A stretch of 64,000 nt of DNA from assembly GCF_019048525.1 (NCBI RefSeq), contig NZ_CP077369.1, positions 2,480,001 to 2,544,000 on the forward strand. The letters are read 5' to 3'. The DNA is from Acinetobacter lwoffii (GTDB lineage Bacteria; Pseudomonadota; Gammaproteobacteria; Pseudomonadales; Moraxellaceae). Below are positions 1 to 64,000 of this stretch, piece by piece (within the stretch, counting starts at the first letter, position 1; each line of letters opens with the position of its first letter). Position numbers and translations under genes: made by a program. The notes below the pieces were generated by a model that was not told the origin of the DNA, searched no databases, and saw only the letters and a program-made list of their open reading frames with translations.

Positions 1-71
1 TGATGAGATCTGCACGGTTATTTAACAGTCTTGATTTACTACCCTATTTCTTCACAATGAATGAGCAATAA
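1..71 (+). CDS. Possible 3' end of a CDS entering from the left edge
   Basis: One plus-strand frame is open from the window edge to a TAA at 69-71. Its last residues read RLFNSLDLLPYFFTMNEQ. Only about 23 codons are visible, so neither the family nor the reality of the gene can be judged. The 147 bases that follow, up to the end of mobA, are AT-rich and show no further gene. Confidence 0.25.
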   Translation, partial: MRSARLFNSLDLLPYFFTMNEQ

Positions 72-218
72 GTGTTCCAACTTTGCACAAATTTATGTTT
101 AATGAATATTAATGGGTAATATTTGTTCTTTTTTAGTCCAAAAGTTCGCTCGAAAAATAAAAAAAGCAATATTTTGGTGAACCAGAATATGATAATTCGA
201 CTTTTAGCATTTTAAACG

Positions 219-845
219 CTAGAGAAAGTTAAGCTGTTGATGCTGCTGTAGCTCGTCAAATGAATTAATACTGTGAAAAAACAGGGCACGATTTTTAAAG
301 CTTGCCCGCTGCATGTGCATGTCAGCAAAACAGAGTTTTAAACTGTGCTGATCATTTTCAAGATGTTGTATAAGAGTGGGTAAGCTGCTGCGTTTCATCA
401 GACAGAATGGAAACAATGCCTTTTCATTGATTTCAACTACCGCCACTTCAGATAAAGGATGTCGTTGCAGGGCCTGATGTAAACGTGAAATGACTTTTTT
501 GGGAATATAGGTCACATCACAGGGTACGAACAGCACATAATCAGATTGTACATGTGACCAAGCACTCTTCATGCCCATCAATGGTCCCTGAAAACCGGGT
601 TCATCGTCCTGATAAAAGTCGATCGAAGGAATCATCCGTTTATAAATGGAGTGATCCCGATGACTATTGACCCAAACTTTGCTTGCCCGGGACTTCAACT
701 GCTGATGGATTTTAATGAGCTGGATTTCATCATCAAATTTGTGCAGCAATTTATTGATGCCATTCATGCGCCGCGCTAAACCTCCGGCCAGGATCACCAC
801 ATCAGTTTCCGGATAAGACACCGTCTTCATCACTCTTCTTTTCAT
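219..845 (-). CDS. mobA: Molybdenum cofactor guanylyltransferase MobA
   Basis: MobA transfers GMP from GTP to molybdopterin, giving the guanine-dinucleotide cofactor that NasA-type nitrate reductases need. The 208-residue product has the family's N-terminal nucleotide-binding signature LAGGLARRMNGINKLL (about residues 20-35) and a central FVPCDVTYIP segment with the metal-binding Asp, and its length is normal for MobA. The start ATG overlaps the nasA stop in an ATGA junction, so the two are probably translationally coupled and the cofactor enzyme is made with its client. An internal ATG five codons in (MKTVSYPETD) is an alternative start. The end of the nitrate operon is here; I see no strong terminator after it. 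Confidence 0.9.
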   Translation of the reverse strand: MKRRVMKTVSYPETDVVILAGGLARRMNGINKLLHKFDDEIQLIKIHQQLKSRASKVWVNSHRDHSIYKRMIPSIDFYQDDEPGFQGPLMGMKSAWSHVQSDYVLFVPCDVTYIPKKVISRLHQALQRHPLSEVAVVEINEKALFPFCLMKRSSLPTLIQHLENDQHSLKLCFADMHMQRASFKNRALFFHSINSFDELQQHQQLNFL

Positions 846-3619
846 TCTATGTACTCCGTCTGGCAGGCTTTAATCAGGCCTCTAATTTCTGGCAAACATG
901 AACCACAATTTCCTCCGGCTTTTAGACATGCAGTTACCTGTTTTTCATGCGTGATATTTTTATCTTTAATGGTTTGAATAATTCGGTTCTTACCGACCTT
1001 AAAACAGCTACAGACTAATGGCCCTTCACTATTTCCCATCGACATGGCCTGACCTGCCAGCAATGCTTTACGATGTAATGCACTCAGACGTTCACGTCTA
1101 AACAGGCCTGCCACCCAGTCACGATCTGGCAATAGTGCCGCCGGTGCGATATAAAAACTGGCAATTAACTGGCCATCCTGAAGCACCACACTATGACTGA
1201 TATGCGCCGTTTGATCTTCGAGATTCAGCCATTCAAAGCTTTCATCATCAAAGGCTAACAGGCTCTTGATCTGCCCGGTGATATCAGAAAAACGGCGCCG
1301 GTCTGCCAGTTCATACCGGATGGCCTGAGTGGTTTGAGTTTTGCTCCACCACACCGTATTTTTAATCATGGTCTGGATTTTCTGCTCAAAGCCTTCCCGT
1401 ACATACAGCACGCCCTGCCACTGGGTATAAAATGGCTGGATCATCACCGGAGTATGCTTAAATTCTGGCTCGCCGGAAATCGGGTCAACCACCGGATTCA
1501 CCACTTTGCCAATCCGCGCATCGGATGCAAACTGGTCGTTCCAGTGAATCGGTGCAAAAATCTGGCCACGTCGTATATTTTGTGAAAATTGCACACGGAG
1601 TACACAACTTCCCCAAGCGGATTTCACCTCGACCAGCTCGGCATCTTTCAGGCCATACTTCAGTGCATCTTGCGGATGCAGCTCGCAATAAGGCTCGGCA
1701 CGATGCTGGGACAAACTGGCAGATAATCCGGTACGGCTCATGGTGTGCCATTGATCGCGAATGCGTCCAGTATTCAGGATCAGAGGATATTCAGCAGAAA
1801 TAGCATGTACCGGATCGGCTGCAACTGTTGGCACCAATCTGGCTTTGCCATCTGCATGGCTAAACTGGCCTTGACTAAATAGTTGATCAACCTGATAAAC
1901 TTCTTGCTTATCCCAGACTGGCCACCGAATCGGTGTTAGATTCTGATATTCCGCAAAACCGAGATGAGTTAAACCTTGCAGGTTGAAATAGCGAAAATTC
2001 GGTGTATCTTCACGTTGCGAAAGCGAACTATTCTGATAGGCAGATAAACGGGCATGTTCCAGAAAAATGTCATGACTGTTGTTAAAGTCAAAACCGCGAA
2101 AACCTAAGACCTGAGCCACCCGGGAAATGGCCCACCAGTCTGCTTTAGCTTCACCCGGAGCCGGCAAAAAAGCCTTTTGCCGGGAAATACAGCGCTCCGA
2201 ATTGGTGACTGTGCCATCTTTTTCGCCCCAACCCAGTGCCGGTAACAGTACATCGGCATATTGCGTGGTATCGGTGTTGAGACAAATATCGGAGACCACC
2301 ACAAATTCACACTTCTCCAGAGCGCGTTTAACCTGATCTGCATCGGGCAAACTCACGATCGGATTGGTGGCCATAATCCAGATGGCTTTGATTTTCCCGC
2401 TTTCCACCGCTTGAAATAAATCGACTGCTTTTAATCCGGGCTGCCGCGCGATGACCGGGCTTTGCCAGAAATCCTGCACCAGTTGCTGATGTTGCGGATT
2501 ATCCAAATCCAGATGACTGGCCAGCATATTGGCCAGCCCACCGACCTCCCGTCCGCCCATCGCATTCGGCTGTCCGGTCATGGAAAAAGGTGCCGAACCG
2601 GGTTTGCCTATTTTTCCTGTCAATAAATGACAGTTGATAATGCTATTGGCTTTGTCTACTCCTTGAGAGGATTGGTTTACGCCCATGGAAAACAGGCTCA
2701 TGATTTTTTCGTTCTGGGCAAATTTCTGAAAAAATAAGGTTAATTTTTCAATAGCAATACCGGTACGTTTTGCCACGCTTTCAAGTGATGACTCTGTCGA
2801 GCTACTGGCAAGCGCCTGCTCCAGACCTTGAGTATGGTGTGTAACAAAATCCAGATCGGCATGACCATTTTGCTGAAGATATTGCAACAAGCCATTAAAC
2901 AGCGCGACATCCTGACCTGGTAAAATCGGCAAGTGTAAGTCTGCCGCTTCACAGGTTGCGGTAAAGCGTGGATCAATCACTACCACGAATAAATCCCGCT
3001 CTTCTTTGGCTTTCATAATGCGCTGATAAAGCACCGGATGGCACCAGGCGGTATTGGATCCGACCAGAACCACCATTTCTGTCTGCTCAAAATCTGTATA
3101 GCTGGCCGGTACCAGATCTTCGCCAAAAGCCCGTTTATGCGCTGCCACAGCAGATGACATGCACAGTCTTGAATTGGTATCAATATTGGCAGTACCGAGA
3201 TAGCCCTTTACAAACTTGTTCACCACATAATAGTCTTCAGTCAAAAGCTGGCCGGAGACGTAAAAGGCGATGCTGTCACGTCCATACTGATCAATATATT
3301 GCTGAAATTTATTGGCAATACTTGAAATAGCATGATCCCAAGTGCTTATTTGCCGCTGCTCTTTTCGCCCTGTCATCGGATGCAGAAGCCGGGTTTTTAA
3401 GCCAAGTGTATCGGCAAGATGACTGCCTTTAATACACAACTTGCCCAAGTTCGCAGGATGCTGAACATCGCCTTCAACCTGAACCTTTTCACCCATAGGG
3501 GTTTGGCTTACATGCGCGATGACACCACAGCCTACTCCACAATAAGGACAGGTCGTCTGAGTGGTTTTTATTTGGGATTCAGTAGAGCTATGTAGTTCCA
3601 TAACCGGAATACTATTCAT
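842..3619 (-). CDS. nasA: Assimilatory nitrate reductase, molybdopterin catalytic subunit (NasA)
   Basis: This cytoplasmic enzyme reduces nitrate to nitrite for assimilation. The 925-residue protein opens with a [4Fe-4S] motif (Cys24, 27, 31 and 62, within TCPYCGVGCGV and LGKLCIKG), followed by the bis-MGD molybdopterin domain and the MopB C-terminal domain (about 600-720). The last 65 residues carry a BFD-like [2Fe-2S] domain (CSCFKVG, then CLKAGGNCGSC), the NasA layout in which electrons enter through an extra cluster. AAGGAG lies about 10 bases before the ATG. It overlaps mobA by 4 bases and is 182 bases downstream of the NirD-oxidoreductase gene, with a palindromic repeat between them. 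There is no twin-arginine signal, which fits assimilation rather than periplasmic respiration. Confidence 0.93.
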   Translation of the reverse strand: MNSIPVMELHSSTESQIKTTQTTCPYCGVGCGVIAHVSQTPMGEKVQVEGDVQHPANLGKLCIKGSHLADTLGLKTRLLHPMTGRKEQRQISTWDHAISSIANKFQQYIDQYGRDSIAFYVSGQLLTEDYYVVNKFVKGYLGTANIDTNSRLCMSSAVAAHKRAFGEDLVPASYTDFEQTEMVVLVGSNTAWCHPVLYQRIMKAKEERDLFVVVIDPRFTATCEAADLHLPILPGQDVALFNGLLQYLQQNGHADLDFVTHHTQGLEQALASSSTESSLESVAKRTGIAIEKLTLFFQKFAQNEKIMSLFSMGVNQSSQGVDKANSIINCHLLTGKIGKPGSAPFSMTGQPNAMGGREVGGLANMLASHLDLDNPQHQQLVQDFWQSPVIARQPGLKAVDLFQAVESGKIKAIWIMATNPIVSLPDADQVKRALEKCEFVVVSDICLNTDTTQYADVLLPALGWGEKDGTVTNSERCISRQKAFLPAPGEAKADWWAISRVAQVLGFRGFDFNNSHDIFLEHARLSAYQNSSLSQREDTPNFRYFNLQGLTHLGFAEYQNLTPIRWPVWDKQEVYQVDQLFSQGQFSHADGKARLVPTVAADPVHAISAEYPLILNTGRIRDQWHTMSRTGLSASLSQHRAEPYCELHPQDALKYGLKDAELVEVKSAWGSCVLRVQFSQNIRRGQIFAPIHWNDQFASDARIGKVVNPVVDPISGEPEFKHTPVMIQPFYTQWQGVLYVREGFEQKIQTMIKNTVWWSKTQTTQAIRYELADRRRFSDITGQIKSLLAFDDESFEWLNLEDQTAHISHSVVLQDGQLIASFYIAPAALLPDRDWVAGLFRRERLSALHRKALLAGQAMSMGNSEGPLVCSCFKVGKNRIIQTIKDKNITHEKQVTACLKAGGNCGSCLPEIRGLIKACQTEYIE

Positions 3620-3721
3620 TGCTGCTGTGCTCCTTAATCATCCAAATTCACGTGTTTCACCAAATCTCTGATATCTAGTTTTTACAGGTTTGATTTAAAT
3701 ATTTTCTATATCTCAAAAGTT

Positions 3722-3793
3722 TTAATCCTCCCCAACCCTCCTTTAGCAAAGGAGGGAGGTTCCCCTCTTTTTCAAAGAGGGTTTGGAGGAGGT
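3722..3793. repeat. Palindromic intergenic repeat, CTCC/GGAGG type, copy 1
   Basis: Two nested inverted repeats fill the nasA/nirD gap: CCCTCCTTT with AAAGGAGGG, then CCCTCTTTTTC with AAAGAGGG, flanked by AATCCTCC and GGAGGAGG. The same CCTCC/GGAGG design recurs at 49939-50056 and 51292-51361, so this looks like a dispersed family rather than a gene-specific signal. In RNA it would form stable hairpins inside the nitrate operon and could affect mRNA stability or read-through. Confidence 0.7.
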
Positions 3794-3801
3794 TTATCCG
3801 A

Positions 3802-5412
3802 TTACCCTGCCTTTTTTAATGCAAAATCCCGACCAAAAAGCAGTTTGCTGCGGATATTACTAATTGGTGTCTGGTCTGCAATCAGTTCTGCATACCAAGC
3901 CCCATCTTCGGTATCGCCAAATAGCACAGCACCAATGACCTTGTCCTGTTGAATGATGATCCGTTTATAAATCTGACGCTTCTCATCATTCAGCACGATA
4001 TCTTCAAAATCATCCTGAGGTTCAAAATTTCCGGCCGAAAAGACATCACATCCGCTAACCTTGAGTTGGGTCGGAACAGTCGGTGCCTTAAAGGTCAGTC
4101 GGCCATGTTCAGCCAGATGCGTCGCACAGATAAAGGCCTGTCCCCATAATGGCTCAACCAGTCCAAAGGTTTGGCCACGATGCTCAATACATTCACCTAC
4201 CGCATAAATACTCGGGTCATAGGTCTGCATAGTGTCATTCACCAGTACTCCGCGATTGCAGCGTAAGCCAGCCTGTTCAGCCAGGGTTTTATTGGGTCGA
4301 ATCCCGACAGCAAAGACCACCAAATCGGCATCCAGCATTGTCCCGTCTTTTAGCCGCAGTTGAGTCACGTGACCATCCATACCGAGCAGCTCTTCGGTGT
4401 TGGCTTCGGTGATGATCCGGATACCTTTATCTTCAATTGATTTTTTCAGCATTTGACTGGCTTTCATATCCAGCTGACGATCCATAATACGATCCATCAG
4501 GTGCAGCACAGTCACATTCATCCCCTGCTGCTTCAGTCCATAAGCTGCTTCTAGACCCAGCAACCCACCTCCAATCACGACGGCGTTTTGCCTGGTTTTG
4601 CAGTAATCCAGCATGCGGTTAACATCCTGAATATCCCGGAAGCTAATCACGCCTTCAAGTTCAGCACCCGGAATAGGTGGCATGAAGGGTTTGGAACCAG
4701 TGGCGAGAATCAGACGATCATAAGCAACGACTTCGCCTTTTTGGGTGTGGACCTGTTTACGCGAACGGTCGATAGCGATGGCTGCATCCCCAGCAATGAA
4801 TCGAATGCCTTTTTCAGCATACCAGTCGGCTGAATGCAGCATAATTTCGGCAAAGCTTTTCTCACCAGACAATACCGGTGACAACATGATCCGGTTGTAA
4901 TTGCCCCATGGCTCTTCCCCAATCACGGTAATGTCATAACGATCTGGCGCCATATCCAGCAAGTCTTCCAGACAACGCATACCCGCCAGTCCATTCCCGA
5001 TCAGTACCAGTTTTAAGCGCTCTGTGTTTTGACCATTACTGGAAATATAAGTTTTTTGTGGAGTCGGACTCACCAGAACTTTGCCATTTTCAATTCGGGT
5101 TGGAAATACCAGTAATTTCTGCTCTTGTTCTTCCAGACAACGACCGGTCACCAGACTGAAATGCTGCTTGTAAATTGGGGATGCGACTACACGCTCACCT
5201 TGCAGATCACCCAGAATGCCACGTGCCATGACATTGGCCAGACTAAACGGATCCTGATTGCTGAGTGCATAAACCCGCTGTTCCTGACCCACGCGAAAAA
5301 TTGCAATCTGCTGATCTTCAATCAGGGCTGCCACACCGGTATTCGGAGTGATCTCATCCAGATTGCAGACTTCGTACCAGTTCAGTTCGTTCATGTCTTT
5401 TAAAATTGTCAT
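3802..5412 (-). CDS. nirD: NirD-like domain fused to FAD/NAD(P) oxidoreductase (nitrate/nitrite reductase electron transfer)
   Basis: Residues 1 to about 110 resemble NirD, the small subunit of NADH nitrite reductase. They are Rieske-like in fold, but I do not see the paired Cys-His cluster ligands. From about residue 130 a class-I pyridine-nucleotide disulfide oxidoreductase follows, with FAD site LVLIGNGLAGMRCLEDL, NAD site AVVIGGGLLGLEAAYGL and a C-terminal FAVGIRP/AVGECIEH segment. It probably passes electrons from NAD(P)H to NasA or NirB. It is 24 bases downstream of nirB. I chose the second ATG (MTILKD) because AGGGAG lies 7 bases before it; the ATG six bases further upstream is almost on top of that site. 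The fusion is a real domain architecture, not a frameshift artefact. Confidence 0.85.
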   Translation of the reverse strand: MTILKDMNELNWYEVCNLDEITPNTGVAALIEDQQIAIFRVGQEQRVYALSNQDPFSLANVMARGILGDLQGERVVASPIYKQHFSLVTGRCLEEQEQKLLVFPTRIENGKVLVSPTPQKTYISSNGQNTERLKLVLIGNGLAGMRCLEDLLDMAPDRYDITVIGEEPWGNYNRIMLSPVLSGEKSFAEIMLHSADWYAEKGIRFIAGDAAIAIDRSRKQVHTQKGEVVAYDRLILATGSKPFMPPIPGAELEGVISFRDIQDVNRMLDYCKTRQNAVVIGGGLLGLEAAYGLKQQGMNVTVLHLMDRIMDRQLDMKASQMLKKSIEDKGIRIITEANTEELLGMDGHVTQLRLKDGTMLDADLVVFAVGIRPNKTLAEQAGLRCNRGVLVNDTMQTYDPSIYAVGECIEHRGQTFGLVEPLWGQAFICATHLAEHGRLTFKAPTVPTQLKVSGCDVFSAGNFEPQDDFEDIVLNDEKRQIYKRIIIQQDKVIGAVLFGDTEDGAWYAELIADQTPISNIRSKLLFGRDFALKKAG

Positions 5413-5436
5413 TTTCATTCTCCCTGACTGTGGTAT

Positions 5437-7983
5437 TTAGGCTTCAACCACTGGAATACGGTTTAAATCACGTTCAGCTTCTGTCTTTGGACGAATCTGG
5501 CCACGTACAGGCGCAAACTGAATATGCGGGTCATTCTGCTCGGCTACTTTGGCATTAATAAAAGTCTTAAAGCGTTTGCGCACTTCAGGATCTTCAATCG
5601 CAGTGCGCCATTCATCCTGATAAGTGCCAATCACATGCTGCATACGGCTTTCCAGTTCAGCGGCAATGCCGAGCGAATCATGCACAATGACATCTTTCAG
5701 ATAGTCCAGCCCACCTTCCATATTGTCACGCCACACACTGGTGCGCTGCAGACGGTCTGCTGTCTGGATATAGAACATAAAGAAGCGGTCGATATATTTG
5801 ATGAGTGTGGGAGTATCCAGATCCGAGGCGAGCAGTTCAGCATGGCGCGGTTTCATGCCGCCATTTCCGCATACATATAGATTCCAGCCTTTTTCCGTGG
5901 CAATGACACCGACATCCTTGCTCTGTGCTTCTGCACATTCACGGGTACAGCCGGATACTGCCATTTTGGTTTTATGGGGTGAACGCAGGCCTTTATAACG
6001 ATTTTCCAGGAAAATCGCCAAGCCGACAGAATCATCGACTCCAAAACGGCACCAGGTACTACCCACACAAGATTTCACCGTACGTAAGGATTTGCCGTAA
6101 GCATGTCCGGACTCGAAACCGGCATTGATCAGTTTTTCCCAGATTTCAGGCAGTTGATGTACCTGCGCACCAAACATGTCAATTCGTTGTCCGCCCGTGA
6201 TTTTGGTATATAGACCATAATCTTTGGCGATCTGACCGATGGTAATCAGACCATCCGGGGTAATCTCGCCGCCTGCCACACGTGGCACAATCGAATAGGA
6301 ACCATCTTTCTGGATATTGCCGAGGTAGTAGTCGTTACTATCCTGCAAACCGGCATGACTTGGTTTCAGAACAAAATCATTCCAGCAGGATGCCAGAATA
6401 TTGGCTACAGTCGGTTTACAGATATCACAGCCCATGCCGTGCCCATGTTGCTGAATCAGGTCAGAGAATGTCTTGATCTCATGCACACGAACCAGGTGAT
6501 ACAGTTCCTGACGTGAATAGGCAAAGTGTTCACACAGGTGATTGTTCACCGTGACACCCTGACGCTGTAATTCAGATTTGAGAACCTGCGTTACCAGTGG
6601 CGCACAGCCACCGCACGCTGTTGCAGCCTGCGTGCATTTTTTCAATGCACCCAATGAAGTCGCACCGCCATCAATGGCTGAACAGATATCAGCTTTGGAA
6701 ACGTTATTACAGGAACAGATGGTCGCACTGTCAGGCAATAAATCGATGCCACTGCCACCTGATTTGGAGGTTGACTGATCAAAGCCCGGCATGATCAGGC
6801 TTTCCGGTTGCTCCGGTACAGCCAGACCATTTAGCATCATTTGCAGGAGATCACTATATTCTTTGGCACAGCCCACCAGCACCGCGCCCAGCAGCTTGGT
6901 CTTGTCTGCTGACACCACGATTTTTTTATAAACCTGCGCCGCTTCATCAGCATAGAAATAGCTCAAGGCCCCTGGGGACATAGCATGTGCATCACCAATA
7001 GAGGCAACATCCACCCCCATCAGTTTGAGTTTGGTGCTCATGTCTGCACCAGCGAATGCATGACTTTCTTGGCCTAGGACATGTTTTGCCGCGATCCGCG
7101 CCATGTCATAGCCTGGTGCAACCAGACCATAAATTTTATTGTCCCAAAGTGCACATTCACCAATGGCATAAATGTCCGGATGTGAGGTCTGGCAATAATC
7201 ATTAATGATGATGCCGCCACGCTCACCAATCAGTAAACCACTTTGGCGCGCCAGTTCATCACGCGGACGAATGCCGGCCGAGAACAGGATGATATCGGTT
7301 TCAAGCACCGAACCGTCTCCGAACTTCATTACATGCTGAGTGCTGTCACCATCTTCAATACTTGACGTGGCCTTTTGAGTATGTACCTTGACACCAAGGT
7401 CTTCAATTTTAGAGCGCAGTACCCGGCCGCCCAGATCATCAATCTGCACCGCCATCAGACGCGGAGCAAATTCTACGACATGAGTTTCCAGATTCAGATC
7501 TCGCAGGGCTTTCGCTGCTTCCAGCCCTAGCAAGCCGCCGCCAATCACTACGCCAGTTTTGGCATTCAGACTGGCTGCACGAATGGCATCCAGATCTTCA
7601 ATGGTACGATAAACAAAGCAATTCTGACGGTCATTGCCCGGGATTGGTGGCACAAAGGCATAAGAACCGGTAGCGAGAATCAACTTGTCAAAACTCAGCA
7701 CATCACCCTGGCTGGTGGTGACGGTTTTATGGAGCTGATCAATTTCAACCGCTTTAGTATTAAGTCGCAAATCAATGCCATAAGCATCGGCAAAATCACT
7801 ACGACACAGACTCAGATCCTTGACCGACTTGCCGCTGAAATATTCGGTCAAATGTACCCGGTCATAAGCTAAATGTGGCTCTTCTGCCAAAATGGTCAGC
7901 TCAATGTCATCACCGGCCTGTTCCAGTACAGATTCGATGAATTTATGCCCCACCATGCCATGCCCAATCATGAGAATTTTCAT
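5437..7983 (-). CDS. nirB: Nitrite reductase [NAD(P)H] large subunit
   Basis: Six-electron reduction of nitrite to ammonium in the cytoplasm. Domains in order in the 848-residue product: FAD/NAD oxidoreductase (about 1-400, with VVIGGGLLGLEAAKAL); BFD-like [2Fe-2S] domain (about 425-475, CSCNNV and CGGCAP); a second Cys-rich segment (GCDICKP, about 530); ferredoxin-like half-domain; and the siroheme/[4Fe-4S] domain with SCVGSTWCRFG and VSGCTRECAEAQ supplying the four Cys ligands. The length is typical. GGAG lies 7 bases before the ATG. It is the first gene of the minus-strand nitrate operon and is preceded by a leader of about 280 bases and a sigma-54 promoter, so nitrogen limitation plus NasT-dependent read-through is the likely control. 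Confidence 0.94.
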   Translation of the reverse strand: MKILMIGHGMVGHKFIESVLEQAGDDIELTILAEEPHLAYDRVHLTEYFSGKSVKDLSLCRSDFADAYGIDLRLNTKAVEIDQLHKTVTTSQGDVLSFDKLILATGSYAFVPPIPGNDRQNCFVYRTIEDLDAIRAASLNAKTGVVIGGGLLGLEAAKALRDLNLETHVVEFAPRLMAVQIDDLGGRVLRSKIEDLGVKVHTQKATSSIEDGDSTQHVMKFGDGSVLETDIILFSAGIRPRDELARQSGLLIGERGGIIINDYCQTSHPDIYAIGECALWDNKIYGLVAPGYDMARIAAKHVLGQESHAFAGADMSTKLKLMGVDVASIGDAHAMSPGALSYFYADEAAQVYKKIVVSADKTKLLGAVLVGCAKEYSDLLQMMLNGLAVPEQPESLIMPGFDQSTSKSGGSGIDLLPDSATICSCNNVSKADICSAIDGGATSLGALKKCTQAATACGGCAPLVTQVLKSELQRQGVTVNNHLCEHFAYSRQELYHLVRVHEIKTFSDLIQQHGHGMGCDICKPTVANILASCWNDFVLKPSHAGLQDSNDYYLGNIQKDGSYSIVPRVAGGEITPDGLITIGQIAKDYGLYTKITGGQRIDMFGAQVHQLPEIWEKLINAGFESGHAYGKSLRTVKSCVGSTWCRFGVDDSVGLAIFLENRYKGLRSPHKTKMAVSGCTRECAEAQSKDVGVIATEKGWNLYVCGNGGMKPRHAELLASDLDTPTLIKYIDRFFMFYIQTADRLQRTSVWRDNMEGGLDYLKDVIVHDSLGIAAELESRMQHVIGTYQDEWRTAIEDPEVRKRFKTFINAKVAEQNDPHIQFAPVRGQIRPKTEAERDLNRIPVVEA

Positions 7984-8263
7984 ATCTGCACTCCAACTAT
8001 TGTTTTTTTAAAGATGATAAAAAGCCGCATATCACGTCTAGGCATTGATATGTCTGCTGATTGAATATGTTGTAAATACCGCAACCCAGCGCTTTGTAAT
8101 GCTGGAGGAAGGGTTGAAACGCTTGTGCGTTTTGTATTGCTGAACAACTGACCATGTCATTTATCCTGTGCTGAACGAAATACCAATCACACTCCTTGAA
8201 AGTGCAATTACGATCAGAACGGACATCGTTGGCCGTTGTTAGTATTGAAAGTCATCTTTGACG
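7984..8263 (-). promoter_or_regulatory. Long structured leader of nirB, candidate NasT antitermination target
   Basis: A sigma-54 start near 8263 would give an untranslated leader of about 280 bases. Reading the minus strand it contains a hairpin at 8117-8132 (AAACGC, loop ACAA, GCGTTT), a longer one at 8082-8115 (CAACCC...CCAGC with GCTGG...GGGTTG), and a hairpin at 8028-8052 (CATATCA/TGATATG) followed by CGGC and a T run, resembling a terminator. NasT homologues are ANTAR proteins known to bind leader hairpins and prevent termination ahead of nitrate genes, and nasT is divergent next door. I could not find a convincing pair of hexanucleotide loops with the classical ANTAR A1/G4 pattern, so the binding site is inferred only. 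Confidence 0.5.
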
Positions 8264-8273
8264 ATTTAATAAA

Positions 8274-8289
8274 TGCAGAAATCGTGCCA
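8274..8289 (-). promoter_or_regulatory. Sigma-54 promoter for nirB operon
   Basis: Read on the minus strand the site is TGGCACGATTTCTGCA, matching the consensus TGGCACG-N4-TTGCW at all but one position, with GG and GC ten bases apart. The start should lie near 8263. TGCAC half-sites in the shared region at about 8377 and 8413 could be NtrC-type enhancer elements serving both divergent promoters, but that is weak. Confidence 0.78.
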
Positions 8290-8425
8290 ACTTTTCCAAT
8301 AAGAAAACGCCTTATTTCAGGCAGATGATGTACCTAAATGCTTCATTTTGATGAGCTATCAGCTGGAATCCCTAAAGCTGTGCACTAAATTGAACAGAAA
8401 AATAGAATTTTATGCACCAATTTAA

Positions 8426-8441
8426 TGGCATGTTTTTTGCT
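8426..8441 (+). promoter_or_regulatory. Sigma-54 promoter for nasT-nasS
   Basis: TGGCATGTTTTTTGCT matches the -24/-12 consensus with one mismatch (T for C at position 6) and has correct GG-N10-GC spacing. The predicted start near 8452 leaves about 35 bases before the nasT ATG. It faces away from the nirB promoter 137 bases to the left, so the regulator and structural operons share one control region. Confidence 0.75.
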
Positions 8442-8486
8442 TTATTCCTGCTTGAATATTCCTTAGGCCTTACTTGAAAATATTCC

Positions 8487-9065
8487 ATGTCCAAATTACG
8501 AATTGCTCTTATTGATGATGATCTGGAGCGCGCCCAATTCATCCAAGAATCCTTACTTTCACATGATTTTCAGGTGGTGGCCTGTTTAATCCTGAATGAC
8601 CTGAATATGGTACATGTTAAGGGTATTCATGCAGATGTGATCCTGCTGAATATGGATCATCCGCATCGGGATATTATTGAAAGCTGTGTCAGCCAATATG
8701 AACTTCCGACCGTGCTGTTTACCCAGAACTCCAACAAAGACACCATCAAAAGTGCGATTGATGCCGGAATCACGGCCTATATTGTCGATGGTATTGATCC
8801 CACCAAATTAGAAAGCATTCTGGAAATTTCAATTGAACAGTTTCGCAAGCATAAAAAGCTGCTGAATGATTTAAAAGAAACCCAGGACAAGCTGATTGAC
8901 CGTAAAGATATCGATAAAGCCAAAGCCCTGCTCATCCAGCTACATGCCTTAACGGAAGAACAAGCTTTTGCTTTATTGCGTAAAAATGCCATGAGTCACC
9001 GGATTACCATTGGTGAAATGGCCAGACGCTTACTGGATGCACAGAAGCTGTTACTGGGCCAATAA
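8487..9065 (+). CDS. nasT: ANTAR-domain antitermination response regulator NasT
   Basis: The 192-residue protein has an N-terminal receiver-like domain (IALIDDDLERAQFIQESL; about 1-120) and a C-terminal ANTAR RNA-binding helical domain (about 130-190; KDIDKAKALLIQLHALTEEQAFALLRKNAM is split across it). NasT relatives bind leader RNA and stop premature termination of nitrate genes, while NasS holds NasT inactive when nitrate is absent. The neighbouring gene, 10 bases downstream, encodes the NasS-like partner, and nirB is divergent. The receiver retains acidic residues near its start, but NasT activity in known systems is set by NasS binding rather than phosphorylation. Confidence 0.9.
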   Translation: MSKLRIALIDDDLERAQFIQESLLSHDFQVVACLILNDLNMVHVKGIHADVILLNMDHPHRDIIESCVSQYELPTVLFTQNSNKDTIKSAIDAGITAYIVDGIDPTKLESILEISIEQFRKHKKLLNDLKETQDKLIDRKDIDKAKALLIQLHALTEEQAFALLRKNAMSHRITIGEMARRLLDAQKLLLGQ

Positions 9066-9075
9066 GGAAAAGCAT

Positions 9076-10080
9076 ATGTCCACATTAGAAAAAACTGAAC
9101 TCAATATTGGCTATATTCCTTTACTTGATTGTGTTGCCATTCTCTGGGCCGAAAAACAGGGTTATTTTGCCGAGCAAGGATTAACCATCAATTTAATCCG
9201 TGAAGCCTCCTGGTCAAGTCTGCGTGACCGTCTGGCCTATGGCTTTCTGGATGCTGCACATTGTCTGTCCGCCATGTTGCCCGCTGCTGCCTTGGGCACA
9301 GACCAGTTACAGGTGGCTTTGCAAACCCCTCTAGTACTGAGCGTGAATCAGGCTTTTATTAGCCTACGGCAAGATCTGTGTTATGAACTCGGCATCCAGC
9401 CAGGGGATGATGAAGAAAGTACCTCAAAAAAACTTGTACAGGCTTTACAACAGAATCATCCCATCAATCTGGCCTATGTGTATAAATATTCGATTCACCA
9501 TTACTGTTTAAAAGAATGGCTGGCGCTGACTGATCCACAACTGGCCAAGAATATCCAGCTGATGACGTCTCCACCGCCTTCCATGGTAAAAGGAATCGCA
9601 GAACAGGTATTTGATGGTTTTTGCGTGGGAGAACCCTGGAATATTCAGGCCAAACTTGAAGGCTATAGCTTTATCGTCGCCGCCAGCCAGAATGTGATTC
9701 CAAAAGTTGCCGATAAAGTCTTGGCCATGACCCAGGAATGGGCAGAACAGCATCCATTTACCGTAGAGGCAGTGGTCAAGGCAGTACAAAAAGCGCAGAA
9801 TGATTTAAAGCAGCGCAATGATTTATCAGACGTGTGGAACATGCTGGTGGATTATCAGATTATTCAGTTTGAATGTTCCGCCCAGCGGCATGTCTATGAC
9901 TTTTACAAGATCAAGAATATTATCCGGAATTTTGTTGGGGAAATCGCCCAACCGAAAGTCGATGATTTTATCTGGCTCCTGCAGCAGATGCAGAAATGGG
10001 AAAATCTTGATCTGTCAGTGGATGATCAGCTACAGATTGCACAATCCTGTATTTATCAACAAGAATCTAGCACTGTTTAA
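9076..10080 (+). CDS. nasS: NasS-like nitrate/nitrite sensor (NrtA/CmpA-type binding protein)
   Basis: A soluble periplasmic-binding-protein fold (334 residues) without a signal peptide or lipobox; the N-terminus MSTLEKTELNIGYIPLLDC goes straight into the NrtA/CmpA fold. Absence of export plus tight linkage to nasT identifies it as the cytoplasmic nitrate sensor NasS rather than a transporter subunit. Known NasS proteins sequester NasT until nitrate or nitrite binds. AAGGAAAAGC precedes the ATG I chose; the longer frame beginning inside nasT lacks such a site. No nitrate permease is encoded next to it, so nitrate uptake must lie elsewhere. The gene ends at a strong bidirectional terminator. 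Confidence 0.85.
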   Translation: MSTLEKTELNIGYIPLLDCVAILWAEKQGYFAEQGLTINLIREASWSSLRDRLAYGFLDAAHCLSAMLPAAALGTDQLQVALQTPLVLSVNQAFISLRQDLCYELGIQPGDDEESTSKKLVQALQQNHPINLAYVYKYSIHHYCLKEWLALTDPQLAKNIQLMTSPPPSMVKGIAEQVFDGFCVGEPWNIQAKLEGYSFIVAASQNVIPKVADKVLAMTQEWAEQHPFTVEAVVKAVQKAQNDLKQRNDLSDVWNMLVDYQIIQFECSAQRHVYDFYKIKNIIRNFVGEIAQPKVDDFIWLLQQMQKWENLDLSVDDQLQIAQSCIYQQESSTV

Positions 10081-10099
10081 TACTTTGTATATTCCCATA

Positions 10100-10130
10100 A
10101 AAAAGACCCGGGGAAATTCCGGGTCTTTTT
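10100..10130. terminator. Bidirectional intrinsic terminator between nasS and mtlD
   Basis: AAAAAGACCCGG and CCGGGTCTTTTT form a GC-rich stem around a short loop, with A and T runs on both sides. It can end both the plus-strand nasTS transcript and the converging mtlD transcript. Confidence 0.9.
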
Positions 10131-10145
10131 TATTTAATGTTTTAT

Positions 10146-12272
10146 TTAGCTTAATGCCCGCTGTAAATCCAGTTGCATGAATTTCTGCAAGGACAATTTT
10201 CCAGCAATAATCTGATTGATGAATTGTGACATTTCATCATATAGCGCCTCATAGAGCTGTGGCTCCAATGCCATATGTCTCAACTGAATCTGCAAATGCA
10301 TCAAAAGTTCCTGCTGCCCGCATTCACCCTGCTCGAGAGCATAGACATAACCGAGCACCGCTCCTTTTAATATAACATCATAAGCTAAGCTATATTTAAG
10401 CAAGGTGGCCAATGACCCCATAACACGCTCATTATACTCAAGTTTTCTTAGGGGTTCACGACCTACACGCGCGCATGGATCCTGATAAGCATTGGCACAG
10501 GATTCACTAAAGCTTTGAGCCAGACGTTCCAGGTCTGAGGCATGTTTTGGAATCTGGTAGCAGAGACCATGCTTCACCTGAGCTAAGGCTTGGTGCATAA
10601 ATTTTCTGACTGTATGATCAGACATGGCAACACCAATAGTCTGATGTCCACGCAGACTGGCATACCACGCCATCATCGCATGCACGCCATTCCATAAGCG
10701 GTTTTTAATCAGCTGGATATTGGCAATATCATCCACCAGAATCATCTGCCGCATTTTCGCCAGTAACGGACTGTTATTTTCTACATAAATCGGCATATCT
10801 GTTTCAGCATTAAACAGAATCAGATCCATAGACTGCAGAATATGACTCGGCTGGAAATTACGGCGCAGGTCTTCAATATATAGCCCAGCCTGATGTTCCT
10901 GTTCTGCATTCAGTGCCGTAGCATCATCCAGATCAACTACGGACAGATCCTCATCCAGTTGATATTGCTTGAACATGTTGTATTTGATACGCAGCTGACG
11001 GTACAGTTTCTGGTCCGACAGCTTGGACACCATACGGTTGACCACGGTGTCACAGAAATAATGTTGATCCATAATTTTCTGGGCTGTCTGTCCATCAGTA
11101 ATCATTCGCAGACTATTCAGAATCTGCTGCATTACCCGTTGTTTAGCGCCGATTTTATTCAGGATAATTAAAACTGTCAGTGGCTGATCCTGCTGCTCAT
11201 AAGCCAGATAACGTGCGTATAAGCCCTGTGCAATGACCTCTGCTTCAGAAACCAGCGCTTCCTCAGGTACGCAGACTGCTACAAGACTGGATTCAATATA
11301 CATGTTCTGCATTTGTTCCAGATCATGCGCATCAATCACGCTCATATTTTCAATACGCTGGTCAAAAGAATTCTGGCCATAGCGAATACAGTAAGTGCCA
11401 AAAGCATTGACGCTAGATTGATACAGCGGATTACGTGTCGAAGCAATAATTTTGCGCGGACGAGTGTATCCATCCCAGTGTGATAATACCTGAGCCAGAT
11501 AACCGCCCCCAATTGCACCAAAACCGTGAATCCCGACAGTCAGCTGATTGAGTGTTTGCGGAAAAGCAGTATTCAGTTCCGGCATGTCCAGAACCGGAAC
11601 AAACTGGTTCAGTTCCATTAAAAAATCTTCGACCGTTTCATAATAATACTGGGCTTGTGCCAGCATGGACTCGTTCGGTATTTTGATATCCTTGAAAAGT
11701 ACCGTCATACCACCTGCATCATAGGCAGAACGCAAACCGTTTTCAGAATCTTCAAACATCAGGCACTGGGCCGGGCTTAAATTGATTTTTTCGGCTGCAC
11801 TGATAAAAATTTCCGGATGAGGTTTCCCCTGTTTAATCTCATCGCCACACACCAGCACATCAAAAAACTTATAGACATTGGCATTGATCAGATATTCTTC
11901 TGCGATTGCACGGCGACTTGAAGTCGCCACCCCCATTTTCAGGCCTGCCTTGCGTAAGCGTTCCAATACCTGCAATAAACCCTTTTTAATGGGAACACCG
12001 TGATGACGTACATGTTCCAGTTCCAGCACATCGGCACGCTGGCGAATCTCAGCATAGGGCACATCCTGTCCATAACGCTCTTTGGCTAGCTGCTCTGCAC
12101 TACGGGCACTGAGGCCCAAACACTGCATTAAATAACTTTCAGAAAATTCGACACCAATCAGCTCACGTGAAGCTTGCTGCAAGGTTTGAAAGCGCAAGCG
12201 TTCCGTATCGAACATGGTTCCATCCATATCGAAAATTGCGCCATGTACGATTTGATTTTTAAACTCTAACAT
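10146..12272 (-). CDS. mtlD: Bifunctional mannitol-1-phosphate dehydrogenase/phosphatase
   Basis: This gene makes mannitol from fructose-6-phosphate. An N-terminal HAD phosphatase (about 1-215; FDMDGTMFDTE with the nucleophile Asp, the KPHPEIF lysine loop, and MFEDSENGL) is fused to a mannitol dehydrogenase domain with the Rossmann Gly-rich segment VGIHGFGAIGGGYL (about 247-260). The 708-residue fusion is the form described in Acinetobacter, where it supplies mannitol as a compatible solute under salt stress. It stands alone between two nitrogen loci, with a terminator after it. The upstream 300 bases run towards the sigma-54 promoter of the ABC genes on the other strand; I see no separate recognisable osmotic signal in them. 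Confidence 0.9.
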   Translation of the reverse strand: MLEFKNQIVHGAIFDMDGTMFDTERLRFQTLQQASRELIGVEFSESYLMQCLGLSARSAEQLAKERYGQDVPYAEIRQRADVLELEHVRHHGVPIKKGLLQVLERLRKAGLKMGVATSSRRAIAEEYLINANVYKFFDVLVCGDEIKQGKPHPEIFISAAEKINLSPAQCLMFEDSENGLRSAYDAGGMTVLFKDIKIPNESMLAQAQYYYETVEDFLMELNQFVPVLDMPELNTAFPQTLNQLTVGIHGFGAIGGGYLAQVLSHWDGYTRPRKIIASTRNPLYQSSVNAFGTYCIRYGQNSFDQRIENMSVIDAHDLEQMQNMYIESSLVAVCVPEEALVSEAEVIAQGLYARYLAYEQQDQPLTVLIILNKIGAKQRVMQQILNSLRMITDGQTAQKIMDQHYFCDTVVNRMVSKLSDQKLYRQLRIKYNMFKQYQLDEDLSVVDLDDATALNAEQEHQAGLYIEDLRRNFQPSHILQSMDLILFNAETDMPIYVENNSPLLAKMRQMILVDDIANIQLIKNRLWNGVHAMMAWYASLRGHQTIGVAMSDHTVRKFMHQALAQVKHGLCYQIPKHASDLERLAQSFSESCANAYQDPCARVGREPLRKLEYNERVMGSLATLLKYSLAYDVILKGAVLGYVYALEQGECGQQELLMHLQIQLRHMALEPQLYEALYDEMSQFINQIIAGKLSLQKFMQLDLQRALS

Positions 12273-12526
12273 TGCTCCCCTTTTTATAATTCAATGAGTT
12301 AAGAAGTGAGCAATACCTTAAAGAAAAGCTGGGTCGAATTAAACCGATGTAAAGATATGAAATAGTTTGGATCAAAAAATAACCAATAAAGACTAAAATT
12401 CCATGTTTTATGTTTCTACATGTAATCAGAATGTTAACTTAAGTAAGTTGCCATCCTTACCTTTCATTTTAAATTTTCTTTTTAAATATAAGATTATTTT
12501 AACATTTTGGCTGTTTCCCCTCATCA

Positions 12527-12542
12527 TGGCATCCATTTTGCT
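12527..12542 (+). promoter_or_regulatory. Sigma-54 promoter for the ABC transporter/dioxygenase operon
   Basis: TGGCATCCATTTTGCT fits TGGCACG-N4-TTGCW except at positions 6-7, with GG-N10-GC spacing. The predicted start near 12553 is about 38 bases before the permease ATG. The other 280 bases of this mtlD/permease gap are AT-rich, with no gene and no ykkC-type riboswitch that I can see. Confidence 0.68.
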
Positions 12543-12590
12543 TAGTCAGTATTACGTTTTATAAAATTTGTAATATTGAGGGGCAACACT

Positions 12591-13535
12591 ATGAGTTACG
12601 TTGCACGTGAACTCAGTCAAAGAAATAAACTACTGTTTGGCTTGGGGTCTTTTTTAATACCAATTCTAATTTGGTGTGCAGTCAGCTACTTGCCATTTAT
12701 CTGGCATCCACAAGTCCAGATTACTGATTCAGGTAGTGTTGCCTATTTACAGGTAGAGAGTCGTATTGATAAAGACCAGTTTTTTTCTGCTGCGCAGTCT
12801 GCGGTAGATCAGGGTCTTACCCCACCGCAAGGTATTCTGGTCAACCCGATTTATCTGCCTGCACCGCATGAAGTTGCGATTGCACTGATCACAGCTTTTA
12901 CCACGGAGCCGGCTCAGGCCAATGCGCCCTGGTTTCATGAAAGCCTGTGGCACAGTATCAAGCTGGTCTTTACCGCGTTCTTTATTTCTTCCTTGGTTGG
13001 TATTCCACTCGGTATTTTATGTGGGTTTTCAAATAAATTTGCCCAGCTGACCGAACCCTTTGTTGAGTTCTTCCGTTACTTGCCTGCTCCGGCCTTTGGT
13101 GCACTGGCAGTGGCAATTCTCGGAATTAATGATGCACCCAAAATTGCCATTATTGTGATAGGAACCCTGTTCCAGCAAATCCTGATCATTGCCAATACTA
13201 CTCGTCTGGTTGATCGCAGCCTGATTGAAGCCGGTTTTACTTTGGGTACAACGAAACTGAAAAGTCTGTTTCATGTGGTGATTCCAGCAGCCATGCCAGA
13301 AATTTATCGTAATCTGCGCGTACTGCTAGGTTGGGCATGGACTTATTTAATCGTAGCAGAATTGATCGGCAGTACCTCCGGGATTACCTGGTTCATTACC
13401 CAGCAAGCCCGCTATCAGAACTTCGACAATGTCTTTGCCGCGATCCTGATCATTGGGGTGATTGGTCTGCTGTGTGATGTGATTTTAATGAAACTGGGAC
13501 AACGCTTATTTAAATGGAAACCGGGAGCCAACTGA
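12591..13535 (+). CDS. ABC transporter permease, NrtB/TauC/SsuC family (putative guanidine/urea-type nitrogen importer)
   Basis: This inner-membrane permease has 314 residues. It begins with a transmembrane helix (LLFGLGSFLIPILIWCAVSY), then an extended non-membrane segment (about 45-115), then a BPD_transp_1 domain with five or six helices. The EAGFTLGTTKLKSLFHVVIPAAMP stretch is the EAA loop that docks with the ATPase. The ATG at 12591 follows GAGGGG; the TTG five codons upstream is less likely. Its stop overlaps the ATPase start by one base. Its matching binding protein is encoded in the converging unit at 16785-17807. The substrate is inferred from the surrounding guanidine carboxylase genes, not seen in the sequence. 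Confidence 0.85.
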   Translation: MSYVARELSQRNKLLFGLGSFLIPILIWCAVSYLPFIWHPQVQITDSGSVAYLQVESRIDKDQFFSAAQSAVDQGLTPPQGILVNPIYLPAPHEVAIALITAFTTEPAQANAPWFHESLWHSIKLVFTAFFISSLVGIPLGILCGFSNKFAQLTEPFVEFFRYLPAPAFGALAVAILGINDAPKIAIIVIGTLFQQILIIANTTRLVDRSLIEAGFTLGTTKLKSLFHVVIPAAMPEIYRNLRVLLGWAWTYLIVAELIGSTSGITWFITQQARYQNFDNVFAAILIIGVIGLLCDVILMKLGQRLFKWKPGAN

Positions 13536-14416
13536 TGCAAAACACTGAATTTAATACCCGCGAATACTTTGACAAGATTTATAGCCGTCCGGTGATTCTG
13601 GAAGCGAAGCAACTGACACAAAAATTCAGTCATGGCAAAACTGAACGTACGGTTTTAAATGCACTCAATTTGAAAATTCATAAGCGTGAATTTATCTGTG
13701 TGATCGGGCCTTCCGGTTGCGGCAAGTCTACGTTTAGCCGTGTAGTCGCCGGTCTGGATCCTTATAGCAGTGGTGAGATTCTGGTCGACAGCCAACCCAT
13801 CACCGGCCCTAGTCCGGAGCGTGGCATGGTGTTTCAGGGCTATACCCTGTTTCCATGGAAAACTGTTAAAGAAAATGTCATGTTTGGTCCACGTATGAAA
13901 GGTCAAAGCAGTGCAGCGGCTGAAGCCCAAGCCCGTGAATGGATCAATATTATTGGTCTGGAAAAATATGAAAACCAGTATCCGCATGAACTGTCAGGCG
14001 GGATGAAGCAGCGGGTCGCGATTGCCCGCGCATTGGTCAATGAACCGAAAATCCTGTTGATGGATGAACCTTTTGGGGCACTCGATCCGCATACACGGCA
14101 AAAAATGCAGCGTCACCTGATGGATCTTTGGCAAAACATCGATATCACCATTATTTTTGTCACCCACGATATGGATGAAGCCATTTTACTGGCCGACCGG
14201 ATTGTTGCACTGAAAGCCAATCCGGGGGAAATCAAGGAAATTATTGAAGTAGACCTCCCTCGTCCACGCCTTCCTGACGTCATGTTAACCCCGGAATTTA
14301 AACAGCTACGCCAGCATGTGAATCAGTTGGTGCATGCTGAAGAAGATGAGCTTGATCCAGCACTGGCAGAACTTCCGGTCATTCCGCGCATGACCAAGGT
14401 CAGCAGCAATAAATAA
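13535..14416 (+). CDS. ABC transporter ATPase, nitrate/sulfonate/bicarbonate family
   Basis: The 293-residue cytoplasmic ATPase has Walker A GPSGCGKSTF (about residue 60), Q-loop MVFQGYTLFPW, signature LSGGMKQR, Walker B ILLMDEPFGALD and H-loop VTHDMDEA, all intact. It energises the permease directly upstream. The ATG at 13535 uses the A of the permease TGA, with GGGAG just upstream, so a translationally coupled pair is likely. The C-terminal 60 residues beyond the core are family-typical. Substrate specificity cannot be read from an ATPase; the guess of guanidine or urea comes from the neighbouring genes. Confidence 0.88.
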   Translation: MQNTEFNTREYFDKIYSRPVILEAKQLTQKFSHGKTERTVLNALNLKIHKREFICVIGPSGCGKSTFSRVVAGLDPYSSGEILVDSQPITGPSPERGMVFQGYTLFPWKTVKENVMFGPRMKGQSSAAAEAQAREWINIIGLEKYENQYPHELSGGMKQRVAIARALVNEPKILLMDEPFGALDPHTRQKMQRHLMDLWQNIDITIIFVTHDMDEAILLADRIVALKANPGEIKEIIEVDLPRPRLPDVMLTPEFKQLRQHVNQLVHAEEDELDPALAELPVIPRMTKVSSNK

Positions 14417-14493
14417 TCTTATTCAAAATGCCTTTGGGACGACCCGAAGGTTTTAATCGCTGTGTTGGACGACCAACATTAGAGGTGATTGTC

Positions 14494-15501
14494 ATGCAAG
14501 CGCAATATGTACTCCCACTGGTTGATATTTCAAAATTGCAAAGTCCGGATTTAGCCGATCGTATTGAAGTTGCTCATGCTCTGGATCATGCCTGTAAAGA
14601 AGTCGGATTTCTTTATCTGCAAGGCGACCAGTTTAATTTTGATTACGCCAAAGCCCTGATTGAAATGGCCCAGTCCTATTTTTCTCAGGATCTGGACACC
14701 AAAATGCAGCACTATATTGGCAAATCAAAAAACCATAGTGGCTATGTGCCGATTGGCGAAGAACAGTTTGCAGGCAACAGTTATGACTTAAAAGAAGCCT
14801 ATGATGTCAATTATGACTATCAGGGACCTGAAACTGATTGTCCTTTGCTAGGCCCAACGTTATGGCCAGAAGATCCAAACTTTCAGGCAGTCGTCAGCCA
14901 GTATTATGGCCACTTGCGCGGGATCAGCCAGCAGATTTTTGCTGCCTTTGCACTGGTATTGGGCGTTCGTGAGGATTTTTTTGAAAGCAAAATTAATGAT
15001 GCACCAAGTCAGCTACGCTTGATTCATTATCCCTATAATCCGGAGGTGAAAGATGCCGAAGGTATTGGCGCACATACCGATTACGAATGCTTTACCCTGC
15101 TGTTACCAACCGCGCCTGGCTTACAGGTTTTGAATAAAGCCGGCGAATGGATCGACATTCCCCTGATCGAAAATACTCTGGTGATGAATATTGGCGACAT
15201 GATGGAAATTCTATCCAATAGTAAATATCTTGCGACCAGGCATCGGGTGAAAAAGGTCTCGGAAGAACGTTATTCATTTCCATTATTTTGTGCTTGTAAT
15301 TATGACACCGTGATCGAACCAGTCATTCAAACTGAAGATCGCAAATATTCTGCCCTGATAGGCGGAGAGCACCTGTTTAACCAGACCGCACAGACCTTTC
15401 AATATTTAAAACAGCGCGTTGCTAGCGGAGAACTGATACTTAAAAATGCTGTACCACTTTCCTCTTTTGGACTTGAGGAACAGGCGGAGACAGCATCATG
15501 A
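14494..15501 (+). CDS. 2-oxoglutarate/Fe(II)-dependent dioxygenase, isopenicillin N synthase family
   Basis: The 335-residue protein has the N-terminal DIOX_N region (about 5-130) and a 2OG-Fe(II) oxygenase domain with the facial triad: HTD in IGAHTDYECFTLL and the distal His in LATRHRVKKV, then RYSFPLF, whose Arg-x-Ser binds 2-oxoglutarate. Members of this family hydroxylate amino acids or cleave them; the ethylene-forming enzyme and plant arginine hydroxylases release guanidine. Because it lies between an importer and an SMR pump in a guanidine locus, release of guanidine from a guanidino compound is a reasonable inference, not shown here. The ATG at 14494 follows GAGGTGA. Its stop overlaps the next gene (ATGA). 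Confidence 0.8.
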   Translation: MQAQYVLPLVDISKLQSPDLADRIEVAHALDHACKEVGFLYLQGDQFNFDYAKALIEMAQSYFSQDLDTKMQHYIGKSKNHSGYVPIGEEQFAGNSYDLKEAYDVNYDYQGPETDCPLLGPTLWPEDPNFQAVVSQYYGHLRGISQQIFAAFALVLGVREDFFESKINDAPSQLRLIHYPYNPEVKDAEGIGAHTDYECFTLLLPTAPGLQVLNKAGEWIDIPLIENTLVMNIGDMMEILSNSKYLATRHRVKKVSEERYSFPLFCACNYDTVIEPVIQTEDRKYSALIGGEHLFNQTAQTFQYLKQRVASGELILKNAVPLSSFGLEEQAETAS

Positions 15502-16379
15502 ATCTGTTTGAAGTGATTAAAAGCTTAAAACCTGTAATTTCTCAGCCAGAGATTATTCCAGACTTTTTATACGGTGCTTTCCGGCGTAAAAGTATCAGTT
15601 TTTATAATGGCCTGACTGATGAAAACACCATTGTGTACTGGTTTCAGTCGCGCAGTTTTACCATTGATCTTCGTCTAAAAAGCCAGACGGGAACTGCTGT
15701 TCAGGAACGCCAAGGCTGGATTGGCAATACACTTTGGGATAGCGCCTGCCAACTCTTGTCCTGGGAAGTGAAAGACTACGCCAATTACCAGAATCATGTG
15801 CAGTGGCCGGAACCTGCTAGGTTGCATGCAATTGGCAACTGCATTCTGGAATTTTCTCCAAGCAATGTCTATGTCGAAGACTGGCGCCAGCAGGTACAAC
15901 ACGGTTTATTTTTAGGGCTGCGACTGCAATCTGCGATTGATGTTCAATCTGGTCAGACACTGGAAATGGATGGTGGTCTGATTATTTGTGCTGATCATAT
16001 TGCTTATGCCCTAACGCGTTTGCCGAAAGTGCAAAGTGCAGTAGCTCAAATGGATTTGAAAGCTGTCGATCCGACCGTGTTTGCCTTGGTGGAAAGTTTT
16101 GAGGTTTCTATCGGGACTGATGGTCAAGCTAAAACTTACAGCACCCGCAGCAGTGAGACAGGCAAAACCTTTAATCTGGAAAATTTTGAAGTTCTCAATG
16201 AAAGCAGTCTGGTTCAGCATGTAATTTTAGATGGTCGGGACATAGACCTGATATTTGAGCTGGATATGTACCAACCAGATTATGCATTTCAGTACAAAAC
16301 ACCAACGCCTACTGAAGCTGAAAGCTGGCTGAAGTTAGAACAGGATCACCTGATGCAGCATGCAGAACGGATGTTATAG
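15498..16379 (+). CDS. Uncharacterised protein of the guanidine/ABC operon
   Basis: I do not recognise this 293-residue protein. It is soluble, with no signal peptide or transmembrane segment, and looks beta-rich, with recurrent Trp/Tyr and short alternating hydrophobic strands (VYWFQSRSFTIDLRL, about residues 45-60; ILEFSPSNVYVEDW, about 115-130; LIICADHIAYALTRL, about 155-170). That pattern could suit a lipocalin-like or barrel fold, which is only an impression. It starts at ATGA inside the dioxygenase stop and is followed 8 bases later by the SMR gene, so it is co-translated with the dioxygenase and probably works with it, perhaps on the same substrate or product. Confidence 0.75.
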   Translation: MNLFEVIKSLKPVISQPEIIPDFLYGAFRRKSISFYNGLTDENTIVYWFQSRSFTIDLRLKSQTGTAVQERQGWIGNTLWDSACQLLSWEVKDYANYQNHVQWPEPARLHAIGNCILEFSPSNVYVEDWRQQVQHGLFLGLRLQSAIDVQSGQTLEMDGGLIICADHIAYALTRLPKVQSAVAQMDLKAVDPTVFALVESFEVSIGTDGQAKTYSTRSSETGKTFNLENFEVLNESSLVQHVILDGRDIDLIFELDMYQPDYAFQYKTPTPTEAESWLKLEQDHLMQHAERML

Positions 16380-16387
16380 GGAGAAAT

Positions 16388-16717
16388 ATGTCTTTTTTAT
16401 ATCTTTCGATTGCCATCATTGCAGAAGTCATCGCGACTTCTGCACTTAAAGCCTCCAATGGTTTTAGCGTGCTCTGGCCTTCGCTTGCCACCATTGCCGG
16501 TTATGCCGTTGCCCTATTTTTCCTGTCATTAACCATGAAAACCATCCCGATGGGCATTGCCTATGCAATCTGGTCAGGGGCCGGTATTATCCTGATTTCA
16601 ACGGTTGGCCTGCTGGTATTTAAACAGCAACTGGATCTTCCCGCGCTGATCGGTCTGGCGTTTATGATCATTGGCATTATTTTTATCAATGTCTTTTCCA
16701 AAAGTACGCAGCTTTAA
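16388..16717 (+). CDS. Small multidrug resistance (SMR) transporter, EmrE/Qac subtype
   Basis: This is a four-helix inner-membrane protein of 109 residues with the SMR proton/substrate Glu in helix 1 (AIIAEVIATSALKAS, about residue 13) and the helix-3 motif GIAYAIWSGAGI. Residue patterns (AEVIxTxALK, GIAYAIWSG, LDLPALIG) match EmrE/QacE rather than the Gdx/SugE guanidinium exporters, although the gene sits last in a guanidine-linked operon. Proton-coupled export of a substituted guanidinium or of a quaternary amine is possible. AGGGAG precedes the ATG. A bidirectional terminator follows. Confidence 0.88.
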   Translation: MSFLYLSIAIIAEVIATSALKASNGFSVLWPSLATIAGYAVALFFLSLTMKTIPMGIAYAIWSGAGIILISTVGLLVFKQQLDLPALIGLAFMIIGIIFINVFSKSTQL

Positions 16718-16740
16718 TTTTTAAATATTCATCTGATAGT

Positions 16741-16767
16741 AAAAAATCCCCAGACCGGGGATTTTTT
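16741..16767. terminator. Bidirectional terminator between the SMR and binding-protein genes
   Basis: AAAAAATCCCC and GGGGATTTTTT pair around AGACC, with A and T runs on both sides. It ends the plus-strand ABC/dioxygenase operon and the converging minus-strand allophanate hydrolase operon. Confidence 0.88.
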
Positions 16768-16784
16768 ATGCACGAAATCAGGCT

Positions 16785-17807
16785 TTATTGCAGCTCTTGC
16801 ACCAGAGTCGGAACAATCACACCATCCACGTTCATTTCAGTCGTATAAATGCCGTTTGCCACATTGAACTTGTTCACATGATAGCTGGAGCCATAGATCG
16901 AGTCGAAACCTTCACTTTTGGTAAAGACTTTTTTGTTTGCGGCCAGATCCAGCAAATGCGTGCCATCAATAAACTGCATGTAGGTTTTCGCATCGACACC
17001 GACACGTTTCGACATGATCTGTGCAGCATCTTCACGTGTAGCCGGGTCATTGATGTATTTGACGGTTTTATCCCAGACCTGAATCACCTTTTTCCATTGC
17101 TCTTTATTGGCTTCCAGATGGGCTGGATTAACGGTCAAGGTATCGTAGATTAATCCCGGCTTGTCTTTAGAGGTGAAAATAATCTTGGAACCGGCCACCG
17201 CGGATAAAGCCTGATTTGCCACTGGCTGCCATACCGCAATCGCATCAATATCGGGAGTGGCAAAAACCTGTGGCAATTCATTGGTCATGGTATTAACCAG
17301 TTTAACTTCATTCAGTTTAACCTTGGCATCATCCAGTGCAGTGGACAGCAATAAGTGATCGACCAGGCCTTTTTCAGTCGCAACTGTTTTACCGCGCAGA
17401 TCCTGAATCGAATTAATGCCATTCTTGGCAATAATTACGTCATTTCCAGCTGAATAATCGGTCGCCATGATCATCACGCCCTTGGTCCCGCCAGAGCCAG
17501 TGACCAGATTATCACCATTAGTGACCAGTACGGCGTCCAGCTGATTCGCTGCGAATGCAGAGAGTGAAGCAGAATAGTCAAACCATTTAAAATCGGCATT
17601 AACTCCGGCATCTTCCAGCCAGCCTTTTTCAATCGCCACCTGCCAGGCCACAAATCCGGGCCAGTCACTATAACCAATACGGATGGGCTGGGTATTCACA
17701 CTCCCTACTGCCTTGGCATTTGGCTCAGGTACTTTAGCAGTATTATCACAACCACTTAAAAGGATTGCAGACAGTACGGAAACGGACATCAGTGCTTTTT
17801 TGATCAT
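16785..17807 (-). CDS. ABC transporter substrate-binding lipoprotein (NMT1/TauA-like)
   Basis: A 340-residue periplasmic binding protein anchored as a lipoprotein: signal MIKKALMSVSVLSAILLSGC with lipobox Cys20, then an NMT1/SsuA-like fold (IRIGYSDWPGFVAWQVAIEKGW, cut here by its domain boundary, opens the first lobe). It should deliver substrate to the permease and ATPase at 12591-14416, although those are in a different, converging transcript. Start choice: the ATG overlaps the allophanate hydrolase stop (ATGA) and is preceded by GGGGAAG. Linkage to allophanate hydrolase suggests guanidine, urea or a related guanidino compound as ligand; earlier annotation of relatives as urea binding is also compatible. 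Confidence 0.85.
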   Translation of the reverse strand: MIKKALMSVSVLSAILLSGCDNTAKVPEPNAKAVGSVNTQPIRIGYSDWPGFVAWQVAIEKGWLEDAGVNADFKWFDYSASLSAFAANQLDAVLVTNGDNLVTGSGGTKGVMIMATDYSAGNDVIIAKNGINSIQDLRGKTVATEKGLVDHLLLSTALDDAKVKLNEVKLVNTMTNELPQVFATPDIDAIAVWQPVANQALSAVAGSKIIFTSKDKPGLIYDTLTVNPAHLEANKEQWKKVIQVWDKTVKYINDPATREDAAQIMSKRVGVDAKTYMQFIDGTHLLDLAANKKVFTKSEGFDSIYGSSYHVNKFNVANGIYTTEMNVDGVIVPTLVQELQ

Positions 17808-19612
17808 TTTGCGACTTCCCCTATGCATTCACATTTAAATTTGGTATTTGAAAGTTGTTTAGATTTCATAAATTCGCGCCAGCCACCGAAATGACTGATA
17901 TCTGTTGCATCTTCAAGTGCATAGCCTTCACAGATAAAGCCTTTGACCCAAGTACCACCTATCAGCTGGACATTGCCGATCCCCAAAGGTGCCGGCACTT
18001 CTGCAACAATGTCCCCGAACAGTGCACGCGGAATGTCCCAGACTTCGACTTCAATTGAACAACCTTTCGCGTTGTATTGCAGGCCAGGTTTTGGCGGTGT
18101 GGTATCTTTTAAAGCATAGAGTTTGTAATGCGAAGCAGTCCGGGTCTGTTTGATCAGGGTGCCACCACGTGTGGTCAGCTGGAAATTCAGTGGCATTCCG
18201 GTTAGATGTGCTCCGACGACAGCCAGTTTGACGCTGTGACCTGATGAGATTCCAGTTGTTTTTTCATATAGGCGTTCAGATGTGCCTAACTTTAACTGGC
18301 TCGCCTGCTGCCATTTTTGCCCGAATTTGGCCAGTGCTTCATCCATCCAGGCTGACGCAATAAAGGTCACGCCCGTTGGCAAACCATCAGCACGAATGCT
18401 ATTGGGTAGCGCCAAAGCCGCTAGATCGGCAAAATTGACAAAATTGGTATAAGCGCCCATGTGGCTGTTTTTGACCAGAGGATCCGCTTCTACATCTGCA
18501 ATGCGATAAATGGTGGGTGCAGTAGGCACCATCAAGGCATCATAATCTGCCAGTGTAGTTTGAATAACACGGCTCAGGCGGGCGCGTTCATATTCATCCT
18601 GCATGACATCGACCGCACTGAACCGGTCTGCCTGTGCAATAATCTGGCCAATGACCGGATGGGTCTGCTCGCGTTGCACCATTTTTTTCACGGCACTGGT
18701 ACGTTCAGCTACCCAAGAGCGGTTATACAAGGCCGCTGCCAGTTGTTGAAATGGAGCAAAATCAATCGGCTCAACCGTATAACCCAAGCTTTGTACACGT
18801 GCGATCGCCAGCTGGAATGCTTTTTCAGTTTCAGCATCGCCATAAAATTCCAGTGTATCCGGAATGGCAATTTTCCCTTTTGAAAATTGGCTCGGTACAT
18901 TCTGAGGATGCATTCTGGAATACTCATCGCTGGCATCATAGCCCTGCATGACTTGCGCCACCTGCCAGGCATTATCCACCGTTAATGCAAAAATCGAAAT
19001 CACATCGATGGTGCGACAAGCCGGAATCAGGCCAGTAGTCGAGAACCAGCCTTTGGTCGGTTTGAGTCCGACAATATTATTGTGCCCTGCTGGTACACGT
19101 CCTGAACCTGCAGTATCTGTACCCAGACTGAATGGCACTTGTCCATTGGCTACAGCAACACTTGAACCGGAACTTGAACCGCCACTGATGTATTCAGGAT
19201 TAAAGCTGTTCTTAACCGCACCGTATGGAGAACGCACACCGACCAGACCCGTTGCAAACTGGTCCAGATTGGTTTTACCCACGACAATCGCGCCGGCAGC
19301 TTTTAATTTGGCTACTGCTGTTGCATCGGCAGTCGCCAGATAAGCTGCTTCTTTACAAGCCGCTGTGGTATAGAACCCCGCAACATCAATATTGTCCTTG
19401 ACCGCAAATGGCACCCCATAAAGTGGCAAGCTTGCGCTATCTGCACCAGTCAATGCATCAATTTGTGCCTGTAATTGTGCTGCTGTCGCAATTGAAATCC
19501 AGGCATGATCGTCATTATTCAACCCGGCAACATACTCAATCAGGTCACTAAGCTGGATATTGTTATTCTGGTAGGCGTGTTGCCAGTCCTGTACAGTCCA
19601 TAAGTTGTGCAC
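17804..19612 (-). CDS. atzF: Allophanate hydrolase
   Basis: Hydrolyses allophanate to two ammonia and two CO2, the last step of guanidine or urea breakdown by the carboxylase route. The N-terminal amidase-signature domain (about 1-450) shows the Ser-cisSer-Lys triad: Lys in FAVKDNIDVAG and the Ser residues in SGGSSSGSSVAVANG with TDTAGSGRVPA. The C-terminal allophanate hydrolase domain (about 470-600) decarboxylates the intermediate. Its 602 residues match the stand-alone bacterial enzyme. The start is GTG, 6 bases after AAGGAGA. It lies 11 bases after the NikR-like gene and overlaps the binding-protein gene by 4 bases. The carboxylase that feeds it is 3 kb away, beyond an inserted OLD gene. 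Confidence 0.92.
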   Translation of the reverse strand: MHNLWTVQDWQHAYQNNNIQLSDLIEYVAGLNNDDHAWISIATAAQLQAQIDALTGADSASLPLYGVPFAVKDNIDVAGFYTTAACKEAAYLATADATAVAKLKAAGAIVVGKTNLDQFATGLVGVRSPYGAVKNSFNPEYISGGSSSGSSVAVANGQVPFSLGTDTAGSGRVPAGHNNIVGLKPTKGWFSTTGLIPACRTIDVISIFALTVDNAWQVAQVMQGYDASDEYSRMHPQNVPSQFSKGKIAIPDTLEFYGDAETEKAFQLAIARVQSLGYTVEPIDFAPFQQLAAALYNRSWVAERTSAVKKMVQREQTHPVIGQIIAQADRFSAVDVMQDEYERARLSRVIQTTLADYDALMVPTAPTIYRIADVEADPLVKNSHMGAYTNFVNFADLAALALPNSIRADGLPTGVTFIASAWMDEALAKFGQKWQQASQLKLGTSERLYEKTTGISSGHSVKLAVVGAHLTGMPLNFQLTTRGGTLIKQTRTASHYKLYALKDTTPPKPGLQYNAKGCSIEVEVWDIPRALFGDIVAEVPAPLGIGNVQLIGGTWVKGFICEGYALEDATDISHFGGWREFMKSKQLSNTKFKCECIGEVAK

Positions 19613-19623
19613 AGCTGTTCTCC

Positions 19624-20067
19624 TTAAGTGTGTTCGGTATTTTGTGGAATGGGTGGCATGACGGCATCCATCAGTTCGAGATGCCCTTTAATCACGCCTT
19701 TCAGTGCAATAAATTGTTCGCTAATTTCTTTCAGATCACTGCTCGCGCCCTGCATCAGCATGACTTGCAGAATTTTTTCATCATCCAGCTGGATATGAAG
19801 CGAATTGATCACTTGTGCCAGATACTGCTGCTGCAGATCGACCAGCTGACTGCGCAGCGGTTTCAAGCTGACGTCATAGAGCAAGGTAAGCGTGCCAACC
19901 ATGACTTCATCGCGAATCACCAGATCATCAATCAGGTGACGATTAATCATATCGACAATGGCCTGCGAGCGGCTTTCATAGTGCTGCTCGACAATTTTTT
20001 GATCCATCGCATGTAGCGTTGTTTCTGGCACGGTAATACTGATCCGTGCCAATTTTTGTTTAGGCAC
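19624..20067 (-). CDS. NikR-like ribbon-helix-helix regulator lacking most nickel ligands
   Basis: The 147-residue protein has an N-terminal ribbon-helix-helix DNA-binding unit (LARISITVPETTLHAMDQ, about 6-50) and a C-terminal ACT-like domain as in NikR. Aligned by eye with E. coli NikR, only His87 (SLHIQL) is kept: the positions of His76, His89 and Cys95 are Gln, Gln and Ile. It therefore probably does not sense nickel by the known site. The start is GTG: AAGGAT stands 8 bases upstream, and the longer frame begins inside the overlapping small ORF. As the first full gene before allophanate hydrolase, it likely autoregulates this unit in response to a nitrogen metabolite (inference). Confidence 0.8.
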   Translation of the reverse strand: MPKQKLARISITVPETTLHAMDQKIVEQHYESRSQAIVDMINRHLIDDLVIRDEVMVGTLTLLYDVSLKPLRSQLVDLQQQYLAQVINSLHIQLDDEKILQVMLMQGASSDLKEISEQFIALKGVIKGHLELMDAVMPPIPQNTEHT

Positions 20068-20197
20068 GATGTTGATCCTTGGGTTGATATTGGGAAGACT
20101 GTTTAATGTGAAAGCCTGCACGTACGCTGAGCAGCTCAACCAGAAAGTGAAGCCATGGATGCATTTTTTTATTTGATGTCGGATTGTTCATGTGCAT
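20060..20197 (-). CDS. Small ORF (45 aa) overlapping the NikR-like gene
   Basis: ATG at 20197 follows CTAGGAG and opens a 45-codon frame ending at TAA 20062-20060, eight bases inside the NikR-like GTG start. The peptide begins MHMNNPTSNKKMHPWLHF and is basic with a short hydrophobic middle (WLHFLVELLSVRAGF). It resembles no family I know. A ribosome finishing here would sit on the NikR-like ribosome-binding site, so it could be a coupling or leader peptide. It lies 46 bases downstream of a sigma-54 promoter, the right place for the first ORF of the unit. Confidence 0.5.
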   Translation of the reverse strand: MHMNNPTSNKKMHPWLHFLVELLSVRAGFHIKQSSQYQPKDQHRA

Positions 20198-20243
20198 CTC
20201 CTAGGGATATTACAAAACCAGAATTTCGTATTACTTAGGAAAA

Positions 20244-20259
20244 TGCAGAAAGCGTGCCA
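20244..20259 (-). promoter_or_regulatory. Sigma-54 promoter for the small ORF/NikR-like/allophanate hydrolase unit
   Basis: Minus-strand reading TGGCACGCTTTCTGCA matches the consensus with one deviation and correct GG-N10-GC spacing. The expected start near 20232 gives a leader of about 35 bases before the 45-codon ORF. Confidence 0.78.
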
Positions 20260-20305
20260 ATTTTTAGTTATTTGGATGAGGTAAATAAACTTGCTTAAAA
20301 GGGCG

Positions 20306-20337
20306 AAAAAAAGCCCCATAACATTGAAATGGGGCTT
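20306..20337 (-). terminator. Intrinsic terminator upstream of the NikR-like unit
   Basis: On the minus strand AAGCCCCAT pairs with ATGGGGCTT and is followed by a T run. It lies upstream of the NikR-like promoter, so it must end a transcript coming from further right, where no annotated minus-strand gene exists except a second sigma-54 promoter at 20496-20511. Confidence 0.82.
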
Positions 20338-20485
20338 GTTCTAAAGCAAAAGTAAGTTTTGTATTTCACCGGTTTATTCCATTTTGATTGCTCATGTCCT
20401 TGCTATTCTTTTTATACATGAATGGTTAACCGATGTTTGTGATTATGAGTGATCAAGTGTATTGCTCTCCTCTATTTATGTTGTA
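20306..20485 (-). ncRNA. Candidate sigma-54-dependent small RNA or short transcript
   Basis: Bounded by a sigma-54-type promoter (20496-20511) and an intrinsic terminator (20306-20337), this unit would give a transcript of about 180 nt with no convincing gene. Only tiny frames occur in it: an 8-residue MSNQNGIN-type frame and a His-rich 14-codon frame starting at TTG after GAGGAG. Nitrogen-regulated sigma-54 sRNAs are known in pseudomonads, so this is a reasonable but unproven reading; a terminated leader peptide transcript is the alternative. Confidence 0.45.
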
Positions 20486-20495
20486 TGTAAATAAA

Positions 20496-20511
20496 AGCAT
20501 TAAGCGTGCCA
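20496..20511 (-). promoter_or_regulatory. Second sigma-54 promoter upstream of the NikR-like region
   Basis: Minus-strand reading TGGCACGCTTAATGCT keeps the TGGCACG block and the GC of the -12 box with ten-base spacing. Its start would be near 20485, leading into the terminator at 20306-20337. Confidence 0.7.
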
Positions 20512-20804
20512 CAATATAAAAATAGAATAGATTTAAGCAGAATGCGTGGCAAATCAATTACATACATATTGAAAGCTAGAACAAGAATGATTTATTTTTT
20601 TATTATGCCTGAAAAATAGGCCATTTTGCACCATTGGGGTTCGAGTGTGCATCAAAGTGTGGCTGAGTTGTTCAGGCAACTGTATGCCTCTGCTTTCTAT
20701 ATTTGAAACTAAGATTACTAAACTTGAATCAATTACTATTTCATAACTCATTTGAAAAGTAATGAATTGCTGCTAAATTAGCTCCCATATTTGGGGGGCT
20801 TTTT
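20512..20804. other. Intergenic sequence left of the OLD gene
   Basis: About 290 AT-rich bases separate the sigma-54 site from the OLD-family gene. A 65-codon minus-strand frame (20554-20751) is present but has no recognisable domain or ribosome-binding site. No terminal inverted repeats or target duplication are visible that would mark how the OLD gene arrived. Confidence 0.5.
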
Positions 20805-22865
20805 ATGACAGAAAAATTATATTATTGGGCTGAAAATTTAGATGACTATAGCTCTGACAATGATGTTGAATATGATGAAATTATTGAGATTAAAAGACTA
20901 AATTTTTTCATTGGAAAAAATAATGCAGGGAAAAGTAGATTTTTACGTAAATTATTTCAAACAACAATGGATTTTGCAAAATTTCAAAAATATGATTTAA
21001 CAATAGAAATTAATAATCTCTGTAAATATTTAAATGCAACAAAATTTAGAAGGCCAACTCGACATGGTCAAGACAACTCATGGAGTTCTAATGGTACATC
21101 ACCTGTAAATGCCAATGAAATATTTCAAATAACCTCAGAAATTCAATTTATTAATAGCTGTAAATTCAATTTTGATTCTGTAAAAGATTTAGTTGCTCAA
21201 ACTAAATCGAAAATTTCTAATTACAAAGAAGAATCTAGTAATTCTAAAGAAAAATTAGAAGATTTATTTTCGAAAATAGATAATAAAATTGCAAGAATTG
21301 AACTACAAGAAAATTTTAAACATGGGAAATTATATATTCCTATATTGAGAGGGATGCGCCCTGTTACCAACCTTGAAAATAAACAACCTTACATTGAGCG
21401 TGCCCAAAAAGATTATTTTTCGGATACAACTCAATTTAATTCTGAAAATATTATTACAGGTGAATGTCTATACCATGAACTTAAAATCCATTTGTTAGGC
21501 GAGCCTGAACAACGAGATTTAATCAAAAGTTATGAAGAAAAACTAAGCCAATATTTTTTTGATAATGAACTTGTTTCACTCATACCTAAACACGATCAAG
21601 ATGTTGTGAATATTAAAATTGGAAAAGATAAACAATTTCCTATCTCTCAATTAGGTGACGGCCTGCAACAAGCAATTATTTTGACATATGAAGCCTACAT
21701 AAAAAGCAAAGATAACGAGGGTTACCCAGAACCGCACGCATTTTTTATAGAAGAACCTGAACTTCACATGCATGCTGGTATGGTTCGTCAATTGATGAAT
21801 TTCTACTTAAACGAAACACCTCATTATTATTTCTTTACAACGCACTCAAACCACTTACTCGATATGGCTGATGAATCTGATCAAGTCATGATTCAGAAAT
21901 TTGTAAAGCAACCCAAAGTAGATAATCCAAGTAAATTTGATTTTAAAATTCATCGTTGTGACAGAGATCGTGACTTACTTGCTTCATTAGGTGTACGTCC
22001 TTCTTCTATTTATTTGGCTAACTGTACGATTTGGGTGGAAGGCATTACAGATCGACTGTATATCACTAAATATATGCAGAAATATTTAGATGTATTAAAA
22101 CAAGAAGAAACTTTAGTGGTTGAAGGAAAACCTAATAATTTAGATTTATATAAATTTAGGTCATCAGATATTCAAAGATTAATGCCGAATTACCATTACA
22201 CATTTGTAGAATATGCTGGTAGCAACTTAACGCATTGGGATTTTAGTGACGAATTTACTGATCATTTAGATGATTGCGGTATGAACGCTCTCTTAACTTC
22301 TAGTAGTGTGTTTCTTATAGCTGATGGTGATATTAAAACTAAAAATAAAGGCATGAGAGCTACAAGTTTAGAAGAAAAACTAGGAGAAAAGTTTTTCCTT
22401 TTAGAGTGTAAAGAAACTGAAAATACCCTGCCATCAAACATTATTTATCATGCTTGCCGTATTAAATTTTTAGGCTTAAATGGTGCTTTTCAGGATGATG
22501 AGACAAAAAGAAATGCTCTTTCCAATCATCTATCCATGGATGGTATGCAAGCAGATACCAAAGAAGGTTTTGATATTGTCACTCTAATAGAAGAACATGA
22601 TTATTTTCATGCAAAAAATGGTATTGGTAAAATTCTTGATGACCAAATTAGAGTGGGTAATCCTAGAACCACTGATGACAAGCCTAAAAAATGTTTTTCT
22701 GATCAATCAGGCACTATTAAAGAAAAACTTAAATTTTGTCGCTTAGTTCTAACGGTTATGGATCATGTTGAATGGGAATTAACCGAATCTGCCAAAGAAC
22801 TATGTAAAAAAATTTTCGAACACATTATTTCTGAAAACCCTTTACCAAATAAAAAGACCGCTTAA
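20805..22865 (+). CDS. OLD-family ATP-dependent endonuclease (AAA ATPase + TOPRIM), putative phage defence
   Basis: This 686-residue protein combines an SMC-like ATPase with a TOPRIM nuclease. Walker A is FFIGKNNAGKSRF (about residue 36), with Walker B FFIEEPELHMHAGM and the following HSNHLLDMAD switch near 315-355. TOPRIM begins at IWVEGITDRLYITKY (about 407) with the later acidic motif FLIADGDIKTK. The middle of the ATPase (about 110-200) is Lys/Glu-rich. OLD nucleases, including P2 Old and GajA, act against phage; no GajB-like helicase or other partner flanks it, so it appears to be a single-gene system. It is strikingly AT-rich compared with both neighbours, lies on the opposite strand, and splits the guanidine locus, which suggests horizontal acquisition. 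GGGGGG precedes the ATG. Its stop lies inside a terminator. Confidence 0.85.
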   Translation: MTEKLYYWAENLDDYSSDNDVEYDEIIEIKRLNFFIGKNNAGKSRFLRKLFQTTMDFAKFQKYDLTIEINNLCKYLNATKFRRPTRHGQDNSWSSNGTSPVNANEIFQITSEIQFINSCKFNFDSVKDLVAQTKSKISNYKEESSNSKEKLEDLFSKIDNKIARIELQENFKHGKLYIPILRGMRPVTNLENKQPYIERAQKDYFSDTTQFNSENIITGECLYHELKIHLLGEPEQRDLIKSYEEKLSQYFFDNELVSLIPKHDQDVVNIKIGKDKQFPISQLGDGLQQAIILTYEAYIKSKDNEGYPEPHAFFIEEPELHMHAGMVRQLMNFYLNETPHYYFFTTHSNHLLDMADESDQVMIQKFVKQPKVDNPSKFDFKIHRCDRDRDLLASLGVRPSSIYLANCTIWVEGITDRLYITKYMQKYLDVLKQEETLVVEGKPNNLDLYKFRSSDIQRLMPNYHYTFVEYAGSNLTHWDFSDEFTDHLDDCGMNALLTSSSVFLIADGDIKTKNKGMRATSLEEKLGEKFFLLECKETENTLPSNIIYHACRIKFLGLNGAFQDDETKRNALSNHLSMDGMQADTKEGFDIVTLIEEHDYFHAKNGIGKILDDQIRVGNPRTTDDKPKKCFSDQSGTIKEKLKFCRLVLTVMDHVEWELTESAKELCKKIFEHIISENPLPNKKTA

Positions 22866-22876
22866 GCGGTCTTTTT
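22851..22876. terminator. Bidirectional terminator at the end of the OLD gene
   Basis: AAAAAGACCGC and GCGGTCTTTTT pair around TTAA, with A and T runs on both sides. The last codons of the OLD gene lie within the stem, and the converging carboxylase gene ends 24 bases beyond that stop. Confidence 0.9.
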
Positions 22877-22888
22877 ATTCCTATCTCA

Positions 22889-25800
22889 TCAAGCCACTGG
22901 CGCCAACGTAAACAACACCTGCCCCGTTTTTACCGTCTGCCCTTTTTCAATGGTAATTGCTTCAACCTTCATGCGTTCAGGTGCAATAATCGGAATCTCA
23001 ATCTTCATTGCTTCAATGACCGCGAGCGTTGCACCTTCTTCCACAATATCGCCCGACTGACATTCAATTTTCCAAATTGAACCCGGCATGTGCGATTCCA
23101 CTGCACAACCACCTTCAGGCACTTCAACGCCTTCACCATCATCCACCGTATCTAGGCTTTCAGAGACATATTCTGCAAGTCCTGCTTCATGCCAACGACG
23201 GCGCTCTGCATCAAAGTTAGCTTGTTGCACCGCTTTAAAGGCACAAATAGATTCTTGGTTTTCAGTTAAGAAGTCATTGTATTCTTTCAGATTCAATACA
23301 CCTTCTTCAATCCGCAGTTTTAAACGACCTGCTTTAAAGTCTTCACGCATGTGCATCAACTCGGACTCAGACACTTCATAAAACTTAATTTGGTCAAAGA
23401 AGCGCAATAACCACGGCATACCTTGTTCAAAGTCGGGGTTTTTACGGTAGCGTGACCACATTTGCGAAGTGCGACCGACAAACTGATAGCCACCCGGACC
23501 TTCCATGCCATAAACGCACATATATGCACCGCCGATACCGACAGCATTTTCAGGTGTCCACGTACGTGCAGGGTTATATTTTGTGGTGACCAAACGCTGA
23601 CGCGGATCAAGTGGCGTTGCTACAGGTGCACCCAAGTACACATCACCCAAGCCCATGACCAAATAACTGGCGTTATAGACCACATCTTTCACAGCTTGTT
23701 TGTCTTTTAAGCCATTAATACGACGGATAAATTCGATATTGTCCGGACACCACGGCGCATCAGGGCGCACGGTTTGCATATAACGTTCGGTTGCGAGTTG
23801 GGTTTGTGAATCTTCCCACGCCAATGGTAAATACACGGTACGTGATGGCACTTGCATCTCGGTCACATCAGGCAGTTGCTCTTCTGCCACTTGAAGCATA
23901 CGCAATAAATCCATCTGATCGAGTTGGGTCGAATCAAAATGAATTTGCAGTGAACGAATGCCCGGTGTCAGGTCAATAATGCCTTGAATATTTTGATCTT
24001 TCACCCATTGCATCAGCGCATGAATACGGAAACGCAGGTTTAAATCTAAAACTAACTCGCCATATTCCACCAACATATAGTTGTTACCGGCAGGACGATA
24101 CACCACATCAGGCGTGCCATTTTGACCTTTTAGGGTATCTAAAATGGCAGATTTCAGTGTGCTGATTTCAGAATAGAACGATTCATCAAAGGTGACTGCT
24201 TGTGTATCTTGAGCAGTTAATTGCGCATGATATTTTTCGTTCAGCAATTTCGCTTGATGATAGCTCACAGGCACAAATTTAACTTTATCACCGGCTTTGA
24301 GCTGACCCAATTTCCATAATTCAGAATTGATCACCACCGCAGGGCACACGAAACCACCTAGGCTTGGACCATCAGGCCCAAGAATAATTGGCATATCACC
24401 AGTGAAATCGATCGCCCCAATGGCATAGGCATTGTCATGAATATTGGATGGATGCAGACCCGCTTCGCCACCGTCCTGACGAGCCCATTCTGGTTTTGGA
24501 CCAATCAAACGAATTCCGGTACGGCTGGAGTTGAAGTGAATTTCAAACTCGTTGGCAAAGAAGGTATCAATGTCGTTTTTGGTAAAGAAATCAGGCGCAC
24601 CATGTGGACCGTACATCACCGCAATTTCCCAAGAATTGGAAAATGTTGGGATTTGATCTTCTATTAAGGCTTTCACGTCATCAGATGTAAATGCCGTGAT
24701 TGGAAGCATATCGCCAATCAGTAAATTACGCCCCGCATGACCGCCAAACTGACCCAAGGTAAAAGTCGCTTGTGAGCCTAAATATTCAGGCACATTCAGA
24801 CCACCTTTAATGCCGATATAAGTACGGCAACCTGTGGCGATCTTGCCACATTTGAGTACCTGACCTTTGCGCACATTCACAGTCTGCCACATCGGGACAG
24901 ACACACCATCCAACGTCGATGGCATATCACCACCTGCCAATACAATTTGACTATCACAATGGAATTTTAAGCTTGGGCCTTGCAAGGTACATTCGAGCCC
25001 TGCGGTATTTGGTGCATTGCCTAACAGTTGGTTCGCAACATTTAAAGACAGCGGATCAATCGCACCTGATGGCGGAACACCAACATCCCAGTAACCTAAA
25101 CGTCCTGTCACATCTTGCACGGCGGTTTGAATGCCCGCTTGTAGCACTTCAATTTTTTGAGTTTTCCACTCAAAGGTATTTAAAAAACGTGTGGTTTGCG
25201 TACCGGCTTTAAAGACATTGCAGTCGATAATGTTTTGTAGATATTCAAGGTTGGTTTCAATGCCCGCCACTTGGGTTTTAGCGAGCGTAACTGTCATGGC
25301 TTGAATTGCAGAATCACGATCATCCGCAGTCACAATAATTTTGGCAATCATCGGGTCATAGAAAGATGAGACGTTTGAACCTGTTTCTACCCAAGTTTCA
25401 TTACGCGCGTTGGCATCGAACTCAACATGCGTCAAAAGTCCTGCACTTGGTTGGAAGTTTTTGATTGGATCTTCGGCATAAAGACGCACTTGAATCGAAT
25501 GACCTTGCGACTCAAGTTTTGATGTTGGTGCAACCCAATCGCCACTGCCTAAGGTCACCATCCATTCCACAAGATCGACACCAAAGACTTGTTCAGTAAC
25601 GCCATGTTCCACTTGTAGACGGGTATTCACTTCCAAAAAGTAGAATTCTTGTGTGTCAGTATCCATCACAAATTCAACCGTACCTGCCGAGCGGTAGTTC
25701 ACCGACTGCATCAATTGAATCGCGACATTTTGGATATAAGCACGTTGTTCATCATTCAGATGTGGTGCAGGCGTTTCCTCAATCACTTTTTGGTTACGAC

Positions 25801-26509
25801 GTTGTACCGAACAATCACGCTCACCGAGTGCTAAGATTAATCCATTGCCATCACCAAAGATTTGTACTTCGATATGACGGGCATTTTGTACAAATTTCTC
25901 GAGATATAAACCTGCATCTTTAAAGTTGGCTTGCGCTAAATAAGACACGGTTGCATAAGCTTCTTTCAGCTCCTCCGCATTCCACACCAAACGCATGCCA
26001 ATACCACCACCACCTGCGGTACTTTTCAGCATCACAGGATAGCCAATACGTTCAGCTTCAAGCAGGGCTTCAGCTTCATCAGCCAATAATTGGCTACCTG
26101 GCAATAACGGTACATTGGCTTGAATCGCCAATTCACGTGCAGTGTGTTTCAGACCAAATGCTTTCATTTGCTCGGCATTTGGGCCCAAGAACACAATGCC
26201 TTGTGCTTCACAGAGATTACAGAATTCGGCATTTTCAGACAGGAATCCATAGCCCGGATGAATCGCTTGCGCACCGGTATGTTTGGCCACTTCTAAGATT
26301 TTATCGACATTCAGATAGCTTTGGCTTGCAGGTGCATCACCAATAAAGACCGCTTCATCAGCTAAAGTCACATGCAAGGAATCACGATCTGCTTCCGAAT
26401 ACACCGCAACCGATTGGATGCCTAATTTTTTAAGGGTACGGATGACACGACAAGCAATTGCACCACGGTTGGCGATGAGAACTTTATTAAACCCATATTT
26501 TAAAGTCAT
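22889..26509 (-). CDS. uca: Guanidine/urea carboxylase (biotin-dependent)
   Basis: This 1206-residue biotin enzyme carboxylates guanidine (or urea). Order: biotin carboxylase (about 1-450; IANRGAIACRVIRTLKKLG, STAGGGGIGMR ATP loop, EVNTRLQVEHGVTEQVFG), KipA-like and KipI-like carboxyltransferase halves (about 465-1050), then a biotinyl domain with the EAMKIE biotin-Lys site near the C-terminus. Annotated urea carboxylases that sit with two DUF1989 proteins and a ykkC riboswitch are now known to act on guanidine, and both occur here. The ATG at 26509 follows GCGAGG; upstream in-frame starts overlap the preceding gene. It is last of three genes in a riboswitch-controlled operon, and its product goes to the DUF1989 deiminase and then to allophanate hydrolase. 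Confidence 0.92.
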   Translation of the reverse strand: MTLKYGFNKVLIANRGAIACRVIRTLKKLGIQSVAVYSEADRDSLHVTLADEAVFIGDAPASQSYLNVDKILEVAKHTGAQAIHPGYGFLSENAEFCNLCEAQGIVFLGPNAEQMKAFGLKHTARELAIQANVPLLPGSQLLADEAEALLEAERIGYPVMLKSTAGGGGIGMRLVWNAEELKEAYATVSYLAQANFKDAGLYLEKFVQNARHIEVQIFGDGNGLILALGERDCSVQRRNQKVIEETPAPHLNDEQRAYIQNVAIQLMQSVNYRSAGTVEFVMDTDTQEFYFLEVNTRLQVEHGVTEQVFGVDLVEWMVTLGSGDWVAPTSKLESQGHSIQVRLYAEDPIKNFQPSAGLLTHVEFDANARNETWVETGSNVSSFYDPMIAKIIVTADDRDSAIQAMTVTLAKTQVAGIETNLEYLQNIIDCNVFKAGTQTTRFLNTFEWKTQKIEVLQAGIQTAVQDVTGRLGYWDVGVPPSGAIDPLSLNVANQLLGNAPNTAGLECTLQGPSLKFHCDSQIVLAGGDMPSTLDGVSVPMWQTVNVRKGQVLKCGKIATGCRTYIGIKGGLNVPEYLGSQATFTLGQFGGHAGRNLLIGDMLPITAFTSDDVKALIEDQIPTFSNSWEIAVMYGPHGAPDFFTKNDIDTFFANEFEIHFNSSRTGIRLIGPKPEWARQDGGEAGLHPSNIHDNAYAIGAIDFTGDMPIILGPDGPSLGGFVCPAVVINSELWKLGQLKAGDKVKFVPVSYHQAKLLNEKYHAQLTAQDTQAVTFDESFYSEISTLKSAILDTLKGQNGTPDVVYRPAGNNYMLVEYGELVLDLNLRFRIHALMQWVKDQNIQGIIDLTPGIRSLQIHFDSTQLDQMDLLRMLQVAEEQLPDVTEMQVPSRTVYLPLAWEDSQTQLATERYMQTVRPDAPWCPDNIEFIRRINGLKDKQAVKDVVYNASYLVMGLGDVYLGAPVATPLDPRQRLVTTKYNPARTWTPENAVGIGGAYMCVYGMEGPGGYQFVGRTSQMWSRYRKNPDFEQGMPWLLRFFDQIKFYEVSESELMHMREDFKAGRLKLRIEEGVLNLKEYNDFLTENQESICAFKAVQQANFDAERRRWHEAGLAEYVSESLDTVDDGEGVEVPEGGCAVESHMPGSIWKIECQSGDIVEEGATLAVIEAMKIEIPIIAPERMKVEAITIEKGQTVKTGQVLFTLAPVA

Positions 26510-26513
26510 AGTC

Positions 26514-27164
26514 TTATACCTCGCCTTCACGGACAATCAGTTGAATTTTTGTTGGGTTATAGGCATTACATGGGTTATTCAGTTGTGGGCAGTTTGAGAT
26601 CAACACAATCAAATCCATCTCAGCTTTAATTTCCACATATTTGCCCGGTGCAGAAATCCCATCATCAAATTTCAGGTGACCATCTGAAGTTACAGGTACA
26701 TTCATAAAAAAATTAATATTTGGACCGATATGGCGCACATTCAGACCATGCTTTTTCGCAATCGGATGTTGTGACAATGCAATCATGAAATTGTTACGGC
26801 AACTGTGCATTGGATATTTATCATGCGCATAACGGACTGTGTTACTTTCACATGAACATGCACCGCCTAAAGTATCGTGGCGACCGCAGTTGTCATCATG
26901 AATACTCACAATTTTATTGCCAAAGTTGGTATATAAAGTCGTACCTTTTTCTAGATAAATTTGACGGTTCATCGCCAAAGTATCGGTTGCGCTATAACGC
27001 TCTTCAGGGTTATGTGCGGAAATAAACAAAGTATCCACCGCTTGATTACCTTCAAGATCAACAATACGGAAATACTGGCCTTTTTTGACTTCACACATCC
27101 ATGCTTCACCGGCAGGACAAACTTCGCTAAGTACTGATTTTTCTAGATTTACGAGTGCAGTCAT
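26514..27164 (-). CDS. DUF1989 protein, carboxyguanidine deiminase subunit (urea carboxylase-associated)
   Basis: This is one of two DUF1989 paralogues beside the carboxylase (216 residues from the chosen start). The paired proteins are known to form carboxyguanidine deiminase, converting carboxyguanidine to allophanate plus ammonia. Residues around GRHDTLGGACSCESN (about 95-109) supply His and Cys that probably bind the metal of this fold; MHSCRNNFMIAL follows. The second ATG (MTALVNLEK) is preferred because GGGGA lies 6 bases before it, against one base for the first. It ends 4 bases before the carboxylase ATG and begins 11 bases after its partner. Which of the two subunits is CgdA and which CgdB is not settled from sequence alone. 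Confidence 0.85.
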   Translation of the reverse strand: MTALVNLEKSVLSEVCPAGEAWMCEVKKGQYFRIVDLEGNQAVDTLFISAHNPEERYSATDTLAMNRQIYLEKGTTLYTNFGNKIVSIHDDNCGRHDTLGGACSCESNTVRYAHDKYPMHSCRNNFMIALSQHPIAKKHGLNVRHIGPNINFFMNVPVTSDGHLKFDDGISAPGKYVEIKAEMDLIVLISNCPQLNNPCNAYNPTKIQLIVREGEV

Positions 27165-27175
27165 GATCATTCCCC

Positions 27176-27913
27176 TTAAGCAGTTAAAGCGTAGTAGCGG
27201 TTATTATTTTGAAACGCACGCTGATTTTGCGGGCATGAGTCACGGCAGACATCGGTGTCGCCTAAAGGCAGTGCTTTAAAGAGTGAGAGCTGAATATCGG
27301 CTGGTGCATATTCATTAGAATTGTCGAGTGCATGTGGTGCGCTGGATAAAAACACCAAACAATCCATTTCAAAGCGTAGTTCAATCACTTGATCGGTATT
27401 ATCAGATACGACATAAGACAAGTTGCCGTTGTCATCCGGTGCAACTTTTGAAAATAGGTTTAAGGTATTACTCAGATCCGTCGCAGATAAACCAAATTTG
27501 GTCATCTCTAAAAGTAGGCTGTCTTTAGCATTGCGGTACATGTCGTTGCGGGCATCCTGGAAGGTCTTCGTACCAAACTGTGCTCCAATTTGCGGTGCGG
27601 TACTTGGCGCACAAAAGGCATCATTCCAACCGTGGTCATCTTTGACAATCGAGATCATCGCACGTCCTAAATCAGACGCTAAAATATGCCCTGTACTTAA
27701 AAATGCCGTGTGTTGTGCTTTTAAGCTGTCTGGCATGTTATAGGCTTCAAGCTTGTCTTCGCTATTTACACAAAACAGTGAAACATTGGCATTCGCGCCT
27801 AAAGATTTGAGTTGTAAAACTGCGCCACGCTGAATGCGTGCTGACCAGTGGTGTCCACCCGGTAAACGTTCAGTCCAGAGGACTTGATCTTCGTGATAAG
27901 TTATTGTGCTCAT
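27176..27913 (-). CDS. DUF1989 protein, carboxyguanidine deiminase second subunit
   Basis: The 245-residue first gene of the operon and paralogue of the next one. Landmarks are TERLPGGHHWSARIQRG (about 11-27), GRAMISIVKDDHGWNDAFCAP (metal-site equivalent, here with His and a single Cys), and DCLVFLSSAPHALDN near the end. The Cys pair of its partner is not kept, which suggests one catalytic and one supporting subunit. The ATG at 27913 is set by GGGATGGATG just upstream; this site lies about 30 bases beyond the riboswitch, so the switch can act on its access. Together with the partner it turns carboxyguanidine into allophanate (established for the family). Confidence 0.85.
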   Translation of the reverse strand: MSTITYHEDQVLWTERLPGGHHWSARIQRGAVLQLKSLGANANVSLFCVNSEDKLEAYNMPDSLKAQHTAFLSTGHILASDLGRAMISIVKDDHGWNDAFCAPSTAPQIGAQFGTKTFQDARNDMYRNAKDSLLLEMTKFGLSATDLSNTLNLFSKVAPDDNGNLSYVVSDNTDQVIELRFEMDCLVFLSSAPHALDNSNEYAPADIQLSLFKALPLGDTDVCRDSCPQNQRAFQNNNRYYALTA

Positions 27914-27941
27914 TTGCATCCATCCCAATCTTTTTACGGTT

Positions 27942-28047
27942 TACCTCCCGGGCTTTTATCCCTCCGTGTAGCTTGGGTTTGAACAAACCTAGCCGTGAAC
28001 TCTCGGTCGCAGACCTACATGAATGTTCATGTATCGGAACCCTAGAT
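27942..28047 (-). promoter_or_regulatory. Guanidine-I (ykkC) riboswitch
   Basis: Read on the minus strand, the conserved blocks occur in order: CTAGGGTTCCG, GGTCTGCGACCGAGAG, the CTACACGGAGGGATAAAAG segment and GCCCGGGAGG. Between them two variable helices are intact as inverted repeats: ACATGAA/TTCATGT (28017-28032) and GGTTTG/CAAACC (27976-27989). This is the ykkC class that binds free guanidinium. No T run follows, and the ribosome-binding site of the first DUF1989 gene lies about 25 bases downstream, so control of translation seems more likely than termination. It controls the DUF1989/DUF1989/carboxylase operon. Confidence 0.92.
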
Positions 28048-28070
28048 CACTTTATGATGATGTAGATAGA

Positions 28071-28086
28071 TGCAAAGGACGTGCCA
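28071..28086 (-). promoter_or_regulatory. Sigma-54 promoter for the guanidine carboxylase operon
   Basis: Minus-strand reading TGGCACGTCCTTTGCA matches TGGCACG-N4-TTGCW at every defined position, the best of the six in this window. The predicted start near 28061 lies about 14 bases before the riboswitch, so the whole aptamer is in the transcript. Confidence 0.85.
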
Positions 28087-28190
28087 AACTGGTAATACTA
28101 TTTTTTATATTCGTAATACTTTTTTTTGAGATGGAACTGATTACTTCAGGTGCAAGGCTCTGAAAAAGGCATCAAGATGTACCAAAATAA

Positions 28191-28214
28191 AAAAATCCCG
28201 GCTTGTACCGGGAA
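28191..28214 (-). terminator. Terminator after the LysR gene
   Basis: On the minus strand TCCCGG, loop TACAAG, CCGGGA is followed by a run of seven T. It separates the LysR gene from the sigma-54 promoter of the carboxylase operon, so that operon does not depend on read-through. Confidence 0.85.
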
Positions 28215-28263
28215 TTGTAAAATCTAGAGATGAGAACTCAATCAAACTATTTAAGCGGTAGAG

Positions 28264-29157
28264 TTATTTACTTAAAATCTCATGCAGCATATTACGTAAC
28301 CATTGATGACTGGTTTTATGATGACAAGACATATGCCAATACTGCTTTACGGAATAGGTCGGGAAAGCAATCGGTGCCTCAAAAATCTTGAGATTGCCAC
28401 GTGATAACAGGACTTCACTCAAATAATAAGGCACGGTCGCAATCGCATCGGTTTCCTGTACCACCAGTCCTACCCCGAGATAACTTGGCAGACGCATTAG
28501 AATGTCACGCTTGAGTTCCAGATTCAGCAATTCATTTTCAATATGGTAATGCCCCATCCCGGCATCAATATCAATATGGGTTTCACGTAAATACTCTTCT
28601 GTCGTGATGCTGTCACCGGTCAGGCGCGGATGGTCTTTCGCCGCGATCACCACATAATATTGCTCAAACAGTTTCTGCTGATAAAAGCCATTCTCCAGAT
28701 TTGGCAAGAAGCCCAAAGCCAGATCAATCTCACCATTGGCCATTTGATAACTGGTTTCCGAGGTAATCGGACGCACATTCAGACGGATATGGGATGCATG
28801 CTGTTTCAAATACTGGGAAATTTTCGGCAATAACACCAGATGCGATACATCGGTCATCGCCAATGTAAAGCGCTGCTGTGAAGTGACCTGATCAAAATTG
28901 ATCGTAAAATTATTGATTGCTTCAACTTTGCTCAGTGCTTCGCTGACCAAGGGAAAGAGCTGTTTGGACAGGTCTGTCGGCAGCATTTCATTGCCAATAC
29001 GTAAAAATAAAGGATCACCATAATGCTGGCGAATTTTATTCAGCAGATTGCTCACCGCAGGCTGGCTCATATCTAAATGATCGGCTGCCTGGGATACGTT
29101 TTTAAATTTATAGACATAATAAAAAATACTGAGCAATTTACAGTCAAGTTCAAACAC
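28264..29157 (-). CDS. LysR-family transcriptional regulator
   Basis: The 297-residue product has the LysR helix-turn-helix at the N-terminus (VYKFKNVSQAADHLDMSQ, then PAVSNLLNKIRQHYGDPLF) and a substrate-binding domain from about residue 90 (RFTLAMTDVSHLVLL). The PAVSNLLNKIR style is that of NodD/LeuO-like members. The start is GTG, about 10 bases after AAGGA; no in-frame ATG fits as well. It is upstream of the guanidine carboxylase operon on the same strand but separated by a terminator, so it may regulate that operon or something unrelated; nothing in the sequence decides this. Confidence 0.85.
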   Translation of the reverse strand: MFELDCKLLSIFYYVYKFKNVSQAADHLDMSQPAVSNLLNKIRQHYGDPLFLRIGNEMLPTDLSKQLFPLVSEALSKVEAINNFTINFDQVTSQQRFTLAMTDVSHLVLLPKISQYLKQHASHIRLNVRPITSETSYQMANGEIDLALGFLPNLENGFYQQKLFEQYYVVIAAKDHPRLTGDSITTEEYLRETHIDIDAGMGHYHIENELLNLELKRDILMRLPSYLGVGLVVQETDAIATVPYYLSEVLLSRGNLKIFEAPIAFPTYSVKQYWHMSCHHKTSHQWLRNMLHEILSK

Positions 29158-29449
29158 AGAAATACATTTCCTTTAACTTTCTCCTCATTCGGACAGGTCT
29201 TTCATCCGCATAAGTCTATTGAGGGTCAGATTAAAATATAACACTTCGCAACTATGTTCAGGATTAAACTCGCTGTAATTTTCCGAAAAAAATACTTTTG
29301 CCAGATGAATAAATCCATTAAAAAGTACCTCAACAAGTACCTCAACGCAAAATTTCCAGCCCGGTTTGCTCAGGTCAGTTAAACATTTAAATCGTATGCG
29401 ATATACTCAGCCACACCCAATAAATGGTAAAAATACAGAGAAATCTTAT

Positions 29450-30172
29450 ATGTTTCAGGATAAAAAGCTGGTCTGTTTTGATCTGGATGGTACGTTGATT
29501 GATTCTGTAGGCATCTGGAATCAGGTCGATGCAGCCCTGATTGATGAGCTCTCCAACAGAAAAGTCGATTTACATGAGATTCAGCAACAGCGCGATCTTC
29601 AACTTACCGCCTTGAGACATAGACCAGATCCTTATCTGGAATATTGTGGATTTTTAAAAGAACAATACGATTTTGAACCAGTTAAAGAAGAAGTAAAAAA
29701 TCGTCGTTATACAATTTCCCGACATTTTCTGGATCATATCGTCGAGTTAAAACCTCAGGCAGACCTCCTGATTCAGGCTTTAAAACAGCAACAGATATCT
29801 CTGGCTTTGACCACCACCACCAGTTTATTCAATGTACAGCGCTATCAGGATAACAATCGAAATATTAATTCTAAAATCAGCTTTGAGGATGATTTTGCCT
29901 TGATTCTCACACGTGAAAATGTCCAGAACATTAAGCCTCATCCCGAAGTTTATCTGAATGTTTTGCAAGCCTTTAACCTTCGACCTGAGGAATGTCTAAT
30001 TATTGAAGACTCTCTAGTCGGTGTAGAAGCAGCAAATCATGCGGGCATCGAGGTAGTGGGAATTTATGACCAGCACTCCGCTCATGAAATAGATTTGATC
30101 AAAGCCAAAGCAAATTATTATGTCGAAAATTTTGCTGAATTATTAAGTTCATTCAATAACAACATCCACTAA
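29450..30172 (+). CDS. HAD-superfamily hydrolase (phosphoglycolate/beta-phosphoglucomutase-like)
   Basis: This 240-residue single-domain HAD phosphatase carries motif I FDLDGTLIDS (about residues 9-18, with both Asp), motif II in LALTTTTSLF, motif III lysine in NIKPHPEVYLN and motif IV IIEDSLVGVEAANHAG. A helical cap lies between motifs I and II (about 20-90). The substrate cannot be told from sequence; relatives act on small sugar phosphates or phosphoglycolate. The ATG at 29450 places motif I at the usual distance from the start; a longer TTG frame from 29366 adds 28 residues without family support. It is alone on the plus strand and convergent with the lipoprotein gene. Confidence 0.82.
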   Translation: MFQDKKLVCFDLDGTLIDSVGIWNQVDAALIDELSNRKVDLHEIQQQRDLQLTALRHRPDPYLEYCGFLKEQYDFEPVKEEVKNRRYTISRHFLDHIVELKPQADLLIQALKQQQISLALTTTTSLFNVQRYQDNNRNINSKISFEDDFALILTRENVQNIKPHPEVYLNVLQAFNLRPEECLIIEDSLVGVEAANHAGIEVVGIYDQHSAHEIDLIKAKANYYVENFAELLSSFNNNIH

Positions 30173-30209
30173 AAAAGATGCCATGAAGCATCCTTGTTCA
30201 TGACATCTT
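30171..30209 (-). terminator. Terminator of the lipoprotein gene
   Basis: AAGATGYCATGA halves pair with one mismatch around a 11-base loop, followed on the minus strand by six T. It may also slow plus-strand transcripts from the HAD gene, which has only a weak T run. Confidence 0.72.
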
Positions 30210-30241
30210 GAATACTATTTGTGGCTTAAAAATCTTGCTGA

Positions 30242-30592
30242 CTATTTGGCTTTTTTATAGATTGAGCCTGAACCAACCAGATTTCCGGTTTTCTCATCGA
30301 TTGCAAAATCGACCATACCTGCACCTGCGTTCAACTGAAGCATGCCATTTTCGTTCACTGCAGCGGGCATTGGATTCTTTTTCTCGGTTTTACCGGTTTC
30401 CTTATCTTTGATCGTATTGGTAATCAGATAATTTTCACCATTTTTTGAAATAACCAGAATATTTTCAAGTTTTGGATTTTCCACGGTGTTTTTCCAGTTG
30501 CCCTGATAATCTGGTGCGGGTGCTTCAGTGGTGTTACAAGCAGTTAAAAGTACTAATAATGGAATTGCTGAAAAATATTTAAGATGTTTCAA
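30242..30592 (-). CDS. Small hypothetical lipoprotein
   Basis: The 116-residue product begins with a lipoprotein signal peptide, MKHLKYFSAIPLLVLLTAC, with lipobox LTAC and Cys19; Asn follows at +2, which usually allows transfer to the outer membrane. The mature part is small, charged and beta-prone (NWKNTVENPKLENILVISK, then ENYLITNTIKDKETGK), of unknown function, and resembles short Acinetobacter lipoproteins of no assigned role. The start codon is TTG, with AAGG about 9 bases before it. It is a single-gene unit with its own terminator. Confidence 0.75.
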   Translation of the reverse strand: MKHLKYFSAIPLLVLLTACNTTEAPAPDYQGNWKNTVENPKLENILVISKNGENYLITNTIKDKETGKTEKKNPMPAAVNENGMLQLNAGAGMVDFAIDEKTGNLVGSGSIYKKAK

Positions 30593-30778
30593 AACTGAGA
30601 CCTTGAGTGTAACGACGCGGCCATTATAGAGAGAAGCCTTTAGAGCTGAAGCAGGTTGTTGTAGGCAAAGCGTTTCAGCAGTACTGGATCTGTTTTGCTT
30701 TCGTCATTTTTTGAAATCTGTATCCATATTTTATTCATAACAGGATTATTCTAATGATATTAAATCTGATAAAACTTA

Positions 30779-30817
30779 AAAAAAATTCCTCAATAGACCA
30801 TCCAAATCTATTGAGGA
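30779..30817 (-). terminator. Terminator of the desaturase operon
   Basis: Minus-strand TCCTCAATAGA and TCTATTGAGGA form an 11-bp stem with a 9-base loop, followed by eight T. Confidence 0.9.
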
Positions 30818-30850
30818 GTACCAAAATGGTGAATAAGTAAAGCTTAAAAA

Positions 30851-32017
30851 TTATGACAATAGTTTCGCTTTAAAGTAGTTGAATACAGATTTGGCAGCAT
30901 GGGTTTTTTCAACCACCTGCTCAGTCCAGTGATTCGGTAGAGAACATTTAGCCAGACCTACCCACACTGTAGAAAACTGTTTCATGAAGCTGGCTTCGTT
31001 ATAGTGAATACCATATTCTGCACAGAGCGCTTTGATTTTTGGCGCAACCTGCGCATAGCGATTGGCGGGCATGTCCGGGAATAGATGATGCTCAATCTGA
31101 TGACTCAAATTACCACTCAAGATATGTAGCCAAGTTGTTCCACTAAAATTGCTCGAACCGCGAATCTGGCGTAAATACCACTCGGCACGGGTTTCATTGT
31201 CGGTATTGTCCATTTCAAAGGTTTCAGCATCTTCAGTGAAATGACCGTTAAAAATGACGGCAGAAGCCCATAGACTGCGAATCACATTGGCCACCGCATT
31301 TCCGGTAAATACCGGAATGGCATTTGGCCCGGCAATGATCGGAAAAAATACATAATCTTTTAACACCTGACGGCGCATTTTTTGGCGCAAAGGTGCTGCC
31401 TCTTCCCAGACTTCTTTCCAGGTCTTTGTTTTATAAGCAATCACATCTTCCAGATGCAGGCGTTGCAAGCCAACATACCATTCGAAAAATACCATTAACT
31501 GAATGCCCAGTGGAATATTAAACAGAAAGCGTGGTTCCCACTTTTGCGATTCACTGACCCGAATCAGACCATAACCGACATCATGATCCATTCCGACGAT
31601 ATTGGTATAGGTATGATGAATATAGTTGTGCGTATATTTCCAGTCATCGCCGGTTGAAATCGTATCCCAATCATAGGTCGCACCGTTCAGACTCGGATCG
31701 TTCATCCAGTCGAACTGGCCATGCATGACATTGTGACCGAGTTCCATATTTTCCACGATTTTGGAAAGACCGAGCAGACCTGTCCCCGCCAGCCATACCG
31801 GTGGCAACCAACCGGCAAACATCAGCATGCCGCGTGAGGCAATTTCGCTATAGCGGACAAAGTTGCGGATTTTATAAATATATTCGGCGTCTTTTTCCCC
31901 CAGATCATCCATGACCTCGCGGCGGATCGCATCGACTTTGGCACCGAATTCCTCAATCTGTTCAGGACTAAGAAATTGGCTTTTGCTATGTCGTTTAAAA
32001 TCAATTTGCATATTCAT
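30851..32017 (-). CDS. Membrane fatty-acid desaturase (acyl-lipid/acyl-CoA delta-9 type)
   Basis: The 388-residue di-iron membrane enzyme introduces a double bond into fatty acyl chains. The three histidine boxes are visible: ELGHNVMHGQFD (about 90-101), YTHNYIHHTYTN (about 126-137) and SHQIEHHLFPDMP (about 308-320), with hydrophobic helices between boxes 1 and 2 and around residues 60-85. AAGGTG lies before the ATG. It is transcribed with the upstream ferredoxin reductase, which would supply the electrons; the pair is common in Acinetobacter and related bacteria and serves membrane-lipid fluidity. Confidence 0.9.
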   Translation of the reverse strand: MNMQIDFKRHSKSQFLSPEQIEEFGAKVDAIRREVMDDLGEKDAEYIYKIRNFVRYSEIASRGMLMFAGWLPPVWLAGTGLLGLSKIVENMELGHNVMHGQFDWMNDPSLNGATYDWDTISTGDDWKYTHNYIHHTYTNIVGMDHDVGYGLIRVSESQKWEPRFLFNIPLGIQLMVFFEWYVGLQRLHLEDVIAYKTKTWKEVWEEAAPLRQKMRRQVLKDYVFFPIIAGPNAIPVFTGNAVANVIRSLWASAVIFNGHFTEDAETFEMDNTDNETRAEWYLRQIRGSSNFSGTTWLHILSGNLSHQIEHHLFPDMPANRYAQVAPKIKALCAEYGIHYNEASFMKQFSTVWVGLAKCSLPNHWTEQVVEKTHAAKSVFNYFKAKLLS

Positions 32018-32059
32018 GGGAGCACCTTCTTATAGTTTAATTAATGGCTTATCAATAGT

Positions 32060-33082
32060 TTATAAATTAATCACCACAGGACTCACTGCCTGAGAAATGC
32101 ACAGTTTGATCTGGGTATTATTACCATGATCAATTTCACCGGTCAGGACATTTCGTACCGAACCACTGACCTTGGTACAGGAACAGGTATTGCAGATACC
32201 CATTCGGCAGCCATGCGCTGGTCTCAAGCCGGATTTTTCGGCACTTTCCAGTAAGTTGGACTGGGCTTGAAATTCCTGCTGCGATCTTAAAAACCGTACC
32301 GGCTGTGCTTTAATTTTTTCATCGACCACAATCTGGAAATATTCCGAATGAAAATTGGATTTCAATTCCAGTTTATCAACGATGCGAAGTGCGGCCTTCA
32401 TCATCCCGGCGGAGCCACAAGCATAAATTTTTCGTTCTGCAAAGTCTGGCACCAGCTCTTGCAATAAGCTCTGCGTCAGATGCTGCTGGTGTTCCACGGT
32501 ATTGAAATGGTGATATTTCAAGTTTGGATGCATAAGAGCCAATGTTTTCAGTTCAGCATGAAAGGCATCATCTCGAGTGAAATAAATCAGGTCGATCTGT
32601 TCCAGAGACTGAATGACTGCTTTTTGCAGCAAGGAGTAAATGGCGGTAATACCACTACCTGAAGCCAGGAATAAAATCGGCTGGGTGGATTTTTGCAATG
32701 TGAACTCACCTTGGGGCTGAGATATTTCAACCACCGCACCAATTTGCATCAGACTTAAGGCACGTGACACTTTACCCTGCTGTTTAACCGCAATGATCAG
32801 ATCACCATTTTTCAATACCGTCACCACAGAATAATGTCGCTGATGTCGTATGCCATCGAGTCTAACAGTCACTGCAATATTCTGGCCGGCCTGAAATGAC
32901 TTGGCTTTAAAATTATGATTTGGACGTAAGTGAATTTTGAAAAAGTCAGGGCTGATGGCTTGAATGCCCATAACGGCAGCCTTAACTTTTTTGATTGCCC
33001 AAGTTGGATGGATTTTTTCACCAATAAAATCAATGAAATCTTCCCGGATCCAATGCGGCTGATAGGTTGGCATGCTTGTCAT
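32060..33082 (-). CDS. Ferredoxin reductase (FAD/NAD(P)H with C-terminal [2Fe-2S]), desaturase partner
   Basis: A 340-residue flavoprotein. The FAD-binding barrel (about 40-140, with RHYSVVTVL), the NAD(P) lobe (FLASGSGITAIYSLLQ, about 150-165) and the C-terminal plant-type ferredoxin domain with GCRMGICNTCSC and a distal Cys (LCISQAV) are in that order. It takes electrons from NAD(P)H and hands them to the desaturase encoded 42 bases downstream. I place the start at 33082 (MTSMPTYQPHW), which has AAGGGG six bases upstream; the ATG ten codons earlier lacks a ribosome-binding site. Confidence 0.88.
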   Translation of the reverse strand: MTSMPTYQPHWIREDFIDFIGEKIHPTWAIKKVKAAVMGIQAISPDFFKIHLRPNHNFKAKSFQAGQNIAVTVRLDGIRHQRHYSVVTVLKNGDLIIAVKQQGKVSRALSLMQIGAVVEISQPQGEFTLQKSTQPILFLASGSGITAIYSLLQKAVIQSLEQIDLIYFTRDDAFHAELKTLALMHPNLKYHHFNTVEHQQHLTQSLLQELVPDFAERKIYACGSAGMMKAALRIVDKLELKSNFHSEYFQIVVDEKIKAQPVRFLRSQQEFQAQSNLLESAEKSGLRPAHGCRMGICNTCSCTKVSGSVRNVLTGEIDHGNNTQIKLCISQAVSPVVINL

Positions 33083-33311
33083 TTTTATCCCCTTATCCGC
33101 AGACAGTTTCATTAATGTACAACTGTCTAATTATTATATTGCTCAGGATAAAGAATTCTCACATTCAGACCATGTCAATACAGGTCAAATTATGTGCCTA
33201 AGCCATATAATATGACTTTTTGTCGGACAATATCATCTAAAAGTATCGATCAAGACTATATGGATTGAGAAAAAGCATTTTTAAACAGACAACGCTGCTT
33301 AGCCTGTACAT

Positions 33312-33345
33312 AAAAAAACTGACCTCTATTCGAGATCAGTTTTTT
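33312..33345. terminator. Intrinsic terminator after the acyl-CoA synthetase gene
   Basis: AAAAAACTGA..CTC and GAG.TCAGTTTTTT pair imperfectly with A and T runs on both sides, just beyond the minus-strand synthetase stop. Confidence 0.8.
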
Positions 33346-33380
33346 GACTTCATGTAGGGATTTTCAGATTAAATGACGCT

Positions 33381-35018
33381 TTAACCTGCTGCCTGCTCCA
33401 AAAGAATAGTCCCATATAATTCACGCAGATCTTTTTTCAGCATTTTACCAGTACCACTGAGTGGAATCGCATCAACAAATACGACTCGGTCTGGAATCTG
33501 CCATTTGGCTACCTTGTCCGCATAATAATCCAGCAGATCAGTTTCACTTAGCTGGCTGTCCGGCTTTTTAATGGCAATCAATACCGGGCGCTCATCCCAT
33601 TTAGGATGCTGGGCGGCAATCACGGCAGCCATCGCAATTTCCGGATGTCCCATGGCAATATTTTCCAGCTCCACCGATGAAATCCATTCTCCGCCAGACT
33701 TGATTAGATCTTTAGAACGGTCACTGAGTTTCATAAAGCCATCCTGATCCAGCGTAGCAATATCGCCGGTATCAAACCAGCCGTCAGCAGTCAGTGCAGA
33801 CTCTTCTTTGCCGAAATAATGGCTGATGACCCAATGCCCTTTCACTTGTAAATTTCCTGTGGTCTGTCCATCACGTTCAATTTCATGCATCCCTTTTTCT
33901 GCATCAGTCAAACGTAGGTCAACCCCGAATGGTGGACGACCTTGGGATAGACGAATCTGTAATTTTTCTTCATCAGACAGATGCAAATGTTTGGTCTTGA
34001 GCTGATTCGCTGTACCTAATGGACTGATTTCTGTCATGCCCCAGGCATGGATCGTTTCACAATTAAACTGTTCTTTGAAAGCCCTTAGCATGGCCGGTGG
34101 GCATGCAGATCCGCCAACCACATTGCGTTTTAAGCTTTCCAATTTAGAACCTGACTGATTTGCGGCCGCAATCAAACCTTGCCAGATGGTCGGTACGCCA
34201 AGTGCTACCGAAACCTGATAAGTATCAATCAGGTTGACCAGACTGGTGCCATCCAGACCCGGTCCAGGAAGAACCAAAGTGCATCCGACCATTGCAGCGG
34301 CATACGGAGTGCCCCACGCATTTACATGGAACATCGGCACCACAGGCAACATAATGTCGGCAGCCGAGACATTTAAGGAGTCAGGTAAAATGATGGCATA
34401 GCTATGTAATACCGTAGAACGATGGCTAAACAGTACACCTTTGGGATTGCCCGTAGTTCCTGAGGTATAACACAGAGAGCTTGCCGAGTTTTCATCAAGT
34501 GTTGGCCACTCAAAATCTGCATTTTGGCCGGCAATCAGATCATCATAAAACTGAACTTCCGGAATCGCTTCTCTAACTGCCGGATCAGCCCCATCCAGAC
34601 AGATAAAATGCTCGACTGAGCTCAACAGCGCTTTCACGGCTTTAATTAAAGGGACAAATGTTTTATCGAACAGCACCACGCGATCCGCAGCATCATTCAT
34701 AATAAAAATCAGCTGTTCCGGAAATAAGCGCGGGTTAATGGTATGACAGACTAAGCCGCTGCCAGAAATGGCATACCAGGACTCTAAATGGCGATGATTA
34801 TTCCAGGCAATGGTCGCGACCCGATCTCCCTGCGCCAAGCCGAGTTGTTGTAATGCATTGGCAAAACGTTTCGAGTTTTGATGAATTTCTCCCCAATTGG
34901 TCACTGTAATAGTGGTATCGGTATTTTTGGAAATTACCTCGGTATCGGCATGATAGCGTCCTGCATGTTCAATCATGCTGCTGATCAGTAAAGGCTGAAA
35001 CATCATATTTCCGAGCAT
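33381..35018 (-). CDS. Acyl-CoA synthetase (AMP-forming, medium/long-chain)
   Basis: The ANL-superfamily ligase has 545 residues from the chosen start. The AMP motif YTSGTTGNPKGVLFSHRS lies near residue 180, the A5 motif GMTEISPLG near 330, the A7-A8 GWFDTGDIATLDQDGFMKLSDRSKDLIKSGG stretch near 430 (shown here only by its key words), and the catalytic Lys in LSGTGKMLKKDLRE near the end. It activates fatty acids with CoA and ATP for beta-oxidation or lipid synthesis. The start is set by AAGGAGTGGA before ATG 35018; the frame extends a further 39 codons upstream without such a site. It is a single gene beside fatty-acid and acyl-CoA genes, but not in an operon with them. Confidence 0.85.
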   Translation of the reverse strand: MLGNMMFQPLLISSMIEHAGRYHADTEVISKNTDTTITVTNWGEIHQNSKRFANALQQLGLAQGDRVATIAWNNHRHLESWYAISGSGLVCHTINPRLFPEQLIFIMNDAADRVVLFDKTFVPLIKAVKALLSSVEHFICLDGADPAVREAIPEVQFYDDLIAGQNADFEWPTLDENSASSLCYTSGTTGNPKGVLFSHRSTVLHSYAIILPDSLNVSAADIMLPVVPMFHVNAWGTPYAAAMVGCTLVLPGPGLDGTSLVNLIDTYQVSVALGVPTIWQGLIAAANQSGSKLESLKRNVVGGSACPPAMLRAFKEQFNCETIHAWGMTEISPLGTANQLKTKHLHLSDEEKLQIRLSQGRPPFGVDLRLTDAEKGMHEIERDGQTTGNLQVKGHWVISHYFGKEESALTADGWFDTGDIATLDQDGFMKLSDRSKDLIKSGGEWISSVELENIAMGHPEIAMAAVIAAQHPKWDERPVLIAIKKPDSQLSETDLLDYYADKVAKWQIPDRVVFVDAIPLSGTGKMLKKDLRELYGTILLEQAAG

Positions 35019-35396
35019 TCTCCACTCCTTTGTGCTTGTTATTGGTCCGTATTTGCGTATCGTTGTTATATTGCATGATGGCTCGATCTGAAACCGTAAC
35101 TTACTTTTTATCATCATGTGGATCGAATTTAGCAAGGAAATCTAACTTTGTAAGTATCGAATTGTGACAAATTAAGCCAAGTGACTGAGGCGTATAAAAA
35201 TGGGAATACGATTTACGTAGAGATAATATTTACACAGAAAATCTGAGATCTGATTTTCACTTTAATTGTCGTGCATCAAGACTCAAGCTTAAAAAATAGA
35301 ATGACAACACTCCTCTTCCTCCCTTTTGTTATATTAAGTACCTTAAAATGTGCTATAAATCAAAATAACTAGAACAGTTTTAGTTCAAGAAAGTGT

Positions 35397-36818
35397 ATGT
35401 ATAAGTCTGAAAAACTGGCACAGAATATCCGTCAGATGATTGAAAACGGTGTATGGAAGGCACATGAAAAATTGCCTTCACTTCGCGAACAGACCCAATT
35501 ATCTGGTTATAGCCTGATGACGGTACTCAATGCTTACCAGGAACTTGAAGCACAAGGTCTGGTCTATGCCAAAGACAAATCGGGCTATTACGTTGCAGAA
35601 CACACTCAAGCTCTGCTCAATAGCAAACAGTCCGCCCAGATTGGTTTAAATCCTAAAATTCAAATCAATTCGGTGGTATTTAATTATTTAAAATCGACTC
35701 AGTCAGCAGAGATTGTGCCTTTTGGTTCTGCCTTTCCCAATGCAGAGCTGTTATATAACGCCAAATTTATGCAGATTCTGGCGCAGCAGGCCAAAAGAAA
35801 AAGCAGTTATAACAACCAGAATCATATGCCGCCCGGCAATCAGAACTTGCGGCAACTGATTGCCAACCGTTATCAATTACAAGGAGTTACCTGCAATCAA
35901 GATGACATTGTCATTACATCCGGTGCACTAGAAGCATTGAATCTGTCTTTACAGGCCTTAACCCAACCCGGTGATTTTATTCTGCTACAGCAAACCATAT
36001 TTTATGGTGCCTGGCAGGCAGCCGAGCGTCTGGGATTACAGGTGATTACGATTCCGGAACATCCACAGTTTGGCTTTGATCTGGAATCATTTGAACAGGC
36101 TTTAAAACAGTATCCGATCAAGGTGTGCTGGCTGATGCTGAATGCCCATAATCCGATTGGCTTTACCGTCAGTTCTGAAATCAAACAAAGAATTGCGGAA
36201 CTCTTGTATGAATATCAGGTGTATTTAATCGAAGATGATGTTTATCAGGAATTAAATTATGGTTCATCCAAACCGCTACCGGTTAAATATTTTGATCGGC
36301 ATCAGATGGTTTTGCACTGCGCCTCATTTTCGAAAACGCTGGGGATGGGTGCACGCGTCGGTTGGGTGTATGCCGGCCCATTTTCCGATGCCATTCAGCA
36401 CTTACAGCTCATGAGCACTTTAACAGTCAGTCCCTTACTTCAAAATGCGCTGGTCGAATTTATTTCACATCATCATTATGAAAAACATTTGCGGCATTTA
36501 AGGCAGCATCTGGAAAAATATAAAAAGAAATTTTATCAGGAACTCAAAGCACGTTTGGGAAGCATCTGTGAAATTTATTATTATTCCAGTGGTTATTTTC
36601 TCTGGATTGAATTACCTAAAGAAGTTGATGCCCAGCAGCTCTATGAACAATTGCTTCAACAACATATTTCAGTTGCCCCTGCACTGCTGTTTAAGCCTGA
36701 GCCTACCAGCCAACATTATATTCGGCTGAATTGTTCGTTTGAATGGACAGCCAATATTGAAAATGCAGTCAATCTGCTGACAGAAACCATTCTTCAAAAT
36801 AGCAAAAGCGCGGATTAA
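35397..36818 (+). CDS. MocR-type regulator/aminotransferase (GntR + PLP fold)
   Basis: The 473-residue protein has a GntR winged helix (about 1-70; IENGVWKAHEKLPSLREQ, then VLNAYQELEAQGLVYA) and a class-I aminotransferase domain (about 100-465). The PLP-lysine region reads HCASFSKTLGMGARVGW (about 310), with NAHNPIGF and IEDDVYQELNY before it. MocR proteins use the PLP fold to sense amino-acid-like ligands and generally control a neighbouring gene. Here the neighbours are the convergent porin and the divergent acyl-CoA synthetase, so a target cannot be named. The 260-base upstream gap is AT-rich and holds no other feature. Confidence 0.85.
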   Translation: MYKSEKLAQNIRQMIENGVWKAHEKLPSLREQTQLSGYSLMTVLNAYQELEAQGLVYAKDKSGYYVAEHTQALLNSKQSAQIGLNPKIQINSVVFNYLKSTQSAEIVPFGSAFPNAELLYNAKFMQILAQQAKRKSSYNNQNHMPPGNQNLRQLIANRYQLQGVTCNQDDIVITSGALEALNLSLQALTQPGDFILLQQTIFYGAWQAAERLGLQVITIPEHPQFGFDLESFEQALKQYPIKVCWLMLNAHNPIGFTVSSEIKQRIAELLYEYQVYLIEDDVYQELNYGSSKPLPVKYFDRHQMVLHCASFSKTLGMGARVGWVYAGPFSDAIQHLQLMSTLTVSPLLQNALVEFISHHHYEKHLRHLRQHLEKYKKKFYQELKARLGSICEIYYYSSGYFLWIELPKEVDAQQLYEQLLQQHISVAPALLFKPEPTSQHYIRLNCSFEWTANIENAVNLLTETILQNSKSAD

Positions 36819-36865
36819 TTCATCCACGCTTCTGTTACAGATCAGACTTTCTTATGAAAGGAGTC

Positions 36866-38188
36866 TTAGAAGTTGTAAATAGCAACCGCATTAATACGGT
36901 TATCTTCACCTGTAGTGCTGCCATTTGGTGTAGCAGCAGCCAAAGCTTCACGTTCACCATAGACATATTCGAGACCGAAACTTAAAGGCTTGGTTGGACT
37001 ATAGAACACGTTAGCCCAAGCTTGCCATAAGTCTTTATTGGCTTTGGTCTTGTCAGTGACTGCATTGATATAAGCCTGATCTTCATCAAAATTCATATAG
37101 CCATAACCCAAGGTACCGCGCAATTTGTCATTAAACTGCTGAGTCAGGCCAACTGAAATTGAATCAAATTCGCTTTGTAATAAATCGCCATTTGCAGCGG
37201 TAATCACACCCGTATTTGCATAAGAGACAAAACTGCTATCACCTTTGACATGATAATAATCTGCCTTAAGGCTAGTGCCTAAAACAAACTCATATTTCGC
37301 GCCTAAACCTACACCCCATGCAGTTTTTTCATCTTCATTCACGCGTTTTTCATTCCCCATCGCACGCGCGCTAACAGAAAGATTATCCGCAAATTTGTGG
37401 TTTAAGCGTGCAGTTAAAGCCGGTAAACGCTGTTTGATTCCCGTAATGGTCCCATCTTTCGGATCTTCTACTGCAAACACCAGATTGGTCGCTGGACTCA
37501 AAGTACTGGTATGACGAATCTGAGGTGTCCGTTTAATTGAACCACCGGCGTAAACTAATGCATCTACAGTTTCCGGAATATAATCTGGCACCGCAAAGTT
37601 AGACCAGGTTTGACCGATCAACCAGTTGGCATAGCTGATATAAGCATGACGGATACGCAAATTATCAAAGCTTGCGCCGCCCAGAAAATCCACTTCAACT
37701 TTACCGCTTAAAGCTTTATCTCCAGCACCGACTGGTGCTTTAAAATCCATGCCTAAACGGGTTGCAGCCAGAGTAGATTTAAATTCATCACTACGCTCAC
37801 CGACACCTTCTAAAGGTACAGCATTAATCTGGTTATACATACGTGCTGCTGAACCACCTTCAGCCTGATAAGAGGCATCGGCACGAATATTTCCATAAAG
37901 ATTAAATTCGGCACCACTGGCAATTTTCATGACGGGTTTGCTTGCTGGAGCAGGTGTTGCTGCAACATGTGCAGTGACCACAGCCGTTTGTCTTTGCTGT
38001 TGCTCAACCAGTGCGCGTAGAGCCTGAACTTCCTGGCGCAGTTGTTCAATTTCCTGCTGATTCGACTGAGCTGAGGTTTGTGCTTGAGTCGACAAGCTGA
38101 TGCCCCCTAAACTCATTGCCATCATGCTCATCAGAACTGTGCGTTTGAATGTGATTGTTGGTTGATTAAATAATTGTGTCGTGTTCAT
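36866..38188 (-). CDS. DcaP-like outer-membrane porin
   Basis: A 440-residue outer-membrane protein with an N-terminal signal region (about 1-37, ending near STQAQ) followed by a short coiled coil (QEIEQLRQEVQALRALVEQQ, about 43-62), then a beta-barrel of alternating strands ending in AVAIYNF with the C-terminal Phe expected for barrel assembly. The coiled coil plus barrel is the DcaP layout, in Acinetobacter a trimeric porin for dicarboxylic and aromatic acids. The gene is 108 bases downstream of the aromatic-acid transporter and probably lets benzoate or a relative across the outer membrane. The ATG at 38188 is taken because earlier in-frame starts would spoil the signal sequence. Confidence 0.8.
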   Translation of the reverse strand: MNTTQLFNQPTITFKRTVLMSMMAMSLGGISLSTQAQTSAQSNQQEIEQLRQEVQALRALVEQQQRQTAVVTAHVAATPAPASKPVMKIASGAEFNLYGNIRADASYQAEGGSAARMYNQINAVPLEGVGERSDEFKSTLAATRLGMDFKAPVGAGDKALSGKVEVDFLGGASFDNLRIRHAYISYANWLIGQTWSNFAVPDYIPETVDALVYAGGSIKRTPQIRHTSTLSPATNLVFAVEDPKDGTITGIKQRLPALTARLNHKFADNLSVSARAMGNEKRVNEDEKTAWGVGLGAKYEFVLGTSLKADYYHVKGDSSFVSYANTGVITAANGDLLQSEFDSISVGLTQQFNDKLRGTLGYGYMNFDEDQAYINAVTDKTKANKDLWQAWANVFYSPTKPLSFGLEYVYGEREALAAATPNGSTTGEDNRINAVAIYNF

Positions 38189-38296
38189 CCTAAACTCGCT
38201 TTTTATTATGCGTTTCGATTCTAGCAACAGATCACCACCCGTTACGATGGCGATCTATATCATTGGAAATATTATCTTTATTGATTGAAATCTAAC

Positions 38297-39670
38297 TTAA
38301 TGTGTCGCTTCTTTTGCCAATGGATTCGGCTTCACATCAGGTGTTGCAAGGGCTTGGCCATCTACGGAAGTTTTTAAGTTCACCAGGAAAATTGCCAGCG
38401 CAGCGATTACGCCAGGAATCGCAATTGCAAAGAAGTTCATTTGATGCGGTAAATTCATGGTTAATAAAGCACCAGTGAGGACCGGCCCAACAATTGCACC
38501 AATACGTCCAATACCTGATGCCCAGCCCATACCGGTAGAACGTACCGTCGATGGATAATACTGTGCCACGAAGGTATAGAGCAGAATTTGTGAGCCAATC
38601 GTTGCAGCGCCTGCCACAGCAATCAAGGTATACAACACGAATTGTGGACTGTTAAAACCAAGTAGAATCAATGCAATGGCACCGCATAAGAACATAATGG
38701 TCAGGACTTTTTTGATATGGAATTTATCTGCGAGATATCCACCACCAATGGCACCTACCATTCCACCAATATTCAGGGCGAACAGGAAGATCATACTTGC
38801 ACCCAGCGAGTAACCTGCCTGAATCATCAGTTTTGGCAACCAGCTACCCAATGCGTAGACCATCAACAGGCACATAAAGAATGCCAGCCAGAACATAAAG
38901 GTACTGAAGCTACGGCCTTGTTGAAAGAGTGCTTTTAATGGCGCCTCATCCCCTTTTTGTACTTCATTCAGTACAAACTGGGTGTCACTGGTGATGACCT
39001 GTGTTGGAGAGATCTTTTGAATAATATCGTGTGCTTGAGCCGTCTGTTGTTTGTTGGTCAGGTACATCAGGGATTCTGGCAGATATTTCCATAGAATCGG
39101 CAAGATGAGTAATGGAACGCCTGCAAGCAGGAACATGATTTTCCAGCCAAATTGTGGCACCAACCATGCACCCAATAGTGCAGAAGTCATCCCGCCAATG
39201 GCATAACCACTAAACATCAGGGCAACCAGCGTACTGCGGATGCGTTTAGGCGCATATTCGGTCATCAATGCCACGACGTTAGGCATGACACCGCCAATTC
39301 CAAGGCCAGCCAGGAAACGTAAAATTCCGAATTCGACTGGTGATGTAGCAAAGGCACCGATAAAGGTAAATCCACTAAAAATCGCCACACAGATCATGAT
39401 GGTTTTTTTACGGCCAAGTTTATCGGATAAAGTACCGAAACTCATGGCACCAAACATCATCCCGAATAAGGCTGTACTGGCCAGCATTCCCGCTTGTACC
39501 GCACTTAGCGACCATTCTTGCATCAGCAGCGGCAATGCCACCCCATAGATGACCAGGTCATAACCGTCAAAGATAATAATCAGCAAACACCAGATCAAAA
39601 CGCCCCAATGAAAGGGTGTGAATTTCGCTTCATCAATCAGCGTATTTATATTCACTTTATTTGTAGACAT
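38297..39670 (-). CDS. benK: Aromatic acid:H+ symporter, MFS (BenK/PcaK-like)
   Basis: The 457-residue MFS transporter of the AAHS family has 12 predicted helices. The DGYD motif in helix 1 (IIFDGYDLVIYGVALPLL), LSDKLGRKKTIM between helices 2 and 3, and the LADKFHIKKV repeat in the second half are typical. It should import benzoate or a related aromatic acid for the ben-cat pathway. The ATG at 39670 follows AGGAGGTGG. The name benK rests on its place beside the benzoate operon; a specificity for another aromatic acid is possible. Upstream at 39759 there is a BenM/CatM-like half-palindrome, so the same LysR regulator may control it. Confidence 0.82.
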   Translation of the reverse strand: MSTNKVNINTLIDEAKFTPFHWGVLIWCLLIIIFDGYDLVIYGVALPLLMQEWSLSAVQAGMLASTALFGMMFGAMSFGTLSDKLGRKKTIMICVAIFSGFTFIGAFATSPVEFGILRFLAGLGIGGVMPNVVALMTEYAPKRIRSTLVALMFSGYAIGGMTSALLGAWLVPQFGWKIMFLLAGVPLLILPILWKYLPESLMYLTNKQQTAQAHDIIQKISPTQVITSDTQFVLNEVQKGDEAPLKALFQQGRSFSTFMFWLAFFMCLLMVYALGSWLPKLMIQAGYSLGASMIFLFALNIGGMVGAIGGGYLADKFHIKKVLTIMFLCGAIALILLGFNSPQFVLYTLIAVAGAATIGSQILLYTFVAQYYPSTVRSTGMGWASGIGRIGAIVGPVLTGALLTMNLPHQMNFFAIAIPGVIAALAIFLVNLKTSVDGQALATPDVKPNPLAKEATH

Positions 39671-39758
39671 CTCCACCTCCTAATTGTGAAGTTCAACTTA
39701 TGCTGCTCACAATGCAGAAAATAGGAAAAAATGTCTAAAACTGAATAGGCATGGCTTT

Positions 39759-39773
39759 ATACCTATAAGGTCT
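39759..39773. promoter_or_regulatory. Possible BenM/CatM operator for the transporter-porin unit
   Basis: ATACCTATAAGGTCT agrees with the BenM/CatM pattern ATAC-N7-GTAT except for the last two bases and retains the ATACC/GGT dyad. It lies about 89 bases upstream of the transporter ATG. Confidence 0.45.
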
Positions 39774-39900
39774 GGGTCAAATTAAACTATTCAATTAATT
39801 AATAAATATATTACTCAATCATTATGTTTTCTAAAACAGGTTGTTTTTATCACGTCCTCATCGGTTTTTGGTGCTATATCATTCACACGATTTTTAGCGA

Positions 39901-40812
39901 TTAAAATACCGATCGATCGTATTTTAGCGCTTCAAGATCATAGACTTGATACACAGCATCAAACAGGTAACGGATGTATTCGCTTTCATCCATATTGCGC
40001 ATGGCCATAAAGACAGGACTCACCGCAAAAGCATCTGCTAGAGGTACAAAGTTAAGATGGGCTAATTTAATGTTTTGTGCGCTTTCCGGTACGATGCAGA
40101 CGCCTTCTCCGGCAGCGACAAAGCCCAGTGCCAGCTGTAACTCACGGACAATCCGGATATTTTTCGGTTCAAGACCATACTCGGAAAATATACCGCGCAC
40201 CTGGGTCGAAAAATTTGCCTTACCATTATTCGGGTATAAAAAGAGTGGCTGATCCACCAGTTCAGCTAGGTTCACGCCATCTCGTTGCGAGAGAAAATGG
40301 CTGGAATGCGCAGCGACCATGAGTCTTTCTTCACGCAGCAACACCCGTTTCACTGCTGGATCTGAAATTCTCAAGCGTCCAAAACCGACATCAATCCGCC
40401 CTTCCTTAAGTGCCTGAATCTGCTCTGAAGTATTCATTTCAACCATCTCAATTTTGAGCTGGGGATGTTGCTGCTTAAATAAAAACACAATACGCGATAG
40501 CAAACCAAACAATAAAGAGCCAACAAAACCGATGGTTATGGTGCGATCAGCAATGCCAATCCGTTTGGTCATCGATTTTATTTCTTCAGCATTAGACAAA
40601 AGTTTAACAGCGTGCTGATAGAAAAATTGACCGGCTTCGGTGGTTTTTAGCGGGCGGCTACCACGCTCAAATAGCTGAATATCGAGCTCTTGCTCTAGAT
40701 TTTGGATCTGTCGGCTCAAAGGTGGTTGAGCAATAAACAGTTTTTCTGCCGCTTTGGTAAAACTTTGTTCTTCGACGACGGCAACGAAATAACGCAAATG
40801 TCTGAGTTCCAT
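39901..40812 (-). CDS. benM: LysR-type regulator of benzoate/catechol genes, BenM/CatM family
   Basis: The 303-residue LysR protein has the typical N-terminal helix-turn-helix (VVEEQSFTKAAEKLFIAQPP) and an effector domain from about 90. The text closely matches BenM of A. baylyi as I recall it (MELRHLRYFVAVVEEQSF; RIGFVGSLLFGLL-type segment; LLREERLMVA). By my numbering residue 160 is Arg as in BenM (His in CatM), while 293 is Leu where BenM has Tyr. BenM responds to benzoate and muconate together; CatM to muconate. It is divergent from catB with an operator 9 bases before its own start, so autoregulation plus activation of the cat-ben genes is likely. No second paralogue occurs here. Confidence 0.88.
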   Translation of the reverse strand: MELRHLRYFVAVVEEQSFTKAAEKLFIAQPPLSRQIQNLEQELDIQLFERGSRPLKTTEAGQFFYQHAVKLLSNAEEIKSMTKRIGIADRTITIGFVGSLLFGLLSRIVFLFKQQHPQLKIEMVEMNTSEQIQALKEGRIDVGFGRLRISDPAVKRVLLREERLMVAAHSSHFLSQRDGVNLAELVDQPLFLYPNNGKANFSTQVRGIFSEYGLEPKNIRIVRELQLALGFVAAGEGVCIVPESAQNIKLAHLNFVPLADAFAVSPVFMAMRNMDESEYIRYLFDAVYQVYDLEALKYDRSVF

Positions 40813-40820
40813 GGCTTTGA

Positions 40821-40835
40821 ATACCTTTAAAGTAT
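40821..40835. promoter_or_regulatory. BenM/CatM operator in the benM-catB gap
   Basis: ATACCTTTAAAGTAT is a full match to ATAC-N7-GTAT, the binding motif of BenM and CatM. It lies 9 bases upstream of the benM ATG and 93 bases before catB, and AAGGTAT (about 40880) supplies a further half-site nearer catB. The arrangement fits repression of benM and activation of catB. Confidence 0.7.
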
Positions 40836-40927
40836 AAAAAAATGCTAAATCGATCTTAGACCAATCAACATTATTCTTTTAAGGTATATCAAGTCAAAGC
40901 ATTAAAGCAAGAATGTGAACCCGTATT

Positions 40928-42037
40928 ATGTATAAGTCAGTTGAAACCTTGCTGGTAGAAATCCCAACCATTCGCCCTCACAAGATGGCAGTGGCGACGA
41001 TGCAAACCCAGACCCTGGTATTGGTCAAAATCACCACTGAAGATGGTTACATCGGTTGGGGTGAAGCAACAACTATCGGTGGCTTAGGTTATGGTGATGA
41101 AAGCCCGGAAAGCGTAAAAGTAAATATTGAAACTTATTTTGCGCCTCTTTTAAAAACATTATCCGGTTTAAATGTTGCACAGACATTACAAGCAATTAAA
41201 AAGAATATTAATGGTAACCGTTTTGCCAAATGTGCGATTCAGACTGCACTTTTAGACATTCAGGCACAACGTTTAGGTTTGCCATTAAGTGAAGTCCTCG
41301 GTGGCCGCTTACGTGACAGTATTCCAGTTCTTTGGGTATTGGCTTCTGGCAATACCGAAAAAGATATTGCTGAAGCAGAGAAAATGGTTGCGGCAAAACG
41401 CCACAACATTTTCAAACTGAAAATCGGTTCTCGTCCGGTAGAAGAAGATGTTGAACATGTGCTGGCAATTAAGAAAGCCTTAGGCAAAGACGTTTCGATC
41501 CGTGTCGATGTGAACCGTGCCTGGTCAGAACTGGAAGCGATTAAAGGCATCCAGTTATTGCAAGATGGCGGTGTTGATCTGATCGAACAGCCATGTGCAA
41601 TTGATAACCTGGACGCTATGCGCCGTCTGACCCGACGTTTTGATGTTGCCATCATGGCAGACGAATCGTTAATGGGCCCGCACTCAGCGTATGAGATTGC
41701 CAAACAAAACGGTTCTTCTGTATTTGCAGTCAAAGTTGCCCAGTCGGGTGGCCTGATTGAAGGTTGCGAAGTAGGCAAGATTGCCAAACTTGCAGGTATT
41801 GATCTGTATGGCGGCACCATGCTGGAAGGCCCGGTGGGCACGATTGCTTCGGCACATGTGTTCTCTACTTTTGAAAGTCTGGCGTTCGGTACCGAGCTGT
41901 TTGGTCCTCTACTGCTGACTGAAGATATTTTGAAAACCCCACTCAACTATCAAAACTTTGAACTTGAGATTCCGAAAGGACCAGGTCTGGGGATTGAGTT
42001 GGATGAAAACAAGATTGACAACTTGCGTCGTCAGTAA
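40928..42037 (+). CDS. catB: Muconate cycloisomerase
   Basis: The 369-residue enolase-superfamily enzyme turns cis,cis-muconate into muconolactone. Landmarks: KLKIG in FKLKIGSRPVEEDVEHVL (the catalytic Lys pair, about residue 168), the metal ligands in RVDVNRAWSELE and IEQPCA and MADESLMG, and VKVAQSGGLIEGCEVG near 273, in normal order. It heads the cat-ben operon and its product goes to catC, 13 bases downstream. The family-normal length and absence of rearrangements support a working enzyme. Confidence 0.94.
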   Translation: MYKSVETLLVEIPTIRPHKMAVATMQTQTLVLVKITTEDGYIGWGEATTIGGLGYGDESPESVKVNIETYFAPLLKTLSGLNVAQTLQAIKKNINGNRFAKCAIQTALLDIQAQRLGLPLSEVLGGRLRDSIPVLWVLASGNTEKDIAEAEKMVAAKRHNIFKLKIGSRPVEEDVEHVLAIKKALGKDVSIRVDVNRAWSELEAIKGIQLLQDGGVDLIEQPCAIDNLDAMRRLTRRFDVAIMADESLMGPHSAYEIAKQNGSSVFAVKVAQSGGLIEGCEVGKIAKLAGIDLYGGTMLEGPVGTIASAHVFSTFESLAFGTELFGPLLLTEDILKTPLNYQNFELEIPKGPGLGIELDENKIDNLRRQ

Positions 42038-42050
42038 TTAGGAGAAACCC

Positions 42051-42341
42051 ATGCTTTTCCACGTACGTATGGATGTAAACATTCCACGTGATCTGCCAGT
42101 TGAACAGGCAAACGAAATTAAGGCTGTTGAAAAAGCCTATTCGCAGGAATTGCAGCGTCAAGGCAAATGGCGTCATATCTGGCGCATCACAGGCCAGTAC
42201 TCAAACATCAGTATTTTTGATGTTGAAAGCAATGAAGAGTTGCACAACCTGCTACAAGGCTTGCCTCTCTATCCTTATATGAATATTGAAGTAATGGCAT
42301 TAAACCGTCACCCATCTTCAGTTCGAGATGACGACAGTTGA
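42051..42341 (+). CDS. catC: Muconolactone delta-isomerase
   Basis: A small 96-residue enzyme that isomerises muconolactone to 3-oxoadipate enol-lactone; members form a decamer. MLFHVRMDVNIPRDLP at the N-terminus, with a Glu-Arg-x pattern and the later GKWRHIWRITGQYSNISIFD, are the family hallmarks. AGGAG lies 6 bases before the ATG. The 154-base gap to catA is longer than others in the operon and contains a C/G-rich region with no clear terminator. Confidence 0.95.
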   Translation: MLFHVRMDVNIPRDLPVEQANEIKAVEKAYSQELQRQGKWRHIWRITGQYSNISIFDVESNEELHNLLQGLPLYPYMNIEVMALNRHPSSVRDDDS

Positions 42342-42495
42342 TTAAATGAGCGGATTGGGAGTCACCGGATTCCCCTTCCGAATCGAAAACAGAGGGTACC
42401 TCAACAAGGATTGTGGCCAGCCAGATTTAGCCAGCCAATGAAAGCTAAAAAAGTGCGCCACTAAAAGATGAAAGACATACTTTAGGAGCAATAGT

Positions 42496-43416
42496 ATGAA
42501 TCGCCAAGAAATTGATGCATTAGTTAAGCAAATGAACGTTGATACAGCGACAGGTCCTGTAGATGAACGTGTACAACAAGTTGTTGTGCGTTTATTGGGT
42601 GACCTTTTCCAAGCGATCGAAGATCTTGATATTTCTCAGTCAGAACTGTGGAAAGGTCTGGAATACTTTACTGATGCCGGTCAAGCGAACGAATTAGGTT
42701 TATTGGCTGCAGGTTTGGGTCTGGAACACTACCTAGACTTACGTGCTGATGAAGCGGATGCTAAAGCAGGTATTACTGGCGGTACGCCACGTACGATTGA
42801 AGGCCCACTTTATGTCGCTGGCGCACCTGAAACTGTAAGCTTTGCGCGTATGGATGATGGTTCTGAAGAAGGCAAAATCCCGACTTTAATCATTGAAGGT
42901 ACAGTGACGGATACTGACGGCAACCGTGTTGAAGGTGCCAAAGTTGAAATCTGGCATGCAAACAGCCTGGGCAACTACTCATTCTTTGACAAGTCACAGT
43001 CTGACTTTAACTTGCGTCGCAGCATCATTACCGCTGCCGATGGTCAATATACTGCATTGACTACAATGCCAGTGGGTTATGGCTGCCCTCCAGAAGGTAC
43101 AACTCAGTTTGTACTGGACAAATTAGGCCGTCACGGTAACCGTCCATCACACGTGCATTACTTTGTATCTGCACCGGGCTACCGCAAGCTGACTACTCAA
43201 TTCAATATTGAAGGCGACCAATACCTGTGGGATGACTTTGCATTCGCTACTCGTGAAGGCTTGGTTGCAACTGCGGTTGACGTGACTGATGAAGCTGAAA
43301 TTGCAAAACGTAGTCTAAACGGTCCTTTCAAACACATTCAATTTGATATTGAACTCGTGAAAGAGAAACAAGACGCACCTTCTACTGAAGTTGATCGTCG
43401 CCGCGCTAGCGCTTAA
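42496..43416 (+). CDS. catA: Catechol 1,2-dioxygenase
   Basis: The 306-residue intradiol dioxygenase cleaves catechol to cis,cis-muconate with a non-haem Fe(III). Iron ligands are visible: Tyr in EGPLYVAGAPE (about 164), Tyr in SLGNYSFFD (about 200), and two His in NRPSHVHYFV (about 224 and 226). The N-terminal helical dimerisation region covers about 1-90. GGAG precedes the ATG. In A. baylyi catA is a separate unit; here it sits between catC and benA, inside one continuous run of genes. Confidence 0.95.
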   Translation: MNRQEIDALVKQMNVDTATGPVDERVQQVVVRLLGDLFQAIEDLDISQSELWKGLEYFTDAGQANELGLLAAGLGLEHYLDLRADEADAKAGITGGTPRTIEGPLYVAGAPETVSFARMDDGSEEGKIPTLIIEGTVTDTDGNRVEGAKVEIWHANSLGNYSFFDKSQSDFNLRRSIITAADGQYTALTTMPVGYGCPPEGTTQFVLDKLGRHGNRPSHVHYFVSAPGYRKLTTQFNIEGDQYLWDDFAFATREGLVATAVDVTDEAEIAKRSLNGPFKHIQFDIELVKEKQDAPSTEVDRRRASA

Positions 43417-43426
43417 TACATTAAGA

Positions 43427-43456
43427 AGCGGGATATGCCTTGAGATATATCCCGCT
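43427..43456 (+). other. Intercistronic hairpin between catA and benA
   Basis: AGCGGGATAT pairs perfectly with ATATCCCGCT over ten bases across a ten-base loop, just after the catA stop and before the benA ribosome-binding site. No T run follows, so it is more likely an mRNA processing or stability element than a terminator. Confidence 0.6.
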
Positions 43457-43487
43457 GACTTCCCCCTTGGAAAGTCGGAGAAAGGAC

Positions 43488-44876
43488 ATGCCTCGTATTC
43501 CCGTAATTAACACCAGCCATTTAGACCGCATTGACGAATTACTGGTTGATGATTATGAATCTGGTGAATTTAAACTACACCGTTCAGTATTTACAGACCA
43601 GGCCCTGTTTGACCTTGAGATGAAATACATCTTTGAAGGCAACTGGGTTTATCTAGCACATGAAAGCCAGATTCCAAACAATAACGACTTCTATACTACC
43701 TATATGGGTCGTCAGCCGATCATCATTGCGCGTAACCGTCAAGGTGAACTGAATGCAATGATCAATGCCTGTTCGCATCGCGGTGCACAATTATGCCGTA
43801 ACAAGAAAGGCAATAAAGCAACTTATACTTGCCCATTCCATGGCTGGACGTTCAATAACTCCGGCAAGTTATTAAAAGTTAAAGATCCGGCTGAAGCGGG
43901 TTATTCAGACTGCTTTAACAAAGACGGTTCACATGACCTGAAAAAGGTTGCGCGTTTTGAAAGCTATAAAGGTTTCCTGTTCGGCAGCTTGAATCCGGAT
44001 GTCCCTGCTCTGGAAGAATACCTGGGTGAAGCGACCAAAATCATTGACATGATCGTGGATCAGTCTGAACAAGGTCTGGAAGTTTTACGTGGTTCTTCGA
44101 CTTATACCTATGAAGGTAACTGGAAGTTGACTGCTGAAAACGGTGCTGATGGTTATCACGTGTCTGCTGTACATTGGAACTATGCTGCAACCACTCAGCA
44201 ACGTAAAGAAAAACAGGCGGGTGACAACATCCGTGCCATGAGCGCAGGCGCATGGGGCAAACAAGGCGGTGGTTCTTACGGCTTTGAACACGGTCATATG
44301 CTGCTTTGGACTCAATGGGCTAACCCGGAAGACCGTCCTAACTTTGCCAAGAAAGATGAATACACTGCGCAATATGGCGAAGCTATGGCGAAGTGGATGA
44401 TCGAACGTTCACGTAACCTGTGTATCTATCCAAACGTTTACTTCATGGATCAGTTCGGTTCACAAATCCGTGTCCTGCGCCCGATTTCTGTCGATAAGAC
44501 TGAAGTGACGATTTACTGTATCGCGCCTGTGGGTGAAGAGCCTGAAGCGCGTACCCGTCGTATCCGTCAGTATGAAGATTTCTTTAACGCTTCAGGTATG
44601 GCGACACCAGACGATCTTGAAGAGTTCCGTGCTTGTCAGGCAGGTTATGCCGGTATCGCGCTGGAATGGAACGACATGTGCCGTGGTTCTAAACACTGGA
44701 TTCAAGGTCCGGATGATGCTGCCAATGAAATCGGTTTAAAACCAAAACTGTCTGGTATTAAAACTGAAGACGAAGGCCTATACCTGTCTCAGCACCAGTA
44801 CTGGTTAGAATTGATCAAAAAAGGTATTGCGACTGAGAAAGAAATTGCAGCATCAACTGAAGGAGAAAACGCATGA
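43488..44876 (+). CDS. benA: Benzoate 1,2-dioxygenase, large subunit
   Basis: Large (alpha) subunit of the ring-hydroxylating dioxygenase that makes the benzoate cis-diol. The Rieske site is [13 protein letters not shown]...CPFHGWTF (about 95-125) and the mononuclear-iron site lies in [16 protein letters not shown] (about 210-225; the 2-His-1-carboxylate triad). The 462 residues from the ATG at 43488 suit BenA; AAAGGA is 1-6 bases before the codon. The longer frame upstream belongs to the hairpin region. It overlaps benB in ATGA. Confidence 0.95.
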
Positions 44877-45364
44877 GCGACATCACTTTAGAAAATATTG
44901 CTCAGTTCCTGTATCAAGAAGCTCGCTTTTTAGATGATGAACAATGGGATGACTGGTTAACTTGTTATGCCCCTACTGCATCTTTCTGGATGCCAGCTTG
45001 GGATGATGATGACAAACTGACCACAGATCCACAGTCTGAAATCTCGTTGATTTATTATCCAGACCGTCAAGGTTTAGAAGACCGCGTGTTCCGTATCAAG
45101 ACTGAACGTTCATCTGCAACTATGCCGGACACACGTACTTGCCATAACATCAGCAATATTGAAATTGTTGAACGTGATGGCGACAAAGTGACTGTACGTT
45201 TTAACTGGAATACTCTGAGCTTCCGTTACAAAACAAGTTACAGCTACTTCGGTATGTCTCGTTATGAAATCGATTTCTCAGGCGATAAACCGCAAATTTT
45301 AAGCAAATACGTGGTACTGAAAAACGATTACATCAACCAGGTTATCGACATTTATCACCTCTAA
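44873..45364 (+). CDS. benB: Benzoate 1,2-dioxygenase, small subunit
   Basis: The 163-residue beta subunit of the dioxygenase (NTF2-like fold, [10 protein letters not shown] and [11 protein letters not shown] segments). It pairs with BenA to form an alpha3-beta3 enzyme and has no redox cluster of its own. The ATG overlaps the benA stop, so subunits are produced together. The following gap to benC is 90 bases. Confidence 0.94.
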
Positions 45365-45382
45365 GACTGTTTATACAGCTAG

Positions 45383-46471
<1,089 letters not shown>

Positions 46472-46488
46472 TAGAGGGAATTTGTTCA

Positions 46489-47274
46489 ATGTCTAATCGT
46501 CAAAGATTTGAAAATAAAGTCGTAATCGTGACCGGTGCCGCGCAAGGCATCGGTCGTGGTGTCGCGCTGCAAGTGGCGAGCGAAGGTGCTCAAGTCGTCA
46601 TGGCTGACCTTTCCCCTTATGTGGAAGAAGTTCTGGCTGAAATTGAAGCCACTGGCGGTGATGCGATTACCGTCAAAGCCAATCTGGAAACGTTTGCTGG
46701 TGCTCAATCAGTCGTTGAAAAAGCGCTAGAAACCTATGGTCGTGTTGATGCGCTCATCAACAACGTCGGTGGCGCGATCTGGATGAAACCTTTCGAAGAA
46801 TTTTCTGAAGAGGAAATTATCAAGGAAGTGAACCGTTCGTTGTTCCCGACGCTGTGGTGCTGCCGTGCAGTACTTCCGGAAATGATTAAAAATCAGAAAG
46901 GTACCATTGTAAACGTATCTTCTATTGCAACACGCGGCATTAACCGTGTGCCATATTCAGCATCTAAAGGTGGTGTGAACGGCCTGACCGCTTCCCTTGC
47001 CTTTGAACATGCCAAAGATGGAATTCGTGTTAATGCCATTGCTACTGGTGGTACAGAAGCACCGCCACGTAAAGTACCGCGCAATGCCAATCCACTGACT
47101 GAATCTGAAAAGGAATGGATGCAGCAAGTGGTTGATCAGACCATTGACCGTACGTTTATGGGTCGCTACGGTACGATTCAGGAGCAAGTGAATGCGATTG
47201 TATTCCTGGCTTCCGATGAATCATCTTATATGACAGGTACAGTGGTACCGGTCGGTGGTGGTGATCAGGGCTAA
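46489..47274 (+). CDS. benD: 1,6-dihydroxycyclohexa-2,4-diene-1-carboxylate dehydrogenase
   Basis: A 261-residue short-chain dehydrogenase that oxidises and decarboxylates the benzoate cis-diol to catechol, with NAD+. The Rossmann motif is VTGAAQGIGRG (about 15-25), with NNVGGA, catalytic Ser in VSSIAT and YSASKGG (Tyr-x3-Lys) about 157-163. It is 17 bases after benC; AGAGGG is the likely ribosome-binding site. Its catechol product goes to catA three genes upstream. Confidence 0.94.
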   Translation: MSNRQRFENKVVIVTGAAQGIGRGVALQVASEGAQVVMADLSPYVEEVLAEIEATGGDAITVKANLETFAGAQSVVEKALETYGRVDALINNVGGAIWMKPFEEFSEEEIIKEVNRSLFPTLWCCRAVLPEMIKNQKGTIVNVSSIATRGINRVPYSASKGGVNGLTASLAFEHAKDGIRVNAIATGGTEAPPRKVPRNANPLTESEKEWMQQVVDQTIDRTFMGRYGTIQEQVNAIVFLASDESSYMTGTVVPVGGGDQG

Positions 47275-47332
47275 TCCTGATCATCACGATTTTTAACAGG
47301 CTCATGGTTCGACGCAAGGAGGCACATCACCA

Positions 47333-48553
47333 ATGAACACTCTGTTTCAGACATTAAAAAATGATTGGTCAATTTCAGCCACTGTTGCAGGATTTTTAGC
47401 AGTGCTGATCTCCTATTCGGGGCCACTGATCATTTTTTTCCAGGCGGCTCAGCAAGCTCAAGTTTCCCCGGACATGATGATTTCATGGATTTGGGGAATT
47501 TCTATTGGTGCTGCGCTCGCAGGTATCTTTTTATCCATTAAATACAAAATACCTGTGGTCACCGCCTGGTCTGCGCCCGGAACAGCTTTATTAGTCACGC
47601 TGTTTCCTGATATTTCGCTCAATGAAACGGTTGCTGCCTATATCACCTCTGCTGTGGTGATTTTTTTCATTGGGATCACCGGTTATTTCGACAAATTGCT
47701 GTCCTGGATTCCCCAGGAAGTCGCTGCCGGGATGATGGCGGGGATTTTACTGCAGTTTGGTTTAGGGTTGTTTACCGCGACCGATACCATGCCCTATATC
47801 GTCTTTGGCATGCTGGCGGTATTTTTGCTGGCCAAGCGTTTCAGTCCACGCTATGCCATGGTTTGGGTGCTGGTTGCAGGTGTGATTTTAAGCATGCTGC
47901 TGGGCAAAATTAACCCGGTCACGGCAGATTTCAGTCTGGCGATTCCGCAATTTATTGCACCGGAATGGACCTGGAGTTCAACCCTGAATCTGGCCCTCCC
48001 GCTCATCCTGGTCAGCCTGTCTGGCCAGTTTTTACCGGGAATGGCGATTATCAAACTCAGTGGTTATGACATGCCCGCCAAGCCGATTATCAGTGCCACC
48101 AGTATTGTCTCGCTTGCAGTGGCCTGTGTCGGTGGTATTACCATCGTACTGGCATCTATCACGGCTGCTTTATGTTTGGGTAAAGACGCGCACGAGCTGA
48201 AAGAAAAGCGTTATATCGCCGGTGTGGCGAATGGGCTTTTTTACATTTTAGGCGGCTTATTTGCTGGCAGCATCGTCATGCTGTTTAGCCTGATGCCTAA
48301 GGAATTAATTGCGGCTTTGGCAGGACTGGCATTGCTGGGTGCGATTGCCACCAACATTTCCGTGGCCATGGGCAAAGAGTCGCAACGTGATGCAGCGCTC
48401 ATCACCTTTTTAGCGACTGCTTCCGGCATGCATTTCTTGGGACTGAGTTCAGTCTTTTGGGGAATTTGCATTGGCTTGGTAGCGCATTTTCTGCTGTCAC
48501 AGAAAAACCGTAACGCAGTTCCGGTCACAGCATCAGATTCAAAACGAGTTTAA
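47333..48553 (+). CDS. benE: Benzoate/H+ symporter BenE
   Basis: The 406-residue inner-membrane protein of the BenE family has about 12 hydrophobic helices. Recognisable segments include YSGPLIIFFQAAQQAQVS (about 28-45), the SAPGTALL/PDISLNETVAAY pair (about 82-105) and VSLSGQFLPGMAIIKLSGYDMPA. It is a second benzoate importer beside the MFS transporter; having both is common in Acinetobacter. GGAGG is 9 bases before the ATG. Confidence 0.92.
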   Translation: MNTLFQTLKNDWSISATVAGFLAVLISYSGPLIIFFQAAQQAQVSPDMMISWIWGISIGAALAGIFLSIKYKIPVVTAWSAPGTALLVTLFPDISLNETVAAYITSAVVIFFIGITGYFDKLLSWIPQEVAAGMMAGILLQFGLGLFTATDTMPYIVFGMLAVFLLAKRFSPRYAMVWVLVAGVILSMLLGKINPVTADFSLAIPQFIAPEWTWSSTLNLALPLILVSLSGQFLPGMAIIKLSGYDMPAKPIISATSIVSLAVACVGGITIVLASITAALCLGKDAHELKEKRYIAGVANGLFYILGGLFAGSIVMLFSLMPKELIAALAGLALLGAIATNISVAMGKESQRDAALITFLATASGMHFLGLSSVFWGICIGLVAHFLLSQKNRNAVPVTASDSKRV

Positions 48554-48590
48554 AGACATCCATCAGTTTAGGATATGTAAGGACCAGATT

Positions 48591-49262
48591 ATGATAGATA
48601 AAAGTTCATTATCATTGAAAGAAGCACTCTCCCAGATCAAGGACGGTTCTACCATTATGATCGGTGGTTTCGGTACAGCGGGTCAGCCTGCTGAACTGAT
48701 TGATGGTCTGATCGAATTGGGTATTAAAGACCTGATTATTGTCAACAACAATGCTGGTAATGGCGATTATGGTCTGGCGAAACTGCTTAAAGCTGGTGCT
48801 GTTCGCAAGATTATTTGTTCTTTCCCACGCCAATCTGATTCCTGGGTATTTGACGAACTCTATCGTGCAGGCAAGATCGAACTGGAACTGGTGCCGCAAG
48901 GTAATCTGGCTTGCCGTATTCAGGCGGCTGGTATGGGCTTAGGTCCAATCTATACCCCTACCGGTTTTGGTACTTTGCTGGCTGAAGGCAAACCGACCAT
49001 GAACTATGAAGGTAAAGACTACGTTTTAGAAAATCCAATTAAAGCTGACTTTGCTTTAATTAAGGCCCATCAGGGCGACCGTTGGGGCAATCTAGTGTAC
49101 CGTAAATCTGCACGTAACTTCGGCCCAATCATGGCAATGGCAGCAGATGTGACCATTGCTCAAGTTTCTGAAGTGGTTGAACTGGGTGCACTGGATCCAG
49201 AGCACATCATCACTCCGGGAATTTTTGTTCAACACGTTGTTCAAGTTAAACCTGCACAATAA
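48591..49262 (+). CDS. catI: 3-oxoadipate CoA-transferase, subunit A
   Basis: The 223-residue alpha subunit transfers CoA from succinyl-CoA to 3-oxoadipate with its partner. IGGFGTAGQPAELIDGL (about 22-38) is the CoA-binding Gly motif of this family, and PRQSDSWVF with GMGLGPIYTPTGFGT (about 120-135) follows. It is 37 bases after benE and 19 before catJ. The name catI follows the cat context; the same fold serves as PcaI in the protocatechuate branch. Confidence 0.93.
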   Translation: MIDKSSLSLKEALSQIKDGSTIMIGGFGTAGQPAELIDGLIELGIKDLIIVNNNAGNGDYGLAKLLKAGAVRKIICSFPRQSDSWVFDELYRAGKIELELVPQGNLACRIQAAGMGLGPIYTPTGFGTLLAEGKPTMNYEGKDYVLENPIKADFALIKAHQGDRWGNLVYRKSARNFGPIMAMAADVTIAQVSEVVELGALDPEHIITPGIFVQHVVQVKPAQ

Positions 49263-49281
49263 TTGGCATCGGAGATAAATA

Positions 49282-49938
49282 ATGAGCTATAGCAAACTGA
49301 CCCGTGACCAGATCGCTGAACGTGTGGCACAAGATATTCCTGATGGTGCTTATGTGAACCTGGGTATCGGCCTGCCAACCAAAATTTCCAGCTACCTGCC
49401 AAGCGATAAAGATGTCTTTCTGCATTCTGAAAATGGCCTGCTGGCTTTCGGTCCGCCACCTGCCAAAGGCGAAGAAGACCCTGAGCTGATCAATGCCGGC
49501 AAAGAATTCGTAACTTTACTTGAAGGCGGTTCTTTCTTCCATCACGGCGATTCTTTCGCAATGATGCGTGGCGGTCACTTAGACATCGCCGTACTGGGTG
49601 CTTTCCAGGTCGCTGAAAATGGTGATCTGGCGAATTGGCATACTGGTGCTCCTGATGCAATTCCTGCAGTCGGCGGTGCAATGGATCTGGCTGTGGGTGC
49701 GAAAAAAGTCTTTATCACCACAGATCACGTGACCAAAAAAGGCGAGCCAAAAATTGTGGCTGAGCTTTCCTATCCAGCTACAGGCCTGAAATGTGTCGAT
49801 CGTATCTATACCGACCTTTGTGTGATTGATGTCACGTCTGAAGGCATGAAAGTTATTGAGAAGGTTGAAGGTCTTTCATTTGAAGAATTGCAGTCTATGA
49901 CCGGTGCCAAACTGATTGATGCGACTCAATCAACTTAA
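49282..49938 (+). CDS. catJ: 3-oxoadipate CoA-transferase, subunit B
   Basis: The 218-residue beta subunit contains the catalytic Glu in the SENG motif of DVFLHSENGLLAFGPPP (about 52-68), which forms the enzyme-CoA thioester. It acts with catI to make 3-oxoadipyl-CoA. GGAGA lies before the ATG. A palindromic repeat lies between it and catF. Confidence 0.93.
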   Translation: MSYSKLTRDQIAERVAQDIPDGAYVNLGIGLPTKISSYLPSDKDVFLHSENGLLAFGPPPAKGEEDPELINAGKEFVTLLEGGSFFHHGDSFAMMRGGHLDIAVLGAFQVAENGDLANWHTGAPDAIPAVGGAMDLAVGAKKVFITTDHVTKKGEPKIVAELSYPATGLKCVDRIYTDLCVIDVTSEGMKVIEKVEGLSFEELQSMTGAKLIDATQST

Positions 49939-50056
49939 GGGGAAGTCCCTCCTTTATTAAAGGAGGGATTTAGGGAGGATTTTTTGAAGAATAAAATTAC
50001 TTCATTAAATCCCTCCCAACCTCCCTTTAAAAAGGGAGGAGTTTTCTTCTTTTAAA
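49939..50056. repeat. Palindromic intergenic repeat, copy 2
   Basis: Between catJ and catF, AAGTCCCTCCTTTA/TAAAGGAGGG and CCTCCCTTT/AAAGGGAGG form nested inverted repeats around an AT-rich centre. The flanking TTTAGGGAGGATT and AATCCCTCCCAACC are inverted to one another as well. It is of the same type as the copy at 3722-3793. Confidence 0.7.
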
Positions 50057-50074
50057 TATGTGAGCAAATACACA

Positions 50075-51280
50075 ATGAAAAACGCATATATTATCGATGC
50101 CATCCGTACTCCATTCGGCCGTTATGCCGGTGGCCTCGCGCCTGTCCGTGCAGATGATTTAGGTGCTGTACCAATCAAAGCCTTGATGGAACGCAATCCA
50201 TCGGTAAACTGGGAACAGGTCGATGACGTGATCTATGGCTGTGCCAACCAGGCGGGTGAAGATAACCGTAACGTCGGTCGCATGTCATCCCTGCTTGCAG
50301 GTGTGCCTTATCAGGTGCCGGCAACGACCGTGAACCGCCTGTGTGGTTCATCGATGGATGCAATCGCAATGGCAGCACGGGCGATTAAAGCCGGTGAAGC
50401 TAATCTGATTATTGCCGGTGGTGTAGAAAGCATGTCGCGTGCCCCATTCGTGATGGGCAAGTCAGAAACGGCGTATGGCCGTAGCCAGAAGATTGAAGAC
50501 ACCACCATGGGCTGGCGTTTTATCAATCCGAAACTAAAAGAAATGTATGGCGTAGAAACCATGCCGCAAACGGCTGAAAATCTGGCGGAACAGTTCAATA
50601 TTAACCGTGAAGATCAGGACAAGTTTGCCCTGACCAGCCAGCAACGTACCGCAGCAGCGCAGGCCAATGGTTTCTTTAAGAATGAAATCGTGCCTGTGGT
50701 GATTCCGCAGCGTAAAGGCGATGCGGTGGTTGTCGATACCGATGAACATCCACGTGCTTCGACTACCGCAGAAGCATTGGCGAAACTGAAACCAGTGGTT
50801 AAAGCAGACGGTACAGTAACGGCGGGTAATGCATCTGGTATTAACGATGGTGCGGCTGCTCTTTTAATCGCATCTGATGAAGCGGTTGCTCAACACGGCT
50901 TAAAACCACGTGCCAAAATTATTGGTTCAACGGTTGTCGGTGTAGAGCCACGCATTATGGGCTTTGGTCCGGCGCCTGCCATTAAAAAACTGCTGGCCCA
51001 GACCGGTTTGACACTGGACCAGATGGATGTCATTGAGCTGAATGAAGCCTTTGCAGCACAAGCTTTGGCTTGTACGCGTGACTTGGGTATCGAAGACGGT
51101 TCAGAGAAAGTCAATCCAAATGGCGGTGCGATTGCCTTAGGTCATCCACTGGGTGCATCTGGCGCGCGTCTTGTAACTACAGCACTGAACCAACTGGAAC
51201 AGACTGGTGGTCAATACGCTCTATGTTCAATGTGTATTGGTGTCGGTCAAGGCATCGCTTTGATTATTGAACGCGTTTAA
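50075..51280 (+). CDS. catF: 3-oxoadipyl-CoA thiolase
   Basis: The 401-residue thiolase cleaves 3-oxoadipyl-CoA into succinyl-CoA and acetyl-CoA, delivering aromatic carbon to the TCA cycle. Active-site residues: Cys in [12 protein letters not shown] (about 90), His in [19 protein letters not shown] and the second Cys in [12 protein letters not shown]. The ATG at 50075 gives the family N-terminus [17 protein letters not shown]; a GTG 15 bases upstream is an alternative. No strong ribosome-binding site is seen, and the repeat upstream may affect initiation. Confidence 0.93.
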
Positions 51281-51291
51281 TCCTCATTCAA

Positions 51292-51361
51292 AGTCCCCCT
51301 TCTTGCGCTTCAGCTTAAAGCAATGCTTAAGCCTTGCTCAGGGGGATTTAGGGGGATTTAT
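51292..51361. repeat. Palindromic intergenic repeat, copy 3 (CCCCCT/AGGGGG type)
   Basis: AAAGTCCCCCTT at one end and CAGGGGGATTTAGGGGGATT at the other frame an internal inverted stretch (GCTTAAAGCA/TGCTTAAGC) between catF and catD. The AGGGGGATTTAGGGGGATT end is like the ends of the other copies. Confidence 0.55.
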
Positions 51362-51382
51362 AAGATTAAGGATTCTAAAAAA

Positions 51383-52162
51383 ATGCCAACATTTACATCC
51401 AACGATGCCCAGATCAATTACCAGACCTTTGGTGATGCCAGCAAACCTGCCCTGGTTTTTTCTAATTCACTGGGCACCAAATTCAGCATGTGGCAACCAC
51501 AAATTGAATTTTTCCAACAGGACTATTTTGTGATCTGTTATGACACCCGTGGTCATGGGGCTTCCTCTGCACCGCAAGGTCCGTATAGCTTGGAACAGTT
51601 AGGTCAGGATGTTGTAAACTTACTTGATCATTTAAAAATTGAAAAAGCTGCATTCTGTGGTATTTCAATGGGTGGTTTAACCGGTCAATGGTTAGCAATC
51701 AACAAGCCCGAACGTTTTAGCCACGTGATTATCTGCAATACTGCTGCCAAGATCGGTCAGGAACAGGCCTGGCTGGAACGTGCCGCACTGGTACGTGAAC
51801 AAGGTCTGGCGCCGATTGCATCGACGGCAGCAGCACGTTGGTTTACCGATCCCTTTATCCAGAGCAACGCAGCGATAGTTGCAGAACTTTCAAACGACCT
51901 TGGAGCTGGCAGCCCGGAAGGTTATGCAAGTTGTTGCGAAGCTTTGGCTAAGGCGGATTTACGTGAACAGATCAAAACGATATCAGTGCCGGTACTGATT
52001 GTGGCCGGTCAGCAAGACCCGGTGACGACAGTTGCAGATGGTCAAGCCATGCAAGCTGAAATTTCACAAAGCCAGCTGTTTGAAATCAATGCCTCGCACA
52101 TTTCCAATGTGGAGCAACCAGAAGCCTTTAATCAGGCAGTTCAGAAATTTATTGCAGCTTAA
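51383..52162 (+). CDS. catD: 3-oxoadipate enol-lactonase
   Basis: The 259-residue alpha/beta hydrolase opens 3-oxoadipate enol-lactone to 3-oxoadipate. Ser nucleophile in CGISMGGLTGQ (about 94), Asp in VAGQQDPVT (about 215) and His in NASHISNVEQ near the end make the triad. The ATG at 51383 follows TAAGGA; the frame from 51323 starts in the repeat. It is the last gene of the cat-ben run; a terminator follows. Confidence 0.93.
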   Translation: MPTFTSNDAQINYQTFGDASKPALVFSNSLGTKFSMWQPQIEFFQQDYFVICYDTRGHGASSAPQGPYSLEQLGQDVVNLLDHLKIEKAAFCGISMGGLTGQWLAINKPERFSHVIICNTAAKIGQEQAWLERAALVREQGLAPIASTAAARWFTDPFIQSNAAIVAELSNDLGAGSPEGYASCCEALAKADLREQIKTISVPVLIVAGQQDPVTTVADGQAMQAEISQSQLFEINASHISNVEQPEAFNQAVQKFIAA

Positions 52163-52177
52163 ATACTAGAGGCAAAG

Positions 52178-52207
52178 AAAAAGCCACTGTTGATCAGTGG
52201 CTTTTTT
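52178..52207. terminator. Terminator of the ben-cat operon
   Basis: AAAAAGCCACTG and CAGTGGCTTTTT pair around TTGAT. It closes the plus-strand aromatic operon and can also end the converging transporter gene. Confidence 0.9.
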
Positions 52208-52650
52208 ATGCTTAGATTTAAAAAACTGGTTCTACATCAGGCCCAGATCACTAAAATCGCTGCAATCACTACTAAGCCCAGACCCCAATGCTCGGTACGT
52301 GCCAGTTTTTCTTTAAAGAAATATGCCGAAATCAGCATACTAAACAGAATCTCAATTTGTCCTAAGGTTTTCACGACCGGCACACTCATCATGCTCATGG
52401 CAGTAAACCAGCCTAGTGATGCCATAAAACTGCACACACTCACTTTAAAAGTTAAGCCCAGACGCTGCCACATGGCCACTAAAGTCTGGCGGCTGAATAG
52501 GCTTAGATAAAGCAGCATACTCAGGCACTGAAAACTGATCACCATTAACAACACCCAGGCCGCATGATGCAAGGTTGGTAAAGTGGTTAATTCTAAACTG
52601 TGAACCGTACCGGGTTTGTCGGAGAGTCAATATTCTGAGAGACTATCCCG

Positions 52651-52968
52651 ATGACAAAATTAAAATATACCCCTGAAATCAGAGAAAGAGCGGTTCAATT
52701 ATTGATTGAATCTGAAAAAGATTATCCTTCTACTTGGGCTGCAATCACAGCAATTGCGCCTAAGATTGGTTGTACTCCTGAAACACTTCGTGCCTGGCAT
52801 CAAAAGCATTTAGATCAGCTAAATCCTATTAAAGTACAACAGATATCTGATCAAGAAAAAATGAAGCAAATGGAACGTGAAATTAAAGAATTAAAGCGTG
52901 CCAATGAAATTCTACGTAAAGCAGCCGCTTTTTTCGCCCAGGCGGAGCTCGACCGCCCACACAAATAA
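52651..52968 (+). CDS. IS3-family transposase OrfA
   Basis: The 105-residue helix-turn-helix protein binds the element ends: YTPEIRERAVQLLIESEK and the IGCTPETLRAWHQKH recognition region (about 8-55), then a leucine-zipper-like stretch (MKQMEREIKELKRANEIL, about 73-90) used for dimerisation. Its stop overlaps the orfB start (TAATG). Fused OrfAB would be made by slippage near the T6C run. Confidence 0.92.
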   Translation: MTKLKYTPEIRERAVQLLIESEKDYPSTWAAITAIAPKIGCTPETLRAWHQKHLDQLNPIKVQQISDQEKMKQMEREIKELKRANEILRKAAAFFAQAELDRPHK

Positions 52969-53870
52969 TGGTGGATTTCATCCATAACAATAAAGACTTA
53001 TATGGTGTTGATGCGATTTGTAGGATTTTACCGATCGCAGCTTCAACCTATTACCGAACTTTAGATCTCGCTGACAATCCAGAACATCGAGCGAAACGAG
53101 ATCTACATGATGAGCATCATGCTGAACAAATTCAACGAATTTGGAAAGAAAGTTCAGGTCGATATGGTGTGCGTAAGGTCTGGCAACAATTGAAACGTGA
53201 AGGTTATGTTATCGCACGTTGTACAGTTGCTCGATTGATGCAGAAGCTAGGTATACAAGGTGTTTGGCGAGGTAAGAACAAACAAACCACCCGTAGCCGA
53301 GATGATCAAAAAAGAGCAGATGATTTAGTGAAACGTAATTTTACTGCTGATCATCCTGACCAACTGTGGGTGAGTGACTTTACGTATATTCAAACAAATT
53401 CAGGCTGGGTCTATACCGCCTTTATTATTGATGTGTTCTCACGAGCAATTGTTGGATGGAAGGTATCGACACGCATGAATACAGATATGGTGCTCGATGC
53501 ATTGGAGCAAGCATTGCTTGATCGAGGTATGCCTAAGAATGTGATTCATCATTCTGACAGAGGGGTTCAATATCTTTCCATTCGCTATACCAATCGTTTA
53601 CAGGCAGCAAATTTACGAGCATCAGTCGGTACGACGGGTGATTCATACGATAATGCTTTGGCTGAAACGGTGAATGGTTTATACAAAACTGAGGTGATTG
53701 AATATTTAAAAGCAGATTGGCAAGGCTTAGCTGATGTACAACTTGCCACATTAAATTGGGTGGATTGGTTCAATAAAAAGCGTGTACACAGTGCACTCGG
53801 TTATGTATCACCTTTTGAATTTGAAGCAATGTACTATGATAAGATTAACCCGTTAGGTCAGGTGGCCTAA
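52968..53870 (+). CDS. IS3-family transposase OrfB (DDE integrase)
   Basis: The 300-residue catalytic half: HTH_21 region (about 40-100), then the rve integrase core. The DDE residues are in LWVSDFTYIQT (about 130), IHHSDRGVQYLS (about 193) and NALAETVNGLYKTE (about 230), all present. ATG at 52968 overlaps the orfA stop. Confidence 0.93.
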   Translation: MVDFIHNNKDLYGVDAICRILPIAASTYYRTLDLADNPEHRAKRDLHDEHHAEQIQRIWKESSGRYGVRKVWQQLKREGYVIARCTVARLMQKLGIQGVWRGKNKQTTRSRDDQKRADDLVKRNFTADHPDQLWVSDFTYIQTNSGWVYTAFIIDVFSRAIVGWKVSTRMNTDMVLDALEQALLDRGMPKNVIHHSDRGVQYLSIRYTNRLQAANLRASVGTTGDSYDNALAETVNGLYKTEVIEYLKADWQGLADVQLATLNWVDWFNKKRVHSALGYVSPFEFEAMYYDKINPLGQVA

Positions 53871-54536
53871 CTTAAATAAAAATGTCTCCGACAAACCCGG
53901 TACGGTTCACTGGCTTCGCGTACCAGTAGTGAGGTAATGGCAAAACTTAAACCGCTTCCGATGCCAATAGCCAGTGTTCTGGCTGAAAACCCACTGACCT
54001 GTTGGTCTTTACTCAATAAAAATACCGCATATCCGCCTAGTGCCACACCAATCCAGGCCAAAAATGACAAATGATCCGCTAAAAAGGTCACGCCGATAAT
54101 GGCGGCTAAAATGGCTTCGCTTTTCGCCAACCCCACTCCAACGGCATAATTTTTTTGCTTGAACAGTTGCACCATCAGTGCCGTAGCTAAAATCTGACTG
54201 CAACCCGCAATTACTACATAGATCCAAAACTTTGGGGTGAAGTGAGCCACACTTTCAACCGGCTTGAAATAATACAGGCTGCTCAGGTACAGCACAGCAA
54301 ATGGCAAGCCAAAAATAAAGCGTGCCAGGGTGACTCCCCACACATCCACCGTGGTACTAAGCTGTTTTTGAAAGGCGTTACGCCAAGCCTGCATAAATGC
54401 AGCCATTAAAGTGAAGAAAATCCAGCTGAATGCCATCTACTGATCGCTATTACCTCAAAAGTAAATTAATTCTATGCCTTAGTAAAAGCGCTGACTAATT
54501 AAAAATAGGATACTCGCCGATAGCAGAAAGTTTGGC

Positions 54537-55668
54537 TTACTTTCTAAATTCACTCACTAATTTGGCAAGTTGCTCCATTCCATCAAAGGTGGTTGGAATC
54601 TTGTCATCAGATGAAACTAGCGGTGAAAAGATAATATTTTCAAATTTCTCAAAGCCTGCTGCATTTTTCTTATGCAGTTTTTCTGAATCTTCAGCATAGT
54701 TATGGATGAACTGACACAGTGCCATGCGAAGTTCTAGCTGCATCATTTGAGATTGGACTGCTCTTTTGTCTTGTAAAGAAATTTTTAAAAGATATAACGT
54801 AATTAAAATTAAAGTAATGAAGGGAATAGAAATAAACCACATACCAGTAGGTAGCTTTCCATCAAAATAGAAAAATGCTCCAATTAATGCACCTAATTCC
54901 ACAAAAGGTATAGAAAACATTGTTGCTGCAACAAAGCTATAAGTACCTTTTGCATTATCTAACTCTATTTTTTTCTGATCATAAAACTCTTTAAAACCTT
55001 TATTGAGCAAAACGAAATCATAAGTTTGTTTATTTTTTTCAAGACGCTTTTCTAATTCTGATACTTCACTTTTTTTAGATTCAAATGTACTAGTCCAAGC
55101 ATCAATTTTTTCTATATTTCTGTGATTAGACTCTAAATATTCAATATATTTTGAAAAATGATCAGGTGTTAAAGTTTCAATTATTTTTTGAAAATTTGGA
55201 TTAGAATAAACTTTACTTAACAGTTTAAATGGCAATTTATCTATAAAAAAAATATAATTTACTTCAGGACTGAATTTATTTGCATTATTTTCAATAAAAT
55301 CAAAAAAGGATTTTTGAAAAGAGTATCTATAATCTTTCCTAAACATTACTTCTTTATAATATGCATAGATTAATAAATTTATATACTCTAGCTTTATTCG
55401 ATCCGAATATTCAAAATGATGCCCTAATTCCCCATACTCATTATCAAATACCAACTTTAAACTTAAATCATTTCTTTTTTTGATCTCTATACAGTGTTCT
55501 TCAAACTCATTTAGCCTTTCATTATCATAAAGATCTATAGGATCTAAATTTTTTAGTAACTCCTTTTCCCACTCATCAATATCTGTCCTTTCTTTAATTT
55601 CAGAAATATATTTTTTTTAATTGAATGATAACATTGCTAAATGAATTACTAAGAAATGAAAAAGCCAT
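54537..55668 (-). CDS. Hypothetical membrane protein with coiled coil, frameshifted at an A8 tract
   Basis: The open part from TTG 55454 gives 305 residues: a soluble N-terminus (YINLLIYAYYKEVMFR; about 25-40), a Lys/Glu-rich coiled coil (about 115-165), and two transmembrane helices (SFVAATMFSIPFVELGALIG and MWFISIPFITLILITLYLL, about 170-230) with a short C-terminal tail. The same frame stays open upstream to 55610 with protein-like sequence (YISEIKERTDIDEWEKELL), yet without a usual start. ATG at 55668 (MAFSFLSNSFSNVIIQLKK) enters it if one A is dropped from the A8 run at 55611-55618. So the gene is either broken, phase-variable, or uses slippage. AT-rich and unlike its neighbours; no known family recognised. 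Confidence 0.6.
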
Positions 55669-55923
55669 ACTAAACCAATTTTTATAATTAAATAATGGTA
55701 ATTTTCTTATAAATCAAAAACTAAAGCAATATCAATAATCATTAAACTATCTTTGATGGGATATTCATTCACACCTTTTTTACAATTCATCCATATAGAA
55801 TTTTCAATGAAATTTTTATGATGTTTCTTTATCAGGAAGAAATTTAGGTAGGCATTCTGAACCTTTTTTCGTGTTCATCATCGATAAACATTTTAGGTCG
55901 TTCGCTTCCCTACAGGGAGTTTA

Positions 55924-56991
55924 ATGAAACATTTTGAATGTGCCGTCTGCAAGCAACAGCTGTTTTTTTACAAATCAGTTTGTGATCACTGTCTGTCACC
56001 GATCGGTTATATCGCTTCGGAAAAAGAGCTATGCGCATTCGAAAAACAGAGTGCTGAGCGATGGGTGCCAATCGCCAAAAACTACCAACATGCCAGTTAT
56101 AAACCCTGTCAAAATTATGTAAATTATCAGGTATGCAACTGGATGATCCCCAGCGATGAAGACGAGGAATTTTGTGAATCCTGTCAGCTTACCCATGTCA
56201 TTCCTGATCTGGAAAATCCCGAGAACCTGATTTACTGGTTTCGACTGGAAGAAGCCAAACGCCGTTTCCTGTATTTGGCCCAGCGCATGAACATGATGCC
56301 ACGCCCTAAAAAGTCTGAAGATGATCCATTTGGTCTGCGATTTGATTTTCTCCTGCCCCAAGAAGATAAGCCTGTTTTAATTGGTCATGCTAATGGTGTC
56401 ATTACCCTAAATGCAATTGAAGCTGATGTTGTTTATCGTGAAACTACACGTGTAAATATGGGTGAAAACTACCGGACTTTATTGGGTCATTTTCGTCATG
56501 AAAGTGGCCATTATTATTTTGCGCTCATGCAACATATGCATCCGGAATTGCTAGATGAATTCCGTCAGTATTTTGGCGATGAGCGGCAGGATTATGGCAA
56601 GGCACTTGAACGCCATTATAATGAAGGCGCGCCAATCAACTGGCAGGAAAAGTACATCAGTGCTTATGCTACCGCCCATCCCTGGGAAGACTGGGCAGAA
56701 ACCTGGGCGCACTATCTGCATATGATGGAAACACTGGAAACTGCCTACTATGGTGGTATGCGTGTTGAAGGAAATGGCAGCTATCTGGCCAGCATGGATT
56801 TTAAAGAATGCCCGATTGGTGGACAGGATTTTGAACATATTCTGGAAAACTGGGTTACCTTGACCTTTAATCTGAATGCCTTAAACCGTTGTATGGGCCT
56901 GGAAGATGCCTACCCGTTCAAGCTGAGCGAAGCGGTTAAAGACAAGTTACGATTTATTCACCGGCATGTGCTGGAAAAAGTTTTTAAATAA
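55924..56991 (+). CDS. Putative zinc-binding metallopeptidase with N-terminal zinc ribbon (DUF2248-like)
   Basis: A 355-residue protein: N-terminal zinc-ribbon-like segment with Cys pairs (CAVCKQQLFF and CDHCLSPIGY, about 6-25; more Cys near 60-85, FCESCQL), then a predicted metalloprotease domain with the HExxH motif in FRHESGHYYF (about 190-199), and TWAHYLHMMET later as a further ligand segment. The family is a recognised zinc-dependent peptidase-like group of unknown substrate. It stands alone between the frameshifted membrane gene and the thiolase. A GGGAG is just before ATG 55924. Confidence 0.8.
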   Translation: MKHFECAVCKQQLFFYKSVCDHCLSPIGYIASEKELCAFEKQSAERWVPIAKNYQHASYKPCQNYVNYQVCNWMIPSDEDEEFCESCQLTHVIPDLENPENLIYWFRLEEAKRRFLYLAQRMNMMPRPKKSEDDPFGLRFDFLLPQEDKPVLIGHANGVITLNAIEADVVYRETTRVNMGENYRTLLGHFRHESGHYYFALMQHMHPELLDEFRQYFGDERQDYGKALERHYNEGAPINWQEKYISAYATAHPWEDWAETWAHYLHMMETLETAYYGGMRVEGNGSYLASMDFKECPIGGQDFEHILENWVTLTFNLNALNRCMGLEDAYPFKLSEAVKDKLRFIHRHVLEKVFK

Positions 56992-57181
56992 TTTAAAAAG
57001 TAATTTTTATAGTAAAACCAGTGATGGAATGGGATCAGCAAAGTCTGAAAATATGGATTTTATTGTGTATTTTAAAAATTAATATGATTTAAAGAATCCC
57101 TGCTCCTGGCGAACCAAGAGCAGCAACTTTTGAATGAATCAGTATTTAGTTCGCTAACTGAATATACGATTTAGGATGGGC

Positions 57182-58351
57182 TTAAACCAGTTCCACAGCA
57201 ATCGCAGTCGCTTCCCCACCACCGATACATAAGGATGCAATACCTTTCTTACCGCCAGTACGTTTTAAGGCATGAATCAAGGTCACAATAATACGGGAAC
57301 CAGAAGAACCCAATGGATGACCAAGTGCACAAGCACCGCCATTAATGTTTACTTTTGCTGGATCAAGTTTAAAACCATCAATGGCTAACATAGTCACCAT
57401 GGCGAACGCTTCGTTGATTTCCCAAAGATCGACATCCTGAGCATCCCAACCCGTTTTTTTCAGGACTTTTTCAATCGCACCAACTGGTGCAATGGTAAAT
57501 TCTGAAGGATGCTGTGAATGGCTGGCATAGGCCAGAATATTAGCTAGCGGTTTTAAATTACGCTGTGCAGCAATTTCGCTCGAGGTGATCACCAGTGCTG
57601 AAGCACCATCCGAAATTGAACTGGCATTTGCCGCAGTAATGGTTCCGTCTTTTTTGAACGCTGGACGCAGAGTTGGAATTTTGTCTGCTTTGGCATTTAA
57701 AGGCTGTTCATCCTGCTCTACTATCACATCACCTTTACGGCTGCTGACAGTGACCGGCACGATTTCATCTTTAAAGAAGCCTTGCTGGACGGCGGTCACG
57801 GCTTTATTTAATGAGCCAATCGCATAGTCATCCTGCTGCTCACGCGTATAGCCTTTTTTATCCGCCATTTCCTGAGCCAAAATTCCCATCGACAGACCTG
57901 TTTCAGCATCTTCCAGACCTTCCTGGAACATGTGATCAATGACTTTGCCATGTCCCATGCGGAAACCGGCACGTGCCTTGTCCATTAAATAGGGTGCGTT
58001 TGACATCGACTCCATCCCGCCTGCAACCACAATCTCTGCTGAACCGGCCTTGATCGCATCTGCTGCCTGCATCACGGCTTTCATGCCTGAACCACAAATT
58101 TTATTGATGGTGGTCGCACCAGTTGAATCCGGTAGACCTGCCTGACGCATGGCCTGACGTGCCGGACCCTGTTTTAAACCGGCTGGCAGTACGCAGCCCA
58201 TGATCACTTCATCAATATCATTGGCCGCCAATCCTGCACGTGCCACCACTTCTTTAATTGCCACAGCACCCAAATCTGGCGCGGTACAGCTTGACAATGA
58301 ACCTTGAAAACCGCCCATCGCGGTACGTACTGCATCTACAATTACGATCAT
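57182..58351 (-). CDS. Acetyl-CoA C-acyltransferase (thiolase)
   Basis: The 389-residue thiolase condenses or cleaves acyl-CoA in fatty-acid metabolism. Cys in TINKICGSGMKAVM (about 90), His in NINGGACALGHPLGSSGSR and the second Cys in ASLCIGGGEATA form the active site. ATG at 58351 follows AAGGAT at 9 bases; earlier ATGs in the same frame only add a charged tail. It lies 83 bases downstream of the acyl-CoA dehydrogenase, in the same operon, and shares with catF the fold but not the operon. Confidence 0.9.
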   Translation of the reverse strand: MIVIVDAVRTAMGGFQGSLSSCTAPDLGAVAIKEVVARAGLAANDIDEVIMGCVLPAGLKQGPARQAMRQAGLPDSTGATTINKICGSGMKAVMQAADAIKAGSAEIVVAGGMESMSNAPYLMDKARAGFRMGHGKVIDHMFQEGLEDAETGLSMGILAQEMADKKGYTREQQDDYAIGSLNKAVTAVQQGFFKDEIVPVTVSSRKGDVIVEQDEQPLNAKADKIPTLRPAFKKDGTITAANASSISDGASALVITSSEIAAQRNLKPLANILAYASHSQHPSEFTIAPVGAIEKVLKKTGWDAQDVDLWEINEAFAMVTMLAIDGFKLDPAKVNINGGACALGHPLGSSGSRIIVTLIHALKRTGGKKGIASLCIGGGEATAIAVELV

Positions 58352-58434
58352 TTTAATTTCATCCTTTTTCATCATTGTTATCAACTCTACATAGCCAAAG
58401 CGCTGTAGGGCTGGTCCTTCGCAATCATTGCGGG

Positions 58435-60216
58435 TTAAGCCTGTGCGGTAAAATAGTCTTCAGGCAACTGCATGACCAGTTCCGCACCGGCCTGAATACG
58501 CTGGATTCGTGCACTCAAATCCGGAAGTACTTTGGCAACATAGTAGTTGGCCAGTACCAGTTTGTTCTGGAAGTAACTATCGTCTTTGGCTGCGGCGGCT
58601 TTGCTAATCCGCGCATACATATAGACAAAGCTGAACAGCCCAACCGCATGTAAATAATCGACAGCAATCGAATTAGCAAAATCAGGGTTCAGCTTAGACT
58701 GCTCGACGATGAATCTGGTGATGTCTTCGAGTTGCTGACAGGTCTCTAATGTCACCGTTTTAATCGTCAATGAATCATCTAGACTTTGTGCAAATTCACG
58801 GATTTCAGCAATATATTCCGCGATATAAGAACCATTACATTTGGTGGTTTTACGCCCAATCAGGTCAATCGCCTGCACGCCATTGGTGCCTTCATAAATC
58901 TGTGAAATACGCAGGTCACGAATACACTGTTCCATGCCCCATTCACGGATATAGCCATGACCACCGAAGCACATTTGTGCTTCCAGTGCAGAATCCAGTG
59001 CCTTGTCGGTTAAGTAAGCTTTGGCGATTGGCGTCAACAAGGCCACACGGTCAGTCGCTTTACGCACGGCTTCAGGGTTGGTTGAGTATTTGGTAATATC
59101 CAGTTGTTGACCCACATACACTGCAAACGCACGCGAAGCTTCATTGTTGGCTCGTACATTGAGCAGCATACGGCGTACATCGCCATGCACCAGAATCGAA
59201 TCGGCTGATTTTTCTGGAGATTTTGCACCAGTTGATGCACGGCCCTGTAAACGATCCGTCGCATATTGTGCTGCATTCTGGTAGGAAAATTCTGTTGCAC
59301 CGATGCCCTGAATCCCCATAGATAAACGTTCGTAGTTCATCATCACGAACATGCCGGCCAGACCTTCATTTTCATTACCAACCATATAGCCCTTGGCGCC
59401 GTCAAAGTTCATGACACAGGTCGCCGAGCCTTTAATTCCCATTTTATGTTCGATCGAACCGGCAGCTACTGTATTACGCTCACCCAGTGAACCATCGGCA
59501 TTGATCAGGAATTTCGGCACAATAAATAATGAAATACCACGTGAACCTGCTGGTGCATTCGGAGTTTTTGCCAGCACCAGATGAATGATATTTTCACTCA
59601 GATCATGCTCACCGCTGGTAATAAAAATTTTGGTACCGGTAATATTGTACGAACCATCTTCATTCGGTTCAGCTTTGGTCTTGATAATGCCAAGATCTGT
59701 GCCGGAATGTGGTTCAGTCAGACACATGGTGCCCGACCATTCACCCGTATAGAATTTTGGTAAATAAGTTTCTTTCTGTTCCTGTGAGGCGCGGTCATTG
59801 ATGGCCATACCTGCACCCACAGTGAGTAGTGGATAAAGCATAAAAGATGGATTGGTGCTCCAGATCATTTCATCCGCCAGAACCGTGAGCATCTTCGGCA
59901 TGTTTTGTCCGCCCCATTCTTCAGGAGCACCCAAGCCTACCCAGCCACCTTCGGCAAACTGTTTAAAGGCTTCCTTGAAACCAGCCGGCGTAGTCACCTC
60001 ACCGTTTTTAAACTGAGCACCACCTTCTTCATCAGCAGGACGATTCAGGTCAAGAATAACATTCTTGGAAAATTTGGCCATCTCTTCCAGAATTGCATTT
60101 GCCGTCGCCATATCTAAATGTGCAAGATTTTCATTACCTTGCCAAAATTGTTCCGCTTGGAATACATCATTTAAAATAAATTCCATGTCTTTTAGCGGCG
60201 CATTATAAATCGGCAT
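58435..60216 (-). CDS. Acyl-CoA dehydrogenase, large type with C-terminal extension
   Basis: The 593-residue flavoenzyme does the first, FAD-dependent, oxidation of acyl-CoA. An N-terminal helical domain (about 1-150), the middle beta domain (CLTEPHSGTDLGIIKT, about 165), and the C-terminal helical domain with the catalytic base region IYEGTNGVQAIDLIGRK (about 435) are followed by a C-terminal extra domain (about 470-593), as in the longer Acinetobacter and Pseudomonas members. AAGGAA precedes the ATG. It is the first gene of the operon with the thiolase and lies divergent from the disrupted TetR gene. Confidence 0.88.
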   Translation of the reverse strand: MPIYNAPLKDMEFILNDVFQAEQFWQGNENLAHLDMATANAILEEMAKFSKNVILDLNRPADEEGGAQFKNGEVTTPAGFKEAFKQFAEGGWVGLGAPEEWGGQNMPKMLTVLADEMIWSTNPSFMLYPLLTVGAGMAINDRASQEQKETYLPKFYTGEWSGTMCLTEPHSGTDLGIIKTKAEPNEDGSYNITGTKIFITSGEHDLSENIIHLVLAKTPNAPAGSRGISLFIVPKFLINADGSLGERNTVAAGSIEHKMGIKGSATCVMNFDGAKGYMVGNENEGLAGMFVMMNYERLSMGIQGIGATEFSYQNAAQYATDRLQGRASTGAKSPEKSADSILVHGDVRRMLLNVRANNEASRAFAVYVGQQLDITKYSTNPEAVRKATDRVALLTPIAKAYLTDKALDSALEAQMCFGGHGYIREWGMEQCIRDLRISQIYEGTNGVQAIDLIGRKTTKCNGSYIAEYIAEIREFAQSLDDSLTIKTVTLETCQQLEDITRFIVEQSKLNPDFANSIAVDYLHAVGLFSFVYMYARISKAAAAKDDSYFQNKLVLANYYVAKVLPDLSARIQRIQAGAELVMQLPEDYFTAQA

Positions 60217-60715
60217 TTTTAAATTCCTTAAAGGGTGATACTCAATCCTGTTGCTAAATATTTTCTAATTTTCATTAGAATACAAACAAGCCATTTTAAA
60301 ATTGTGATATCCAATTCTTGCAGTATTAAATCTATATCTAGATTCATAAAGTTGCCTTAAAAATCACGTCTTCATGTTCAGTATGAGTGACTGAATATGC
60401 CAGCTTAATATTGATCTACTTTCCGTACTAAACCCTGATAAATATGAGCTTAAAACAGTCGAAGGATTTAGCTTCGTGCGCTGAAACAATAAAATAATTA
60501 TACTGAAAATGGAATTTTATTTAGCAAAGTTGATCTCTAGGGTTCAGTTTTCTTGACAATATTTCTGGCTGCTCAGCATCGCTATTTTTATTTGTCAGCA
60601 GTTGCTGCATAAATATACAAAATGAGATAAATATCACGACCTTAGTTTTATAGCCATCGCGTGCAAAATTGCATATTCTTGAAAGGTTCTTTTTCGAAAA
60701 GTATGGACCAAGAAG
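60217..60715. promoter_or_regulatory. Divergent control region of acyl-CoA dehydrogenase and the TetR gene
   Basis: About 500 AT-rich bases with no gene. The only clear element is the inverted repeat TTCTAAT-TTTC-ATTAGAA at 60263-60280, about 47 bases from the dehydrogenase ATG, which has the spacing and symmetry of a TetR-family operator. No strong promoter for the TetR gene was identified. Confidence 0.45.
60263..60280. promoter_or_regulatory. Perfect 18-bp palindrome, candidate TetR operator
   Basis: TTCTAAT and ATTAGAA are exact inverted copies around TTTC. It is the only long perfect dyad in the divergent region between the acyl-CoA dehydrogenase and the TetR gene. Confidence 0.5.
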
Positions 60716-60975
60716 ATGACGACTGTAAGACAGCAGAACTTCCTTCTTCGTAAAGAGAAGATCCTCAGCATGGCGGAAAGCCTGCTACTGGATAATAATC
60801 AGGACATTACCCTGAGTGAGCTGGCCAGTGAACTGGACATCGCAAAAGGAACCATCTACAAACATTTTAAAAGCAAGAACCAGTTATATTTAGAACTGAT
60901 TATTCTGAATGAAAAAAGAATTCTAGAAATATCAAAAAAGCATAATAACGATATTAAAAGTTATGTTTCACAATA

Positions 60976-62053
60976 AGTTGACAAAAATAACTAATGATGC
61001 GAAAAGGTTTTTTTAGTTAACAGATGTTCACACATGCCTAGAATTGTTTCTGTACCACTTAGTTTAGAACAGCGAGAACGACTCATTTTTCTGGTCAAGC
61101 ATGCAAAACATTGGCGTGAAAGGCAACGTGCCCAAACTATTCTCTGGCTTTCCGAAGGTAAAAGTGTTGCGGAAGTTGCCACTCTACAAGAACGTATCCC
61201 AGAAACCATAAGGCTACAACGCCGACGTTGGGAATTGTATGAGTTTGAATCGATTAAAGAAGGTCATCGCTCAGGTCGACCCAATACATTGATCTCAGAC
61301 TATCAGGCGAAAATCCTAGATTGGGTCAATACAAGTCCACTCAATGCAGAACAAATCCGAGTCAAACTACATGAAGAATACGAAGTGTCCGTGTCTGTTG
61401 AAACCATTCGTAAGTTTTTACGTGATTCAGGTATGGTCTTCAAGCGTACCCGTCATAGCTTGAAAAAAAAGAGATCCGATTGCATTTGAACAAGCAACAC
61501 AGCAGATTGAAGAATTACGAGAGCAAGCGGCACGTGGTGAAATTATATTAGGTTATGTTGATGAAACAGGATTTTCATCTACACCTGATAACCGCTATGC
61601 GTGGACAAAGATAGGTGATGTTCATGCGGTTGATGCAATAAGATTAAAACGAGTTAATGTCATGGGGTGTTTGCTTTCAACGGGGAAACTGGTGACAAGC
61701 TGTTTACAAGAGTCAGTGAAAAGCACTTGGTTTTATGCCTATTTAACTGGAATAGCTCAACAAGTAAAACAGATGTATAACCTTCCATTGGTTCTTATTG
61801 TTGATAATGCCTCGATTCATAGAAGTAAAAAGATGGCTGATTACAGAGAGCTACTTAAAACTAACTTTTCGACGAATCTGTATTTTATTCCAGCTTATAG
61901 CCCTGAGTTAAATCGAATCGAGATGGTATGGAAGCAGATGAAATATTATTGGCGAGATTTTCAAGTCATGACAGCTGACAAAATAGAGCAATGGGTGGAG
62001 AAAGTATCAAACCAATTCGGAAAAGAATACATGTTTACTTTTTAATGACAACT
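60976..62053 (+). mobile_element. IS630-family (Tc1/mariner-like) insertion sequence
   Basis: A 1078-bp element flanked by the TA duplication (60974-60975 and 62054-62055) usual for IS630. The ends are AGTTGACAAAAATAAC and, inverted, AGTTGTCATTAAAAAG, imperfect terminal repeats. One frameshifted transposase gene fills it. Confidence 0.88.
61034..62045 (+). CDS. IS630-family transposase made from two overlapping frames
   Basis: The first frame (61034-61489) is the helix-turn-helix half (SEGKSVAEVATLQERIPETI; RKFLRDSGMVFKRTRHSL). At an A8 tract (61463-61470) a -1 shift leads into the second frame with KRDPIAFEQATQQIEEL and the DDE core: Asp in LGYVDETGFSSTP, Asp in LIVDNASIHRSKK and Glu in LNRIEMVWKQMK. 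Translated across the shift the protein has about 336 residues, normal for the family. Programmed slippage is known in several IS630 members, so this may be a working element rather than a pseudogene. Confidence 0.85.
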
Positions 62054-62410
62054 TATATGCTCTATCACATGCTCAATTCAAACCGAACCATCCTGTTTCA
62101 TGTCATTGAAGAGCGTTTAACCAATAACGAAAAAAATCTGAAAGAGTTATTTCAGGAGCTTTATCGGATTCGTGAAGAACGGATTATCCGGATTAAAGAC
62201 ATCACCCATGATTATCTGGTGGCTTTAGAAAGTGCCATGTCGATTCGCGATTATTTGTCTTATATCTGGACAGTCACCTATGGCGCTTCGCTGTTATTAA
62301 ATTCGACCAATTACCAAAAAGCGATTGGATCACGCGAACGTTTGATTAAGCTGTATATTAATCAGGCGCTGATGACGCCAGATAAAATCTCATCGGTATG
62401 ATCACTAGAA

Positions 62411-62443
62411 TAAAAAATGCCTGATTCAATCAGGCATTTTTTA
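62411..62443. terminator. Terminator between the TetR fragment and copZ
   Basis: AAAAAATGCCTGATT and AATCAGGCATTTTTT form a long stem with a minimal loop and T runs on both strands. Confidence 0.9.
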
Positions 62444-62494
62444 TTTGGCTGTATGAGTGCATAAGATCACTTTCGCAATCTAACTCGACAATGA

Positions 62495-62689
62495 TCAGGC
62501 TGCCACAGGCGGGAAACCATCTTCGGTTAAAGCTGCCACAATCTCAGACTCATTGACTGTCGATTCAACTTCAACTAGCTTAGTCGCCACATCAATATTC
62601 ACAGTGGCATTTTCATCCAGATCTTTAATCGTAGCCGTGACACTGCGCGCGCAGCCACCACAAGTCATATTTTCAATACGGAATTTCAT
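62495..62689 (-). CDS. copZ: Copper chaperone CopZ-like (HMA domain)
   Basis: A 64-residue metal-binding protein of ferredoxin-like fold with the copper motif MTCGGCARS (Cys at about 10 and 13). It carries Cu(I) to the CopA ATPase or to CueR. GGAG lies 7 bases before ATG 62689; four residues in the longer frame upstream have no support. It is the last gene of the copA-cueR-copZ set, and the terminator beyond it is shared with the TetR fragment. Confidence 0.88.
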   Translation of the reverse strand: MKFRIENMTCGGCARSVTATIKDLDENATVNIDVATKLVEVESTVNESEIVAALTEDGFPPVAA

Positions 62690-62738
62690 GTTTAGCTCCA
62701 TAGGATCGGTTTAAAAATTGATGTGAATACAGCGCATG

Positions 62739-63149
62739 TCAGTGCTGTTCAGTTCCGACACCCTGTTCAATCTGTTTTAAAATCTGGCAATCAGACTGTT
62801 CATTGCCGGCACACTGCTCAACCGATTGCTGTAAAATTAATAGCATATGCTGCATATCGGCAATTTTCTGTTGTAAAAACTGGATATGTTTTTGTGCCAG
62901 CTGTTTGACCTCACTACTCTGGCGTGAGCTGTTCAGCCACAGGCCGAGTAACTCTTTCATCTGCTCTGAAGAAAATCCAAGTTCACGTGCATGCTGAATA
63001 AAACTTAATGTTTTAATGTCCGCATCACTATAAATCCGATAACCTGTATCACTGCGTTTCGGAGCCGGCAACAAGCCGATTTCTTCATAATATCGGATCA
63101 TTTTTGCAGAGATGCCGGACCGTTTTGCGGCCTGACCAATATTCATCAT
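62739..63149 (-). CDS. cueR: MerR-family copper regulator CueR
   Basis: The 136-residue protein has the MerR winged helix (NIGQAAKRSGISAKMIRYYE, about 3-22), a long dimerisation helix, and two Cys spaced CAGNEQSDC near the C-terminus (about 112-120) that form the Cu(I) site of CueR. It activates copper-export genes. The ATG overlaps the copA stop (ATGA) and AAGGAG lies upstream, so it is co-transcribed with copA. The promoter it would act on lies beyond the window edge. Confidence 0.88.
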   Translation of the reverse strand: MMNIGQAAKRSGISAKMIRYYEEIGLLPAPKRSDTGYRIYSDADIKTLSFIQHARELGFSSEQMKELLGLWLNSSRQSSEVKQLAQKHIQFLQQKIADMQHMLLILQQSVEQCAGNEQSDCQILKQIEQGVGTEQH

Positions 63150-64000
63150 ACTAACTCCTTAAACTGCACCGGTTGATAAGCTTTTAATCTCAAGGCATTA
63201 CTAACCACAAACACAGAGGATAGTGCCATCGCGCCTGCGGCAAACATTGGTGATAACAGAATGCCCCAAAACGGATACAGTACACCTGCGGCAATCGGAA
63301 TTAAGGCAATATTATAGACAAAGGCCCAGAACAGGTTCTGCCGGATATTGCGCATAGTGGCCTGACTCAAGCCGATGCCTGTAGCCACATGCTGTAAATT
63401 GCCTGACATCAATACGACATCGGCTGCTTCAATCGCGACATCAGTGCCGGTACCAATCGCCATGCCAACATCGGCCTGTGCCAATGCCGGAGCATCATTG
63501 ATTCCGTCCCCGACAAAAGTGAGCACACCGTATTGCTGCTGGAGTTGACGTACTGCATCGACTTTTTCATGTGGCAAAACTTGCGCAATCACCTGATCAA
63601 TTTTCAGCTGTCTGGCAATGGCCTGCGCGGTATGCTGGTGATCCCCGGTAATCATTGCCACTTTGAGGCCTTGGTCATGTAAGGCCTGAATCGCGCTATA
63701 AGTAGTCGGTTTAATCGGGTCAGCGACAGCAATAATCGCAGCCAGCTTTTGATTAATCGCCACATATAAAGGACTGCGGCCTTGATCACCGAGCTTTTGT
63801 GCAGTGGCTCTAAACAGATTGACATTTAGACCCAAGTCTTGCATCAGACGTTCTGCACCGATATGCAATTGCTGCCCAGCAACCTTTGCTTTGACCCCTG
63901 CACCCGTAATTGAATCAAAATCCGTCACTTCACTCAGTTCCAGTTCTTGCTCACGGGCAGCCTGAACAATGGCGTGGGCAATCGGATGTTCAGATTTAGC
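63146..64000 (-). CDS. copA: Copper-exporting P-type ATPase CopA (C-terminal part; cut by window edge)
   Basis: The open frame continues to the window edge, so only the last 284 residues are seen. The nucleotide-binding domain has the SEHPIAHAIV motif (the HP site) at the edge, the P-domain shows MITGDHQHTAQAIA and FVGDGINDAPALAQADVG, and the last two membrane helices lie near QNLFWAFVYNIALIPIAAG and FAAGAMALSSVFVVSN. The catalytic DKTG and the CPC metal site would lie beyond position 64000. It exports Cu(I) from the cytoplasm and is linked to cueR and copZ. Confidence 0.92.
   Translation of the reverse strand, partial: AKSEHPIAHAIVQAAREQELELSEVTDFDSITGAGVKAKVAGQQLHIGAERLMQDLGLNVNLFRATAQKLGDQGRSPLYVAINQKLAAIIAVADPIKPTTYSAIQALHDQGLKVAMITGDHQHTAQAIARQLKIDQVIAQVLPHEKVDAVRQLQQQYGVLTFVGDGINDAPALAQADVGMAIGTGTDVAIEAADVVLMSGNLQHVATGIGLSQATMRNIRQNLFWAFVYNIALIPIAAGVLYPFWGILLSPMFAAGAMALSSVFVVSNALRLKAYQPVQFKELV

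Follow-up and report, generated by a model that had tools for sequence, protein, structure and literature searches.

According to the sections cited here of a 2025 review (PMC12186494), the known receptors of guanidine are limited to riboswitches, transporters, and enzymes, and transcription factors that bind it may still be discovered. The same sections place Guanidine-I riboswitches before the importer and carboxyguanidine deiminase genes in the carboxylase-pathway operons of Raoultella, Klebsiella, and Erwinia. In the cited part of PMC12508155, the gca-mgd genes of Vreelandella boliviensis form a single operon with a Guanidine-I and an internal Guanidine-II riboswitch. A survey of NikR (PMC2667541) makes no mention of guanidine in the part used here, and in the open-access literature we found no paper linking NikR, NtrC, or RpoN to guanidine operons.

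The 64-kb stretch of Acinetobacter DNA analyzed here (the window) shares with the Raoultella, Klebsiella, and Erwinia operons a Guanidine-I riboswitch and a carboxylase and an allophanate hydrolase of the same pathway. It differs in that the aptamer begins about 5 nt past a predicted sigma-54 start and a NikR-type operator lies by the promoter, neither of which is mentioned in the cited sections of PMC12186494. The likeness to V. boliviensis extends to gca, cgdA/B, atzF, ABC importer, dioxygenase, and lyase genes under guanidine riboswitches, but where that species has one operon, the genes of the window form three, with a single riboswitch and three NikR-type operators (PMC12508155, in the part cited). 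Judged by gene content only, the dioxygenase gene and its neighbor at 14428-16379 (plus strand) resemble mgdH/mgdL of the methylguanidine pathway as outlined in that part of PMC12508155. As in the NtrC/sigma-54 nitrogen regulon, there are −24/−12 promoters, an NtrC gene, and, in the window, nitrate and nitrite genes; the window adds a riboswitch at the start point and a NikR-like site. From NikR itself, the nickel-responsive repressor, the regulator described below departs in its nickel ligands (the His3Cys set is kept in none of 119 NikR-like rows), its half-site (GTAWTAC), its linkage to guanidine genes, and its place on a separate branch. The elements, their conservation, their linkage, and the loss of the nickel ligands are read directly from sequence, and on these grounds we consider the region quite probably a three-input control region of a guanidine assimilation operon, combining sigma-54, Guanidine-I, and a NikR-derived operator-binding regulator.

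Promoter, aptamer, and carboxylase of the riboswitch operon

Sigma-54 promoters carry a −24/−12 element with conserved GG and GC at a fixed spacing. The element TGGCACGTCCTTTGCA at 28071-28086 (minus strand) has GG and GC at that spacing and is the sole match without mismatches in the 64-kb window to TGGCACGNNNNTTGCW, which we take to be the sigma-54 −24/−12 consensus. Counting 12 nt past the −12 C (28072) puts the predicted start at 28060, 15 nt ahead of the CTAGGG core of the aptamer. The first-pass annotation had described a perfect sigma-54 element here, which our scan confirms, and a start at 28061, one base from the position that we infer from the −12 C. When up to two mismatches were allowed, the window gave 28 matches against 13.0 expected, so the looser matches mean little.

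Conservation across the genus is a stronger test of the element than the match count in the window. We fetched 84 aptamer loci from the genus and compared them together with the window locus; these 85 loci are related, their counts are not independent events, and independent support comes from outside families. A −24/−12 element precedes the aptamer in all 85, and the distance from predicted start to CTAGGG is 12 to 17 nt in 84 of them and 31 nt in the remaining one. A score of at least 13.75 of 14.5 no more than 110 nt upstream of the aptamer core was found in 84 of the 84 fetched loci versus 2 of 3,360 dinucleotide shuffles. At 30 order-level aptamer loci, an element scoring at least 12 lay within 160 nt in 28 (52 of 1,200 shuffles), and one scoring at least 13 was present in 24 (6 of 1,200 shuffles); L155 and L161 had no element scoring 12 or more within that distance. 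The pairing of sigma-54 promoter and aptamer is therefore not special to the window but common in the order.

Two genes of the genome clearly encode sigma-54 activators; one is NtrC by the NCBIfam cutoff, and the other falls below it. Candidate NtrC sites matching at least 9 of 12 positions occur in 37 of the 85 genus loci, which are not independent, versus 13 of 425 mononucleotide shuffles. The window's own candidate, TGCACCTGAAGTAATCA at 28138-28154 (minus strand), is weak: it matches 8 of 12 positions, a score reached by 103 of the 425 shuffles, and so does no better than chance. We also considered the LysR gene at 28264-29157 as the operon's regulator and rejected it; a LysR of more than 50% identity was present in the 2 kb ahead of the aptamer at just 14 of 54 genus loci and is therefore not a constant neighbor.

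The full Rfam model of the Guanidine-I (ykkC) riboswitch (RF00442, positions 1 to 107) matched at 28056-27943 on the minus strand with 74.2 bits, against a gathering score of 63 (E = 2.4 × 10−11). This bears out the full ykkC-type aptamer that had been claimed at 27942-28047, and the claimed order of two DUF1989 genes and a carboxylase gene also stands. Both DUF1989 genes, UAAP1 (27176-27928, minus strand; start probably ATG 27913, alternative 27928) and UAAP2 (26514-27170, minus strand), encode carboxyguanidine deiminase subunits by homology, and they are followed by the carboxylase gene (22889-26536, minus strand), so that the aptamer heads guanidine breakdown genes. RF00442 was found in 85 of 149 genus genomes, one copy each, and in 70 of 244 genomes of the order. 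At the 30 order-level loci the aptamer precedes a substrate-binding-protein gene (27 loci), an ABC permease gene (2 loci), or UAAP genes (1 locus); these binding proteins mostly share just 24 to 29% identity with that of the window.

The expression platform is short: 29 nt (27914-27942, minus strand) separate the aptamer from ATG 27913, and there is no T run. Across the genus, TTTTT is absent from the 0 to 90 nt after the aptamer's ACACGGAGGG in 85 of 85 leaders (TTTT occurs in 8), which favors translational control. In a crude fold of the window leader, the free leader pairs the ATG and imposing the aptamer opens it, while the ribosome site stays closed; the fold adds weak support to an aptamer that would act on translation. 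Control through transcription termination would fit the description of Guanidine-I, in the cited sections of PMC12186494, as promoting transcription of its genes, but with no T5 run in any of the 85 leaders within 90 nt past the aptamer and a start codon only 29 nt beyond it in the window, we regard this as distinctly unlikely.

One active-site position distinguishes guanidine carboxylases (Asp) from urea carboxylases (Asn), according to the part of the 2025 review cited here (PMC12186494). The window's Asp710 aligns with the Asn in the AINFTGD motif of the urea carboxylase 3va7 (yeast, Kluyveromyces lactis). We take the substrate position to be residue 1330, which fits the offset between the two aligned chains. 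Asp occupies this column in the genus (51 of 51 loci), in the other mapped loci (8 of 8), and in those outside loci whose sequence extends to it (58 of 58), for 117 of 117 in total, with one outside locus also giving Tyr from a second piece. Asp710, the Guanidine-I aptamer, and the two DUF1989 genes together make guanidine the likely substrate, as the first-pass annotation had held in predicting a guanidine rather than a urea carboxylase. It had also foreseen the usual database name, since NCBIfam model TIGR02712 calls the protein urea carboxylase. That name is what speaks for urea as the substrate, a reading that we find hardly credible given Asp where the yeast enzyme has Asn and the adjoining UAAP genes and guanidine aptamer.

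A NikR-type operator and a NikR-like protein

The NikR operator, GTATGA-N16-TCATAC, consists of two half-sites in a 28-bp layout. An element that was overlooked in the first-pass annotation, GTAWTAC-N14-GTAWTAC (28 bp, two half-sites 14 bp apart), shares the 6-16-6 layout and differs in the half-site. One exact copy (28092-28119; GTATTAC-N14-GTATTAC in the minus-strand reading) lies 5 bp upstream of the riboswitch promoter's −24 box. Two copies with one mismatch each stand directly downstream of a −12 box. One (20207-20234) follows the sigma-54 element TGGCACGCTTTCTGCA (20244-20259, minus strand) ahead of genes for a NikR-like ribbon-helix-helix regulator without the nickel site (19624-20067, GTG start at 20067 assumed), the allophanate hydrolase AtzF (17804-19612; TIGR02713, 771 bits), and an ABC substrate-binding protein of the NMT1/SsuA type (16785-17828), all on the minus strand. 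The other (12549-12576) follows TGGCATCCATTTTGCT (12527-12542, plus strand) ahead of ABC permease and ATPase genes (12576-14416, plus strand), with the dioxygenase gene (2-oxoglutarate/Fe(II) type) and a gene of no Pfam family (14428-16379, plus strand) further behind the operator. All three operators in the window thus sit at sigma-54 promoters of guanidine genes. In the whole genome, the pattern has one exact match (28092-28119) and five with one mismatch; three of these six are the window promoters, and three lie inside reading frames. At two mismatches the scan yields background (74 matches versus 102 for the reversed pattern).

Some further features surround the nikR-like gene. An ATG at 20191, preceded by a GGAG that resembles a ribosome site, is in a different reading frame from it (20067-20191, minus strand), and sigma-54-like sites at 20496-20511 and 20536-20551 (minus strand), upstream of its promoter, lack the operator. 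A gene for a 686-aa ATPase (AAA_15/AAA_21; 20805-22865) lies on the plus strand between the carboxylase and nikR-like genes; in G006 (L195) these two genes adjoin without it.

Throughout the genus, 61 of 85 riboswitch promoters carry an exact operator and 74 carry it with at most one mismatch; in the remaining 11 it scores 11 or 12 of 14. Wherever it scores at least 12 of 14 (78 of 85 riboswitch promoters), it ends 2 to 5 bp before the −24 box. At the promoter of nikR-like itself, the operator (at most one mismatch) follows the −24/−12 element by 4 to 12 bp in 30 of 30 genus loci (L085 to L114). The gene keeps company with the aptamer: of the 149 genus genomes, 81 have NikR_C above its cutoff, and each of these also has the aptamer, which 85 carry (P = 8 × 10−38 by Fisher's test). 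An exact operator occurs somewhere in the genome in 76 of the 81 genomes with a NikR-like gene versus 11 of 68 without NikR_C, the latter rate being about equal to that of the reversed-pattern control (29 of 149 genomes). Of the four genomes with the aptamer and no NikR-like gene, G121 has lost one half-site of the operator. Two others (G052 and G080) combine the aptamer and an exact operator with no convincing NikR-like match, which counts against a strict link; the operator can therefore persist after loss of the gene or serves a different protein in these genomes. In G063, nikR-like is broken into pieces (L199, 5975-6403), and the operator at the riboswitch promoter has decayed too. Overall, the NikR-like protein is the likely owner of the 28-bp operator, a prediction based on this linkage.

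NikR binds Ni(II) through three His and one Cys. The window protein combines a ribbon-helix-helix region with a NikR_C domain (66.3 bits), scores 92.8 against the NCBIfam NikR equivalog cutoff of 105, which three of three relatives tested pass, and carries Q, H, Q, and I at the ligand positions. All four ligands are kept in 0 of 119 aligned rows of the family, compared with 7 of 7 canonical NikR proteins. One can suppose that the protein still senses a metal, nickel or other, and that ample metal makes it turn off the carboxylase route, which needs no nickel. The NikR fold is retained, most outside relatives have His at two or three of the four positions, and those three relatives pass the NikR cutoff; the His equivalent to H87 and that to H89 are kept in 79 and 77 of 80 outside loci, respectively, so that a changed metal site may exist there. 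A nickel-dependent guanidinase also exists elsewhere (PMC12186494, in the sections cited). Against metal sensing stand the loss of the Cys in all 119 rows, a Gln in place of the second His in 30 of 30 genus rows, the replacement of all four ligands in four proteins of another family (genus g79), and the position of the nikR-like gene among guanidine genes in the loci mapped, and we consider it quite unlikely. Some genes that pass database models of nickel regulators may thus be unrelated to nickel.

Operator and riboswitch outside the genus

NikR_C was found in 17 of 244 genomes of the order, the window's genome included. In the four g79 genomes, nikR-like lies about 6 kb from the aptamer, which heads UAAP1-UAAP2-carboxylase; the transporter genes form a divergent operon, followed on that strand by nikR-like, and this operon has a −24/−12 element, the operator 7 bp later, and, by regular expression, no riboswitch. 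G177, from another family, has the same arrangement at its transporter operon, on a different contig from its nikR-like gene; the contig with that gene (L200/L202) is assigned to Verrucomicrobiaceae in one collection and to the window's order in another, and a mixed assembly is possible. In G302, of the window's own family, the genes stand in one row behind one aptamer, and NikR_C and the operator were not found.

A search of named genomes for NikR-like proteins returned 197 relatives, from which 80 loci (1.39 Mb) were kept, mostly beta- and gammaproteobacteria by their titles. Genes were assigned by tblastn with the window proteins, and Guanidine-I was called by regular expression, save in 21 loci that were run through Rfam. 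The operator (at most one mismatch) occurs 71 times, in 67 of the 80 loci; in the same 1.39 Mb, the reversed pattern gave 0 matches, two dinucleotide shuffles gave 0 and 0, and spacers of 8 to 13 and 15 to 21 bp gave 0 to 2. Sixty-nine of the 71 sites lie 2 to 19 bp past a −24/−12 element scoring at least 12; of the other two, one has such an element on the opposite strand and one follows an element scoring 11.75. In one locus (L209, 7836-9983), creatininase-family and glutamine-synthetase-family genes lie between the ABC genes and nikR-like.

The position of the UAAP genes separates the 80 loci. In 52 of them nikR-like is followed directly by the UAAP genes, and Guanidine-I, by regular expression, precedes UAAP in 0 of these 52, although two (L216 and L252) have it elsewhere on the locus. 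The operator is present in 43 of the 52 co-operonic loci; six of the nine without it are cut off upstream, and the other three have a weaker copy (10 to 12 of 14) 13 bp past the −12 box. Rfam found Guanidine-I in 0 of the 14 co-operonic loci tested and Guanidine-II just ahead of the carboxylase gene in 8 of them. The UAAP operon stands apart in 11 loci and is headed by Guanidine-I in 10, all 10 with the operator at the transporter-nikR-like operon; Rfam confirmed Guanidine-I in 7 of 7 tested loci of this kind. In the eleventh (L255, Gallionellales), the UAAP operon extends beyond the end of the locus, and Guanidine-I (4717-4823) leads the transporter-nikR-like operon, where it stands in the operator's usual place, with no operator at one mismatch or fewer. 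The remaining 17 loci show no UAAP gene, and 14 of them have the operator.

From these gene orders, the NikR-like protein and its operator seem to control whole guanidine operons in place of Guanidine-I in other proteobacteria. The exchange of operator and riboswitch is best fitted by guanidine or a close metabolite as the ligand, and we infer that the NikR-like protein would be a protein sensor of such a compound, with predicted DNA binding and a putative effect on expression. The family offers a concrete candidate for a guanidine-binding transcription factor with a defined operator and targets, and a natural contrast in which an RNA sensor governs the pathway in some operons and a protein seemingly does so in others. 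Whether these proteins are guanidine-responsive transcription factors derived from a nickel sensor, doing at sigma-54 promoters what Guanidine-I does in the leader and replacing it operon by operon, with the Acinetobacter locus carrying both, we regard as evenly balanced.

Candidate regulation of the guanidine promoters

The first-pass annotation had proposed an AND gate, with transcription set by nitrogen hunger and translation by the substrate. Both inputs are real and conserved together, and an NtrC gene is present; with Asp710, this makes the AND gate and the guanidine reading reasonable. The gate is incomplete, as a NikR-type operator marks three sigma-54 promoters. Because the operator abuts the −24 box and marks these three promoters of guanidine genes, nitrogen hunger is probably not the sole transcriptional input. 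Sigma-54 polymerase, most likely driven by NtrC, would start at about 28060 when nitrogen is short. The transcript would open with the Guanidine-I aptamer, and guanidine binding would permit translation of the UAAP1-UAAP2-carboxylase message. The NikR-derived ribbon-helix-helix protein, encoded 8 kb away, would bind GTAWTAC-N14-GTAWTAC and repress the sigma-54 promoters from which the guanidine genes are transcribed, occluding their start points in the absence of guanidine. At the two riboswitch-free promoters of the window, the operator covers the start region just past the −12 box; where the riboswitch is present, the aptamer fills that place, and the operator sits just before the −24 box instead. 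Having lost the nickel site, the protein would most likely be released from the DNA by guanidine or a closely related pathway metabolite.

A plain two-input gate of NtrC/sigma-54 and Guanidine-I would need no such protein: the repeat by the −24 box would serve another DNA-binding protein, and the NikR-like protein would have another job. Sigma-54 and Guanidine-I do occur together without it, as at the 28 of 30 order-level loci with the promoter, among whose 30 genomes NikR_C matched in G242 only, and there a canonical one. However, the operator is found in 30 of 30 genus loci at the promoter of nikR-like itself, follows the presence of the gene through the genus, recurs with it in other families, and has the 28-bp layout of two half-sites known from NikR operators, whereas in Guanidine-I loci from genomes without a NikR-like gene the pattern appears in 1 of 31, about 1 kb from the aptamer. 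The two-input gate is, in our judgment, very unlikely. The location upstream of the −24 box at the riboswitch promoter is, on the other hand, one from which a regulator could also activate. The NikR-like protein might there activate, or bend the DNA for an NtrC loop, and still repress the other two promoters. Its operator at 78 of 85 loci does lie between the −24 box and possible NtrC sites further upstream, but the 71 sites outside the genus and nikR-like's own promoter in the 30 genus loci put the operator downstream of the −12 box, in a repressor's place, and we hold activation to be rather unlikely. The preferred reading remains a NikR-like repressor at all three promoters of the window.

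Elsewhere in the window, two further sigma-54-like sites with one mismatch each lack the NikR-type operator: 8274-8289 (minus strand), before nirB, nirD, and nitrate reductase genes (219-7983), and 8426-8441 (plus strand), before genes for an ANTAR regulator and an NMT1-type binding protein (8487-10080). An ALIL pseudoknot overlaps the start of an IS3-type transposase gene with integrase core domains (52926-53870, plus strand).
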